DNA of 52,184 bases. It comes from Candidatus Kerfeldbacteria bacterium (lineage in GTDB: Bacteria; Patescibacteriota; Patescibacteriia; UBA9570). Within the stretch, counting starts at the first letter, position 1, and every line of letters starts with the position of its first letter. Below the pieces are notes generated by a model that was given only the letters and a program-made list of their open reading frames with translations, ran no database searches and was not told the DNA's origin. Both the position numbers and the translations under genes were made by a program. Location of the stretch: positions 1 to 52,184 of the forward strand of contig JACPGK010000024.1 in NCBI GenBank assembly GCA_016182495.1, given 5' to 3'. Below, piece after piece: positions 1-52,184 of the stretch.

Positions 1-78
1 ATTCCAGGTATCTGCAAATTTCTTACGTAAACCACCGGCTTCAACACGTAGTTTCCCTAATTCTTCCTGCATGGTCAT
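1..78 (-). CDS. N-terminal fragment of an unidentified protein (runs off the window)
   Basis: Only the first 26 codons are inside the window, reading MTMQEELGKL and continuing to FADTWN. The frame is open to the window edge. The start is supported by a -10 box TAAACT with a TGC extension (plus-strand 85-93) that ends 6 bases before the ATG, the same arrangement as other genes here. The helical, charged start could be the N-terminus of a peptide chain release factor 2, but this is a guess from a short stretch and I do not assign a function. It is divergent from the nucleotidyltransferase gene that starts at 157. Confidence 0.5.
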   Translation of the reverse strand, partial: MTMQEELGKLRVEAGGLRKKFADTWN

Positions 79-84
79 ACTTAC

Positions 85-93
85 AGTTTAGCA
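85..93 (-). promoter_or_regulatory. Extended -10 box of the partial minus-strand gene
   Basis: On the minus strand TGC-TAAACT ends 6 bases before the ATG at 78. Transcription would start at or next to the A of ATG, giving a leaderless mRNA. A weak -35 candidate (TTAAAA) lies 16 bases further upstream. Confidence 0.5.
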
Positions 94-143
94 AAAATCT
101 TCAGTGTTTTAAAGGGTGCTGGATAAAGGTGAATAGTTACTTG

Positions 144-149
144 TATACT
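144..149 (+). promoter_or_regulatory. -10 box of the cytidylyltransferase-like gene
   Basis: TATACT ends 7 bases before the ATG at 157, predicting a leaderless transcript. The spacing favours the ATG at 157 over the in-frame ATG at 166. No clear -35 hexamer is visible. Confidence 0.5.
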
Positions 150-156
150 ATCTGTC

Positions 157-540
157 ATGGTCACTATGGTATTAGTTTTTGGTACGTTCGATAAATTTCA
201 TCCCGGCCATGAGTGGTTTTTACAAACTGCCAAAACGTATGGCGACCGGTTAGTAGTAGTGGTGGCGCGTGACCATAATGTTTTAACAGTCAAGGGGCAT
301 TGGCCGCACCAATCAGAACAGCAGCGACTACAGCGCGTTCAACACTGTAATGTGGTTGATCAAGCTGTGCTTGGCTTGGAAGATTATGCTCATAAGGAAG
401 ACATTATTCAGCAATTGCAGCCTAATATCATCTGTTTAGGTTACGATCAGGCACCAAATTTTGTATCACCCTCACCTGATATTCAGGTGGTGCGCTTGGA
501 GGCCTTTTATCCGGAACGCTATAAATCGAGCCTTTTATAG
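157..540 (+). CDS. Cytidylyltransferase-family nucleotidyltransferase
   Basis: The 127-aa protein has the HxGH nucleotidyl-transfer motif in the context GTFDKFHPGH near residues 9-18, and a downstream LGYDQ block near residue 94. This is the fold of glycerol-3-phosphate cytidylyltransferase and of archaeal-type FAD synthetase (RibL-like), which transfer an NMP from CTP or ATP to a small phosphorylated substrate. The protein ends at KSSLL, close to where the family carries a lysine/serine-rich triphosphate-binding motif, so it is a minimal version. Substrate cannot be read from the sequence. It stands alone between its own promoter and that of speA. Confidence 0.75.
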   Translation: MVTMVLVFGTFDKFHPGHEWFLQTAKTYGDRLVVVVARDHNVLTVKGHWPHQSEQQRLQRVQHCNVVDQAVLGLEDYAHKEDIIQQLQPNIICLGYDQAPNFVSPSPDIQVVRLEAFYPERYKSSLL

Positions 541-550
541 AGTAAACCTC

Positions 551-578
551 TTGACACACTGTACCTAGTTTTTATAAT
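551..578 (+). promoter_or_regulatory. Promoter of the arginine decarboxylase gene
   Basis: A consensus TTGACA (551-556) and TATAAT (573-578) are separated by 16 bases. The -10 ends 7 bases before the GTG start at 586, so the predicted transcript begins at or one base before the start codon. It is one of the best-matching promoters in the window. Confidence 0.8.
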
Positions 579-585
579 AAGGTCT

Positions 586-1944
586 GTGAAAAAAAATTTT
601 AAGCGTTTTTGGAAACTTGGCCGTGAAGAATTTAATACTCAATATTTTGACATCACCAAAAACGGTGAATTAATGTTGAAAGAGGGTAATTACCAGTATA
701 ACATTGCCAAGCTGGTTAAACAGTATGGCACCGCCTTGGAGGTGATGTTTCCATTTATCGTTGAAACCCGCCTGCATCAATTGATGGATATCTTTTCTGC
801 GTATATTAAGCTGAACGATTACAAAGGTAAGTTCTACTACCATTATCCAATGAAGGTGAATCAGCATAAGCAGTATGTGTTATCAGTGGTGTCCGAGGGC
901 GCTAATTTAGAAACATCGTCTCCCAATGAACTATGGATCGTAAAACGGCTATGGGAACAAGAACGGTTTAGTTCTAAGATTAGAGTGTTATGTAATGGTC
1001 CCAAAACTGAACGGTACATTAAATTGATTAATGAGCTTAATCAAAATGGGCTCACGATTACACCGATTATTGAGCACCGCGACGAGTTAGTAGTTTTTAA
1101 AAAGTACAAAAGTGAAATTGGTGTGCGGGTCAATTTGAATGTGAAAGTGAAGTCGCATTGGGATAAACGGTTTAATTATTTTGGTTTGACGGAAGACGAA
1201 ATTCTCAAACTGGGGAAAATTCCAAATTTAGGGGTTATTTCCTATCATGTTTCCAGTCAAATTCAAAAATTAGATGGCTTGACCGAACCAGTCAAACGAC
1301 TATTTTCCATTTACGCCAAACTGCGCCAGCGTAACCCTAAATTAGATACCATTGATATTGGCGGTGGCGGCGCCATTCCGTATGTTAAAAAACCAATGTA
1401 CACAGTGAAAGCCGCTGCTCAACGCATTGTGAAAACATGTAAACAAATGAGCCTCAAGTATAATGTGAAAGAGCCTAATATTATTTGTGAATGGGGCCGT
1501 TATGTGGTGGCACCAGCGCAAATTACCGTCTTCAAGGTTATTACTGAAAAATCGGTTGAAAATGGCAGTAATCGTAAATGGTATATTGTTGATGGATCAT
1601 TTATTAATGACTTACCCGATACCTGGACTATTCACCAACAGTGGCATGTTATTCCAGTGAATAATATGAATACACGCAATAATCAGCGCACTTGGTTAGC
1701 TGGTTCTAGCTGCGATAGCGACGATAAATATACTGCTCAAGGTACCTATATTTTATTACCAAAATTGCAAGATGAAACTGATCAATTTTTAACTTTTTTG
1801 GATACTGGTGCTTATCAGGATTCGTTGGGAGCCCGACATTGTTTATTAGCAACCCCCTTAAAAATTATTGCTCACAATGGTGAAGTGAAAGTCGCCGCCA
1901 AACGTCAATCAGCTGAAGATATTGGAAAATCGTTTGGTTGGTAA
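586..1944 (+). CDS. speA: Biosynthetic arginine decarboxylase (PLP-dependent)
   Basis: This 452-aa fold-III PLP decarboxylase would convert arginine to agmatine. The PLP lysine is K90 in YHYPMKVNQ, matching the YPIKVNQ motif of SpeA. The HVSSQ motif is at 221-225, the glycine-rich phosphate loop at 259-262, EWGR at 302-305 and the substrate cysteine motif SSCDSDD at 374-380. It is much shorter than E. coli SpeA (over 600 aa), lacking inserted domains. The GTG start is set by the promoter spacing; there is no Shine-Dalgarno sequence. Agmatinase starts 4 bases after its stop, which supports arginine rather than diaminopimelate or ornithine as substrate. Confidence 0.8.
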   Translation: MKKNFKRFWKLGREEFNTQYFDITKNGELMLKEGNYQYNIAKLVKQYGTALEVMFPFIVETRLHQLMDIFSAYIKLNDYKGKFYYHYPMKVNQHKQYVLSVVSEGANLETSSPNELWIVKRLWEQERFSSKIRVLCNGPKTERYIKLINELNQNGLTITPIIEHRDELVVFKKYKSEIGVRVNLNVKVKSHWDKRFNYFGLTEDEILKLGKIPNLGVISYHVSSQIQKLDGLTEPVKRLFSIYAKLRQRNPKLDTIDIGGGGAIPYVKKPMYTVKAAAQRIVKTCKQMSLKYNVKEPNIICEWGRYVVAPAQITVFKVITEKSVENGSNRKWYIVDGSFINDLPDTWTIHQQWHVIPVNNMNTRNNQRTWLAGSSCDSDDKYTAQGTYILLPKLQDETDQFLTFLDTGAYQDSLGARHCLLATPLKIIAHNGEVKVAAKRQSAEDIGKSFGW

Positions 1945-1948
1945 TGCT

Positions 1949-2827
1949 ATGATTAATTATTCAATTCGTTCAACCGCCCATTTTATGGGTTATCCTAATC
2001 CTCAATGGGCCCAGGCTAAGGCAGTGTTATTGCCAATTCCATACGATGGCACTACTTCGTATCAAAGCGGAACTCGTTTTGGCCCAGAAGCCATGCTGGC
2101 AGCATCTACGCAGTTAGAATTGTACGATGAGGAATTCGGCTTTGAAACAATTAGCCGCCTGCCAGTATATACACTCGACCCTATGGAACCACATTTGAAT
2201 CACCCGGGTGATATGATTGCAGCTGTTCGTCAAGCTACCGCTCAAATTTATCGGGCAAAAAAATTTCCTTTATTGTTTGGTGGTGAACATTCATTAACGT
2301 TTGGAGCCGTGCAAGCGGCCTATCAATACCATAAAAAGTTTTCGGTACTGCACTTAGATGCCCATGCTGATTTTCGCAATGAATATGAGCATACTCGTTT
2401 CAACCACGCCTGTGTGATGCGACGCAGTATTGAGGTGGCACAAGCAGTGACCTCGGTAGGTTTGCGCAGCATTGGTCGAGCCGATATGATTGAACATAAA
2501 AAGTATAAAAAAAGACACCATTGGTTTTTAGCACCAGCCGTACCACTGGAACAAATTATAGCGACGCTCGGTTCCAAAGTGTATATTACAGTTGATATCG
2601 ATGTACTGGATGCTAGCATTATGCCAGCCACTGGCACACCTCTGCCAGGCGGATTAGGTTGGTATGATGTGCTGGCTGTAATCAAAGCAGTTGGCCAGCA
2701 GCGGCAGGTGATTGGGGCCGATATTATGGAATTTATGCCGATCGGTGGATTACGAGCTCCAGATATACTGGCGGCTAAATTATTGTATAAGATGCTGGGG
2801 TATTGCCTTAAGCCCCAAGCAAAATAG
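1949..2827 (+). CDS. speB: Agmatinase / ureohydrolase-family protein
   Basis: The 292-aa protein belongs to the arginase/agmatinase superfamily. The binuclear manganese site is visible as GGEHS (111-115), LDAHADFR (136-143) and the later VDIDVLD segment. It would hydrolyse agmatine to putrescine and urea, completing the two-step route begun by the decarboxylase immediately upstream. I place the start at ATG 1949, just after the speA stop, because the family begins close to this point; an in-frame TTG at 1922 lies inside speA. The 3' end overlaps the convergent deoxyhypusine-synthase-like gene by 20 bases. Confidence 0.8.
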   Translation: MINYSIRSTAHFMGYPNPQWAQAKAVLLPIPYDGTTSYQSGTRFGPEAMLAASTQLELYDEEFGFETISRLPVYTLDPMEPHLNHPGDMIAAVRQATAQIYRAKKFPLLFGGEHSLTFGAVQAAYQYHKKFSVLHLDAHADFRNEYEHTRFNHACVMRRSIEVAQAVTSVGLRSIGRADMIEHKKYKKRHHWFLAPAVPLEQIIATLGSKVYITVDIDVLDASIMPATGTPLPGGLGWYDVLAVIKAVGQQRQVIGADIMEFMPIGGLRAPDILAAKLLYKMLGYCLKPQAK

Positions 2828-3887
2828 CAGCCATCCAGGGAAACACTACCGTAACATCACTTTGAATAATTTGATAGTAACTTTTGGTTGATAATTTATC
2901 CCAAGTAATTTTTTCTTTACCACCAGCTCCAGAGTAGGAACCATACGACATTGGTGAAGAACCAATTTCAATAAAACCAGCCCAATCACGCACCTGCTGA
3001 TGCAAGCCCAAATCATGCTTAATTGACGGCACCACACAGATGGGGAAATCAGCCGCAATACCACCACCCAATTGTAAAAAGGCGATGGGGTGTTTTATAG
3101 AGGTTTGCATGTACCAATCGTACAGCCAGGTAAAATATTCAATACCACTTTTCATGATGGTTGGATCGAGCCTAATTTTTTTATCGCGACGATGCAAACC
3201 AGCATAAGTGTAGCTGGCAAAGATGTTGCCCATAGTTGAATCTTCAAACCCTGGAATGACAATCGGAATATTTTTTTGATAAGCAGCATAGGCCCAGCAG
3301 TCATTCGGGTTTGCCTGAACATCGGGCTTAATTAAGCCTTCAGTGAATAGGCGACGGAAATATTCATGCGGAAAATATCGTTTACCTTTGGTTTGAGCTT
3401 GCTGCCACATTTTTACTAAGTGCGGTTCCATAATGCGAACACTTTCTTCTTCCGGTAGAAACGTATCCGTAATACGGCGAAGGCCAGCATCACGTAGTTC
3501 GGCTTCTTGGGCGGGTGTGAGTTCGGTGTAGCGGGGAATGTGAGCGTAATGTGAATGCGCTACATAGCGATAGTATGATTCTTCATGGTTAGCACCAGTG
3601 GCCGAAATCAAATGGACTTTATTTTGTCGAATCAGTTCCGCTAATGTTACGCCAATTTCAAAGGAACTTAAGGCCCCGGCAATGGTTACCACCAGTTTAC
3701 CACCATCAGCTAAGTGTTGTTTTAGCCACTGGGCCGCTTCCAGGGTGCTGCCACCGTTACAATGGAGTAAGGTTTTTTTAGCAAAAGCACTCACCGTACC
3801 TCGCCCGGTGGTTTTTTTGGTGCGACCTTGGGTGATGATATGTTGACGCAAACTAGGGGATAATTTTTTTAAAGTGGAAGTTTTCAT
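2808..3887 (-). CDS. Deoxyhypusine synthase-like protein (probable polyamine synthase)
   Basis: The 359-aa protein matches the deoxyhypusine synthase family, which uses NAD and a lysine imine to move an aminobutyl group. GALSSFEIG lies near 71-79, the LGGGIAADFP segment near 273-282, SYGSYSGAG at 314-322, and the catalytic-lysine motif ITWDK ends at K331. Bacteria lack the eIF5A substrate, and several bacterial homologues act on polyamines, for example making homospermidine. The speA-speB pair facing it supports a polyamine role, but the product is inferred. A promoter (TTGTTT, 17 bases, TAGGGT) ends 8 bases before the ATG. Confidence 0.75.
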   Translation of the reverse strand: MKTSTLKKLSPSLRQHIITQGRTKKTTGRGTVSAFAKKTLLHCNGGSTLEAAQWLKQHLADGGKLVVTIAGALSSFEIGVTLAELIRQNKVHLISATGANHEESYYRYVAHSHYAHIPRYTELTPAQEAELRDAGLRRITDTFLPEEESVRIMEPHLVKMWQQAQTKGKRYFPHEYFRRLFTEGLIKPDVQANPNDCWAYAAYQKNIPIVIPGFEDSTMGNIFASYTYAGLHRRDKKIRLDPTIMKSGIEYFTWLYDWYMQTSIKHPIAFLQLGGGIAADFPICVVPSIKHDLGLHQQVRDWAGFIEIGSSPMSYGSYSGAGGKEKITWDKLSTKSYYQIIQSDVTVVFPWMAAILLGA

Positions 3888-3895
3888 AGGACACT

Positions 3896-3924
3896 ACCCT
3901 AACATAATTTTTATGAATAAACAA
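3896..3924 (-). promoter_or_regulatory. Promoter of the deoxyhypusine synthase-like gene
   Basis: On the minus strand TTGTTT (3919-3924) and TAGGGT (3896-3901) are 17 bases apart. The -10 ends 8 bases before the ATG at 3887. The -35 abuts the uvrB stop codon, so the gene is probably transcribed separately from uvrB. The -10 is a weak match. Confidence 0.4.
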
Positions 3925-5898
3925 TTATTTGATTTTTTGTAGCTTGAGGCGTTTAATCTCATCGCGCAGATGAGCCGCTTGTTCAAACTCAAGATTTTGC
4001 GCAGCCAGTTCCATTTGCTCCTCCAACTCATGCAGCCACCAGCGCCGCTCTTCTTTTGATAATTGGGCTGGAGGTTGAGCCGGCGTATCAGCTGTTTGGT
4101 CACGTTGTCCGGCCAAACGATCAGTCCCAACAGCTTTAATAATACTGCGGGGAGTAATGCCATGGTCGGTATTATACTGTTGTTGAATCGCTCGTCGACG
4201 ATTGGTTTCGTCAATCGCCCGTTGCATCGAATCAGTCATGGTATCGGCATACATCACCACACTGCCATGATTATGCCGGGCCGCTCGACCAATGGTTTGA
4301 ATCAAGGCAGTGGTACTGCGTAAAAAGCCTTCTTTATCGGCATCGAGTATCGCCACCAGTGATACCTCTGGTAAATCTAATCCTTCCCGCAGTAGGTTAA
4401 TGCCAACCACCACGTCGTACACCCCTAAACGTAAATCACGCAAAATTTCTAATCGTTCTAACGTATCAATTTCCGAATGCAAATACTGCACGGCAATGTG
4501 GCGTTCTTGCAAAAATTCAGTTAACGTTTCTGCCATCCGTTTTGTGAGCGTGGTTACCAGCACCCGTTCATGCGCATCAATACGCTGTTTGATTTCAGTG
4601 ATTAAGTGATCAATTTGACCATTAGTTGACTGAATAGTGATGATTGGGTCAAGCAAGCCAGTCGGGCGAATCAATTGTTCGGCCACAGTCTGGGCGTGTT
4701 GCAGTTCATATGGCCCAGGGGTAGCGGATATAAAAATCACCTGGTGCATATACTGATTGAACTCTTCAAATTGTAGTGGTCGGTTATCTAAGGCAGCCTG
4801 CAAGCGAAAGCCATAGTTTACCAAAGTTTGCTTACGAGCTTGATCGCCGCGATACATGCCGGTAATTTGCGGAATAGTCATGTGTGATTCATCAATCACC
4901 ATTAAAAAATCTTTTGGAAAATAATCAAGCAACGTATATGGTGGTTGCCCTGGTTGACGTTCATCAAAGTAGCGCGAGTAGTTTTCGATGCCGTTAACGT
5001 AGCCGGTTTCACGTAATAGTTCTACATCATATTTGGTGCGCTGTTGCAAGCGCTGTGCTTCTAATAGTTTGTCGTGGTGTTGTAGCTTAGCCACCTCGTG
5101 CTCTAAATCATCTTCAATCTGTTTTAAAATAACAGCGCGGTTAGCTAATGGGGCAATGTAGTGGGTAGCTGGAAAAATATCAAGCCGTGGTAATTGTTCT
5201 AACACTGTGCCAGTCAATACATCAAATAGTTCAAGCTGTTCTAGTACATTGCCATCATATCGTAAACGATAGGCTTGTTGATCAGCCATGGCCGGAAACA
5301 CTTCAATCACTTCGCCTTTGACGCGAAAGGTTCCGCGGATAAATGCAATATCATTACGGTGGTATTGCATGGCCACCAGTTGTTGTAACACCGTCCGGCG
5401 ATCATACGATTGGCCAGCCTGCAGTTGTAGACGAAACTCACCATAGGTCACTGGTGAACCTAAACCGTAGATACATGATACCGAGGCTACGACAATGACA
5501 TCCCGACGTGACAACAAGGCTTGCGTAGCGGCGTGACGTAAGCGGCTGATTTCTTCATTCAGTGCAGTGGTTTTTTCAATATACGTGTCGGTGCGGGGAA
5601 TGTAACTTTCCGGCTGGTAGTAATCATAAAATGACACAAAGTAATGGACCGCATTGTTCGGAAAAAAACTTTTCAGTTCCGAGGCCAGTTGAGCAGCTAG
5701 AGTTTTATTATGAGAGATCAGCAAGGTGGGACGTTGGACGTTAGCAATCACATTTGCCACCGTAAAGGTTTTGCCAGAACCGGTTACTCCCAACAAGGTT
5801 TGCGCCTGCTGCCCAGCGTGCAATCCAGTAGTGAGTTGATCAATCGCCCGGGGCTGATCACCGGTTGGCTTAAAATCAGCGCGCAGTTGAAAATCCAT
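3925..5898 (-). CDS. uvrB: Excinuclease ABC subunit B
   Basis: This 657-aa protein is a full-length UvrB, the damage-verification helicase of nucleotide excision repair that works with UvrA and UvrC. Walker A GVTGSGKT is at 37-44. The beta-hairpin segment rich in tyrosines (YDYYQPESYIPRTDTY) is near 92-107, and the helicase motifs ISATPGPYE and IGRAARH follow. A C-terminal UVR motif (residues about 620-655) for UvrC contact is present. The start overlaps the end of the upstream antiporter gene by 23 bases, so the two are co-transcribed. uvrA and uvrC are not in the window. Confidence 0.95.
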   Translation of the reverse strand: MDFQLRADFKPTGDQPRAIDQLTTGLHAGQQAQTLLGVTGSGKTFTVANVIANVQRPTLLISHNKTLAAQLASELKSFFPNNAVHYFVSFYDYYQPESYIPRTDTYIEKTTALNEEISRLRHAATQALLSRRDVIVVASVSCIYGLGSPVTYGEFRLQLQAGQSYDRRTVLQQLVAMQYHRNDIAFIRGTFRVKGEVIEVFPAMADQQAYRLRYDGNVLEQLELFDVLTGTVLEQLPRLDIFPATHYIAPLANRAVILKQIEDDLEHEVAKLQHHDKLLEAQRLQQRTKYDVELLRETGYVNGIENYSRYFDERQPGQPPYTLLDYFPKDFLMVIDESHMTIPQITGMYRGDQARKQTLVNYGFRLQAALDNRPLQFEEFNQYMHQVIFISATPGPYELQHAQTVAEQLIRPTGLLDPIITIQSTNGQIDHLITEIKQRIDAHERVLVTTLTKRMAETLTEFLQERHIAVQYLHSEIDTLERLEILRDLRLGVYDVVVGINLLREGLDLPEVSLVAILDADKEGFLRSTTALIQTIGRAARHNHGSVVMYADTMTDSMQRAIDETNRRRAIQQQYNTDHGITPRSIIKAVGTDRLAGQRDQTADTPAQPPAQLSKEERRWWLHELEEQMELAAQNLEFEQAAHLRDEIKRLKLQKIK

Positions 5899-7582
5899 AC
5901 TGTTTCAGCCAGTGAATGATTTCTTGACGATGCAGTTTACTGGCTTTGTTCAGTTCCGATCGACTCAAGACCGATTGAAGATATGCTAGGCTAATCGAAT
6001 CTGGATGTAGTACAAACGTTGCTCCAGCATGATAAAATGTTGGCACATCAATCAGTTGTTTGGCTGAAACAATTATATCAGCTGATACCCGAAAATGTTG
6101 CACATACTGCAGTAGTGCCAGGGTAGAAATACTGTACGGTACAATTGAAATAATAAGCGCCGCTGTGTTTAAATGGGCCCGAGCCAAAATATCTTCATCG
6201 CGCATATCGCCATAAATATAGTACACGCCGGTGCGTTGAATATGAGGAATATTTTCCGGCGTGTAATCAACCACCACCACAGTTTTATGTTGTTTTTTAA
6301 GTTCATTAGTTACCTTTTCAACAGCTGGATAGTATCCAAAAATAACCACATGCTGCTGCAGTTTGGTGGGTAGGTATTCAGTGACGGCATCGGCTTGGCC
6401 ACGTAACCAGTGCAAGCGTTGTAATAAGGGTTTAAAGCGCTGATAGATTTGTTCATTATAGGTAATGGCGTAGCTTGAAATCAACATCGTTATTAATCCA
6501 ATCAACGCAATCATGGCGACGATTGCTTGATTAAGCCAACCATGAGCCAAGCCGGCACTCACTAAAATAAATGAAAATTCACTAATTTGTCCAAGCGCCA
6601 AGCCGGCAAATAGAGCTGTGCGGGGCTGATAGCCTAACATTAGTAAAATGATATATACAATCAATGGGCTGCCAATCAGGACAAATAACGTCAGTACTAC
6701 AGTAGCTACTAGTAAACGTGGTTCAATCGTTAACACCAACTGACTACCGAGCAGTGAAAAAAAGATCACAATAAAAAAGTCGCGCAGTGATCGAATGCGA
6801 GCCGCAATTTCATAATTATAATTCAGCGAGGCAATGGCCACACCAGCCATGAATACACTAATGGCTATTGGAAAGTGCCACCAAGTGGCTAACGCGGCGA
6901 ACCCTAAACACCAGGCAATGCTCCACAGAAATAGCAGTTCTTGTGAATTGCCCAGAAACAGAAATATTTTTTTAAATACAAACTTAGCTAATACCCAAGC
7001 TAATCCGGCGAGAGTAACACCTTTAATTAATACTAATAGCAGGTTAAGCCATGGTAAGCTAGTAGCGCCACTGTTACTAAAACCGTCAACCAGCAATAAG
7101 GCTACAATGGCTAAGAAATCTTGAATCAATAAAATGGCAACGGTAATGCGGCCATGGAGTGAATCGAGTTGTTGTTGTTCACCCAACAGTTTAACCACAA
7201 TAATGGTACTGGAAAATGCTAGGGCTACTCCAATAAACCAGGCTTCAGCCACACTAAAGCCTAAGGCCATGGCTAATAACACTCCCACTAATCCGGTAAA
7301 CAGCACTTGTCCAAAACCAGCCAGCAGCACATTACGGTTTAACTGTTTGAGTTTTGTCAGATCTAACTCAATACCAACCAAGTACAACATCAGCGCAATC
7401 CCGAAGGTAGCTAATACATCAATCAAGTCGTGTGATTGTAAAATATTTAATCCCACCGGGCCAAGCAAAACGCCGGCCAACATAAACGCTAGCACGGTTG
7501 GTTGTTTAAATAATTTGGTAACCAAGGCTAAACCAGCACTGACGATGATAATCGCACTGACTTCAAAAAAAATATTCGCCAC
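5876..7582 (-). CDS. KefB/CPA2-type cation:proton antiporter with RCK domain
   Basis: The 568-aa protein has about twelve hydrophobic segments over residues 1-385, typical of the CPA2 monovalent cation:proton antiporter family. A Rossmann RCK/TrkA-N regulatory domain follows from about residue 405 (VVIFGYYPAV, then VVVDYTPEN and YGDMRDEDIL). It probably exchanges K+ or Na+ for protons at the inner membrane, gated by a nucleotide. The GTG start is chosen because a -10 box TGC-TATACT (plus-strand 7591-7599) ends 8 bases before it. It shares a divergent promoter region with ruvA. Confidence 0.85.
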   Translation of the reverse strand: MANIFFEVSAIIIVSAGLALVTKLFKQPTVLAFMLAGVLLGPVGLNILQSHDLIDVLATFGIALMLYLVGIELDLTKLKQLNRNVLLAGFGQVLFTGLVGVLLAMALGFSVAEAWFIGVALAFSSTIIVVKLLGEQQQLDSLHGRITVAILLIQDFLAIVALLLVDGFSNSGATSLPWLNLLLVLIKGVTLAGLAWVLAKFVFKKIFLFLGNSQELLFLWSIAWCLGFAALATWWHFPIAISVFMAGVAIASLNYNYEIAARIRSLRDFFIVIFFSLLGSQLVLTIEPRLLVATVVLTLFVLIGSPLIVYIILLMLGYQPRTALFAGLALGQISEFSFILVSAGLAHGWLNQAIVAMIALIGLITMLISSYAITYNEQIYQRFKPLLQRLHWLRGQADAVTEYLPTKLQQHVVIFGYYPAVEKVTNELKKQHKTVVVVDYTPENIPHIQRTGVYYIYGDMRDEDILARAHLNTAALIISIVPYSISTLALLQYVQHFRVSADIIVSAKQLIDVPTFYHAGATFVLHPDSISLAYLQSVLSRSELNKASKLHRQEIIHWLKQYGFSTAR

Positions 7583-7590
7583 AGGTCATT

Positions 7591-7599
7591 AGTATAGCA
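7591..7599 (-). promoter_or_regulatory. Extended -10 box of the antiporter-uvrB operon
   Basis: The minus strand reads TTGTGCTATACT, with the TATACT ending 8 bases before the GTG at 7582. The identical 12-mer precedes purB at 43053-43064, and its first ten bases precede folD. The predicted mRNA is leaderless. Confidence 0.65.
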
Positions 7600-7612
7600 C
7601 AAAAACATGTGG

Positions 7613-7618
7613 TACAAT
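7613..7618 (+). promoter_or_regulatory. -10 box of ruvA
   Basis: TACAAT ends 9 bases before the ATG at 7628. This spacing rules out the earlier in-frame ATG at 7607, which lies upstream of the -10 box. The element sits back-to-back with the antiporter promoter. Confidence 0.55.
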
Positions 7619-7627
7619 AGGCCCATT

Positions 7628-8206
7628 ATGATCGCTTGTATCACTGGCACCGTGGATTATATTCATCCTAATGGCAAGCATATTGTTGTGTTGGTGCACG
7701 ATATTGGTTATAGCATAGCCGTGCCAGCCACCGTGCTGGAACAATGTCGTCTGCATGATACCATTACTCTGTACACCTATCATCACGTGCGCGAAGCGGC
7801 GGTTGAATTGTATGGGTTTTTAGCCCGGCCAGATTTAGCCATGTTTGAACAGTTGTTATCGGTCAGTGGCGTAGGCCCGAAAGTTGGTGTAGCCATTATT
7901 GCCCATGTGAGTTTGGTCGATTTAGTGACCGCCATTCAACAACGCGATCCAACCTTGTTTGTAAAAGTTCCTGGAGTGGGGAAAAAAATTGCCGAACGGA
8001 TTGTTTTGGAACTGCATAGTAATGTCAGCACCGAATCATTAGTGAATAATCCTGGTTCATCAATCAGTGATGCTTTGGCCGCTTTAGAAAGTTTGGGCTA
8101 TTCTGGTAGTGAATCATTATCCGCTTTACAAACTATTGATAAAACTTGGCCAGTATCACAGCAAGTGCGAGCGGCTTTACAACAGTTAGGTAAACGGCCT
8201 GGTTAA
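7628..8206 (+). CDS. ruvA: Holliday junction branch-migration protein RuvA
   Basis: The 192-aa protein has the normal length and order of RuvA, which tetramerises on Holliday junctions and loads the RuvB motor. The N-terminal OB-fold begins MIACITGTVDYI. The helix-hairpin-helix motifs SVSGVGPKVG and KVPGVGKKIAERIV are near residues 72-81 and 107-120, and a C-terminal RuvB-binding domain follows (SDALAALESLGYS). The start follows from family alignment and from the -10 box at 7613. It heads a plus-strand run of envelope and repair genes. ruvB and ruvC are not adjacent. Confidence 0.93.
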   Translation: MIACITGTVDYIHPNGKHIVVLVHDIGYSIAVPATVLEQCRLHDTITLYTYHHVREAAVELYGFLARPDLAMFEQLLSVSGVGPKVGVAIIAHVSLVDLVTAIQQRDPTLFVKVPGVGKKIAERIVLELHSNVSTESLVNNPGSSISDALAALESLGYSGSESLSALQTIDKTWPVSQQVRAALQQLGKRPG

Positions 8207-8218
8207 GGTTGCACCAGC

Positions 8219-9154
8219 ATGGCTGTAACCGCAGCACAATGGAATGAACGCGTCCAGCACTGGGCTGGTTCATTTTTACAATCGTGGCAGTGGGGAGATT
8301 TTCAACACGCCTACGGTCGTCGGGTACATCGTTTGCACACTGATCAGTGGTTGGTGCAATTGATTACCCATCATCTGCCAGCTGGGCGGGCGTTTCTGTT
8401 TGCACCGTATGGCCCGGTTGGTCAGCTTGATGCCACCACCACACCGCAACTCATTGATCAGCTGCAGGCCGTGGCTCAATCTGATCAAGCTATTTTTTTA
8501 CGCTACGAACGGGGTGGATCCAAACTGGGTGGGCAGCCAGCCGCCGCCATTCATCCAACTGATACCTGGGTGTTACCGTTAACCACGGCAGACCAACTCC
8601 TGGCTGGTATGAAACCAAAGTGGCGTTATAATATTAAAGTAGCCCAACGTCATAAAGTAATAGTACACAGCGAGGCTTCGGTGCAGGCAGTTGATGAATT
8701 TTATCGTTTGGCTAGTAGCACAGCGCAACGGCAACAGATTAGTCTGCATCCTAAAAGTTACTATCAACTCATGATTGATCAATTAGGTAAGGCGGGCATG
8801 GCCACAGTGTATTTGGCCAAACAGCAGGAGCATGTTATTGCCGCTGCCATTATGGTATTGTTTGGGCACACTATGACCTATCTGCACGGTGGTTCTGATT
8901 ATGCTTATCATCACGCCATGGCTCCACACCTACTGCATTGGCAGGCGATGCAAGATGCTCGGCAGCGTGGTTTACGCTACTATGATTTTTTTGGCATCGC
9001 TCCGGCTAGCCAGCCGAATCATCCTTGGGCCGGTATCAGTCGTTTTAAGCAAGGTTTTGGTGGAGCCGCCCGGCAGTATGATGGTACCTATGAGTTAGTG
9101 TTTCAACCTACCTGGTACTCGGCTTACCGTTTAGTCAAACGCCTATGGACATAA
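8219..9154 (+). CDS. FemAB-like aminoacyltransferase (GNAT fold)
   Basis: The 311-aa protein resembles FemA/FemB/FemX-type transferases, which add amino acids from aminoacyl-tRNA to the lipid II stem peptide. Diagnostic stretches include WQWGDFQ near 23-29, MKPKWRYNIKVAQR near 131-144, and YYDFFGIAP with FKQGFGG near the end. A role in peptidoglycan bridge formation is inferred from the family. The neighbouring sugar nucleotidyltransferase, YvcK-like and LCP genes also point to the envelope. It starts 12 bases after ruvA without a clear ribosome-binding site and overlaps the next gene by 10 bases. Confidence 0.75.
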   Translation: MAVTAAQWNERVQHWAGSFLQSWQWGDFQHAYGRRVHRLHTDQWLVQLITHHLPAGRAFLFAPYGPVGQLDATTTPQLIDQLQAVAQSDQAIFLRYERGGSKLGGQPAAAIHPTDTWVLPLTTADQLLAGMKPKWRYNIKVAQRHKVIVHSEASVQAVDEFYRLASSTAQRQQISLHPKSYYQLMIDQLGKAGMATVYLAKQQEHVIAAAIMVLFGHTMTYLHGGSDYAYHHAMAPHLLHWQAMQDARQRGLRYYDFFGIAPASQPNHPWAGISRFKQGFGGAARQYDGTYELVFQPTWYSAYRLVKRLWT

Positions 9155-9864
9155 TTATTGCCGCGGCCGGTAAAGGCACTCGTTTACGCGGCTGGCAACC
9201 AGATATTCCCAAACACATTATTCCCATTGCTGGGCGTCCATTTTTATACTATCTACTTGATGCGGTAGTGGCGGCCCAATTTCATCGCATTATCGTAGTG
9301 GGTGGTTATCACTTTGAAAAATTACAGCAAGCCATCGATCAGTATCACAGCGAGGCTACCATTATTATGGTGAATCAGTTTACAACGCTGGGTGAGCAAA
9401 ACTATGGCACCGCCTGCCCACTGCTGGCTGCCAAAACACTCATTCAAGGTGATCGTTTTGTGTATACCATGGGCGATCAACTGCTCGCCACTGAGGATTT
9501 ACAAACCATGCAAATGTCTACGCGTGAAATGTTGCTCGCTACCTATGAACATGCTGAACCGCAGCGCTTTGGAGTGGTGGAAGTTACGGCCGATCACCTG
9601 GTGCGTCGTATTATTGAAAAACCAAGTCAGCCTTCCAGTCAACTTGTCAACGTGGGCTTGTATACTTTAACGAAAGCGATCTTTCCGATTTTGCAACAAC
9701 TGCCTTCATCTCGTCGGGGTGAGTTTGAAATTACCGATGCTTTAAATCAGTTGGCTGAACATCAACCTATTCAAGCTGTGCCGTTACAAGGCCAGTGGCT
9801 TGACTTAGGCCGTCCAGAAGATATTCTGGCTTTAGAACAATTTTTAACAACAGCGCAATTATGA
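9145..9864 (+). CDS. Sugar-phosphate nucleotidyltransferase
   Basis: The 239-aa protein carries the nucleotide-sugar pyrophosphorylase signature AAAGKGTRL (residues 6-14) followed by PKHIIPIAGRPFL (22-34), and a MGDQLL segment at the metal site near residue 109. Such enzymes join a sugar 1-phosphate to UMP, dTMP or GMP. It is shorter than GlmU and lacks a left-handed beta-helix acetyltransferase domain. The exact sugar is unknown. The gene overlaps femAB-like upstream (10 bases) and the YvcK-like gene downstream (ATGA), so all three are probably co-translated. Confidence 0.8.
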   Translation: MDIIIAAAGKGTRLRGWQPDIPKHIIPIAGRPFLYYLLDAVVAAQFHRIIVVGGYHFEKLQQAIDQYHSEATIIMVNQFTTLGEQNYGTACPLLAAKTLIQGDRFVYTMGDQLLATEDLQTMQMSTREMLLATYEHAEPQRFGVVEVTADHLVRRIIEKPSQPSSQLVNVGLYTLTKAIFPILQQLPSSRRGEFEITDALNQLAEHQPIQAVPLQGQWLDLGRPEDILALEQFLTTAQL

Positions 9865-10784
9865 AACGGGTCGTCACCATCGGTGGAGGTTCAGGACAAT
9901 CTACCCTACTACGCCATTTAAAAACCTATCCGCTGAATATTACGGCGGTTGTTTCGATGGTTGACGATGGCGCTTCCACTGGACAATTACGTCGCGATTA
10001 CCAACTGCCGCCCTTGGGAGATGTGCGCCGTTGTGTAGTGGCTTTGGCTCAAGCCCAGCCGCACTGGCAAACTCTGCTGGAGCATCGTTTTGAGGTTGGT
10101 GCTTTAGCTGGCCACCCAGTTGGCAACATTATATTAGCCGGATTAATTCAAACTAGCGGCGGAATCATGCCAGCTGTACGCTACGTTAGTGATTGGCTTG
10201 ATACTAAAGGCCGAGTGTTACCAGTCACACTGGCCAATACTACTTTAGTAGCCACACTCACCAATGGCACAGTGATTCGTGGTGAAACCAATATCGATCG
10301 ACCGCAACACGATGCCACTATTCCCATCGCCAACCTGGCGCTTGATCCGGCAGTACCAGCCAACCCAGCAGTGCTTGATGCTATTGTTCAAGCCGACCTG
10401 ATTGTTTTAACGATCGGAGATTTGTTTACTAGTTTGCTTCCTAATCTATTAGTGACTGGCATTGCTCAAGCCATTGCCACAGCGTCAGCGCAATTGGTGT
10501 ACACATGTAATCGCACAACCAAGTGGGGTGAAACCAATCGGTTTAGTGTGCTCGACTATATTACTACCTTGGAGCGGTATTTAGGTGGTCGCCGGCTGGA
10601 TCAAGTAATTGTGAATACCACGCCTAGCCGATCAACTGATCAAATTCAGGCAGTGGCTTACGATCAAGCCGCTGTGCTAGCACATGGCATTGCCGTAACA
10701 GCGGTTGATTTAGCCGCCGCCGATGGTTGGTTGATTGCTGGTGATAAATTAGCTGCTGAAATTTATACGCTATGCGAACAGTAA
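9861..10784 (+). CDS. YvcK/CofD-like protein (gluconeogenesis factor family)
   Basis: The 307-aa protein starts with the phosphate-binding motif IGGGSGQSTLL and then VSMVDDGASTGQLRRDY, both typical of the YvcK branch of the CofD-like superfamily. YvcK binds UDP-sugars and is needed for normal cell-wall synthesis on gluconeogenic carbon sources in Firmicutes. A coenzyme-F420 (CofD) role is unlikely because no F420 genes are near. Location directly behind a sugar nucleotidyltransferase fits a UDP-sugar-sensing role, which is inference. Confidence 0.8.
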   Translation: MKRVVTIGGGSGQSTLLRHLKTYPLNITAVVSMVDDGASTGQLRRDYQLPPLGDVRRCVVALAQAQPHWQTLLEHRFEVGALAGHPVGNIILAGLIQTSGGIMPAVRYVSDWLDTKGRVLPVTLANTTLVATLTNGTVIRGETNIDRPQHDATIPIANLALDPAVPANPAVLDAIVQADLIVLTIGDLFTSLLPNLLVTGIAQAIATASAQLVYTCNRTTKWGETNRFSVLDYITTLERYLGGRRLDQVIVNTTPSRSTDQIQAVAYDQAAVLAHGIAVTAVDLAAADGWLIAGDKLAAEIYTLCEQ

Positions 10785-11344
10785 TATTTGATTTGGATTA
10801 TACGTTATTAGATACCGCTCAATTTAAGCAGGCCCTAGCAGCCAGCGTTGAATTGAGCTTGAGTGATTGGACCACCGCCTATGATAATTTTGTGCGAGAT
10901 GTTGGACAGTTTGAACCAGAGGCTTTTTTACGGGGAGTCAGTCCCCAGCAACGCCGTCAGTTTGATGCCGTTGTGACCAGAACTAAAGCCTATCTCTACC
11001 CCGATAGCTGGTTGTTTTTACATCAGGCGGTGCAGGCTGGTTATCGCGTAGTAGTGGTAACATTTGGTCAGGCTATTTGGCAACAGCGTAAACTGACGGC
11101 CATTGCTTTTCCGTCACCCATCACCACTCTAGTCACCGCTACCAGTAAACTTATTACCCTTGCCGACTACGTTGAATCTGGTACTGTGATAGTTGATGAT
11201 CGGGCAGATGAACTGGATGCTATTGGTCGAGCGTTTCCAGACACCATTCGCTATTGGATACGCCGTCATAACGGTAAATATCGGAATACTGTACCAAGCC
11301 TGCCACATCAAGCGGTAAAAAATTTAACAGACATTAAGCTTTAA
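10772..11344 (+). CDS. HAD-superfamily hydrolase
   Basis: The 190-aa protein has the HAD motif I aspartates in VIFDLDYTLLDTA (residues 4-16), motif II threonine in VVVVTFG near residue 92, and the acidic motif IV VIVDDRADE near 140-148. It is probably a small phosphatase or phosphotransferase. The cap region (about 20-75) is alpha-helical. Substrate is not evident. Its start overlaps the YvcK-like gene by 13 bases. Confidence 0.75.
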   Translation: MRTVIFDLDYTLLDTAQFKQALAASVELSLSDWTTAYDNFVRDVGQFEPEAFLRGVSPQQRRQFDAVVTRTKAYLYPDSWLFLHQAVQAGYRVVVVTFGQAIWQQRKLTAIAFPSPITTLVTATSKLITLADYVESGTVIVDDRADELDAIGRAFPDTIRYWIRRHNGKYRNTVPSLPHQAVKNLTDIKL

Positions 11345-11356
11345 AACAATATCACT

Positions 11357-11635
11357 ATGTCATTCGAAACTATCACAGCCGGGGGTCAACACTATGTTCG
11401 ATACGATCCTTTGTATGGTAAAACCATTTACATTACCAAAGAGTTAGAAAAACCCGAACATCGTCAAAATTTACACGAGCATTTAGCTGGCTTGGGCGAA
11501 GAATGGTTCAGACATCATATTGGCGAACGCGGCGATAAGCACTGGCGTTGGGATTTTGATCGTCAATTTTATGAAATGCTATGGCGTGATGGTACCCAGA
11601 AAGCCGTGTTGGTACATCGTTCCCCAGATTCCTGA
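11357..11635 (+). CDS. Small protein of unknown function (92 aa)
   Basis: I do not recognise this protein. It is soluble, with no membrane segment and no cysteine, and is rich in aromatic and charged residues (EEWFRHHIGERGDKHWRW near 48-65). It lies between the HAD gene and xseA, and its TGA stop overlaps the xseA ATG (TGATG), which strongly suggests a translated gene coupled to xseA. Confidence 0.65.
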   Translation: MSFETITAGGQHYVRYDPLYGKTIYITKELEKPEHRQNLHEHLAGLGEEWFRHHIGERGDKHWRWDFDRQFYEMLWRDGTQKAVLVHRSPDS

Positions 11636-12804
11636 TGAGCATGCAAGTCTACTCGGTTTCTGAATTTGTTAAAGGTATTAATGAATTACTATCAGGTATT
11701 CCGGTGTGTGTACAAGGTGAAGTTAGTAATTTTCATATCACTCAAAACCGATTCGTGTGGTTTGATTTGAAAGATGATAAAAGCTATGTGAGTTGTTTTT
11801 TATTAGCCTTTCAATTGCAGCAGCCCTTGGCCGACGGCGAAGAAATCCAAGTGTTTGGTTACCCAGCCTTATTCAGCAAGTCGGGTCGCTTCCATGTGCG
11901 GGTTAATAAAATTCAATTGGTGGGAGCCGGCAATCTCAAACAGCAGTTCGAATTATTAAAGGCTCAACTCACCAAAGAAGGTTTATTTGATGATCAGCGT
12001 AAGCGACCATTACCACGCTTTCCAACCCAGCTGGGTTTAGTCACTTCGGTTGATGCCGCGGCCTATAGCGATGTCTTGCGCATTTTGCGTAATCGTTGGG
12101 CTGGCTTAGAGATCAAAGTATTTCCAGTGCAAGTGCAAGGGGCTCACGCTGTAACATCAATAGTCGCAGCGTTGCAGTATATTAATCGGGCGTATGCTAA
12201 GCGTTTAGACACCGTTATTCTCACGCGGGGTGGTGGATCACTGGAAGATTTACAAGCCTTTAACGATGAAACCGTGGTCCGAGCCATTTTTGCTTTAAAA
12301 GTTCCTTGTATTGCCGCCATTGGTCACGAACGCGATGTTACTCTCGCTGAATATGTCGCCGATGTACGTGCTTCAACTCCATCCAACGCCGCTGAACTAG
12401 CCGTACCAGATAAACGCGATGTCACCTATCAAATAAAAGTATTGGTTCAGCAACAACAGCGAGCCCTTGATGATTTAGTAATACAACAGCATGATCGTAT
12501 TACCAATGCTTTAACTATGCTAAATGATCAGATGGCTCACTATCACAGTGCAACACAAGCCGTGCAGCAAGCTTTTTTACTGCAAGCCAATGCTTGGGAA
12601 CAATCGGTTCATACTTGGCAACAAGATGTAGCACATCAACTACAATTATTACGGTCATATCATCCTCATGGTGTGCTGCAGCGTGGGTATTCTATCACTA
12701 CTGCGGCTGATGGTTCACTGATTACTACCGCCCAGCAAGTTGCGAGCGGCGATACTATTACTACTGTGGTGCGGGATGGGAAAATTAAGTCGGAAGTGGT
12801 ATGA
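11635..12804 (+). CDS. xseA: Exodeoxyribonuclease VII large subunit
   Basis: The 389-aa protein is the catalytic subunit of exonuclease VII, which degrades single-stranded DNA into oligonucleotides. An N-terminal OB-fold (VQGEVSNFHIT, residues about 24-34) is followed by the catalytic core with TRGGGSLEDLQAFND (near 199-213), AAIGHERDVTLAE and DVRASTPSNAAE. A helical stretch of about 90 residues and a short C-terminal HGVLQRGYSI segment complete the family architecture. It is coupled to the small unknown gene upstream and precedes xseB by 14 bases. Confidence 0.93.
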   Translation: MSMQVYSVSEFVKGINELLSGIPVCVQGEVSNFHITQNRFVWFDLKDDKSYVSCFLLAFQLQQPLADGEEIQVFGYPALFSKSGRFHVRVNKIQLVGAGNLKQQFELLKAQLTKEGLFDDQRKRPLPRFPTQLGLVTSVDAAAYSDVLRILRNRWAGLEIKVFPVQVQGAHAVTSIVAALQYINRAYAKRLDTVILTRGGGSLEDLQAFNDETVVRAIFALKVPCIAAIGHERDVTLAEYVADVRASTPSNAAELAVPDKRDVTYQIKVLVQQQQRALDDLVIQQHDRITNALTMLNDQMAHYHSATQAVQQAFLLQANAWEQSVHTWQQDVAHQLQLLRSYHPHGVLQRGYSITTAADGSLITTAQQVASGDTITTVVRDGKIKSEVV

Positions 12805-12818
12805 TGGGTATATAAATT

Positions 12819-13058
12819 ATGCCAAAAAAATCAGCTAAGGTAGTCAATGATTTTCAAGAACAGTTTAGCGCCCTGGAAAAAATCACCAGCGATTTTGAAG
12901 CTGGTAAATACGATTTAGCGACTGGTTTAAAAAAATTTGAAGAAGGATTACAGCTAGCCCAAGCCCTGAAGCAGCATTTAACTGACGTGGAGAACAACAT
13001 TGCAGTGATCAAAGGTAAGTATCATGAGCTTACACCAGAAACCGATCGTTCTACCTAA
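12819..13058 (+). CDS. xseB: Exodeoxyribonuclease VII small subunit
   Basis: The 79-aa protein is the helical small subunit that multimerises along the XseA coiled-coil. FEAGKYDLATGLKKFEEGLQ lies near 27-46 and matches the family core. It directly follows xseA. Its end overlaps the LCP gene by 35 bases in another frame. Confidence 0.88.
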   Translation: MPKKSAKVVNDFQEQFSALEKITSDFEAGKYDLATGLKKFEEGLQLAQALKQHLTDVENNIAVIKGKYHELTPETDRST

Positions 13059-13914
13059 GGTTGCGTCACCTTCACCTGCTCCAGTTGGCTTACGTTACCG
13101 CTGGCGACGCTGGCTGCGCCGCTGTCTAGTAGTGGTGTTGGTAGTATTGATTATTACTCCAATGATCATGTACGTTAGCACTCCGCGCTACTATCGTATT
13201 TTAGTCATTGGGTCTGATCAGCGGGCGAATGAACCAGCCCGGTCCGATGTATTGATGGTGATAGCGATTCCAAAATCACGATCGGATCAACTCACCATGG
13301 TATCGATTCCACGTGATACAAAAATTGAGCACCCTGAAAAAGGTTTACAAAAAATTACCCATTTTTATGCCATGTGGGATGATCATACCGATCGGTTAGG
13401 CAACCGAGCGCTCACCCAGCAAGTGGTAGAAGAGCTGCTTGATGTGAATATTCATGCCACCATCGAAGTAACCTTTACTAGTTTTACCGATATTGTTAAT
13501 GCCCTAGGTGGGGTAGATACCAGTCAGGGTCATCTCACCGGTGAAGCGGCTCAAGAATTGGTACATAATCGGTTTAACAAACCGAATGGAGATTTTGGTC
13601 GAGCCAAGGCCGAGCGCGAGGTGTTACGTAATCTGTTGAGTCGTGTACGTCAACCCACTAATCTGCAAAAAATGTACACCTATTTACAAACTAGTCCGCA
13701 TGCTCGCCTGACTGGTTCTACCACAACAGCTGGTTGGTTCGCTTTAGCCTATCTTATCGGTCATCGTGGCAATGTCAGTTTAGGTGAAACCAATGAAATA
13801 GTATTGCCCGGTGTAGGCCAAAAATTGTACACTCCCGATTTTGGCAAAGAGTTGTACTATTGGGTGCTGGATGATAATGCTACTGCCAGCCTGGTGAATG
13901 AATTTGTTCGTTAA
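13024..13914 (+). CDS. LytR-CpsA-Psr (LCP) family membrane protein
   Basis: The 296-aa protein has a basic cytoplasmic tail, one membrane anchor (about residues 30-51) and an extracytoplasmic LCP domain. Key features are VIGSDQR near 61-67, RSDVLMV near 73-79, SIPRDT near 94-99 and GDFGRAKAEREVL near 188-200, which hold the pyrophosphate and arginine residues of the family. LCP enzymes attach polymers from polyprenyl-pyrophosphate carriers to the cell wall or to proteins. The domain is compact. The start inside xseB is the only ATG that leaves the full anchor. Confidence 0.85.
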   Translation: MSLHQKPIVLPKVASPSPAPVGLRYRWRRWLRRCLVVVLVVLIITPMIMYVSTPRYYRILVIGSDQRANEPARSDVLMVIAIPKSRSDQLTMVSIPRDTKIEHPEKGLQKITHFYAMWDDHTDRLGNRALTQQVVEELLDVNIHATIEVTFTSFTDIVNALGGVDTSQGHLTGEAAQELVHNRFNKPNGDFGRAKAEREVLRNLLSRVRQPTNLQKMYTYLQTSPHARLTGSTTTAGWFALAYLIGHRGNVSLGETNEIVLPGVGQKLYTPDFGKELYYWVLDDNATASLVNEFVR

Positions 13915-13916
13915 CT

Positions 13917-14672
13917 ATGTTTAAGGCCTCACCATTCAAGTTACGCATGTACGAAGTGTGCCCACAGCAGTATAAATTTACTTATCTCGATCAATTAGCG
14001 GCCGATTATCGGCGACCCAAACCGTATCTCACCATGGGAGCGCACGTCCACTATACTTTAAAAGATTTTTACGAACGACTCGAACCGACCCAACGTACCT
14101 GGCCGGCGTTGGAACAATTACTGCGTCAGCGTTGGCGCGAAAACCGTCGTGGGTTTAAGGATGCTAGTGATGAACAACGGTGGGGGATGAAAGCCTTACA
14201 AATGTTGAAGTTATTTATACTCAAAAATGACGTTACTACTACCCCAGCCATGCTCGAAGATTATTACGATATGCTCCTAACCGATCAACTGAAAGTGTTG
14301 GGCAGAATTGATCGAGTCGATCACGATGCGGCTGGCTTACATGTGATTGATTACAAAACCGGACAATTTGACGAAGCCGAGGTGTCCGATTTGCAATTAA
14401 TTACCTATGCCATGATTGTGCATGCCCGCACCCATCAACCAGTGTATCGGGCGTCGTATTTATTTTTAGCCACCAATCAGTGGTATAGTATTGATGTCAC
14501 GGAAGATTTATATCAGGCCGCGGCTGATGAAATTTTGGAACGGGTAGAAAAAATTATCCAGGATAACAGCTTTCAGCCCACTCCCAATCGTTATTGTCGG
14601 CACTGTGATTTTATTGATATTTGTCCGCGCTCGGCCGAAATTAAAACTAAATTAACCAACCATGAATTCTAG
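13917..14672 (+). CDS. RecB/Cas4-like PD-(D/E)XK nuclease with Fe-S cysteines
   Basis: The 251-aa protein has the PD-(D/E)XK core: D132 in GRIDRVD, then D145 and K147 in VIDYKTG, and Q160 with Y164 in the QLITYA motif. Four cysteines (C15, then C227, C230 and C236 in YCRHCDFIDIC) are placed as in AddB and Cas4, where they hold a 4Fe-4S cluster closing the nuclease domain. No helicase or cas genes are adjacent, so a CRISPR role is not supported. The gene follows LCP by 2 bases and overlaps an exonuclease-WYL gene, suggesting DNA repair. Confidence 0.85.
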   Translation: MFKASPFKLRMYEVCPQQYKFTYLDQLAADYRRPKPYLTMGAHVHYTLKDFYERLEPTQRTWPALEQLLRQRWRENRRGFKDASDEQRWGMKALQMLKLFILKNDVTTTPAMLEDYYDMLLTDQLKVLGRIDRVDHDAAGLHVIDYKTGQFDEAEVSDLQLITYAMIVHARTHQPVYRASYLFLATNQWYSIDVTEDLYQAAADEILERVEKIIQDNSFQPTPNRYCRHCDFIDICPRSAEIKTKLTNHEF

Positions 14673-15444
14673 CATTGTTTACGATGTTGAAACCCAACGG
14701 ACTTTTGCCGAAGTGGGTGATCGCATAGACCAATTACGGGTATCATTTTTGGGCTTGTATGCTTATTCACAGGATAAATTTTTTAGTTTTTTTGAGCGTG
14801 ATTTATCAAAATTAGAAACTATCCTACAACGCGAACGGCCAACTATTATTGGATTCAACAGCATCAGTTTTGATAATCGTGTAGTGCAACCATATTTTCA
14901 AAATCTGGCCATAGCTGATTTACCGCAAGTTGATATTCTACATGATATTCATCGCACCCTTGGCTTCCGGCTTAAATTAGAAAGTGTCGCCCAGGCTACT
15001 CTTGGCGAAGGGAAATCTGGCACCGGGTTAGATGCCATTCGTTATTTCCGCGAGGGTGACTGGAAAAATTTAGCCAGGTATTGTTTAGATGACGTTCGGA
15101 TTACGCGCGATTTGTATAATTATGGCTGTGCCCATGGTTTTATTTTGTTTATGAGCGGCGGTTTGAGTCAACGTATTCCAGTACGTTGGAGCACACAACC
15201 TACCATTACCGAACGGCTAACTCAAGCGCTCCAGCAACATGTTAGTATCCAATTACAGTATATTCAGCTTACTGATACTAGTCGCACCGTTACCACCAGT
15301 ATGATTGATGTGTATAGTATCAGTGACAAACATATTGAAGTATTTTGCCACACGCGCAATACCCGCTGGCGCTATGATATTGAGCGCATTATTAGTGTTA
15401 CTCCCACTGGTCATGGTTTTTCCTATCAGGCTACGTTATTATAG
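14662..15444 (+). CDS. RNase H-fold 3'-5' exonuclease fused to a WYL-like domain
   Basis: Residues 1-160 form a DEDD-type exonuclease domain like YprB: DVET at 8-11, FNSISFDN at 65-72, DILHDIHR at 91-98 and CLDDVRITRD at 141-150. Residues about 190-255 look like a WYL domain, with a beta-rich IQLQYIQL start, a VFCHTR strand and the closing RWRYDIERI motif. WYL domains often bind nucleotides or single-stranded DNA and regulate repair or defence. The fusion and the nuclease gene that overlaps its start suggest a DNA-end-processing pair. The WYL call is less certain than the exonuclease call. Confidence 0.7.
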   Translation: MNSSIVYDVETQRTFAEVGDRIDQLRVSFLGLYAYSQDKFFSFFERDLSKLETILQRERPTIIGFNSISFDNRVVQPYFQNLAIADLPQVDILHDIHRTLGFRLKLESVAQATLGEGKSGTGLDAIRYFREGDWKNLARYCLDDVRITRDLYNYGCAHGFILFMSGGLSQRIPVRWSTQPTITERLTQALQQHVSIQLQYIQLTDTSRTVTTSMIDVYSISDKHIEVFCHTRNTRWRYDIERIISVTPTGHGFSYQATLL

Positions 15445-15454
15445 TGATTGCTGT

Positions 15455-15736
15455 TTATAGCAGCGCCATCATTTGACTGGCCAGGCGTAAACGTTGGGTG
15501 AGTGATCGTCGTAAAGTTGTGGTTGGTTCGGTATTAACAGTTGGTACAGCTTGGCCATGTACATAACTGTGCACAAGCCGAATACTTGGACCAAACAATT
15601 CAATCAGCACACGTTCAGGCAGTTGTTTAAACTGTCCAATAGTGGCAATCCCTAACGATCGTAATACCCGAGCCGTTCTACGACCAATGCCCGGTAATAA
15701 TTCTATGGGAACAGTACTGTGAGTTGAAAATGACAT
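15455..15736 (-). CDS. Stand-alone helix-hairpin-helix protein resembling a Y-family polymerase thumb
   Basis: The 93-aa protein reads like residues in the thumb of DinB/ImuB-type polymerases: LLPGIGRRTARVLRSLGI (13-30), ATIGQFKQLP (31-40), then ELFGP and a GQAVP turn. The palm and fingers with the catalytic aspartates are absent, and no polymerase sequence lies upstream. It begins 3 bases after the lexA stop, so it is co-transcribed with lexA. It may be a DNA-binding accessory made on damage or a decayed dinB remnant; the intact frame and tight coupling favour a real gene. Confidence 0.65.
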   Translation of the reverse strand: MSFSTHSTVPIELLPGIGRRTARVLRSLGIATIGQFKQLPERVLIELFGPSIRLVHSYVHGQAVPTVNTEPTTTLRRSLTQRLRLASQMMALL

Positions 15737-15739
15737 ACC

Positions 15740-16384
15740 TTAGACGTTATTAAATTGTCGAATAATGCCCAATACTTTGCCTTGAATAATCACATGACGT
15801 ACCCGAATCGGTTTGTACTGTGGATTACGCGGTTGCAGGCGAATATAATTTTTTTCTTTATGAAACTCTTTTAACGTGGCACTGCCATCTTCTAGTAAAG
15901 CTACTACAATATCACCATCCATAGCGTAATCCTGTTTTTGAACTACGACATAATCACCATCGGCAATTAAACTTTCAATCATCGAATCACCTTTCACGCG
16001 CAACACATAGGCATTGTTATTATTCACTAACTGGCGTGGTACAGTCATAGTTTCTGTGCCGGTTTCAATCGCTTCAATTGGTTGACCAGCGGTAATGAGC
16101 CCAGCTACTGGTAAGGCTAAACTGCTACCAGCTAAATAAGGTTCGGCTACAGTAGATGCGATGCTATCGTTCGATAACAAGCGCATGTCACGCGCTCGAC
16201 CAAAACCACGCTGTAACATACCCAGTTGTTCCAGTTCTGATAAATGCTGATGCACGGTGGCGACTGACCGTAATTTTAATTTACGACTGATTTCTTCCAA
16301 GGTAGGGAAGTAGCCATGTTTCAGCTGAAAAGCCTTAATACAATCAAGTAATTGTTTTTTTCGTTTTGTCAGGATCGGTGTCAT
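15740..16384 (-). CDS. lexA: LexA repressor
   Basis: The 214-aa protein has an N-terminal winged helix (residues 1-70) and a C-terminal S24 peptidase fold. The self-cleavage site is A94-G95 in PVAGLI, the catalytic serine is S134 in KGDSMIE and the lysine is K172 in ATLKEF. It represses SOS genes until RecA-ssDNA triggers self-cleavage. The start is supported by a promoter (TTGACT, 17 bases, TAAAGT) whose -10 ends 6 bases before the ATG, giving a leaderless mRNA. Phased CCGAA boxes overlapping that promoter could be its own operator. Confidence 0.93.
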   Translation of the reverse strand: MTPILTKRKKQLLDCIKAFQLKHGYFPTLEEISRKLKLRSVATVHQHLSELEQLGMLQRGFGRARDMRLLSNDSIASTVAEPYLAGSSLALPVAGLITAGQPIEAIETGTETMTVPRQLVNNNNAYVLRVKGDSMIESLIADGDYVVVQKQDYAMDGDIVVALLEDGSATLKEFHKEKNYIRLQPRNPQYKPIRVRHVIIQGKVLGIIRQFNNV

Positions 16385-16390
16385 GCAGCA

Positions 16391-16435
16391 ACTTTAACCG
16401 AATAAAAACCGAAAGTCAATTCGGCCTGTGGATAA
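16391..16435 (-). promoter_or_regulatory. lexA promoter with phased CCGAA boxes and a DnaA box
   Basis: The minus strand has -35 TTGACT (16414-16419) and -10 TAAAGT (16391-16396), 17 bases apart. CCGAA occurs at 16398-16402 and 16409-16413, and its inverse TTCGG at 16420-16424. The three boxes are exactly 11 bases apart, so they lie on one face of the helix. A perfect DnaA box (TTATCCACA on the minus strand) is at 16427-16435, just upstream of the -35. A palindrome GTACTAGTAC is further upstream at 16440-16449. Confidence 0.55.
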
Positions 16436-16458
16436 CATCGTACTAGTACTCAATCTGG

Positions 16459-17502
16459 TTAATCCGGCCGATCAAGATCGGCGTGATACTTTTGTTCGTA
16501 CATTTGCCACATGCTCAACAAAAAAGCAGTTAATACTGGACCAATCACAATGCCAGAAAAACCGAAGGCTAGTAACCCACCCAAGGTGGCGAAAAAAATA
16601 AACAAGGGATGCATTTGGGTATCTTTGCCCACTAACGGCCCACGTAAAAAATTATCAATCACCCCAGCCATCACCATGGCCACTAGTATTACCACCGCTG
16701 GCCACACTTGGCCGGTGAGCAGCATAATAATTGCTGCTGGTATCAATACCAAGCTGGCACCAATCCCTGGAATAATTGATAGCACTACCATAATCAAACC
16801 CCAAAAGGCCGCCGCTGGCACACCCGTAATCACAAAGGCCAGGCCACCAATACTACCTTGCACTGCTCCAATCAATAACGTACCTTTGAGTGTGGCTCGG
16901 GTAGTTGAAACAAATCGGTTGTATAATTGTTCTTCATAGCGATCACCTAACGGAAGCAGGTGCATTAATCGTTTTAAAATATGGCCACCATCGCGCAAGA
17001 AATAGTACAGAGTATACAACATGATAAAAAATTGAATAATACCACGCACGGTATTTTGACCACCGCTGGCCACTAGCTGGTACACAAATTGTGATAAACT
17101 CGATCCAATGGCCGACAGCCGTTCGGATAAATCAATGGTACTGGTCCAACGTTGCAGCGGTCCCCATTGTACAATCTGTTGTAACGTACTACTGAAAGTA
17201 TCAACCGAGGCTTGATTACCAAAATTATGGTATAAGCTAATGGCTTGCTGAATAATCAGCGATACAATTCCAGCCACCGGCAATAATACAATCACAATAA
17301 TCAACCCCAAAGTTAGGCCAGCCGACGCATTCGGGCGCTGGGTAGCACGCAGCAGGCGTAGGTACACTGGATAAAATAAAGTAGCTAGTACCGCCGCCCA
17401 AAAAATTGCATACACATATGGCCGCAGCATCCATCCAAACACAGCGGTAATGCCGAGCAGCGCTCCAATGAAAGTATAGGATTGTATTTTTTTGTAATCC
17501 AT
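16459..17502 (-). CDS. AI-2E family transporter-like membrane protein
   Basis: The roughly 347-aa protein has about seven or eight hydrophobic segments and the family features: an N-terminal hydrophobic pair, a long periplasmic or amphipathic region (about 75-150), and the C-terminal IPGIGASLVLIPAAIIMLL and GPVLTAFLLSMW segments. The family includes autoinducer-2 exporters and Na+/H+ antiporters, so substrate is open. The ATG at 17500-17502 overlaps the asparaginase stop (TGATG); a GTG one codon upstream is an alternative. The two genes are one transcription unit. Confidence 0.8.
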   Translation of the reverse strand: MDYKKIQSYTFIGALLGITAVFGWMLRPYVYAIFWAAVLATLFYPVYLRLLRATQRPNASAGLTLGLIIVIVLLPVAGIVSLIIQQAISLYHNFGNQASVDTFSSTLQQIVQWGPLQRWTSTIDLSERLSAIGSSLSQFVYQLVASGGQNTVRGIIQFFIMLYTLYYFLRDGGHILKRLMHLLPLGDRYEEQLYNRFVSTTRATLKGTLLIGAVQGSIGGLAFVITGVPAAAFWGLIMVVLSIIPGIGASLVLIPAAIIMLLTGQVWPAVVILVAMVMAGVIDNFLRGPLVGKDTQMHPLFIFFATLGGLLAFGFSGIVIGPVLTAFLLSMWQMYEQKYHADLDRPD

Positions 17503-18503
17503 CACGTTGACAAAATTGTTAATTCGCCAGCAATGTTCGTATCGTATAATTGGCGGATAGTTGTGGTATCTTCAGCTTGACCCAACACCCACATCAGTTT
17601 AATCAAGGCAGCCTCACTGGTCATATCATAAGCCGATAACGCTCCATGCGTTTTGGCAAAATGTCCACCGGCGTAACGTTCATATTCAACCCCACCATAC
17701 ACGCACTGTGTGCCAATTACCACTACCATATCCTGTCGCATGATATTTTCAATAGCTTCTTGGATACCTTCATTGCCTAATGGAATATTGCCAGAACCAT
17801 AGCCTTCGAATAACACTCCTTTGGTACGGGCTGGTAACATGCCAAGAATATGTTCGGTCGTAATACCAGGGAAAATTTTTATGGCTACTACATCGGTACT
17901 CAATTTGGTTTGTAATTGCACAGCACCATCACGACGAGTGCAACAGTGATCGGCAAAACGAAGAGTAATGCCAATGTCGGCCAGCGCTGGAATATTCGGA
18001 CTAGCAAACGGATGCAAACTAAATTCATGAATTTTTTTAGTACGATTACCACGTAGTACGGTATTGCCAAACATAATCCCAACCTCTGCTATAGTACTGG
18101 TGGCACAACGGACAGCATTGATAATATTATTTGGCGCATCCGAAGCTACCGCTGCAATTGGTAGCTGTGAGCCAGTCAAAATAACCGGCTTACCCAACTG
18201 GCCCAGCATAAATGATAAGGCGGTGGCTGTGTAGGCCATGGTATCTGTGCCATGCAGAATCACAAAGCCATCATACTGATCGTAGTGTTGTTGAATAGTT
18301 TCGGCAATAATCACCCAGTGGCGTGGATTAATATCAGTACTATCCAGTAAAAACAGTTCAATACAATCAATCGCAGCCAATTCTTTCAACACGGGTATAC
18401 GGTGCAGCAATTGTTCAGCCGATAAGGTTGGTTGCAATATGCCAGTGTTATTTTTTTCCATGGCAATGGTGCCACCGGTATGAATCAGGCAAACGCGTTG
18501 CAT
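17502..18503 (-). CDS. L-asparaginase (type I-like)
   Basis: The 333-aa protein has the two catalytic threonine motifs of asparaginases: TGGTIAME near residues 9-16 and HGTDTMAYTA near 84-93. The VILTGSQLP segment lies near 106-114. No signal peptide is seen, so the enzyme is cytoplasmic and would hydrolyse asparagine to aspartate and ammonia. Aspartate feeds purine synthesis (PurA and PurC), though this link is only metabolic. Its -10 box TATACT ends 6 bases before the ATG, giving a leaderless mRNA divergent from the subtilase gene. Confidence 0.88.
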   Translation of the reverse strand: MQRVCLIHTGGTIAMEKNNTGILQPTLSAEQLLHRIPVLKELAAIDCIELFLLDSTDINPRHWVIIAETIQQHYDQYDGFVILHGTDTMAYTATALSFMLGQLGKPVILTGSQLPIAAVASDAPNNIINAVRCATSTIAEVGIMFGNTVLRGNRTKKIHEFSLHPFASPNIPALADIGITLRFADHCCTRRDGAVQLQTKLSTDVVAIKIFPGITTEHILGMLPARTKGVLFEGYGSGNIPLGNEGIQEAIENIMRQDMVVVIGTQCVYGGVEYERYAGGHFAKTHGALSAYDMTSEAALIKLMWVLGQAEDTTTIRQLYDTNIAGELTILST

Positions 18504-18509
18504 ATCAGC

Positions 18510-18537
18510 AGTATATCACAGTTTGTTTTTCCACCAA
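18510..18537 (-). promoter_or_regulatory. Promoter of the asparaginase operon
   Basis: On the minus strand TTGGTG (18532-18537) and TATACT (18510-18515) are 16 bases apart. The -10 has a TG extension and ends 6 bases before the ATG at 18503. It overlaps the upstream region of the divergent subtilase gene. Confidence 0.65.
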
Positions 18538-18547
18538 GATCATGGTT

Positions 18548-18553
18548 TAATAT
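18548..18553 (+). promoter_or_regulatory. -10 box of the subtilase gene
   Basis: TAATAT ends 5 bases before the ATG at 18559 and 8 bases before a second ATG at 18562. Either start would be leaderless or nearly so. By analogy with the other promoters the second ATG fits slightly better. Confidence 0.45.
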
Positions 18554-18558
18554 AGCTC

Positions 18559-20364
18559 ATGATGAACCTTAGAACATGGACCGGGCTAGTGATAGCCATA
18601 CTACTACCTATGGTAACCCAAGCTTACGCTGGGGAAGTAATCGTCATGTGGAATACCCCTACTAAATCAGTGGAGGCTTATCACACTACTAATGTTGATC
18701 AAGCTATCGCCGAATTATCCAGTCGTCCAGAAATAACTTTTATTGAACCTAATGTCGAACGCCATATTGCGGTAACACCCGATGATACCCATTACGATTT
18801 ACAGTATTACTTGGATCAAAGTAACGATGCCGATATCGATGCCCCTGAAGCTTGGGAGCTCACTACTGGCAGCGCTACTATTGTAGTAGCAGTGGTTGAT
18901 ACGGGAGTGTATTTAGATCATCCCGATTTAGCCAGCAATATTTGGACCAATCCCGATGAAATTGCCGGCAATGGTTTGGATGATGATGCCAACGGGTATG
19001 TGGATGATGTCAATGGTTGGGATTTTGTTGGAAATGATAACAATCCAAATCCAACTCCAACCAGCGATAGTTATTCCGTCACTGTGGTTGATCATGGTAC
19101 CCATGTGGCCGGCATTATCGGCGCTGTTGGCAATAACAGCGCTGGGGTAAGTGGAGTAAATTGGAACGTACAACTTATGCCATTACGGATTTTTACTGAT
19201 CAAGGCACCAGCAGCATCGATTACATTTATGATGCCGTTCAATATGCCATGGCCGAAGGGGCCGCAGTGTTTAATATGAGTTACGGTGGTGATAGTTATA
19301 GTGATATCGAAAATGATGCCATGCAGCAATTACTCACAGCTGGCATTGTGCCAATAGCGGCAGCTGGTAATAAAGCCGTCGATTTAAATGCTACTCCATG
19401 GTATCCGGTGTGTTATAGCAGTGTGTTTGGCGTAGCAGCCAGTGATGATATTGATGCCGCGGCTGATTTTACCAATTATGGCAGTAATTGCATTGACGTA
19501 ACTGCTCCCGGTGTAGGTATTTTAAGTACTCTCTATTATGATGGCCTTGATTTTATTGATTATTATGATTATTTAAGTGGTACTTCTATGGCTACGCCGA
19601 TTGTCAGTGGGGCAGCGGCTTTGCTACTAGCCTATAATTCTGACTTAGCCGTCAGTACGGTTGAACAATTACTCACCACTACCGCTGATGATTTAAATGA
19701 TCCTAGTTTGGGTAGTGGCCGAATATCAGTCGCTCAAGCCTTGGCCGGTATTAGTAATTTAGGCGACCCCACCGCACCAGTGATTACGGCGTACAGTGAC
19801 AGTAATCAAACCGCCACCATTGTCGAGGCTGCCCGCACTAATACTACCGGCCCTTATTTTGCTTGGGCTGAACCAATTAGTGCTTACCCTATTACTGGCT
19901 ACTATGTGGCGTGGGATACAACCGCCCAAGATCCAACCAGTGTTGGCATAATGCAAACCGTCACTACCTTTGCTCCGCCCAGTGTTACCGGAAATGAGCA
20001 ACGCTACTACTTACAAGTGCAAGCTATTGATAGTCAAGGTACTCTATCGCCCGTGGCTAGTTTTACTTACCTGGTTGATACCCAAATTCAACGGCCAAAT
20101 AGTGTGCGTGTCACAAATAAAAAGTCTGGTCGGGTAGTACGGTGGAGTCAACCTAGCGGCGAACATGCCGTGGGCTACTTTTTATATCGATCCCGTAAAG
20201 CTAGTGCTAAATTTTCTAAAGTGACTACTCGCTTACTGCTCGATCGATCCTACACCGATACCAAGGCCAAACGTAGCCGAGCCTATTATTATAAAGTTCG
20301 ATCAGTTGATAATTTGAATAACGTCAGTACGCTGTCAACGGCTAAACGTTCAAAAGGAAAGTAA
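18559..20364 (+). CDS. Secreted subtilisin-like serine protease
   Basis: The 601-aa protein has an N-terminal signal peptide ending near AYA-G (residue 24/25), a short inhibitor-like propeptide (about 25-75), and an S8 domain. The catalytic residues are D114 in VVDTGV, H182 in HGTHVAG, N271 in AAGN and S343 in GTSMATP. Acidic DxDxD-like repeats at 139-152 (GLDDDANGYVDD) suggest calcium binding. The C-terminal 200 residues resemble two fibronectin type III-like domains (GYYVAWDT and GYFLYRSR strands) and end in a basic tail. It probably acts outside the cell on proteins. The MurE-like gene follows 4 bases later. Confidence 0.9.
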   Translation: MMNLRTWTGLVIAILLPMVTQAYAGEVIVMWNTPTKSVEAYHTTNVDQAIAELSSRPEITFIEPNVERHIAVTPDDTHYDLQYYLDQSNDADIDAPEAWELTTGSATIVVAVVDTGVYLDHPDLASNIWTNPDEIAGNGLDDDANGYVDDVNGWDFVGNDNNPNPTPTSDSYSVTVVDHGTHVAGIIGAVGNNSAGVSGVNWNVQLMPLRIFTDQGTSSIDYIYDAVQYAMAEGAAVFNMSYGGDSYSDIENDAMQQLLTAGIVPIAAAGNKAVDLNATPWYPVCYSSVFGVAASDDIDAAADFTNYGSNCIDVTAPGVGILSTLYYDGLDFIDYYDYLSGTSMATPIVSGAAALLLAYNSDLAVSTVEQLLTTTADDLNDPSLGSGRISVAQALAGISNLGDPTAPVITAYSDSNQTATIVEAARTNTTGPYFAWAEPISAYPITGYYVAWDTTAQDPTSVGIMQTVTTFAPPSVTGNEQRYYLQVQAIDSQGTLSPVASFTYLVDTQIQRPNSVRVTNKKSGRVVRWSQPSGEHAVGYFLYRSRKASAKFSKVTTRLLLDRSYTDTKAKRSRAYYYKVRSVDNLNNVSTLSTAKRSKGK

Positions 20365-20368
20365 TCAG

Positions 20369-21718
20369 ATGAAACGCTTGTTGAAACGTTTCATCCCCGA
20401 GGCGTTGCTGTTACAGTATCATCGGTGGTTGGCGCAGTATGGTGCTTGGCGCTACCAGTATCCAGCGCGTCAATTAATTGTCATTGGTGTCACCGGTACC
20501 AAAGGTAAATCTACTACTAGTAATTTAATTTGGCATTTACTGACCGCTGCTGGGTATACTGTAGGGTTAGCCACCACCGTGAATTATCGCATTGGTACCA
20601 CGGCCTGGTTGAATGATACTAAAATGACCATGCGTGGCCGCACGCAACTGCAACAGTTACTGCGTAAGATGGTTCAGGCTGGCTGCCAATACGCTGTGAT
20701 CGAAACTTCATCAGAGGGCATTAAGCAATCTCGGCACATCGGCATTGCTTACGATGTAATGGTGTTTACTAATTTGTCGCCCGAACATCTGGATGCGCAT
20801 GGCGGGTTCGAAAATTATAAAGCTATTAAGTTACGTTGGTTTGATTACGTCAGTCGCCAACCAACTAAACTGTTACATGGTCAGCCAGTGCATAAAGTGG
20901 CAGTGATGAATGGCGATGATCCAGCCGCGCCTTATTTTTATCAAGCCGCTCGGGTAGAAACAAAAGTGGTTTGGTCACAACACCCCGAACAGTGTACCGT
21001 ACCTGTTAACCTGACTGTTCAATCCGCTACCGAAACTAACCAAGGGGTTACCTGCACCATCGGCCAGCAGCAATTTTCTAGCCCATTATTGGGTATATGG
21101 AATATCGAGAATATTGTGTCAGCGGTAGCAGTGGCCGCTAGCCAAGCGGTACCGTACTCGGTATTAGCCGAAGCTTTGCCTACGTTTTTCGGCGTGCCAG
21201 GAAGAATGGAGATCATTGATGAAGGCCAACCGTTTACGGTAGTGGTTGACTATGCCTACGAACCAAAAAGTTTAGGGTTGCTGTATGGATTTTGGCGCAA
21301 ACAAGTTGGATCACAGCATAAATTAATCACCTTAATTAGTTCAACCGGTGGTGGTCGCGATGTTTGGCGCCGGCCAGTGAATGGCCAGGTGGCGGCTGAA
21401 CTGTGCGATTATGTGATTGTGACCAACGAAGATCCTTACGATGAGAATCCGATAACCATCATGACCGCCGTGTTGGCTGGCGCCAAAGCCGCTGGAAAAG
21501 TAGACCATACCAATGTGTGGCTGCAACCCGATCGCCAAGCTGCTATTCAGCAGGCTTGCCAATTAGCGCAACCAGGCGATGTGGTATTACTGACAGCGAA
21601 AGGAGCAGAACAAAAAATGTGTTTAGCCAATGGAAAAAAAATAGCTTGGGACGATCGAGCCGTAGCCCGTCAGGTTTTACAGGCTTTGCTCACATTGGCT
21701 GTGCATAGTACTGTGTAG
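20369..21718 (+). CDS. MurE-like Mur ligase family protein
   Basis: The 449-aa protein is an ATP-dependent amide ligase. The P-loop VTGTKGKST is at residues 41-49, ETSSEG at 112-117, and the TNLSPEHLDAHGGFENYKAIK block matches the MurE central domain. It lacks most of the N-terminal UDP-binding domain, and the MurE substrate-selecting motif is replaced by NEDPYDENP. It therefore probably adds an amino acid to a UDP-MurNAc-peptide or a related substrate, but specificity is unclear. It follows the subtilase closely and precedes the rpoB promoter. Confidence 0.8.
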   Translation: MKRLLKRFIPEALLLQYHRWLAQYGAWRYQYPARQLIVIGVTGTKGKSTTSNLIWHLLTAAGYTVGLATTVNYRIGTTAWLNDTKMTMRGRTQLQQLLRKMVQAGCQYAVIETSSEGIKQSRHIGIAYDVMVFTNLSPEHLDAHGGFENYKAIKLRWFDYVSRQPTKLLHGQPVHKVAVMNGDDPAAPYFYQAARVETKVVWSQHPEQCTVPVNLTVQSATETNQGVTCTIGQQQFSSPLLGIWNIENIVSAVAVAASQAVPYSVLAEALPTFFGVPGRMEIIDEGQPFTVVVDYAYEPKSLGLLYGFWRKQVGSQHKLITLISSTGGGRDVWRRPVNGQVAAELCDYVIVTNEDPYDENPITIMTAVLAGAKAAGKVDHTNVWLQPDRQAAIQQACQLAQPGDVVLLTAKGAEQKMCLANGKKIAWDDRAVARQVLQALLTLAVHSTV

Positions 21719-21722
21719 TAGT

Positions 21723-21787
21723 TGTGGATAACTCTATTGACAACTTTTTCAACTGGTATTGACAACTTTTTGCCATTTCGTTAGAGT
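21723..21787 (+). promoter_or_regulatory. rpoBC promoter region with DnaA box and tandem TTGACA repeats
   Basis: A perfect DnaA box (TGTGGATAA, inverse of TTATCCACA) lies at 21723-21731. Two copies of TATTGACAACTTTTT (21735-21749 and 21757-21771) follow, offset by 22 bases, about two helical turns. The second TTGACA (21759-21764) is 17 bases from TAGAGT (21782-21787), forming a plausible promoter. The first TTGACA has no well-spaced -10 box. Confidence 0.6.
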
Positions 21788-21793
21788 AACCCC

Positions 21794-21901
21794 TGGTTTT
21801 AATACGTCCCATAAAACAATTCTAGCTATTATCACCGTAGCTAATTAGTAATCTCCCAGCTTACCAGCCCTGTTGTAAAACAGTGGTTGGACTTCTTTTT
21901 T
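21794..21901 (+). other. Long 5' leader of rpoB
   Basis: If transcription starts near 21794, the leader is about 108 bases, unlike the leaderless genes elsewhere. It contains TAGCTA arms at 21823-21828 and 21838-21843, and a CTGTT-GTAA-AACAG hairpin (21870-21883) about 20 bases before the ATG. No Shine-Dalgarno sequence is evident. Together with 21719-21793 this is the largest gene-free stretch in the window. Confidence 0.4.
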
Positions 21902-24900
21902 ATGCGCACAAAAGTATCTACCCAGTCATCCGATATTCGTTCTGACCGCGTCACTTTTACTAGTCCGAACGATGCTACCACTTTACCAAATTTGATCGAG
22001 GTGCAACGTACTTCGTATCAGTGGTTTTTAGAAGAAGGCTTGAAAGAATTGCTCGAAGAAATTTCCCCGGTGGAAGATTTTACCGGGCGTGATTTAGAGT
22101 TACATTTAGCTGATTACTATTTAGATGAACCGCGCTTTGATGAAAAAACCGCTAAGAATAAAAACGTCACCTACGAGGCAGCTTTACGAGTGAATGCTCG
22201 TTTAAAAAATAAGCGTACCAATGAAATTAAAGAGCAAGAAGTCTACCTCGGTGATTTGCCTTTAATGACGGAACGCGGCACGTTTATTATTAACGGCATC
22301 GAACGCGTTGTCGTATCACAACTGATACGTTCAGCGGGAGTGTTTTTTACTTCCGAAAATTTTAAGGGGCATAATTATTACGGTGCTAAAATTATTCCCA
22401 ACCGGGGTGCCTGGTTAGAATTTGAAACTGATGCTAATAATGTCATTTATGTAAAAATTGATCGTAAGCGTAAAGCGCCCATTACCTCATTATTGCGAGC
22501 TTTTGGGTATTCATCTGATGTCGATTTAGTAGCGTTATTCCAAGGAGTTGATATTGATGCTGAAAATAAATACATCGAAGCTACCTTAGCCAAAGATGTC
22601 GCTAAATCCGAAGGGGAAGGCTTAAAAGAGGTGTACAAACGTATTCGGCCTGGTGATTTAGCTACGGTAGATAATGCTCGGGGCCTAATTCATTCGATGT
22701 TTTTCAATTACAATCGATATGATTTTGGTCGAGTGGGCCGATACAAAATTAACAAACGGTTTGGCTTTGATGCTCCCATTACTACTCAAACTCGAGTATT
22801 AATGCGTGAAGATGTGGTAGCAGTGGTGAGTGAGATTATTCGTTTAAACAATACGCAAGAAGAGGCCGATGACATTGATCATTTAGGCAATCGTCGAGTG
22901 CGCGCAGTAGGTGAATTGGTGCAAAATAAATTTCGTGTTGGATTAGCTCGCATGGAACGTATTATTAAAGATCGTATGAGTACCAAAGATGTACTTACCT
23001 TAACTCCGGGTCAATTGATTAATGCTCGACCGGTTATTGGATCCATTCGAGAATTTTTTATGAGTTCACAGTTATCACAATTTATGGATCAAACTAATCC
23101 GTTAGCTGAACTAGAACACAAACGGCGCTTATCAGCCATGGGTCCTGGTGGCTTGTCGCGCGAACGGGCTGGGTTTGAAGTACGTGATGTGCATCGTACT
23201 CACTATGGTCGGATTTGTCCGATTGCTACACCAGAAGGGCCTAATATTGGATTAGTAGGCCATTTAGCTAGCTATGCCCGCATTAACAATTTTGGTTTTA
23301 TCGAAACGCCCTATCGCAAAGTTGAAAAAGATCCGACTAATCGACGGGCCCGTGTAACGGATGAGATTATCTACGTTGATGCTTTTCTCGAAGAACGGTC
23401 AGTGACTACAGCAGCCACAACTTTAGTAGACGAAGATGGTTATTTCAAGAAAGAAAAGGCCGAAGTACGTAAATATGGCAAACCCGATTTAGATTACGTT
23501 TGGAATATTGATTACATGGATGTGTCACCGAAACAGATTATTTCTGTAGCTACGGCATTGATTCCATTTGTTGAACATAACGATGCCGTGCGGGCTTTAA
23601 TGGGTACCAACATGCAACGTCAGGCGGTATCATGTGTCCGACCAGACGCACCAATTATTGGTACCGGCATGGAATTTCGCGCCGCGGTTGATTCTGGTCA
23701 AACTATTTTAGCGAAAGCAGCTGGCGAAGTAACGGTAGTGCAAGCCAATCACATTGAGATTAATGGTAAAGCTGGTATCGAGTCTTACGAGTTAAACAAC
23801 TTTGTACGATCGAATGCCTCTACCTGTATTAATCAAAAGCCGATGGTAGAACCAGGCATGAAAGTAAAACCCGGCGACGTGTTAGCGGATGGTGCTTCTA
23901 CCCAGCACGGCGAGCTAGCTCTTGGTCAAAATGTTCTGGTAGCCTATATGCCGTGGGAAGGCGGTAATTATGAAGACGCTATTTTAATCTCCGAGCGCCT
24001 AGTACAAAGTGATAAGTATACTTCAATCCATATCGAAGAGTACACCGTAGATGTGCGTGACACTAAATTAGGTGCCGAAGTTATTACGCGAGATATTCCC
24101 AATGTGTCTGAAGAAAAATTAAAAGATTTAGATGAAACTGGCATTGTTCGAATTGGTGCCCAAGTGAAATCTGGTGATATTTTGGTTGGTAAAATTACGC
24201 CTAAGGGCGAAACGGAATTATCAGCCGAAGAAAAATTATTGCGTGCTATTTTTGGTGAAAAGGCCAAAGATGTCAAAGATTCTTCCTTGTATCTGGAACA
24301 CGGCGAACACGGTAAGGTGGTAGATATCAAAATTTTTTCTAAAGAAAATGGTGATAAATTACCGTCTGGTGTTATTAAAACTATTCAAATTGCCGTGGCC
24401 CAACTTCGTAAAATTCAAGTCGGTGATAAAATGGCCGGTCGGCACGGGAATAAAGGAGTTATTTCGCGGGTAGTACCAATTGAAGATATGCCGTATATGG
24501 CTGATGGTCGGCCAGTTGATTTGTTGCTCAATCCATTAGGGATAGTATCACGTATGAATTTGGGCCAAGTATTGGAAACACATTTAGGCCTAGCCGCCTG
24601 GGCCTTGGGGTATAAAGTAGCCGCCTTGCCGTTTCATGGTGTTGGCGAAATTGAAATTAAAGAAGAATTGAAAAAAGCCAATTATCCAGAAGATGGTAAA
24701 ATTTATTTGTTCGATGGCCGTACCGGTGATCGTTTTGCTCACAAAGTAACTTGTGGGATTGCTTACATGTTAAAGCTGAACCACATGGTCGATGATAAAA
24801 TTCACCAGCGGTCCATTGGGCCATATTCGCTGGTGACGCAACAACCACTCGGTGGTAAAGCCCAGTTTGGTGGCCAACGCTTTGGAGAAATGGAAGTATG

Positions 24901-25147
24901 GGCCCTGGAAGCCTATGGTGCAGCCCATATGTTGCAAGAAATTTTAACGATTAAATCGGATGATGTGCCAGGTCGGTCGAAAGCCTACGAGGCAGTAATT
25001 AAGGGTGAAAAAATTCGTAAAGTCAACGTTCCAGAATCATTCAACGTGTTAGTGCGTGAGCTCAAGGGGTTAGGGTTATCGGTCGAACTCTACAAAGATG
25101 GCAAACCTCTAGGCAGTGAAGTTGATACTGAAGCCAACACTAAATAA
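21902..25147 (+). CDS. rpoB: RNA polymerase beta subunit
   Basis: The 1081-aa protein is a compact bacterial beta subunit. The rifampicin region ([14 protein letters not shown], then [12 protein letters not shown]) keeps the residues that are found in sensitive enzymes. [29 protein letters not shown] and PFHGVGEIE follow, with the C-terminal [24 protein letters not shown] block. I start at ATG 21902; the TTG at 21887 would add five residues (MDFFF) and lies beside the leader hairpin. The usual upstream L10/L12 ribosomal genes are absent; a MurE-like gene sits there instead. Confidence 0.96.
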
Positions 25148-25168
25148 CTATCAAATCACCTGAACTAT

Positions 25169-28100
25169 ATGCCAGAAATGCAAGTTACCAGAACCCACGA
25201 TTTCGATGCGATTCGTTTAACGATTGCCTCACCTGAAGAAATCCACGCCTGGTCGCATGGTGAAGTAACCCGACCAGAAACGATTAATTACCGTACGCAA
25301 AAACCGGAAAAAGATGGTTTGTTTTGTGAGCGTATTTTTGGTCCATCAAAAGATTGGGAATGTTATTGTGGCAAGTATAAAAAAATTCGCTACAAAGGCA
25401 TCATTTGTGATAAGTGTGGCGTTGAAGTGACTCGCTCAATTGTGCGGCGAGAACGGATGGGGCACATTGATTTAGCCGCCTGTGTATCACATATTTGGTT
25501 TTTACGTGGTGTGCCATCAAAGATCGGTTTAATTTTAGATTTATCAGTGCAATCGTTAGAAAAAGTTATCTATTTCGCCAATTTTATCATTACCGATGTC
25601 AATGAAGATTTAAAAACGCAAACTTTGGATCAAATCGATAACGAAGCCGATCAAAAGAAAAAACAAATTTTAGCCGATAGTCAAAAGGCTTTAGCTGAAC
25701 TGAAACAACAGCGCGATCAAGCTTTGGCAGCAGCTACTGATGCCAAACGGGTGAAGTTAGCCGATCAGTATGAAGCCGATTTAATTAACGCCTCGATTGT
25801 GCGCGATGAAAAAATTAAAGATCTCGAAGAAGCGGTTGATATGGCTAAGCGCGAACTACGTGATTTGGTTCCTATGGAAATTATTTCTGAAACCAAATAT
25901 CAAGATTTGTCATTAAAATACGGTCATATTTTTGAAGCCAGCATTGGCGCCGAGGGTATTAAAGAGTTACTGAATCGTGTTGAACTCGATCAATTGATTC
26001 TGCAATTGGAGGCCGAAGTAGTTGAGGCTACCAAAAATCAACGCAGTCGCATTATTCGGCGTTTAAAATTAGCTAAAAATTTGAAAAATAACGGCATTAA
26101 ACCCAGCTGGATGATTATGGATACCATCCCAGTGGTGCCACCCGATTTACGCCCAATGGTACAATTGGATGGTGGTCGATTTGCCGCTTCCGATCTGAAC
26201 GATTTATATCGGCGCGTGATTAATCGGAATAATCGTTTAAAACGCTTGAAAGAACTGAATGCACCTGAAGTGATTCAACGCAACGAAAAACGCATGTTGC
26301 AAGAGGCCGTTGATGCCTTAATTGATAACGGCGCCCGCCACGGTAAAACCGTTACTGCTTCTACCGGTCAAAAACGAATGTTAAAATCATTGGCTGACAT
26401 GTTGAAAGGTAAGCAGGGCCGCTTCCGGCAAAATTTATTAGGTAAGCGCGTCGATTACTCTGGTCGCTCGGTGATTGTGGTAGGCCCACATTTGAAATTG
26501 AATCAATGCGGTTTACCGAAAAAGATGGCTTTAGAATTATTCCGGCCATTTGTCATTTCTAAATTGATCGAACGTGAGTACGTGTATAACGTGCGTAGCG
26601 CTAATCGTTTTATTGAATCTGGTCGTTCTGAAGTATGGGATATTTTGGAAGAGATCACCAAAAATGCCCATGTCATGTTAAATCGCGCTCCAACACTGCA
26701 TCGTTTAGGCATCCAAGCTTTTCAGCCAATTTTGATTGAAGGTAAAGCCATTCAAATTCATCCGTTAGTGTGCCCAGCTTTTAACGCTGACTTTGATGGT
26801 GATCAAATGGCCGTGCATGTACCGTTAACCGATGAAGCCAAGCAAGAAGCAGCTACGTTAATGTTATCAACCCGCAATTTGCTCAAACCAGCCACCGGTG
26901 AGCCAGTGGTCACGCCATCGCAAGATATCGTGTTAGGCTGTTACTACATGACGCTGCTACGCGATTTACCGAATGGCCGTAAACTTTACTTCGCTGATAG
27001 CACCGAAGCGATGTTGGCCTATCAATCCGGTCGCATTGAATTACAATCACGGGTGTTTGTGCGCATTAACGGTAAAATCGTGGAAACATCAATTGGTCGA
27101 ATTTTATTCAATGAATTGCTGCCGGAAGACCAACGTTTTGCCAATGTGCTGGTGGATAAAAAAGAATTGAAAGCCATTATTGCTCGGTCGTTTGCAGTGC
27201 ATGGTGAAGAATTAACCGTTGATTTAATTGACCAAGTCAAAAATCGGGCTATTGAATATGTCACCAAATCCGGCTTAAGTTGGGGCATCGATGATACCCC
27301 ACCATTACCACAGAAATTGGTATTAATTGATAAGGCGCAAGCCGAGGTTGATGAAATTTATTCGCAATACGAACTAGGTTTACTGACCGATGACGAACGG
27401 CGCGTGCGCGTGATTGAAATTTGGACGCGAGTCAAAAATGACATTACCGGTTTGTGTCAAAATGCCTTAGATGAAAACAGTTCTGCTTTTGCCATGATTG
27501 ATTCGGGTGCTCGCGGATCGTGGGGGCAACTTACCCAAATGATGGGTATGAAAGGCCTGGTGATTAACTCGGCTGGTGAAACTATTGAACTGCCAGTAAA
27601 AACTTCATTTCGAGAAGGATTTGATGTACTGGAATACTTCATTTCAACGCATGGGGCTCGTAAAGGTTTAACCGATACCGCGTTACGAACGGCTAATGCT
27701 GGATACTTAACTCGCCGTTTAATTGACGTGGCTCAAGATGTTATTACCACTGAAGAAGATTGTGGTACCAGTGATGGCCGAGTGCTGACAGCTCAAGAGA
27801 GTGATGAAATGGGGCAAAGTTTAGTCAGTCGAATGATGGGCCGGGTAGTAGCGGAAGATGTTGTGTCTGGTAAAACCACCATCCTTAAGAAAGGCGAGTT
27901 AGTGATCAATCAACATCTGGCCGTGTTAGAAAAAGCTAAACTGACTGCCGTTAAATTACGCTCGGTGCTAACGTGCGAAACTATTCGCGGGGCTTGTCAG
28001 AAATGTTATGGCTACGATTTAGGCCATAATCGATTGGTAGAGTTAGGCACCGCGGTTGGTATTATTGCCGCTCAATCGATTGGTGAACCCGGTACCCAGC

Positions 28101-29086
28101 TCACTATGCGTACTTTCCATACCGGCGGTGTGGCGGGAGCTGATATTACACAAGGGTTACCACGGGTAGAAGAATTATTCGAGGCTCGACCAATTAAAAA
28201 GAAAGCGATTTTAGCACGCCTTGATGGTACAGTGATGGAGATTGATGAAACTGGCAAGCAAAAAATTATAAAAATTCAGGCTAACAAAAATACTAAAGAA
28301 GTTCATCGACTCACCAGCACCATGAAGGTACAAGTGAAGGATGGACAACAGGTAGCCGAAGGTGATGTGTTGGCCAAAAAAGGTGACAAAACTGTGCTCG
28401 CTAAATCGGTTGGTACCATTACCTTAGCCAATAAAGAAATTCAAGTATTTGGGACAGCCGCTGATGTTGAATTGTATCCTGTACCAGTTGGTTTTAGTAT
28501 TTGGGTGAAAAAGGGCGAATTAGTGACGGCTGGTCAACAAATTAGTGAGGGGAATTTAGATTTGTTCGATGTTTTCGAGTTACGCGGTAAAGAAGCCGTT
28601 CAAACCTATATTCTACGTGAAATTCAATACATTTATTCATCGCAGGGGCAAAAATTGAACGACAAGCACGTCGAAATTATCGTTAAATCAATGTTTTCTC
28701 GTTTCCGAGTAACCGAGCCTGGTGATACCGATTTAGTGACCGGGGATGTGATTACGCGTGATCATTTATTGGAATTGCAAAAGGAAGCTAAAAACACTAA
28801 AACTAAGCCACCGCAGGCAGAAAATATTTTGCTTGGTATCACTAAAGCATCCTTATCCACTGATAGTTTTTTAGCAGCCGCCTCGTTTCAAGAAACTGCT
28901 CGCGTATTAATTGACGCGGCTGTCACCGGTAAAGTAGATTATCTGCGTGGCCTCAAAGAGAATGTTATTATTGGTAAACTGATTCCAGTGGGAACCGGTT
29001 ATGGAGTAGACGTAGCTGCGTTAGCGGCCGCGGAAGATCAAGCCGAACGTGATCGTCGTCAACAACAGCGACAGCAAGCTGATTAA
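25169..29086 (+). CDS. rpoC: RNA polymerase beta' subunit
   Basis: The 1305-aa protein has the N-terminal zinc ribbon (CYCGKY then CDKCG), the catalytic NADFDGDQMAVH with three metal-binding aspartates, the bridge helix and trigger-loop region, and a second zinc site (CETIRGACQKCYG). A helical, charged insert near residues 150-230, rich in K, E and A, follows the zinc ribbon. It starts 21 bases after rpoB with no ribosome-binding site visible. Length and order are normal for bacteria without the large proteobacterial insertion. Confidence 0.96.
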   Translation: MPEMQVTRTHDFDAIRLTIASPEEIHAWSHGEVTRPETINYRTQKPEKDGLFCERIFGPSKDWECYCGKYKKIRYKGIICDKCGVEVTRSIVRRERMGHIDLAACVSHIWFLRGVPSKIGLILDLSVQSLEKVIYFANFIITDVNEDLKTQTLDQIDNEADQKKKQILADSQKALAELKQQRDQALAAATDAKRVKLADQYEADLINASIVRDEKIKDLEEAVDMAKRELRDLVPMEIISETKYQDLSLKYGHIFEASIGAEGIKELLNRVELDQLILQLEAEVVEATKNQRSRIIRRLKLAKNLKNNGIKPSWMIMDTIPVVPPDLRPMVQLDGGRFAASDLNDLYRRVINRNNRLKRLKELNAPEVIQRNEKRMLQEAVDALIDNGARHGKTVTASTGQKRMLKSLADMLKGKQGRFRQNLLGKRVDYSGRSVIVVGPHLKLNQCGLPKKMALELFRPFVISKLIEREYVYNVRSANRFIESGRSEVWDILEEITKNAHVMLNRAPTLHRLGIQAFQPILIEGKAIQIHPLVCPAFNADFDGDQMAVHVPLTDEAKQEAATLMLSTRNLLKPATGEPVVTPSQDIVLGCYYMTLLRDLPNGRKLYFADSTEAMLAYQSGRIELQSRVFVRINGKIVETSIGRILFNELLPEDQRFANVLVDKKELKAIIARSFAVHGEELTVDLIDQVKNRAIEYVTKSGLSWGIDDTPPLPQKLVLIDKAQAEVDEIYSQYELGLLTDDERRVRVIEIWTRVKNDITGLCQNALDENSSAFAMIDSGARGSWGQLTQMMGMKGLVINSAGETIELPVKTSFREGFDVLEYFISTHGARKGLTDTALRTANAGYLTRRLIDVAQDVITTEEDCGTSDGRVLTAQESDEMGQSLVSRMMGRVVAEDVVSGKTTILKKGELVINQHLAVLEKAKLTAVKLRSVLTCETIRGACQKCYGYDLGHNRLVELGTAVGIIAAQSIGEPGTQLTMRTFHTGGVAGADITQGLPRVEELFEARPIKKKAILARLDGTVMEIDETGKQKIIKIQANKNTKEVHRLTSTMKVQVKDGQQVAEGDVLAKKGDKTVLAKSVGTITLANKEIQVFGTAADVELYPVPVGFSIWVKKGELVTAGQQISEGNLDLFDVFELRGKEAVQTYILREIQYIYSSQGQKLNDKHVEIIVKSMFSRFRVTEPGDTDLVTGDVITRDHLLELQKEAKNTKTKPPQAENILLGITKASLSTDSFLAAASFQETARVLIDAAVTGKVDYLRGLKENVIIGKLIPVGTGYGVDVAALAAAEDQAERDRRQQQRQQAD

Positions 29087-29113
29087 GCGGACCTTTCAGC
29101 GGGGGTATTATAC

Positions 29114-29119
29114 TATACT
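29114..29119 (+). promoter_or_regulatory. -10 box of the amidohydrolase gene
   Basis: TATACT ends 6 bases before the ATG at 29126, predicting a leaderless mRNA separate from rpoBC. An overlapping TATTAT (29106-29111) is a second candidate. Confidence 0.55.
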
Positions 29120-29125
29120 AGCAAT

Positions 29126-30514
29126 ATGTCACTAGCCCATCTTGAACGGTACAGGGTTATTCGCCCTATTACTCCACCGCGCCGGATTTTAGTATCAAAT
29201 ATTCCCTATATTATTACCACCAACGATCGTAATGATATTGTTATTTTGCAAAAGCAATCACTCTATATTGAGCGGGGAGTAATTCAAGCGTTGCTGCCAG
29301 CCAAACAAGATCGTCGTTATCACAAAACCGTAGATGTTATATATAATGCCGGTTTACGCAGTGGCATTGTGGTGACACCTGGTTTAATCAACGCCCATGC
29401 TCACCCACCCATGTATTTGTTGCGCTCAACCACCTTATTAAAAAACGAACATGACACTACGGAACAAGCTTTAGTGTTAGCTCGTCGTATTGAACAGGCT
29501 ATGAGTTTGACTGATCAAACCATTGCCTCTTTAGGCGATTTTACCGAGCAACAAAAAATGGGTACCACTACCGTGTTATCGCATTATCATAGCCCGCAGG
29601 CTACTCGAGCAGCTGCCCAGCAAGCCCATATTCGTTTAGTTGATGCTGTTAGTTTAGCCAGTAAAACCGATCCGGCGGCTAATTTACGTTCAGCGGTACG
29701 AGTGTTAACGACTGGCAATCCTTTAATTCGACCCGGTTTAACTATCCATACGTTGGCGCAGGTTACTCGGTTACAGTTACAGGCGGTACGGCGAGTACTA
29801 CAGCAGCATCGTCAAACTATTTTAACAATCCATTGTGGCGAAACCGCTACTGAAATAGCTGCTTGTGTGGAACGTCATGGTCAACGACCGGTAGCGGTAC
29901 TACATCAAGCTGGTTTACTTGGGCCACGGTTAATTTTGTCGCACGCCGTTCACCTCACGGCCGATGAAATTGCCTTGTTGGTAAAACGGCGAGTTGGCAT
30001 TGTGCATTTGCCCACTTCGAATCGAATTCATCGCTCTGGTCAATTTCAGTGGCCAGAGTTTTTTGCCTGGCGCGGCCATCACCGCATCGCTCTAGGCACC
30101 GATAGTGTGATTTCTAAAAGCAAGCTTGATATTATTTCAGAAGCGTTCCAGAGTAAAATTATGCATCAAGATACAGCTGAACCAATTCACTATACTACCT
30201 TGTTTCGGATGATGACCATTAATGGAGCGCGTATTCTTGGTTTAGAGCACAGTGTCGGCCGAGTGTGGCCTGGGTATCAAGCTGATTTGGCTTTTTGGAA
30301 ACTGAAAGATCGCGACTTTATTCCATTTGATCCGCGTCATCCGGAAACATTGCTTGGTAACATGATTAACCATGCCGGTGGCAATGTCCGTGACTTAATG
30401 GTACACGGTCGGTTTGTTATTTCTAACCGTCGGCATACCTTAGTTGATGAGAGTGCTTTATTGACCCAGTTACAACAGCATCATATCGCTTTGCGCAAAA
30501 GATTAAAACAGTAG
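29126..30514 (+). CDS. Amidohydrolase of the ATZ/TRZ (nucleobase deaminase-like) family
   Basis: The 462-aa protein has the metal-dependent amidohydrolase motifs: HAH at 91-93 in PGLINAHAHPP, IHCGE near residue 235, LSHAVHL near 271 and the aspartate in GTDSV near 329. This set is typical of guanine, cytosine, S-adenosylhomocysteine and triazine deaminases. It is convergent with guaB, with a gap of 7 bases, and near purine genes. A purine-derivative deaminase is a reasonable inference, but substrate is not readable. Confidence 0.75.
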   Translation: MSLAHLERYRVIRPITPPRRILVSNIPYIITTNDRNDIVILQKQSLYIERGVIQALLPAKQDRRYHKTVDVIYNAGLRSGIVVTPGLINAHAHPPMYLLRSTTLLKNEHDTTEQALVLARRIEQAMSLTDQTIASLGDFTEQQKMGTTTVLSHYHSPQATRAAAQQAHIRLVDAVSLASKTDPAANLRSAVRVLTTGNPLIRPGLTIHTLAQVTRLQLQAVRRVLQQHRQTILTIHCGETATEIAACVERHGQRPVAVLHQAGLLGPRLILSHAVHLTADEIALLVKRRVGIVHLPTSNRIHRSGQFQWPEFFAWRGHHRIALGTDSVISKSKLDIISEAFQSKIMHQDTAEPIHYTTLFRMMTINGARILGLEHSVGRVWPGYQADLAFWKLKDRDFIPFDPRHPETLLGNMINHAGGNVRDLMVHGRFVISNRRHTLVDESALLTQLQQHHIALRKRLKQ

Positions 30515-30521
30515 GTCCGTT

Positions 30522-31616
30522 TTACATATTCAAGGTATAATTCGGCGCATCACCAATGTAGGCCAAGCTGTGTGGATGACTTTCACGAATACCGGCATTC
30601 GTCACGCGTACAAATTGGGCTCGGTGCTGCAAGGCTTCAATAGTGGCAGCACCGCAATAGCCTAAACCAGCCCGTAAGCCTCCCAGTAATTGATACACTA
30701 CTTCATCAACCGAACCTTTATACACTACTTTACCAACAATGCCTTCTGGGACTAGTTTTTTTGTTTCAGTAATTGATTCTTGCAGGTAACGATCTTTACT
30801 GCCAAGTTGCATGGCTTCCAGTGAACCCATGCCACGATAAGTTTTAAACTTTTGGCCATGCTGTTCAATCACTTCGCCAGGGGCTTCATCTGTTCCGGCC
30901 AAAGCTCCACCCATCATCACACAATCAGCTCCAGCCGCCAGCGCTTTTACAATATCGCCCGAGTAGCGAATACCGCCATCAGCCACAATTGGTACGCCAT
31001 GCTGATGAGCTTCTTTAGCACACTGCATAATAGCTGTGAGTTGTGGTACACCAATACCAGTCACAATCCGAGTAGTACAAATCGAACCAGGCCCTATCCC
31101 TATTTTAACGGCATCAGCCCCAGCTTTAATTAAATCTCGGGTAGCTTCGGTTGTAGCCACATTGCCACCAATCACATTTAAATTAGGGTAGGTTTTTTTT
31201 AAGTAGGCCACCATCTCCAGTACTCCTTGAGAATGGCCATGGGCACTATCAACCACAATCACATCAACTCGAGCTTCAATTAAGGCTTCGGCCCGACGCC
31301 TGGCTTTATCGCCTACGCTCACGGCAGCTCCAACAGCCAAGCCGGCTTGTTTTACTTTTTTAACATGCTCAACTTGCTTATCGACATCTAAATTTTTATG
31401 AATAATGCCAAGACCGCCTTCTTTGCCCATAGCAATAGCCATAGCCGATTCGGTAACGGTATCCATCGGCGAAGATACCAAGGGAATTTCTAAATGTAGT
31501 TGCTTGGTTAAACGGGTTTGCAAATTAACATCGCGCGGGAGCACATCTGATTTTTGTGGTATCAGCAGAACATCGTCGAAGGTTAAAGCCTCTGGGAAGG
31601 CAAGCCCATCATGCAT
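30522..31616 (-). CDS. guaB: IMP dehydrogenase lacking CBS domains
   Basis: The 364-aa protein oxidises IMP to XMP, the first committed step to [14 protein letters not shown] is at 11-21, SSPMDTVTE at 48-56, the catalytic C180 lies in [18 protein letters not shown] at 213-221 and the flap near 288-300. The usual CBS (Bateman) pair, about 120 residues, is missing: the chain runs from HVKKVKQ directly to AGLAVGAAV near residue 91. The enzyme therefore lacks the nucleotide-regulated domain. A near-consensus promoter lies 12 bases upstream of the ATG. GMP reductase is less likely given the guaA context. Confidence 0.85.
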
Positions 31617-31628
31617 ATATTAAAAACA

Positions 31629-31657
31629 AGTCTACTCTGATGCAGCGAAACCGTCAA
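31629..31657 (-). promoter_or_regulatory. guaB promoter
   Basis: On the minus strand TTGACG (31652-31657) and TAGACT (31629-31634) are 17 bases apart. The -10 ends 12 bases before the ATG at 31616, so the leader would be about 5 bases. Confidence 0.6.
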
Positions 31658-31660
31658 GCG

Positions 31661-31702
31661 CCTGTCCATTCATTAGTAATCGAGTACTAGTTAATGGACA
31701 GG
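31661..31702. repeat. Inverted repeat upstream of the guaB promoter
   Basis: CCTGTCCATT (31661-31670) and AATGGACAGG (31693-31702) form perfect 10-base arms around a 22-base loop, with an inner AGTA/TACT pair. The repeat ends 3 bases from the guaB -35 box. It could be an operator or part of the end of the upstream minus-strand transcript; there is no T-run for a standard terminator. Confidence 0.6.
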
Positions 31703-31703
31703 G

Positions 31704-31728
31704 AGGAGTGCAATGATAGCATACTCCT
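31704..31728. repeat. Second inverted repeat around an extended -10-like element
   Basis: AGGAGT (31704-31709) and ACTCCT (31723-31728) flank the minus-strand sequence ATGCTATCATT. The same 11-mer is the -10 region of the unknown membrane-protein gene (32252-32262). A second promoter for guaB, covered by an operator, is possible. Confidence 0.4.
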
Positions 31729-31753
31729 GCCAGTCCTCCATAATGTGTTGGCA

Positions 31754-32218
31754 TCAGTTGTTGTCGTCCATGATGTCGGTCGATTCGATGTCATCTTCAT
31801 CCGCTGGTCCGGCGAAGAAAAAAGTATGCCGACGTTCAACGTGATCAAACAGGGCTGGCTTACATAATACCATCAGTTCATCATGCTGAATGGTGGTTTC
31901 AATAAAGCCATGTACCCGTAACCACTGCAGGCCGCGTCGAATATCCGTGCCTGGAGCTACAACCGAGCCTTGGTCGGCTATCTGGTAAAGCTCTTCCCAG
32001 GTCACTATCGAGCGACCTTTGTTGACCACGGTAGTGAGTAGCCAACCAGCTACTAGGTCAGCTTCACCGTGGTGGAAAGTTGTGATCACGGTGATGTCCA
32101 ACGAGCGGTGTAGTTTTTGCCGCCGTTGGTATGTCGATCGAACGAAATCAAACACTACCATTAAACCCATCATTGCCAAAAACAGATAGCAGCCTATGCT
32201 TATGAGCTGCATCAGCAT
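31754..32218 (-). CDS. Membrane-anchored protein of unknown function with winged-helix-like domain
   Basis: I do not recognise this 154-aa protein. One hydrophobic segment (about residues 4-25) is followed by a basic stretch and a soluble domain. Residues about 50-125 look like a winged helix (WEELYQIAD, RRGLQWLRVHGFIE, then a beta pair). The C-terminus is acidic (PADEDDIESTDIMDDNN). It is the only gene where I see a strong Shine-Dalgarno sequence (GGAGGT, 6 bases before ATG). It lies between guaB and the divergent purine operon, so a membrane-linked regulatory role is possible but speculative. Confidence 0.6.
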   Translation of the reverse strand: MLMQLISIGCYLFLAMMGLMVVFDFVRSTYQRRQKLHRSLDITVITTFHHGEADLVAGWLLTTVVNKGRSIVTWEELYQIADQGSVVAPGTDIRRGLQWLRVHGFIETTIQHDELMVLCKPALFDHVERRHTFFFAGPADEDDIESTDIMDDNN

Positions 32219-32224
32219 GTGATT

Positions 32225-32261
32225 ACCTCCGTTGGTTCACAGGCTAGGTTGAATGATAGCA
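32225..32261 (-). promoter_or_regulatory. Promoter and ribosome-binding site of the 154-aa membrane protein gene
   Basis: The minus strand has an extended -10 TGC-TATCAT (32253-32261) and a GGAGGT ribosome-binding site (32225-32230), 6 bases before the ATG at 32218. The leader would be about 28 bases. This contrasts with the leaderless genes around it. Confidence 0.6.
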
Positions 32262-32266
32262 TGTAC

Positions 32267-32295
32267 TTCACATTTTTTTAGCATTGTGCTATAAA
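32267..32295 (+). promoter_or_regulatory. Promoter of the purine operon (folD)
   Basis: TTCACA (32267-32272) and TATAAA (32290-32295) are 17 bases apart, and the -10 has a TGC extension. Transcription should start near 32302. The sequence TTGTGCTATA is shared with the purB and antiporter promoters. It is divergent from the 154-aa protein promoter. Confidence 0.65.
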
Positions 32296-32312
32296 TACAT
32301 GAGGATACTTCA

Positions 32313-32333
32313 CCCCGGAAACGGGGATTTTTT
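32313..32333 (+). terminator. Terminator-like hairpin in the folD leader (possible attenuator)
   Basis: CCCCG-GAAA-CGGGG (32313-32326) is a perfect 5-bp stem closed by a GNRA tetraloop, then one A and six T (32328-32333). It lies within the predicted 50-base leader, between the promoter and the folD ATG. This placement suggests early termination control of the whole purine operon rather than the end of a gene. Confidence 0.6.
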
Positions 32334-32352
32334 CTTCCCAATAACTACTATT

Positions 32353-33210
32353 ATGGCCACTATCGTCGACGGACACGCCATTGCCCAACACATTTATCGC
32401 CGACTTGCTCATCAAGTACCGTTTTTAAAAAAACGCGGCTATACTCCAAAACTTGGAGTTATTTTAGTCGGCCGCGACCAAGCATCGCATACCTATGTCC
32501 GTAAAAAAGGTGAAGCCGCCCGCCGCAGTGGGCTTGAGTTTTTGTTAAAAACGTTACCAGCCAGTGTTTCTACCAAGCAACTGATTATCACCATTCAGCA
32601 ACTCCAACAGCCGCGTTATCATCTGACTGGCTTAATTGTGCAATTGCCTTTACCCAAACAGGTGAATACTGGCAAAGTGCTCGAAGCCATTGATCCGCAG
32701 TTAGACGTTGATTGTTTAACCCAAACCAATCTTGGTAAATTAATTACCGGCAGTTACTGGATTGAACCACCCACTCCCGGAGCAATTTTATCTATCCTGA
32801 AAGCCCATCATATTCGTTTAGTTGGCCAGCGCATAGTACTGATTGGCGCTGGCGCTTTAGTTGGGCGGCCATTAGCCAACATGTTGTTTCATGAACAAGC
32901 CACTGTTACCGTATTAAATCGTGCCACGGTGTCACTAGCGCGTTACACCAAAACTGCCGATATTATTATTACCGGCGTGGGTCAACATAATCTGCTCACT
33001 GGCGCAATGCTTAAACCAGGCGTGGTAGTGATGGATGCTGGGGTGTCGTTTGTGGCTGGCAAAATGTACGGTGATATCAATTTTGCCAGTGTGGTAAAAA
33101 AAGCTAAACTGGTTACTCCTACACCAGGTGGAGTAGGGCCTTTAACCGTAGCCAAATTAATTGAAAACACAGTAAAATGTGCTCGTAAACTATCTAACAG
33201 TTCAATCTAG
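32353..33210 (+). CDS. folD: Methylenetetrahydrofolate dehydrogenase/cyclohydrolase
   Basis: The 285-aa protein interconverts methylene-, methenyl- and 10-formyl-tetrahydrofolate. The catalytic lysine region is YVRKKGEAARRSG; VQLPLPKQ, the NADP-site segment VLIGAGALVGRPLANML and TPTPGGVGPLTVAKL complete the family signature. I start at ATG 32353 (MATIVDG) by family alignment. An in-frame ATG at 32299 would add 18 residues encoded by the leader hairpin. As the first gene of the purine operon it can supply 10-formyl-THF for PurN and PurH. Confidence 0.92.
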   Translation: MATIVDGHAIAQHIYRRLAHQVPFLKKRGYTPKLGVILVGRDQASHTYVRKKGEAARRSGLEFLLKTLPASVSTKQLIITIQQLQQPRYHLTGLIVQLPLPKQVNTGKVLEAIDPQLDVDCLTQTNLGKLITGSYWIEPPTPGAILSILKAHHIRLVGQRIVLIGAGALVGRPLANMLFHEQATVTVLNRATVSLARYTKTADIIITGVGQHNLLTGAMLKPGVVVMDAGVSFVAGKMYGDINFASVVKKAKLVTPTPGGVGPLTVAKLIENTVKCARKLSNSSI

Positions 33211-33215
33211 CGCTT

Positions 33216-34532
33216 ATGTCCAAACGTTCAACTTTTAAACCACAAACTGTCATGGTGATCGGCGCTCAATGGGGCGACGAAGGTAAAGGTAAAATCATTG
33301 ACTATCTCACCTCAACAGTTGATTATGTGGTGCGATTTCAAGGCGGTAACAACGCTGGACACACGGTGGTAGTTGATGGAGTAGTCCATAAATTACATCT
33401 CATTCCCTCCGGCGTGCTGTACCCTAAAACGCGCATTGTGCTTGGCAATGGCATGGTGATTGATCCGGAAGTACTACTATCGGAGATGGCCAATTTTGAA
33501 ACTAAGGGCTTTAAACTCAACTTACTTATTTCTGAACGGGCTCATGTGATTTTTCCATTTCATATTATGATGGATGGCATGATTGATGAATACAAAGGCA
33601 CACTTGGGGCTGGCACTACCCGCCGTGGGATTGGCCCAGCTTATGCTGATAAAGCCGAACGGTTTGGTATTCGGATGATTGATTTACTCGATCAGCGTAT
33701 TTTTAAAGAAAAGTTTGATCAGTTATTCGATTTGAAAAAAAATACTTTTCGATGTTTGTATGGCCAACGAATGAATCTAAACAAAAATGAAATTTTTCGC
33801 ACCTATCTTAATTATGGTAAAAAATTACGACTTTATATTGGTGATGTATCACTGGAAGTAAACCGGGCCATCGCCGCCGGTAAAAAAATATTGTTTGAAG
33901 GAGCGCAAGGTACCATGTTAGATAACGATCATGGCGCTTATCCCCATACCACTTCATCCAACACCGTGGCTGGAGCGGTGTGTACCGGCGTTGGAGTTGG
34001 ACCAAACCGGATTGGCGACATTATTGGGGTAGTGAAAGCCTATTTATCGCGAGTTGGTGCTGGCCCCATTCCGACCGAAGCCAAAGGTCAACTCGGTACC
34101 TACCTGCGTGAACGCGGGCAGGAATATGGTACTACCACCGGTCGACCACGCCGCTGTGGTTGGGTTGATTTAGTGCAGTTGCGCTATGCTTGTCGGATTA
34201 ATGGTTTAAGCAGTTTAGCTATTACCAAAATTGATGTGTTAGGCGGTTTAAAATCAATTCCGGTGGCTGTAAAATACCGCTATAAAACGACTACGCTCAC
34301 CGAATTGCCAGCCGATTTAAACGTTGTACGGCATTGTAAACCAATTTATAAAACATTGCCGGGCTGGAAAAATCTGACTGATTCAGATTTTACCAACATT
34401 ATTAAAAAAGGCTATACAGCTTTACCGCCTCGCATGCGTGACTATATGAAATTTATTGCTGATCAAACCGCCACCCCCATTAGTTTGGTATCGGTTGGCG
34501 CTGAACGACGGGCTACCATTCGAGTACAGTAA
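33216..34532 (+). CDS. purA: Adenylosuccinate synthetase
   Basis: The 438-aa enzyme joins IMP and aspartate with GTP to form adenylosuccinate. GAQWGDEGKGK (residues 16-26) is the GTP loop with the catalytic aspartate. NNAGHTVV near 46-53, the TTRRGIGPAYADK block near 134-146 and TTTGRPRRCGWVD near 306-318 are also present. It follows folD by 5 bases with no ribosome-binding site. Product adenylosuccinate goes to PurB in the same operon. Confidence 0.95.
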   Translation: MSKRSTFKPQTVMVIGAQWGDEGKGKIIDYLTSTVDYVVRFQGGNNAGHTVVVDGVVHKLHLIPSGVLYPKTRIVLGNGMVIDPEVLLSEMANFETKGFKLNLLISERAHVIFPFHIMMDGMIDEYKGTLGAGTTRRGIGPAYADKAERFGIRMIDLLDQRIFKEKFDQLFDLKKNTFRCLYGQRMNLNKNEIFRTYLNYGKKLRLYIGDVSLEVNRAIAAGKKILFEGAQGTMLDNDHGAYPHTTSSNTVAGAVCTGVGVGPNRIGDIIGVVKAYLSRVGAGPIPTEAKGQLGTYLRERGQEYGTTTGRPRRCGWVDLVQLRYACRINGLSSLAITKIDVLGGLKSIPVAVKYRYKTTTLTELPADLNVVRHCKPIYKTLPGWKNLTDSDFTNIIKKGYTALPPRMRDYMKFIADQTATPISLVSVGAERRATIRVQ

Positions 34533-34535
34533 AGT

Positions 34536-36884
34536 ATGGCCGAATTGGTTTTTGAATTTTCCAAACTATCCGATCAAGCCGTAACTGACTTGTTGGTTCA
34601 ATACAGTATTGGTTTAACTGTAGCCGAGGCTCGGCGTTTGGAAACCGATATTTTGAAACGACCAATCACTCTTACCGAAGCCATTGCCTTTGGCATTGAA
34701 GGTAGTGAACACACCTCGTATCGTTCCAGTAAAAAATATTTAAGCGCATTTTACACCCAAGGTCCACATGTGGTGGTTGGTCCGGGTGAAGATGCTGGCG
34801 TGGTGTGGCTTGATCAAGTAGGCGATCAGCACTATTGTTTAGTGGTAGCACATGAATCCCATAATCATCCCTCACAGGTGGTACCCTACGAAGGGGCGGC
34901 TACTGGTGTAGGCGGAATTGTCCGTGATGTAGTGTGCATGGGTGCCAAAGTAGTTGCCATCGCCGATCCGTTACGTTTTGGTAGTAGTGATCTCAATAAA
35001 ACCAAATGGATTAGTAGTGGCGTGGTCGCTGGCATTGGCGGATATGGCAATCCATTGGGCATCCCTACTTTGGCGGGCGATGTTTTTTTTAATGAATCCT
35101 ACAATAACAATTGTTTGGTCAATGTGGCCGCTTTAGGTATAGTTGCGCAAAACGATATTATTCATTCGCGCGCTCCAGCTCACGCCGAGGGTTATCATTA
35201 TATTATTGTCGGTAAACCCACCGACCATAGTGGTTTTGGCGGGGCGGCTTTTTCTTCTGTAGAACTCAACGAAGCTGATCGCGAGGTCAACAAAAGTGCA
35301 GTGCAAGAACCCAATGCTTTTTTAGAGCGACACCTACTGTTAGCCACCTATGATTTATTTAATGTATTGAAACAGCAAGGGTTGTTGGCCGAAGTAGGTT
35401 TTAAAGATCTGGGTGCTGGCGGAATACTATGCGCTACTGTTGAATTGGCCGATGCCGGCGGTTATGGCGCTAAAATTGATTTGGATACAGTACCAGTTGG
35501 CGTACCAAATTTGGCGTCGGTTGTTAAATTATGCGCTGAAACGCAAGAACGGTTTATGTGGGTAGCTTCACCCCGAGCCAGCGCAGTGATTTTGAAACAT
35601 TATAACGAAACGTGGGATTTACCGAATGTATCTGTTGGTGCCCAAGCGGCGGTGATTGGTACCGTGCAAGCCGGTAATTATCAAGTGTTTGATCACGGTG
35701 AAAAAATTTTTGATGCTCCATCAGCCACGGTGGTAGCTGGCTTACGCTATGATCGTCCGGTACAAGCTCCCCGCACGACGTTGCAGGAACCAGCTATCTG
35801 TGATGCTCCAAATTTAGAACAAGCTATTATGGCGGTGCTGGCGCATCCGGCTGTGGCTTGTAAAAAACCGATCTATGAAAAGTTTGATAAAAATGTGCAA
35901 GGCCTGGTAGCAATTGAAGCTGGTTTGGCCGATGCCGGCGTGCTGGCCCCGTTACTTGATTACGGTTCCACAGTAGGCGTGGCCTTAAGTGTGGATGGTA
36001 ATCCGCGCTATGGAAAAATTTCACCCTATTGGCAAGGGGCCAATGCGGTGGTTGAAAGTATGCGCAATGTGGCGGCGGTGGGAGCGATACCGTGGTGTTT
36101 AACAGATTGTTTGAATTACGGCAATCCAGAAAAGCCAGAACAAATGTGGGAATTTGTTGAAGGGGTCCGTGGCATTGCTGCCGCTGCTCAAGCTATTCAT
36201 GTAAAACGTTATGATAACGCTCCGGTACCGATTGTATCAGGCAATGTATCACTGTATAACCAGTCAGCCGAAGGGAGTATTAATCCCAGTGGTATCGTTG
36301 CTTGTATTGGCCGTTTAACCGATGTGACCAATGCGGTGACGTTTGATTTTATTCAGCCCGGTAACTGGATAGCCATGGTGGGTGAACGCAAGAATGAATT
36401 AGGCGGGTCGGTGTGGTATGAATTATCTAACACCTATGGAGCCAATGTTCCCCAACCAGATTTTGTTCAGGTTGAACGAGAAATTTTTTTTATGACTGAT
36501 GCCATTGAACAAGGCCTAGTACCAACCTGCCATGATATTAGCGACGGCGGCTTGATAGTCACGTTGGCTGAAATGTGTTTTGGTGGGCGTGGCGAATTAC
36601 GCACTGGTGTACAAATTGATAGTGCAGCTATTCCGGGCCAAGGGTTAAGCTTGACCCAAAAGTTGTTTTCCGAAACCGGTGGATTTGTATTTGAGGTTGA
36701 TCCACGCAACTGGACGGCAGTACAACGCCTGGCCGAACAGCGGGGGGTGACGATTACGGTGATTGGAAAAATCATGGCTAACGAACAATGTATTATTACC
36801 CAAGACAAACAGCCAATTGTATCATTAACCATTGGTGCTCTGGCTGATGTTTGGTTACAGGGAGTGCGCCGAGCGCTAGTATAA
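34536..36884 (+). CDS. purL: Phosphoribosylformylglycinamidine synthase, large subunit (small-type PurL)
   Basis: The 782-aa protein is the ATP-dependent synthetase half of FGAM synthase. ESHNHPSQVVPYEGAATGVGG (108-128) is the signature, and SDGGL near residue 670 is in the second half. At this length it is the small type that needs separate PurQ glutaminase and PurS bridging subunits, which are supplied here as one fused protein four genes downstream. It starts 3 bases after purA. Confidence 0.95.
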   Translation: MAELVFEFSKLSDQAVTDLLVQYSIGLTVAEARRLETDILKRPITLTEAIAFGIEGSEHTSYRSSKKYLSAFYTQGPHVVVGPGEDAGVVWLDQVGDQHYCLVVAHESHNHPSQVVPYEGAATGVGGIVRDVVCMGAKVVAIADPLRFGSSDLNKTKWISSGVVAGIGGYGNPLGIPTLAGDVFFNESYNNNCLVNVAALGIVAQNDIIHSRAPAHAEGYHYIIVGKPTDHSGFGGAAFSSVELNEADREVNKSAVQEPNAFLERHLLLATYDLFNVLKQQGLLAEVGFKDLGAGGILCATVELADAGGYGAKIDLDTVPVGVPNLASVVKLCAETQERFMWVASPRASAVILKHYNETWDLPNVSVGAQAAVIGTVQAGNYQVFDHGEKIFDAPSATVVAGLRYDRPVQAPRTTLQEPAICDAPNLEQAIMAVLAHPAVACKKPIYEKFDKNVQGLVAIEAGLADAGVLAPLLDYGSTVGVALSVDGNPRYGKISPYWQGANAVVESMRNVAAVGAIPWCLTDCLNYGNPEKPEQMWEFVEGVRGIAAAAQAIHVKRYDNAPVPIVSGNVSLYNQSAEGSINPSGIVACIGRLTDVTNAVTFDFIQPGNWIAMVGERKNELGGSVWYELSNTYGANVPQPDFVQVEREIFFMTDAIEQGLVPTCHDISDGGLIVTLAEMCFGGRGELRTGVQIDSAAIPGQGLSLTQKLFSETGGFVFEVDPRNWTAVQRLAEQRGVTITVIGKIMANEQCIITQDKQPIVSLTIGALADVWLQGVRRALV

Positions 36885-36886
36885 CT

Positions 36887-37768
36887 ATGCTTAAAATTCG
36901 AGGCAACATTCTTAGACTCACTGGTGCTCGACCCACTCGGCAACAATTAGTGCAGGCCATCGTAGCCATGTATCGAGTAGCCATTACTGAACTACCAGCC
37001 GATGTTACTACTGCCTTACGCCGTGCCCGTCAGCACGAAACTAACCCTCGAGCCAAATATGTATTAAACATGATGTTAAAAAATATCGATTTGGCTAAAA
37101 CCGAAACTCGTCCTTTATGTCAAGATACCGGTATACCGTTAGTGTATGTGCAATATCAAAGTCGTCAGTACAAACAGCTTGAACTAAAACGAATAATTAA
37201 AGATGCTACCACTCTGGCAACTCGTCAGGTACCATTACGAGCCAATGCCTTCGATATTGTTCAAGGTAAAGTGATTGGTAACTACCCAGTGATTTATTGT
37301 AAAGAAACGCCCGATACATCCAGCATTCAACTGTTACTGAAAGGTGGTGGCTCCGAAAATGTCTCCCGTGTTTATCAATTACCCGATACTACCTTAGGAG
37401 CCGAACGAGATTTTGCCGGCATTGAGAAATGTATTCTCGATACCATGATTAAAGCGCAGGGTCGTGGCTGTCCACCATATAGTATTGGTGCAGCCGTTTG
37501 TGGCAGTATGGAAGAAGCCAGTTACCGCGCTAAAAATCGTCATCTGCTGTTACTGAACCAGCATAATCCTAATCCAAAACTAGCAGCCTTTGAGCGGCGT
37601 TTATTAAAGAAAATTAATGCCCTTGGTATTGGCCCGATGGGCGTAGGCGGAAAAACCACCGCCTTGGCTGTTAAATTTACTACTCGTTACGTGCATCCGG
37701 CCTCATGGTTTGTAGGGGTATCGGTTGGTTGCTGGAGTATGCGCCGAACCACATTACATTTACCATAA
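36887..37768 (+). CDS. Class I fumarate hydratase, alpha subunit
   Basis: The 293-aa protein is the N-terminal part of an iron-sulfur class I fumarase or tartrate dehydratase. Cluster cysteines fit C78 in LCQDTGIP, C195 in GRGCPPYS and C282 in GCWSMRR. GVGGKTTALAVK (253-264) is typical. With the beta subunit it would hydrate fumarate to malate. I start at ATG 36887, 2 bases after the purL stop. Its position beside malic enzyme and in an operon with purB indicates use of PurB-derived fumarate. Confidence 0.85.
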   Translation: MLKIRGNILRLTGARPTRQQLVQAIVAMYRVAITELPADVTTALRRARQHETNPRAKYVLNMMLKNIDLAKTETRPLCQDTGIPLVYVQYQSRQYKQLELKRIIKDATTLATRQVPLRANAFDIVQGKVIGNYPVIYCKETPDTSSIQLLLKGGGSENVSRVYQLPDTTLGAERDFAGIEKCILDTMIKAQGRGCPPYSIGAAVCGSMEEASYRAKNRHLLLLNQHNPNPKLAAFERRLLKKINALGIGPMGVGGKTTALAVKFTTRYVHPASWFVGVSVGCWSMRRTTLHLP

Positions 37769-38331
37769 TGGCTGTTATTAAAATTAACACTCCACCAACT
37801 CTTCAAAGTATTCGCCGCGTACAAGCCGGTGATGAAGTAGTATTTACCGGACGGGTTATGACAGCCCGTGATCGAGCGCATCGTTGGTTGTTGGAACATG
37901 ATTTTAAACCATTACATGGAGCAGTGTTGTATCATTGTGGGCCGATGTATCGTCAAACTGGTAAAACCATAACTATTTTAGCAGCTGGTCCTACCACCAG
38001 TGCTCGGTTTAATCATTTTACGCCACAATTAATTAAGCAATACAACATTCGGGCTATTCTTGGTAAAGGCGGTATGAACGAGACCGTGCGGCGAGCATTC
38101 ATTGGCCAGGGAATGTATTGTGCCGCTATTGGTGGAGCAGCCGTGTACTACGCTCATTGTATTACTGAAGTAGTCAAGGTGTATAAAACTGACTTTGGCA
38201 TGACCGATGCCATTTGGGAATTGGCCGTTAAAAATTTTCCGGTGGTCTGTATGATGGATAGTCGTGGCCGCAGTCTATTTCAAGAAGTAGAAACTGCCTC
38301 AACTGCAGTGTATCAAACTTTCACCACATGA
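37768..38331 (+). CDS. Class I fumarate hydratase, beta subunit
   Basis: The 187-aa protein is the C-terminal domain partner of class I fumarases. TGRVMTARDRAHR, the GPTTSARF segment, GKGGMNE and the GGAAVYYAH stretch match the family. The ATG shares its A with the alpha-subunit stop (TAATG), so the two are coupled. Tartrate dehydratase is an alternative for such two-subunit enzymes, but the purine context favours fumarase. Confidence 0.85.
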   Translation: MAVIKINTPPTLQSIRRVQAGDEVVFTGRVMTARDRAHRWLLEHDFKPLHGAVLYHCGPMYRQTGKTITILAAGPTTSARFNHFTPQLIKQYNIRAILGKGGMNETVRRAFIGQGMYCAAIGGAAVYYAHCITEVVKVYKTDFGMTDAIWELAVKNFPVVCMMDSRGRSLFQEVETASTAVYQTFTT

Positions 38332-39602
38332 AAACCACTGCCGCCTTGCGTTATCATCAACATAAGCCAGCTGGCAAACTATCAATCCAGCCGACGAAGC
38401 CTTGCCGCAGTCAGCGAGATTTGGCTTTAGCCTACACTCCCGGAGTGGCTGAACCAGTACTAGCTATTGCTCGTCAGCCAGCGGCCGCCTGGCAGTATAC
38501 TAATCGTGGAAATTTGGTAGGCGTTATCAGTAATGGTACGGCGGTATTGGGCTTAGGTCGAGTTGGGGCTTTAGCCAGTAAACCAGTGATGGAAGGTAAG
38601 AGTGTGTTGTTCAAACGTTTCGCCGATATTGATGCCTATGATATTGAAGTAGCCTGTACAGCCGCTGACCAATTGGTTGATACCATTGCTCGGTTGGCCC
38701 CTACCTTTGGCGGTATTAATTTAGAAGATATTGCTGCCCCAGATTGTTTTACAATTGAAACAGCTTTACAGCGTCGGCTTGATATTCCGGTGTTTCATGA
38801 TGATCAACACGGTACCGCCATTGTGTCTGGAGCGGCGCTGCTGAATGGTTTGTATATCACTGGCAAGAACATTCAGAATATTACCGTGGTGATTAATGGC
38901 GCTGGAGCCGCTGGCATTCGTTGTGCCGAACATTACGTGCGTTTAGGAGTGCGTCGAAAAAATGTTACGATGTTTGATCGTACTGGTGTCATCCATCACG
39001 ATCGGAGCAATTTGAATCGCTACCAAAAAACCTTTGCTCGGGTTACTCAACCCCGCTTAACCCTAGCCCAAGCTCTGGTTGGTGCCGATGTATTTTTAGG
39101 AGTATCGGTGGGTAATATTGTCAGCCCAGCCATGCTTAAAACAATGGCGGCCCGACCAATTGTGTTGGCCATGGCTAACCCTGATCCTGAAATTTCGTAT
39201 CAGCTCGCCAAACAAAGCCGGCGTGATATACTGGTAGCCACTGGTCGCAGTGATTGCCCCAACCAGGTGAATAATGTGTTGGGATTCCCATTTGTATTTC
39301 GGGGGGCGTTAGACGTGCGCGCTCGGCGCATTACCACAACCATGAAAATAGCAGCCACCTGGGCGTTAGCGCAGCTAGCTCGGCAGCCAGTGCCAGCGAC
39401 AGTATTACAAGCCTACCATCTGAAGCAGTTACGATTTGGCCCTGATTATCTGTTACCAAAACCATTTGATCCACGGTTACTGGTAGTTGTATCTGCTGCA
39501 GTCGCCGCAGCAGCGATCAACGATGGTGTAGCCCAACATCCCGTGCAACTTAAACAGTATCGTCAACACTTAACCACTCTATCACATGCCCTTAACCTAT
39601 AA
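38328..39602 (+). CDS. NAD(P)-dependent malic enzyme
   Basis: The 424-aa protein decarboxylates malate to pyruvate with formation of NAD(P)H. The catalytic tyrosine is Y36 in AYTPGVAEP and the lysine K91 in MEGKSVLFK. The metal site is [11 protein letters not shown], then DDQHGTAIV, and the dinucleotide loop is [12 protein letters not shown]. Cofactor preference cannot be set. It overlaps the fumarase beta gene (ATGA) and purM (17 bases). It would finish the conversion of fumarate to pyruvate. Confidence 0.9.
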
Positions 39603-40638
39603 AGCTGCCGGTGTCGATGTCGTCGCTGGTAACCAAGCGGTGCGCACGATTGCTCAATTGGTAAAAAAAACTTTTACTCCGAATGTGCTTACTGGAATTG
39701 GCCTATTTGGTTCTCTATTTGATGTATCTGATTTGAAACGTTATCGTCACCCGGTGTTAGTGCAAAGTATTGATGGAGTTGGTACAAAAATGGCGGTGGC
39801 TAAATTGACCAAGCGGTTTGATGTAGTTGGTCATGATATTGTGGCTCATGGCTGTAATGATGTGTTGTGTCAAGGAGCTAAACCACTTAATTTTTTAGAT
39901 TACATTGCTAGCGCACAACTAGATCAGGCCATTGTTAGCCAATTGATTACTGGTATGGCTGATGAATGTGCCCAGTATGGCATAGCCTTAGTTGGTGGCG
40001 AAACTGCCGAAATGCCCGGTACCTATACCGCCGGCGAGTGGGATATTGCTGGCGTGATGCTTGGTGTTGTAGAAAAAGATGCCATTCGGGATGGTTCCAG
40101 CATCGCGGCGGACGATATCGTCATTGGTTTAAGTTCCACTGGCCTGCACACCAATGGTTATTCATTAGCGCGCAAGGTATTTTTTGATCATTTAAGATTA
40201 ACGGTTAACGATACTGTGTCGGAACTGGCTGGTCAAACTATTGGGCAGGCCTTAATGCAACCACATTATAATTACACCACTACGGTGCTACCCTTGTTAG
40301 ATCGCTATACCATTAGTGGCATTGCTCATATTACGGGCGGAGGTTTGGTAGAAAACATCCCTCGTATTTTACCAGCTGGCTTAGATTGCCAAATTACCAA
40401 AGGGAGTTGGCCTAGTGTGCCGATATTTCAGGCCATTCAGCAGCATGGCGCTGTGCCAGAACAAGATATGTACGTCACGTTTAACATGGGCATTGGTCTG
40501 GTATTGGTGGTGCGGCCAAACGACGTTGCTGCGGTAATAGAAAGCCTGGCTCAAGCCAATTCAATTGGATCAAATGGCATAACAGCCACAGTGATTGGAA
40601 AAATTATTCCAGGACAACAGCAAGTATGTTTCGTGTAG
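39586..40638 (+). CDS. purM: Phosphoribosylaminoimidazole (AIR) synthetase
   Basis: The 350-aa enzyme closes FGAM to AIR with ATP. SIDGVGTKMAVA near 62-73, the HGCNDVLCQGAKP segment, VGGETAEMPGTY and the STGLHTNGYSLAR block are diagnostic. It shares the fold of PurL. The gene overlaps malic enzyme upstream and purQ downstream (13 bases). Confidence 0.95.
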   Translation: MPLTYKAAGVDVVAGNQAVRTIAQLVKKTFTPNVLTGIGLFGSLFDVSDLKRYRHPVLVQSIDGVGTKMAVAKLTKRFDVVGHDIVAHGCNDVLCQGAKPLNFLDYIASAQLDQAIVSQLITGMADECAQYGIALVGGETAEMPGTYTAGEWDIAGVMLGVVEKDAIRDGSSIAADDIVIGLSSTGLHTNGYSLARKVFFDHLRLTVNDTVSELAGQTIGQALMQPHYNYTTTVLPLLDRYTISGIAHITGGGLVENIPRILPAGLDCQITKGSWPSVPIFQAIQQHGAVPEQDMYVTFNMGIGLVLVVRPNDVAAVIESLAQANSIGSNGITATVIGKIIPGQQQVCFV

Positions 40639-41906
40639 CGATCATTCTTTTTCCTGGTACTAATTGCGAAGGGGAAACTCGGCGCATGCTGCTCAATGCC
40701 GGCCTCCAAGCCGACTACGTGCGTTGGAATCAGCGCGATCTGGTACCACAGTATGATGCCTATGTACTGCCAGGTGGGTTTGCTTATGAAGATCGTGGCC
40801 GGGCCGGTATTGTGGCTGCCCAAGATCCGATTATGCAGTTGATTAAAACTGAAGCCCAGCATGGCAAACCAGTCATTGGTATTTGTAATGGTTGCCAGGT
40901 ATTAGTGGAAACGGGTTTAATACCAGGGGTCAATGATACCGCCTTGGCTGGAGCCGTAGCCATGAATACTCGAGTGAAAGACGGTAAAATTATTGGCACA
41001 GGATTTTACCATGATCGGGTATATATCGAAACGGTAACACCGAAAGATCGTTGTGCTGTTACTATGGGCCTTGATCACGGTACGGTGTTTCCCGCCACCG
41101 TAGCGAATGGTGAAGGTCGATTTATTTTTCCCACCGATGTATTGTTAGAACTTGAACAACACGATCAAATTATTTTTAAGTACTGCACCAGTACCGGCGT
41201 TATTCTTAATGAATTTCCCACTACTCCAAATGGAGCCATGTGGGGTATTGCCGGATTATGCAACCCGGCTGGTAATGTGGTGGCTTATATGCCACATCCC
41301 GAGCGACATGACACCGGCGTAGAGTTATTTGTGGCCCTACGACGATACCTCGAACAGCCACCAGTCCGCACCCCGTACCAATTGCAGTGGCAATCACCTA
41401 CCAGCGTGATTGAACCGTACCAACCTAATGATAACTGTATGCAATTGTTTGTTGAGTTAGTGATTGCCGATAATACCGCCACAACTATTGAATTGGCTTT
41501 ACGTCAGCGTGGCTTGACAGTACAGGTACATCGTAAAATTCACTGGGAAGTATGGTTGAATAGTAACACCAAGCCAGATACTGCTACCCTCACAACTTTG
41601 GTCCAAACCGGAGAATTGCTCAATACTAATAAAGAGAAATTCAGTAATCACTACCAAGTACCACCGCAAACCTATAGCTTTTTAGTACGCTACAATGATG
41701 ATTACGAAGGCAAAGCCGTAGCCGATACGCTACGTCAACGTTTCAATTTAAACTACGTTGACAATGTGCGCAAAGGGGTATTGTGGGAACTACACTGTCC
41801 CGCCGGCGATGCCCAAAGCCAACTTGCTGAAGTGCAAAAGATTTTACAAACGTATATGTTATATAATCCTTACGCCCAGGAGTGTAAAATTATGTCAACT
41901 GTATGA
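40626..41906 (+). CDS. purQ: PurQ glutaminase fused to two tandem PurS-like domains
   Basis: The 426-aa protein is much longer than PurQ (about 230 aa). Residues 1-245 are the class I glutaminase: C87 in GICNGC, and H224 with E226 in MPHPER. Residues 271-340 and 348-422 each read as a PurS-like domain. LRQRGLTVQVHRKIHWEV and LRQRFNLNYVDNVRKGVLWE align with each other and with the PurS core (GKAV, then VRxGKxxEL). The second copy keeps EGKAVADTLR and is closer to PurS; the first is diverged. PurS works as a dimer linking PurL and PurQ, so this fusion carries the complete set. No separate purS is seen. Confidence 0.85.
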   Translation: MFRVAIILFPGTNCEGETRRMLLNAGLQADYVRWNQRDLVPQYDAYVLPGGFAYEDRGRAGIVAAQDPIMQLIKTEAQHGKPVIGICNGCQVLVETGLIPGVNDTALAGAVAMNTRVKDGKIIGTGFYHDRVYIETVTPKDRCAVTMGLDHGTVFPATVANGEGRFIFPTDVLLELEQHDQIIFKYCTSTGVILNEFPTTPNGAMWGIAGLCNPAGNVVAYMPHPERHDTGVELFVALRRYLEQPPVRTPYQLQWQSPTSVIEPYQPNDNCMQLFVELVIADNTATTIELALRQRGLTVQVHRKIHWEVWLNSNTKPDTATLTTLVQTGELLNTNKEKFSNHYQVPPQTYSFLVRYNDDYEGKAVADTLRQRFNLNYVDNVRKGVLWELHCPAGDAQSQLAEVQKILQTYMLYNPYAQECKIMSTV

Positions 41907-42856
41907 TTGATCGTAACCGCATTCAACAGCAACTGTCGCAGTGTTTAACAGGTACGGATTTTACCCAGCTTGGTAAAAAATATACTGGTAAAGTACGTGA
42001 TACCTATGATCGCGGTGATCAACTGGTGATTATTACTACCGATCGACAATCAGCCTTCGATCGCGTACTGGCCGCTATTCCATTTAAAGGTCAAGTATTG
42101 ACGCAAGTATCACAGTATTGGTTTGAACACACTAGCGATATTATTGCCAATCACTTAATCGCTGTGCCTGACCCTAATGTCATGATTGTAAAAAAGTGTA
42201 CAGTGTTTCCGGTAGAATTTGTGGTGCGTGGATATTTAAGTGGGGTTACCAGTACTTCGGCCTGGACGGCCTATCAAGCGGGGGAACGGAATTTTTGTGG
42301 CACGGTGCTATCCGATGGTCTGATCAAGAATCAACCATTTGTTCGACCAATAATCACGCCCACCACCAAAAGCGATCAGCACGACGAAAAAATTGCTCCC
42401 GCTGAAATTATCAATCGTCAATTAATGACAGCAACGGATTGGGAGTATTGTGCGGCAGTGGCGTTACAATTATTTCAACGCGGTCAAACCATAGCGCAAC
42501 AGCATGGTTTAATTTTGGTGGATACGAAATATGAGTTTGGCAAATTAGCCGATGGCACTATCTTGTTGGTTGACGAAGTGCACACGCCCGATTCATCGCG
42601 CTATTGGTTAGCCGGCACCTATGCCGAACACTTAGCTAATGGTCAGGAACCAGATAATATCGACAAAGAATTTTTACGGTTATGGTTTATGGAGCACTGC
42701 GATCCGTATCACGATGCGGTGTTGCCGCCAGCTCCCACCGAGCTAGTGGTTGAATTATCCAGTCGTTATATTCAATTATTTGAGACTATTACTGGCCAAG
42801 CCTTTCAGTATCCCACCAACCACAATATTATTGATCGTATGCAAAGCCACTTGTGA
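41903..42856 (+). CDS. purC: SAICAR synthetase
   Basis: The 317-aa enzyme joins CAIR and aspartate. KYTGKVRDTYD near 25-35 and RQSAFDR near 51-57 form the ATP-binding part. VEFVVRGYLSG, GLILVDTKYEFG and the LVDEVHTPDSSRYW block match the family. It overlaps purQ by ATGA. Its substrate CAIR requires PurE, which is not in the window. Confidence 0.94.
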   Translation: MIDRNRIQQQLSQCLTGTDFTQLGKKYTGKVRDTYDRGDQLVIITTDRQSAFDRVLAAIPFKGQVLTQVSQYWFEHTSDIIANHLIAVPDPNVMIVKKCTVFPVEFVVRGYLSGVTSTSAWTAYQAGERNFCGTVLSDGLIKNQPFVRPIITPTTKSDQHDEKIAPAEIINRQLMTATDWEYCAAVALQLFQRGQTIAQQHGLILVDTKYEFGKLADGTILLVDEVHTPDSSRYWLAGTYAEHLANGQEPDNIDKEFLRLWFMEHCDPYHDAVLPPAPTELVVELSSRYIQLFETITGQAFQYPTNHNIIDRMQSHL

Positions 42857-43044
42857 CGCGCGATCAAGCCAAACAAAAAATAGAACAGCTGATGGGGCGA
42901 CGTGATGTGATCAAAGCAGAAATCAGTAGTACTCAATTGAATATGATGGCCGAGAAACGTGACGTACAAACCGATCTCCAACGACTACAGCAACGTCTGC
43001 GCTTCATTGATCAAGAATTGGCGCGCCTAAAAAAGTTTTGGTAA
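42853..43044 (+). CDS. Small coiled-coil protein of unknown function
   Basis: The 63-aa protein is predicted to be entirely helical, with heptad-like spacing (IEQLMGRR, LQRLQQRLRFIDQELARL). Its GTG start overlaps the purC stop (GTGA), so it is translationally coupled. I know of no such subunit in purine synthesis. It could be an assembly factor or a fortuitous open frame, but the overlap and the purB start soon afterwards favour a gene. Confidence 0.5.
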   Translation: MTRDQAKQKIEQLMGRRDVIKAEISSTQLNMMAEKRDVQTDLQRLQQRLRFIDQELARLKKFW

Positions 43045-43058
43045 GTCTGGTTTTGTGC

Positions 43059-43064
43059 TATACT
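43059..43064 (+). promoter_or_regulatory. Internal -10 box before purB
   Basis: TTGTGCTATACT (43053-43064) has an extended -10 that ends 9 bases before the purB ATG at 43074. The same 12-mer is the antiporter-uvrB promoter. It would give a leaderless purB-purF-purD-purN-purH transcript in addition to the folD promoter. Confidence 0.6.
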
Positions 43065-43073
43065 ATAGGCCTC

Positions 43074-44450
43074 ATGCCATCACCTAAACGACGCTTGAAC
43101 TCACTCACTGCTCTGTCGCCACTCGACGGACGCTATTGGTCGGAGGTGAACATATTGTCAGATTATTTTTCCGAAGCGGCCTTGTTACGTTATCGGGTTG
43201 ATGTTGAGGTGCGCTATCTAATGGCTTTAAGCCAGCTTCAATTACCACAGTTACGTCGATTCACTAAACGCGAACAGCTCATTCTTCAACGCCTGGTTGA
43301 TAGATTTAATCTTCAGGCTGCCCAGCGCATTAAAAAAATTGAAACCATCACCAAACACGATGTCAAGGCAGTTGAGTATTATCTGAAAGAAAAATTGAAA
43401 AAAACATCATTACGTAATGTGATTGAGTTTATTCATTTTGGACTGACCAGTGAAGATATTAACAACCTAGCGTACAGTGTAATGTTAAGTGATGCTGTGC
43501 GTTTAGTGTATCTACCCAGTCTAATTGATTTAGCCAAACAGCTTAAACAGTTGGCGCGGCGCTATCAAGCCCAGCCAATGTTGAGCTTAACGCACGGTCA
43601 ACCAGCTACGCCCACTACCCTAGGCAAAGAATTGATGGTGTACGTTCAGCGCTTGCAGCGTCAATCGCACAGCTTAAAAACAATCCGCTTACTTGGTAAA
43701 TTTGGTGGCGCCACTGGTAATTGGGCAGCCTTAACGATAGCGTATCCAAAAATAAATTGGCTGCAATTTGCCCAGCGTTTTATTACTGGGCTGGGATTAC
43801 AACCAAATGTAGCCACCACCCAAATTGAATCGCACGATCGTACGGTTGAGTTATATCAAGCCATCATGCGCGTGAATAGTATCGTGAAAGATTTTGATCA
43901 GGATATGTGGCTGTATATCTCACGGGGATTATTCAAGCAGCGTAATATTGCTGGTGAGATTGGTTCCTCGGCGATGCCGCATAAAATCAATCCAATTTAT
44001 TTTGAAAATAGTGAAGGCAACGCTGGCTTAGCCAATAGTTATTGTCAGCATTTCGCGGCCACTCTGCCAATTTCACGCTTACAGCGTGATTTAACTGATA
44101 GTACGTTGTTACGTAACCAAGGAGTGGCTATGGGCCATGCCTGGTTGGCCTTACGTCACGCTAGTCTAGCTGTACAACGAGTGCAACCACAAGCCAGTGC
44201 TATGCTCGCCGAGCTGAACCAGCATTGGGAAGTATTAGCTGAACCAATTCAAACAGTATTACGCAAGTATCAAGTAACCGCCGCTTACGAACAGTTGAAA
44301 GCTGTAACACGCGGTCAACAGTGCGATAAAACTAAACTGCATGCACTGATTGAACGTTTACCAATACCACAATCTGAAAAAATCACCTTACAAGCCTTAC
44401 GGCCCGATACCTATGTGGGTTTATCAAGCACCATAGCCACTGTACAATAA
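43074..44450 (+). CDS. purB: Adenylosuccinate lyase
   Basis: The 458-aa enzyme releases fumarate twice, from SAICAR and from adenylosuccinate. Near the N-terminus is LSPLDGRYW, typical of the E. coli-like PurB. LTHGQPATPTTLGKE and the signature GSSAMPHKINPI (catalytic serine loop) follow. I start at ATG 43074 because an internal -10 box places the transcript start there; a further in-frame start at 43038 overlaps the small coiled-coil gene. Its fumarate is the expected substrate of the fumarase upstream. Confidence 0.94.
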   Translation: MPSPKRRLNSLTALSPLDGRYWSEVNILSDYFSEAALLRYRVDVEVRYLMALSQLQLPQLRRFTKREQLILQRLVDRFNLQAAQRIKKIETITKHDVKAVEYYLKEKLKKTSLRNVIEFIHFGLTSEDINNLAYSVMLSDAVRLVYLPSLIDLAKQLKQLARRYQAQPMLSLTHGQPATPTTLGKELMVYVQRLQRQSHSLKTIRLLGKFGGATGNWAALTIAYPKINWLQFAQRFITGLGLQPNVATTQIESHDRTVELYQAIMRVNSIVKDFDQDMWLYISRGLFKQRNIAGEIGSSAMPHKINPIYFENSEGNAGLANSYCQHFAATLPISRLQRDLTDSTLLRNQGVAMGHAWLALRHASLAVQRVQPQASAMLAELNQHWEVLAEPIQTVLRKYQVTAAYEQLKAVTRGQQCDKTKLHALIERLPIPQSEKITLQALRPDTYVGLSSTIATVQ

Positions 44451-44451
44451 T

Positions 44452-45933
44452 ATGTGTGGAGTTCTTGGCATTTACGGCAAATTAGAAACGGTCATTGCGC
44501 CAGAGCTGTACGATGGCATGATTGCCTTACAACACCGCGGTCACGACGCTTGTGGCATGGTGACCTATGATAAAACCTTCCATACCAAAAAAGGTCTCGG
44601 TTTAGTACGCGATGTTTTCCATCAATCTACCATGAACCGACTCACCGGCAACATGGGGCTAGGCTTTATTCGCTATGCCACCGCTGGTGGTATGTCGCTG
44701 GATGATTCCGCTCCATTTACGGTGCATGCTCCCTATGGTATTAGTATGGTATTTAATGGTAACTTGACCAATTTTTCTAAATTAAAACAGGAGTTACATA
44801 AAAAGGATTTAGTCAGTTTAAACGCCAATAGTGATATCGAGGCTATGTTGCACGTGTTTGCTAAAGAGTTAACTCAACATGTAGGCGAACCCATGCCTAA
44901 AGCTATTTTTGCAACCGTCAAAAAAGTATACCAACGCTGTTTAGGGGCCTATGCCGCTATTACTATCATTGCCGATCACGGTATGGTAGCGTTTCGTGAC
45001 CCTCGAGCCATTCGTCCATTAATGATTGGTCAGCGCGGTCGTGGCAAAAACGTTGAATATATCTTTACCTCCGAATCGGTCATGTTTACGATGCTAGGCT
45101 TTCGTTATATTGATGATGTGAAACCTGGTGAAGCCGTGTTTGTTGATCGTCAACGTCATTTGCATCGCCGAGTGGTGACTCCTGGACAATGGCGGCCATG
45201 CTTATTTGAATATGTCTATTTCGCCAGGCCAGATGCCATTCAAAATAATATCAGTGTATATAAGGCCCGTCTGCGCATGGGTGAAAAATTAGCCGACCGG
45301 TTACGACCATTGTTGCCAACTTTAAAAATTGATGTTGTCATTCCGGCACCATCAACCTCTAACACAGCTGCCTTGGCCTTGGCGCAAAAACTCGGCTTGA
45401 ACTATCGTGAAGGTTTAGTCAAAAATCAATTTATTGGCCGCACTTTTATTATGGCTGGCAATGAACGTCGCAAAAAGTCGGTGCGTCACAAATTAAATCC
45501 GCAGCCATTAGAAATTCGACGCCGTAACGTATTATTAGTTGATGATAGTATTGTTCGCGGTAATACTTCGAGAGAGATTATTAAAATGCTTCGCGAAGCT
45601 GGCGCTAGAAAAGTATATATGGCGGCGGCAGCCCCACCAGTCATTTCACCTTGTGTGTATGGAGTTGATATGCCGACGCGTCAAGAATTGATTGCGAATC
45701 AGGTCAATGGTGGCGGTACCGTTGAAGGCATTCGTAAATTTATTGGTGCTGACTTTTTAATTTATCAAACCATTGAAGATTTAATTGAGGCCGTTCGCAT
45801 TGATAAAGGACCAGTCCGTGAATTTTGTACTGCTTGTTGGACGCGCCGTTACCCTACCCCAGAAGTGAACACAAAAATGTTACGCCAAATCGAAAACGAA
45901 CGTTTAGCCGATGCTAACGCCGCCCACTGTTAA
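44452..45933 (+). CDS. purF: Amidophosphoribosyltransferase
   Basis: The 493-aa enzyme makes phosphoribosylamine from PRPP and glutamine. C2 (MCGVLGIYG) is the nucleophile, directly after the initiator methionine, so no propeptide is needed. The PRPP motif LLVDDSIVRGNTS is at 361-373. C250, C401, C459 and C462 fit the four 4Fe-4S ligands of the Bacillus-type enzyme, which suggests an oxygen-sensitive, cluster-containing form. It starts 1 base after purB. Confidence 0.95.
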   Translation: MCGVLGIYGKLETVIAPELYDGMIALQHRGHDACGMVTYDKTFHTKKGLGLVRDVFHQSTMNRLTGNMGLGFIRYATAGGMSLDDSAPFTVHAPYGISMVFNGNLTNFSKLKQELHKKDLVSLNANSDIEAMLHVFAKELTQHVGEPMPKAIFATVKKVYQRCLGAYAAITIIADHGMVAFRDPRAIRPLMIGQRGRGKNVEYIFTSESVMFTMLGFRYIDDVKPGEAVFVDRQRHLHRRVVTPGQWRPCLFEYVYFARPDAIQNNISVYKARLRMGEKLADRLRPLLPTLKIDVVIPAPSTSNTAALALAQKLGLNYREGLVKNQFIGRTFIMAGNERRKKSVRHKLNPQPLEIRRRNVLLVDDSIVRGNTSREIIKMLREAGARKVYMAAAAPPVISPCVYGVDMPTRQELIANQVNGGGTVEGIRKFIGADFLIYQTIEDLIEAVRIDKGPVREFCTACWTRRYPTPEVNTKMLRQIENERLADANAAHC

Positions 45934-45934
45934 T

Positions 45935-47251
45935 ATGAACATTGTTGTCATTGGCAGCGGCGCCCGCGAACATGCTTTAGTCTGGAAACTAGCGCAACAT
46001 TCAACAGCCACGCTCTATAATTATGGCCCAACTACCAACCCAGGGATTGTGCCACTAGTGCAAGAAATTGGTATTGGCGACGTCACGGCGGTAGCTGATG
46101 TGGTGCAGTGGTGTCAGGAACGGCAGGTAACTATTGCCTGGATTGGTCCGGAAGCACCATTAGCTGCCGGCCTGGTTGATGCCTTAGAAGGTTTGGGTAT
46201 TAGTTGTATTGGGCCAACCAAAAAATTGGCACAATTAGAATCATCAAAGTCATTTACTCGTCAACTACTGCAAAAGTATCAGGTGCCTGGCTCACCGCAA
46301 TACCAAGTGTTTACAACCTTAGCGGGGGTGGAAGATTTTATTCGATCGCTCAACGATGCGGTAGTGGTAAAACCAGATGGCTTAACTGGGGGTAAAGGTG
46401 TGCGGGTGATGGGCGAACAGTTACAACAACGCGCCGATGCCGTAGCTTATTGCGCCGAACTACTATCTCACCATGGGCAGCGGGTAGTGGTTGAAGAAAA
46501 ACTGATTGGCCAAGAATTTTCTTTAATGAGCATGGCTGATGGCAAAAATTTGGTGCATTTACCGCCCGTACAAGATCATAAGCGTGCCCTGAACGGTGAC
46601 TTGGGTTCTAATACTGGTGGCATGGGTTCATATAGTGCTGCTAATCACAGCTTGCCGTTTTTAACTGCCGCCGATATTGCCGCCGCTCAACGCATTAATG
46701 AACGCACCCTAGAAGCTATTGAAGAAGAATTCCATGAACGTTACAAAGGCATTATGTACGGCGGATTTATGGCAGTGCGCGATGGGGTGCGCTTGATTGA
46801 GTATAATGCTCGATTTGGTGATCCGGAAGTGATGAATATTATGGCTGTACTTGATACCGATTTAGTAACTATCACTGACCATATCTTAAACGGCACACTT
46901 GATCAATGCACGGTGCAATGGCGCCCGCAAGCCTCGGTGTGTAAATATGTGGTGCCAGTCGGTTATCCCGATCAGCCAGTCAGTAATGTATCGATCGATG
47001 TGGGTCAGGTTGATACTGCGTCCGTCCAGCTATTCTACGGCGCGGTTGATCAAACCACTACTGGGTTAGTCATGAAAGGGTCACGAGCTATTGCCGTGGT
47101 GGCCGTAGCCGATACCATTACGGCGGCTGAACAGCAAGTAGAACAACAAATCCAACGCATCATTGGACCAATTTATCATCGCGCTGATATTGGCACGGCT
47201 GCTTTAATCAATCAGCGCGTTACTATGCTTAAACAGCTTCGTCATGGCTAA
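45935..47251 (+). CDS. purD: Phosphoribosylamine-glycine ligase
   Basis: The roughly 438-aa ATP-grasp enzyme forms GAR. It begins MNIVVIGSGAREHAL, which fixes the start at ATG 45935 rather than the earlier in-frame ATG inside purF. VVKPDGLTGGKGV is the ATP-grasp loop, and YNARFGDPE the metal site. The gene starts 1 base after the purF stop and overlaps purN by 8 bases. Confidence 0.94.
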   Translation: MNIVVIGSGAREHALVWKLAQHSTATLYNYGPTTNPGIVPLVQEIGIGDVTAVADVVQWCQERQVTIAWIGPEAPLAAGLVDALEGLGISCIGPTKKLAQLESSKSFTRQLLQKYQVPGSPQYQVFTTLAGVEDFIRSLNDAVVVKPDGLTGGKGVRVMGEQLQQRADAVAYCAELLSHHGQRVVVEEKLIGQEFSLMSMADGKNLVHLPPVQDHKRALNGDLGSNTGGMGSYSAANHSLPFLTAADIAAAQRINERTLEAIEEEFHERYKGIMYGGFMAVRDGVRLIEYNARFGDPEVMNIMAVLDTDLVTITDHILNGTLDQCTVQWRPQASVCKYVVPVGYPDQPVSNVSIDVGQVDTASVQLFYGAVDQTTTGLVMKGSRAIAVVAVADTITAAEQQVEQQIQRIIGPIYHRADIGTAALINQRVTMLKQLRHG

Positions 47252-47828
47252 GGCTTTGCGATTAGCGGTATTAGGATCAACCAGTGGAACCGATTTAGCC
47301 GCTTTACTTACAGCTCAACAGGCTGGACAATTAACCCCCAGCGCAATTGTGCTTGTTATTTCAAATCGGGCAGAAGCGTATATACTTGAACGCGCTCGCC
47401 AGGCTAACATCGAAACCATTGTGGTGCCAAGTGCTCGGCGGTCGCAAGCCGACTTTGAAGCCGACTTACTCAACGTTTTACAACAGCACCACATTGACTA
47501 CATTTTTTTAATTGGCTTCATGAAAATTTTATCAGCTCATTTCATTGCTCACTTTTCCATGAAAATATTGAATATTCACCCCTCACTGTTGCCCAAATAT
47601 GCTGGAGGCATGAACCTTGACGTGCATCAGCAAGTACTGAATAATAGGGACGCCGAGACTGGTTGCACCTTACATTATGTTACAGCCGATGTTGACGAAG
47701 GTCCTATTGTTGGGCAAGAACGCGTGCCGGTGTTACCCCACGATACTGCAATTACTCTGAAACAGCGCGTTCAACAGGCTGAACAAAAATTATTACTACG
47801 CGCCATCCACCAGCTAACCAATTGTTAA
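47244..47828 (+). CDS. purN: GAR transformylase (10-formyl-THF dependent)
   Basis: The 194-aa protein transfers a formyl group to GAR. The catalytic asparagine and histidine are in LNIHPSLLPKYAGG (near 110-123), and the aspartate is in TADVDEGPIVGQ. Formyl donor could come from FolD at the head of the operon. The start overlaps purD. Confidence 0.92.
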   Translation: MAKALRLAVLGSTSGTDLAALLTAQQAGQLTPSAIVLVISNRAEAYILERARQANIETIVVPSARRSQADFEADLLNVLQQHHIDYIFLIGFMKILSAHFIAHFSMKILNIHPSLLPKYAGGMNLDVHQQVLNNRDAETGCTLHYVTADVDEGPIVGQERVPVLPHDTAITLKQRVQQAEQKLLLRAIHQLTNC

Positions 47829-47837
47829 TTATTATTT

Positions 47838-49340
47838 ATGATCCAACGCGCTTTGGTGAGTGTGTCCGATAAAACTGGCTTAACCAGTTTTGTGCAACAA
47901 TTAGTGGCTCTGGGAATAGAAATCATCTCAACCGGCGGCACCGCCAAAACTTTAACTGCTGCCGGTATCCCAGTACGCAGCATTGACGACCTGACTGGAT
48001 TTCCAGAAATGATGGACGGTCGCGTTAAGACCCTGCACCCTAAAGTGCACGGTGGCATTTTAGCGGTGCGTGATAATCCTGAACACATGGCAGCAGCCCA
48101 GCAGCATACTATTGCCATGATTGATTTAGTAGTGGTAAATTTGTATCCGTTTGAAACCAAGCCGAGTATTGCCAATATTGATATTGGTGGGCCAGCCATG
48201 GTACGCTCCGCCGCCAAGAATTTTAAATATGTAGGCGTCGTAGTTGACCCCAATGATTATCAGGCTGTAATACAAGATTTACACACTGAACATAAACTGA
48301 CAGATAAAACTCGTCATTATTTAATGCAAAAAGCCTTTGCCCACACAGCTTACTACGACAGCATGATTGCTGATTACATGAATACCAACCGCCAATTTAC
48401 GGAACAACTATCCTTTGGCTATCGCAAGGTGGCAGATTTACGCTATGGCGAAAATCCTCATCAAGCCGCTGCTTGGTATCGCCAACCATTTATTCAGGAA
48501 ACTAGTTTAGCAACCGCTGACATTATTCAAGGCAAACAGTTATCCTACAATAATATAATGGATGGAGACGCCGCTTTACGATTAGTAGCTAAATTTACTG
48601 AACCGGCCTGTGCCATTATTAAACACACTAATCCCTGTGGCACGGCCGTGGCAAATACCATTACTACAGCCTTTGAGCGAGCCTATGCCGCTGATCCCCA
48701 ATCTGCTTTTGGTGGTATTGTGGCACTTAATCGAACTTGTACGCTAGCGATTGCCGAAGCGTTAACGAAAATATTTGTTGAACTGGTGATCGCACCAGAT
48801 TTTGAACCAGCTGCTATAACTGAATTTTCTAAAAAAGCCAAAGTTCGTATACTAGCCGTTGGACCAATTCAACCAACTCAAGCTAGTTGGCATATTCGCC
48901 AGGTCAGTGGTGGGCTGTTAGTACAGCAAGCCGATACACAACTCCTGACTGATCAAACTTTACGTACGGTCACCACTGCTCAACCTAGCCCAGCGCAATT
49001 GCGCGATCTCCAGTTTGCCTGGATCGTGTGCCAACATGTTAAATCCAACGCCATTGTATTAGCCAAAAATGGTGTCACTTTGGGAGTAGGTGCCGGTCAG
49101 ATGTCGCGGATTGATTCTACCAACATTGCCTTAACCAAAGCCGGTGATCAGGCTGTTGGCGCAGTGGTAGCGTCTGACGCCTTTTTTCCATTTCGTGATT
49201 CAATTGATCAGCTGGCCCAGGCTGGCTTGGCCGCTATTATTCAGCCTGGTGGATCCATTAAAGATGCCGAAGTTATAGCGGCAGCTAATGAGCACAACCT
49301 GGCTATGGTATTTACTGGCCAGCGAGCGTTTTTACATTAA
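47838..49340 (+). CDS. purH: Bifunctional AICAR transformylase / IMP cyclohydrolase
   Basis: The 500-aa protein has an N-terminal MGS-like cyclohydrolase domain (residues 1-140, with ISTGGTAKTL and GFPEMMDGRVKTLHP). A C-terminal AICAR transformylase domain follows, with YGENPHQAA, KHTNPCGTAV and SDAFFPFRDSID. It makes the last two steps to IMP. It ends the tightly packed part of the operon and is followed by a toxin-antitoxin pair. Confidence 0.95.
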   Translation: MIQRALVSVSDKTGLTSFVQQLVALGIEIISTGGTAKTLTAAGIPVRSIDDLTGFPEMMDGRVKTLHPKVHGGILAVRDNPEHMAAAQQHTIAMIDLVVVNLYPFETKPSIANIDIGGPAMVRSAAKNFKYVGVVVDPNDYQAVIQDLHTEHKLTDKTRHYLMQKAFAHTAYYDSMIADYMNTNRQFTEQLSFGYRKVADLRYGENPHQAAAWYRQPFIQETSLATADIIQGKQLSYNNIMDGDAALRLVAKFTEPACAIIKHTNPCGTAVANTITTAFERAYAADPQSAFGGIVALNRTCTLAIAEALTKIFVELVIAPDFEPAAITEFSKKAKVRILAVGPIQPTQASWHIRQVSGGLLVQQADTQLLTDQTLRTVTTAQPSPAQLRDLQFAWIVCQHVKSNAIVLAKNGVTLGVGAGQMSRIDSTNIALTKAGDQAVGAVVASDAFFPFRDSIDQLAQAGLAAIIQPGGSIKDAEVIAAANEHNLAMVFTGQRAFLH

Positions 49341-49352
49341 TTTTTTTTGGTC

Positions 49353-49381
49353 TTTACTGAAGTGAATTTTTCAACTATACT
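49353..49381 (+). promoter_or_regulatory. Promoter of the MntA/HepT pair
   Basis: TTTACT (49353-49358) and TATACT (49376-49381) are 17 bases apart. The -10 ends 9 bases before the ATG at 49391, predicting a leaderless transcript. A T-run (about 49341-49348) lies just upstream, after purH, but has no clear stem. Confidence 0.6.
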
Positions 49382-49390
49382 ATAAGTAAT

Positions 49391-49711
49391 ATGTCTAAAA
49401 AACCAGTACAAACCAAAGCCGAAATTTATCAAATATTAGGTGATCATCAGAGTACGATTATAGATTATGGAGTTAAGCGTCTTGGTTTATTTGGTTCATT
49501 TGTCAGGCAACAACAACAAACCGATAGCGATGTTGATTTATTAGTTGATTTTGAATCAAACCAAAAAAAATATGCTAATTTTATTGGGCTAGTATATTTC
49601 CTTGAAGATGTGTTACACCGGCCAGTTGAGTTGATTACCAGTGATAGTTTAACAAAACATCTTAAGCCGCATATCGAAAAGGAAGTCGAATATGTCGTAC
49701 TCGGTAAGTGA
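49391..49711 (+). CDS. MntA-type minimal nucleotidyltransferase antitoxin
   Basis: The 106-aa protein has the exact GSX10DXD motif of minimal nucleotidyltransferases: G35, S36, then D47 and D49 in TDSDVDLLV. In characterised MntA/HepT pairs such enzymes AMPylate the HEPN partner to neutralise it. The gene overlaps the HEPN gene by 20 bases. Its base composition looks visibly AT-richer than the purine genes on both sides, suggesting acquisition. Confidence 0.88.
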   Translation: MSKKPVQTKAEIYQILGDHQSTIIDYGVKRLGLFGSFVRQQQQTDSDVDLLVDFESNQKKYANFIGLVYFLEDVLHRPVELITSDSLTKHLKPHIEKEVEYVVLGK

Positions 49712-50033
49712 TCTTAGTCGTCATATTAGTGATGAAATTATATATTTGAATAAGACATTGTGTAATGTTACATTTGAACAATTTATTCATGATGAAACAC
49801 TACTACGTGCAGTAACTCGCAGCTTAGAAATTATTGGAGAAGCTGTCAAGAAGATACCGAACGATATTAAGCAACGTTATTCTAATACAAATTGGAAAGA
49901 AATCGCTGGTATGAGGGATAAGTTAATCCATCATTATTTTGGAATTGATTACCAACTAGTCTGGGACGCTATTCATGAACAATTACCGTTATTTCAAAAA
50001 GACATCGAGCAAATTATCAATGATCAAAAATAA
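49692..50033 (+). CDS. HepT-type HEPN toxin (putative RNase)
   Basis: The 113-aa helical protein has the RX4HXY motif of HEPN toxins: R75, H80 and Y82 in RDKLIHHY. In known systems the motif histidine and arginine cut RNA, and the tyrosine is the site of AMPylation by MntA. All key residues are present, so both partners appear functional. The pair sits between purH and guaA. Confidence 0.88.
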   Translation: MSYSVSDLSRHISDEIIYLNKTLCNVTFEQFIHDETLLRAVTRSLEIIGEAVKKIPNDIKQRYSNTNWKEIAGMRDKLIHHYFGIDYQLVWDAIHEQLPLFQKDIEQIINDQK

Positions 50034-50117
50034 GCACCAGTATATTGATGTTGTCTTATGAAAATGATTGAGGATCTTGCACGCTGATCAGGCGCCGTAA
50101 TGCTTGTATTATTGTAG
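50034..50117. other. Intergenic region between hepT and the guaA promoter
   Basis: I see no gene, stable hairpin or known RNA here. It includes a GGCGCC palindrome near 50092 and a nine-codon ATG frame near 50058 that I do not regard as a gene. Confidence 0.3.
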
Positions 50118-50153
50118 TTGACAGCGGGTATCAAAAATGTACAATATGTACAT
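50118..50153 (+). promoter_or_regulatory. guaA promoter with a 17-bp palindromic operator candidate
   Basis: TTGACA (50118-50123) and TACAAT (50140-50145) are 16 bases apart. The palindrome ATGTACAATATGTACAT (50137-50153) has 6-base arms and covers the -10 box and the likely transcription start. A repressor bound there would block the polymerase. Confidence 0.65.
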
Positions 50154-50214
50154 AATTCATCATCAACCCCCATTCCCGTTCACGGATATTTCAGCTCAAA
50201 AAGTTAGACCGGCT

Positions 50215-52044
50215 ATGATTCCTCAACACCACTACATTGCTGTGATTGATTTTGGTTCGCAGTTTGCACATTTGATTGCTCGACGGATTCGTCAACATGG
50301 TGTTTTGGCCAAAATTTTTACACCCGATATGGCAGCTTCAAGTTACGCTGATGCCAAGGGGATTATTTTATCCGGTGGACCCAAAAGTACCATTGGTGCC
50401 GATGCCGTACCGTACGATCCCGGCTTATTTACGCTTGGACTACCAATGTTAGGTTTATGTTATGGCCATCAATTAATTGCCAAACATTTTGGCGGTACTG
50501 TCGCCAAAGGCAAAACTAAAGAATATGGCCAAGCCGATATTCAAGTGCATACTACTGACCCTCTGTTTGTTGGATTAGGTACAACCGAACGGGTGTGGAT
50601 GAGTCACTGGGATGTGGTAACCAAACTGCCCAATGATTTTCAGTTACTGGCCAGTACACCAGATTGTCCCATTGCTGCCATGGCCAATCCACGTCAGCGC
50701 ATTTGGAGTTTTCAATTTCATGTTGAAGTGAACCATACTCCGCATGGCATGAAATTACTGGAGAATTTTTTGTTTACGATTTGTCGCGTACGACGTGATT
50801 GGAAAATTCAAACCATTGAAAGAGAACTGATTAAAGATATTCGCACAGTGGCTGGTAAGTACAAAAAAGTATTCTTATTATTATCGGGCGGGGTTGATTC
50901 TACGGTTGCTTTCGCGCTGTTAGAAAAAGTTTTGGGAAAAAAACGAGTGTATGGTTTGCATGTCGATAGCGGCTTTATGCGTTTACGGGAAAGTGCCAAA
51001 GTGATAGGCGCGCTAAAACGAGCCGGTTTTTCTAATCTCCATGTGGTTGATGCCTCCGCCCGGTTTTTTCGAGCTGTTCAAGGTATAGTTGATCCAGAAA
51101 TAAAACGGCAAAAAATCGGCGAGTTGTTTGTGGAGATCGCTAATGAAGAAATGGGCAAATTACCATTGGCCGATTACCTATTGGGTCAAGGGACGATTTA
51201 TCCCGATACTATCGAATCGGGTGGCACGCAACATGCTGATAAAATTAAAACACACCATAATCAAATCGATCTGATTAAACTAATGACCCTGCAAGGTAAA
51301 ATTATTGAACCGTTACGCAGTTTATATAAAGATGAAGTGCGTTTGATTGGCCGACGTCTAGGCTTGGCTCCTAGTTTACTGAATCGTCACCCGTTTCCTG
51401 GGCCTGGATTAGCGATTCGCACATTATGCTCGACCGGTGATTCAACCATTGATCAAGCTAACATCATCAATCAACAGTTACAAAGAATTATTACCCAACA
51501 GCATTTAAAGGTTAGCGCAAAAGTTTTACCAATGCGTAGCGTTGGCGTACAAGGTGATGAACGGTCGTATAAACACCCCGTAGCGATTATTGGTAAAGCC
51601 ACCTGGCAACAATTGAATGCCCTATCTATTCGTATTACCAATGAAATATTTTCGGTGAATCGTGTATTGTGGCTTGTGCAATCTGGTCGGTCGTTATCTC
51701 AAGTTTTATCGCCAGCGGTGATGCAAGAAGCCTATCTCACTAACGATCGAATTAATTTGCTGCGGGTGGCTGATGATAGTGTGCACCAGGTGATTAAACA
51801 CGATAAATTAATGGATGATATTTGGCAATTCCCGGTAGTGTTAGTACCGTATGCCAGTCAATCAGGGCATGAATCGGTTGTACTCCGGCCAATTCAATCA
51901 CAAGAAGCCATGACAGTTAATTTTTATCGCATGCCATATCCCAGCCTTAGTCGAATTGTGCGGCAATTAAAAACATTGGTCTACGTGGAGCATATTTTTT
52001 ACGACATTACCAATAAACCGCCAGCGACCATTGAGTGGGAATAG
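50215..52044 (+). CDS. guaA: GMP synthase with long (eukaryotic-type) C-terminal insertion
   Basis: The 609-aa enzyme converts XMP to GMP. The glutaminase domain has C82 in GLCYGHQ, and H169 with E171 in FQFHVEV. The ATP-pyrophosphatase loop LSGGVDST is at 223-230. The dimerisation domain has RHPFPGPGL near 391-399 and ends KPPATIEWE. Residues about 483-562 are an insertion absent from E. coli GuaA (525 aa) but resembling the human enzyme: VNRVLWLV, LTNDRINLLRVAD, FPVVLVP and ESVVLRPI have matching counterparts. I start at ATG 50215; upstream in-frame ATGs lie within or before the promoter. Confidence 0.92.
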   Translation: MIPQHHYIAVIDFGSQFAHLIARRIRQHGVLAKIFTPDMAASSYADAKGIILSGGPKSTIGADAVPYDPGLFTLGLPMLGLCYGHQLIAKHFGGTVAKGKTKEYGQADIQVHTTDPLFVGLGTTERVWMSHWDVVTKLPNDFQLLASTPDCPIAAMANPRQRIWSFQFHVEVNHTPHGMKLLENFLFTICRVRRDWKIQTIERELIKDIRTVAGKYKKVFLLLSGGVDSTVAFALLEKVLGKKRVYGLHVDSGFMRLRESAKVIGALKRAGFSNLHVVDASARFFRAVQGIVDPEIKRQKIGELFVEIANEEMGKLPLADYLLGQGTIYPDTIESGGTQHADKIKTHHNQIDLIKLMTLQGKIIEPLRSLYKDEVRLIGRRLGLAPSLLNRHPFPGPGLAIRTLCSTGDSTIDQANIINQQLQRIITQQHLKVSAKVLPMRSVGVQGDERSYKHPVAIIGKATWQQLNALSIRITNEIFSVNRVLWLVQSGRSLSQVLSPAVMQEAYLTNDRINLLRVADDSVHQVIKHDKLMDDIWQFPVVLVPYASQSGHESVVLRPIQSQEAMTVNFYRMPYPSLSRIVRQLKTLVYVEHIFYDITNKPPATIEWE

Positions 52045-52088
52045 CGCCTGACCCGCCTACACTTTAGCTAGCTGTCTTTACAACACAA

Positions 52089-52141
52089 AACGGGCTATTT
52101 GGTAGAATTAGGATGTCTAATACACTAATTCATAGCCCGTT
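52089..52141. repeat. Long interrupted inverted repeat after guaA
   Basis: AACGGGCTAT (52089-52098) pairs with ATAGCCCGTT (52132-52141), and inside it GAATTAG (52105-52111) pairs with CTAATTC (52125-52131). Together they can form 17 base pairs with a 6-base bulge and 13-base loop. There is no T-run, so it is not a standard terminator. It could be an operator, a mobile-element end or an RNA structure before the next gene. Confidence 0.6.
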
Positions 52142-52184
52142 ATGCGTATATTGTATACTACCTTGCTTCATTTTCAGAGACAAG
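52142..52184 (+). CDS. Possible 5' fragment of a gene cut by the window edge
   Basis: An ATG at 52142 opens a frame reading MRILYTTLLHFQRQ to the window end, directly after the inverted repeat. It is too short to identify. A second open frame from ATG 52114 crosses the repeat and is cysteine-rich; it has a TAGAAT box ending 5 bases upstream. Neither can be confirmed. Confidence 0.25.
   Translation, partial: MRILYTTLLHFQRQ

Follow-up and report, generated by a model that had tools for sequence, protein, structure and literature searches.

A conserved terminator-like hairpin, probably a transcription attenuator, between the promoter and the first gene of a purine operon in Candidatus Kerfeldbacteria

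Why should a hairpin resembling an intrinsic terminator lie between the promoter and the first gene of a long purine operon? The question is raised by a contig of a Candidatus Kerfeldbacteria bacterium (JACPGK010000024.1, assembly GCA_016182495.1), whose whole analysed stretch of 52,184 nucleotides is called the window below; it is one contig of its genome (G000), the contigs of which were assembled to 1.30 Mb for our scans. Its leader is considered together with those of the three other genera of the family (G001, G002 and G003) and of two more distant genomes (G020 and G351), six leaders altogether. The features of the locus are as follows.

31754–32218, minus strand: divergent open reading frame nearest upstream, without a Pfam family; in relatives a different gene lies upstream
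32267–32272, plus strand: −35-like box TTCACA, 17 nt before the −10 (from the sequence)
32287–32295, plus strand: extended −10, TG-C-TATAAA (hexamer 32290–32295); TG and a TATA-like hexamer occur in all six leaders
32302–32310, plus strand: AGGATACTT, the conserved AGGATAYYY box; all six leaders have GGATA 6–7 nt downstream of the −10
32313–32326, plus strand: putative terminator stem CCCCG-GAAA-CGGGG (sequence, pattern count, fold and covariation)
32328–32333, plus strand: T6 tract; the U-rich tail is found in all six leaders
32353–33210, plus strand: folD, first gene of the operon (PF00763/PF02882); its start matches the starts in relatives
33216–49340, plus strand: purA, purL, two fumarase parts, malic enzyme, purM, purQ/S fusion, purC, purB, purF, purD, purN and purH (open reading frames)

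The hairpin and the six T, with A 32327 between them, are exactly as the original prediction had described them, and the neighbour on the other side of the promoter is indeed divergent in the window. Nineteen nucleotides separate the end of the T tract at 32333 from the folD start codon at 32353. The promoter is predicted to be a good one of the sigma-70 type; a generic promoter scan missed it because that scan accepts a −10 only if it ends in T. The transcription start is predicted at 32302–32304, which would place the stem about 10 nt downstream, give a leader of about 50 nt from promoter to folD and put the release of RNA near +26 to +32.

The purine operon behind this leader extends over approximately 17 kb, its genes other than folD having been named by resemblance and operon context. 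The order folD-purA-purL-fum-fum-mae-purM-purQS-purC...purB-purF is identical in G001 and G002, and the contig of G003 stops inside purA. A close purA (E ≤ 1e-100) was found in only 19 of the 381 class genomes sampled. The two fumarase parts and the malic enzyme (window 36887–39602) are kept within the operon in G001 and G002 and were not found in G004, a genome of the nearest other family of the same order; they may serve to recycle the fumarate made by PurB. The PurQ-like protein (40626–41906) is 426 aa long and carries a C-terminal extension resembling a fused PurS, as it does in the relatives.

Taken by itself, the fold of the window leader is not significant (z −0.96; 35 of 200 shuffles were equally good). 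That the hairpin exceeds chance follows instead from the rarity of such structures in the genome, from a pattern that occurs once per genome in front of folD, and from compensated pair changes in a distant purine leader. A direct scan independent of gene calls found 40 strong terminator-like hairpins in the 1.30 Mb and 7 in a single first-order Markov shuffle; censuses of leaders based on open reading frames missed folD, whose naive frame starts at 32299. The pattern CCCCGN{3,8}CGGGGATTT has exactly one match per genome in the four genomes of the family, in each case upstream of folD. FolD itself is 66–72% identical to that of the window in the three other genera, and its closest named relative is from Candidatus Kerfeldbacteria (L006). 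In these genera an extended −10, AGGATA(C/T), (AT)CCCCG-N4-6-CGGGGAT and a T-rich stretch follow one another in the same order, preceded at 16–17 nt by the −35 boxes TTGCCA, TTTACA and TTTACA (TTGACA in G351). The genes upstream of the leader vary among the genera and the leader is retained, so that it travels with folD. The hairpin could additionally serve the gene before it in G003, where that gene points the same way as folD and has its end at the promoter. G004 has the purine operon and lacks the leader.

Outside the family, a covariance model of the family leader gave one strong match in the 381 class genomes, in G351 (E 7e-5), and a search for the promoter followed by AGGATAY recovered G351 again together with G020. 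The latter is the sole genome examined from its order, which is not that of the window; its leader reads TGCTATAGT-CCGTTG-AGGATAC-TTGT-CCCGC-CAAAA-GCGGG-TTTT and stands directly before purA-purC-purE-purK-purB-purF-purD-purN-purH. It has no clear −35, a short T tail (TTTTATC) and a stem, CCCGC/GCGGG, that differs from the family stem. The G351 leader (C11, L105) precedes two tandem P-loop kinase-like genes (AAA_17/AAA_18 above the cut-off, DNMK below it), which belong only loosely to nucleotide metabolism. All six leaders have the extended −10, AGGATAYYY, a short spacer, a hairpin with a C-rich 5′ arm and a U-rich tail, with 5–6 T within the 8 nt after the stem.

The leader alignment that the original prediction had called for brought out compensatory changes: both partners are changed in three of the five stem pairs, and 96% of the cells pair. 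This alignment comprises five leaders and omits G003, which has a 9-nt insertion between the AGGATA box and the stem and whose stem is that of the other family members. The covariation score was matched by 1 of 500 shuffles, and structures slid along the same alignment gave none or one both-sided change. In a second scan of the 381 genomes the six leaders scored E ≤ 4e-5 and the next matches, from 5e-4 on, were without the full anatomy; the model was trained on five of the six leaders, so these scores are partly by construction and measure separation from the background, G351 having been found independently by the first model. In a phylum-wide scan for the promoter with AGGATAYYY, 15 other genomes matched, none of them with a comparable hairpin when the matched sequences were read. 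AGGATA after the −10 also occurs at unrelated promoters, and the box alone is therefore no purine signature. The evidence of conservation consists of six instances, four of them from one family.

An unconserved stem had been named in advance as a finding that would speak against attenuation; the stem, its U-rich tail and its position are in fact kept before purine operons in the four family genera as well as in a genome from another order, in support of simple attenuation as first proposed. At the level of sequence, a conserved terminator-like structure is well supported, and we consider that the folD leader is probably a promoter-proximal transcription attenuator acting through an intrinsic terminator. 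Termination itself, and a read-through that varies with purine supply, are what we infer, the dependence on purines from the position before nucleotide genes. Under such a scheme the sigma-70-type promoter would start the operon transcript at or next to AGGAUA, and RNA polymerase would reach the terminator about 10 nt further on; part of the transcripts would be released near +30 as RNAs of about 30 nt, while the remainder would extend into folD and the rest of the operon. The hairpin probably sets the extent to which the operon is read, in a way that fits no known purine switch.

What the attenuator might respond to is narrowed by what the leader has no room for. There is no Rfam match across the window at the gathering score and none at E ≤ 1 in 32220–32420, and with about 10 nt before the stem this argues against any aptamer; the known riboswitches (purine, PRPP or other) are not supported on the same grounds. 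The original prediction had also looked to an antiterminator, and no alternative pairing proved to be conserved across the leaders: GGAU/AUCC pairs weakly in G001, G002, G003 and G020 (there with one wobble) but is absent from both the window and G351, and a 5′ hairpin UGAGG/CUUCA was found in the window only. No leader reading frame fits between the predicted start site and the hairpin. Of the ligand- or protein-controlled switch once suggested, the ligand thus appears unlikely, and a release controlled by a protein or by nucleotides is possible. As the leader can accommodate neither an aptamer nor a leader peptide, the signal would most likely act on the first nucleotides made (choice of start or slippage at GGA, with sensing of ATP or GTP) or through a protein reading the AGGAUAYYY end.

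Termination in leaders does not appear to be foreign to this genome, which raises the prior for a purine attenuator. Several of its strong terminator-like hairpins stand in leaders, those of aspartokinase-like, hisG, ribosomal protein L10-like, dprA, yraN, ftsK-like and DUF559 genes (dprA, yraN and one DUF559 gene have Pfam support; the other names are by resemblance).

Several of these leaders may be described in their own right. On contig C21 of G000 (plus strand, approximately 101505–101630) a leader peptide, MIDRSIQITTTTTTTTSGG, starts 96 nt before a hairpin at 101601 and is followed by this strong terminator and the aspartokinase-like gene, an apparent classical attenuator of the thr type. 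On contig C12 (minus strand) the hisG-like gene at 97282–97920 is preceded by the leader peptide MQLSLIIIHHHRYRRKG and the terminator ACCCGGC-TTA-GCCGGGT, apparently a classical attenuator of the his type. In five further leaders, ATGAGCGC lies near the predicted transcription start and is combined with a GC hairpin and a run of T; the genes that follow are dprA, yraN (UPF0102), an ftsK-like gene, a DUF559 gene and a coiled-coil gene:

C15, 37134–37158, minus strand: ATGAGCGC leader
C7, 34973–35001, minus strand: ATGAGCGC leader
C9, 44005–44029, minus strand: ATGAGCGC leader
C37, 28466–28492, plus strand: ATGAGCGC leader
C26, near 40078 of the reverse complement, minus strand: ATGAGCGC leader

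They perhaps mark a DNA-processing regulon, and ATGAGCGC with a hairpin was not seen in the nine other genomes searched. A kinship of the folD leader with this group (dprA, yraN and others) was considered and rejected, the register after the −10 being different and the group having been found in the window's genome only.

The attenuator may nevertheless be constitutive, cutting the output of the operon by a fixed factor without any signal, which we regard as unlikely though the foremost of the alternatives. Neither a conserved alternative structure nor an aptamer was found, and similar hairpins precede unrelated genes in this genome, both of which speak for it; a weaker promoter, however, would achieve the same, and AGGATAYYY and its spacing are kept over and above the terminator.

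Somewhat less likely still is a specific form of the attenuator that resembles the one of Bacillus subtilis pyrG. Here scarce ATP would stall the polymerase after GG, extra Gs would be added, and the resulting G run would pair with the C run in the 5′ arm of the terminator and lift termination. The six leaders all have GGA at the predicted start and a C-rich 5′ arm, and five of them share the same distance from GG to the stem. When two extra Gs are added, all six give folds of −6.5 to −9.8 kcal/mol for the RNA preceding the 3′ arm; the same addition leaves four other promoter-proximal terminators of this genome above −2.3. However, any G run would pair with a C run, and one of these controls reaches −6.9 with four Gs; the full-length folds prefer the terminator in four of six leaders even with six extra Gs. 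Reiterative attenuators of the pyrG type have three or more Gs in the run at the start. All six leaders here have only two, and it is a G run that governs pyrG of B. subtilis, according to the title of a reference listed in PMC4403831. Folding in the model permits such a scheme without establishing it. We are doubtful that, in these uncultivated Patescibacteria, ATP (or GTP) would be sensed through the first transcribed nucleotides, AGGAUA, in a purine counterpart of pyrG needing no aptamer, protein or ribosome.

A DNA operator, with a repressor bound to the palindrome, to the AGGATAC box or to both, is improbable. Box and stem are nearly invariant within the family, as an operator would be, but the half-sites are spaced by 4–6 nt and, in G003, 9 extra bases separate the box from the stem. 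The changes in the stem are paired, the T tail is retained and no PurBox lies nearby; the loop lengths (4, 4, 5, 6 and 5) are variable, which fits an RNA better than a rigid DNA operator. We give even less credit to a hairpin that would stabilise the mRNA or act as a translation standby site without terminating. Its place near the predicted 5′ end would suit that role, but the stem has a U-rich tail in six of six leaders, about 10 unpaired nucleotides precede it, and its distance to the start codon differs widely among the relatives. Control by a leader peptide or by translation from ATG 32299 can be practically dismissed: the frame is open to folD in the window, as originally noted, but the proposed coupling finds no support in the relatives, two of which (G003 and G001) have a stop in this frame and the third (G002) no such ATG. 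In the window the ATG follows the −10 box by 3 nt, which probably puts it before the transcription start.

The attenuator that we favour may be set against the systems already known. To our knowledge, gene regulation in Patescibacteria is little explored, and these six leaders, for which a consensus can be given, offer a concrete case that is cheap to test. PurR–PurBox repression in B. subtilis covers the purine operon and folD (PMC4223553); the target genes are alike, whereas no site resembling the PurBox consensus was found in the folD region at 29552–34480. The pur operon of B. subtilis has a guanine riboswitch in its leader, acting by transcription termination (PMC4223553), as is predicted for the folD leader, which in contrast is only about 50 nt long and has neither an aptamer nor an Rfam match. 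With the thr and his attenuators it has in common a terminator between promoter and first gene, but its short stretch from start to hairpin leaves no room for a reading frame. The pyrG leader of B. subtilis is short, with a G at the start and a terminator near it, in front of a nucleotide gene. The folD leader has this same arrangement (relative to its predicted start), although it has GG followed by A where pyrG has a longer G run followed by C, belongs to a purine operon, and would use slippage only hypothetically. The pyrG attenuator works by CTP-sensitive reiterative transcription (mechanism summarised in PMC4448216 and PMC4403831); if read-through at folD is nucleotide-dependent, attenuation without ribosome or riboswitch would extend from pyrimidine to purine genes.
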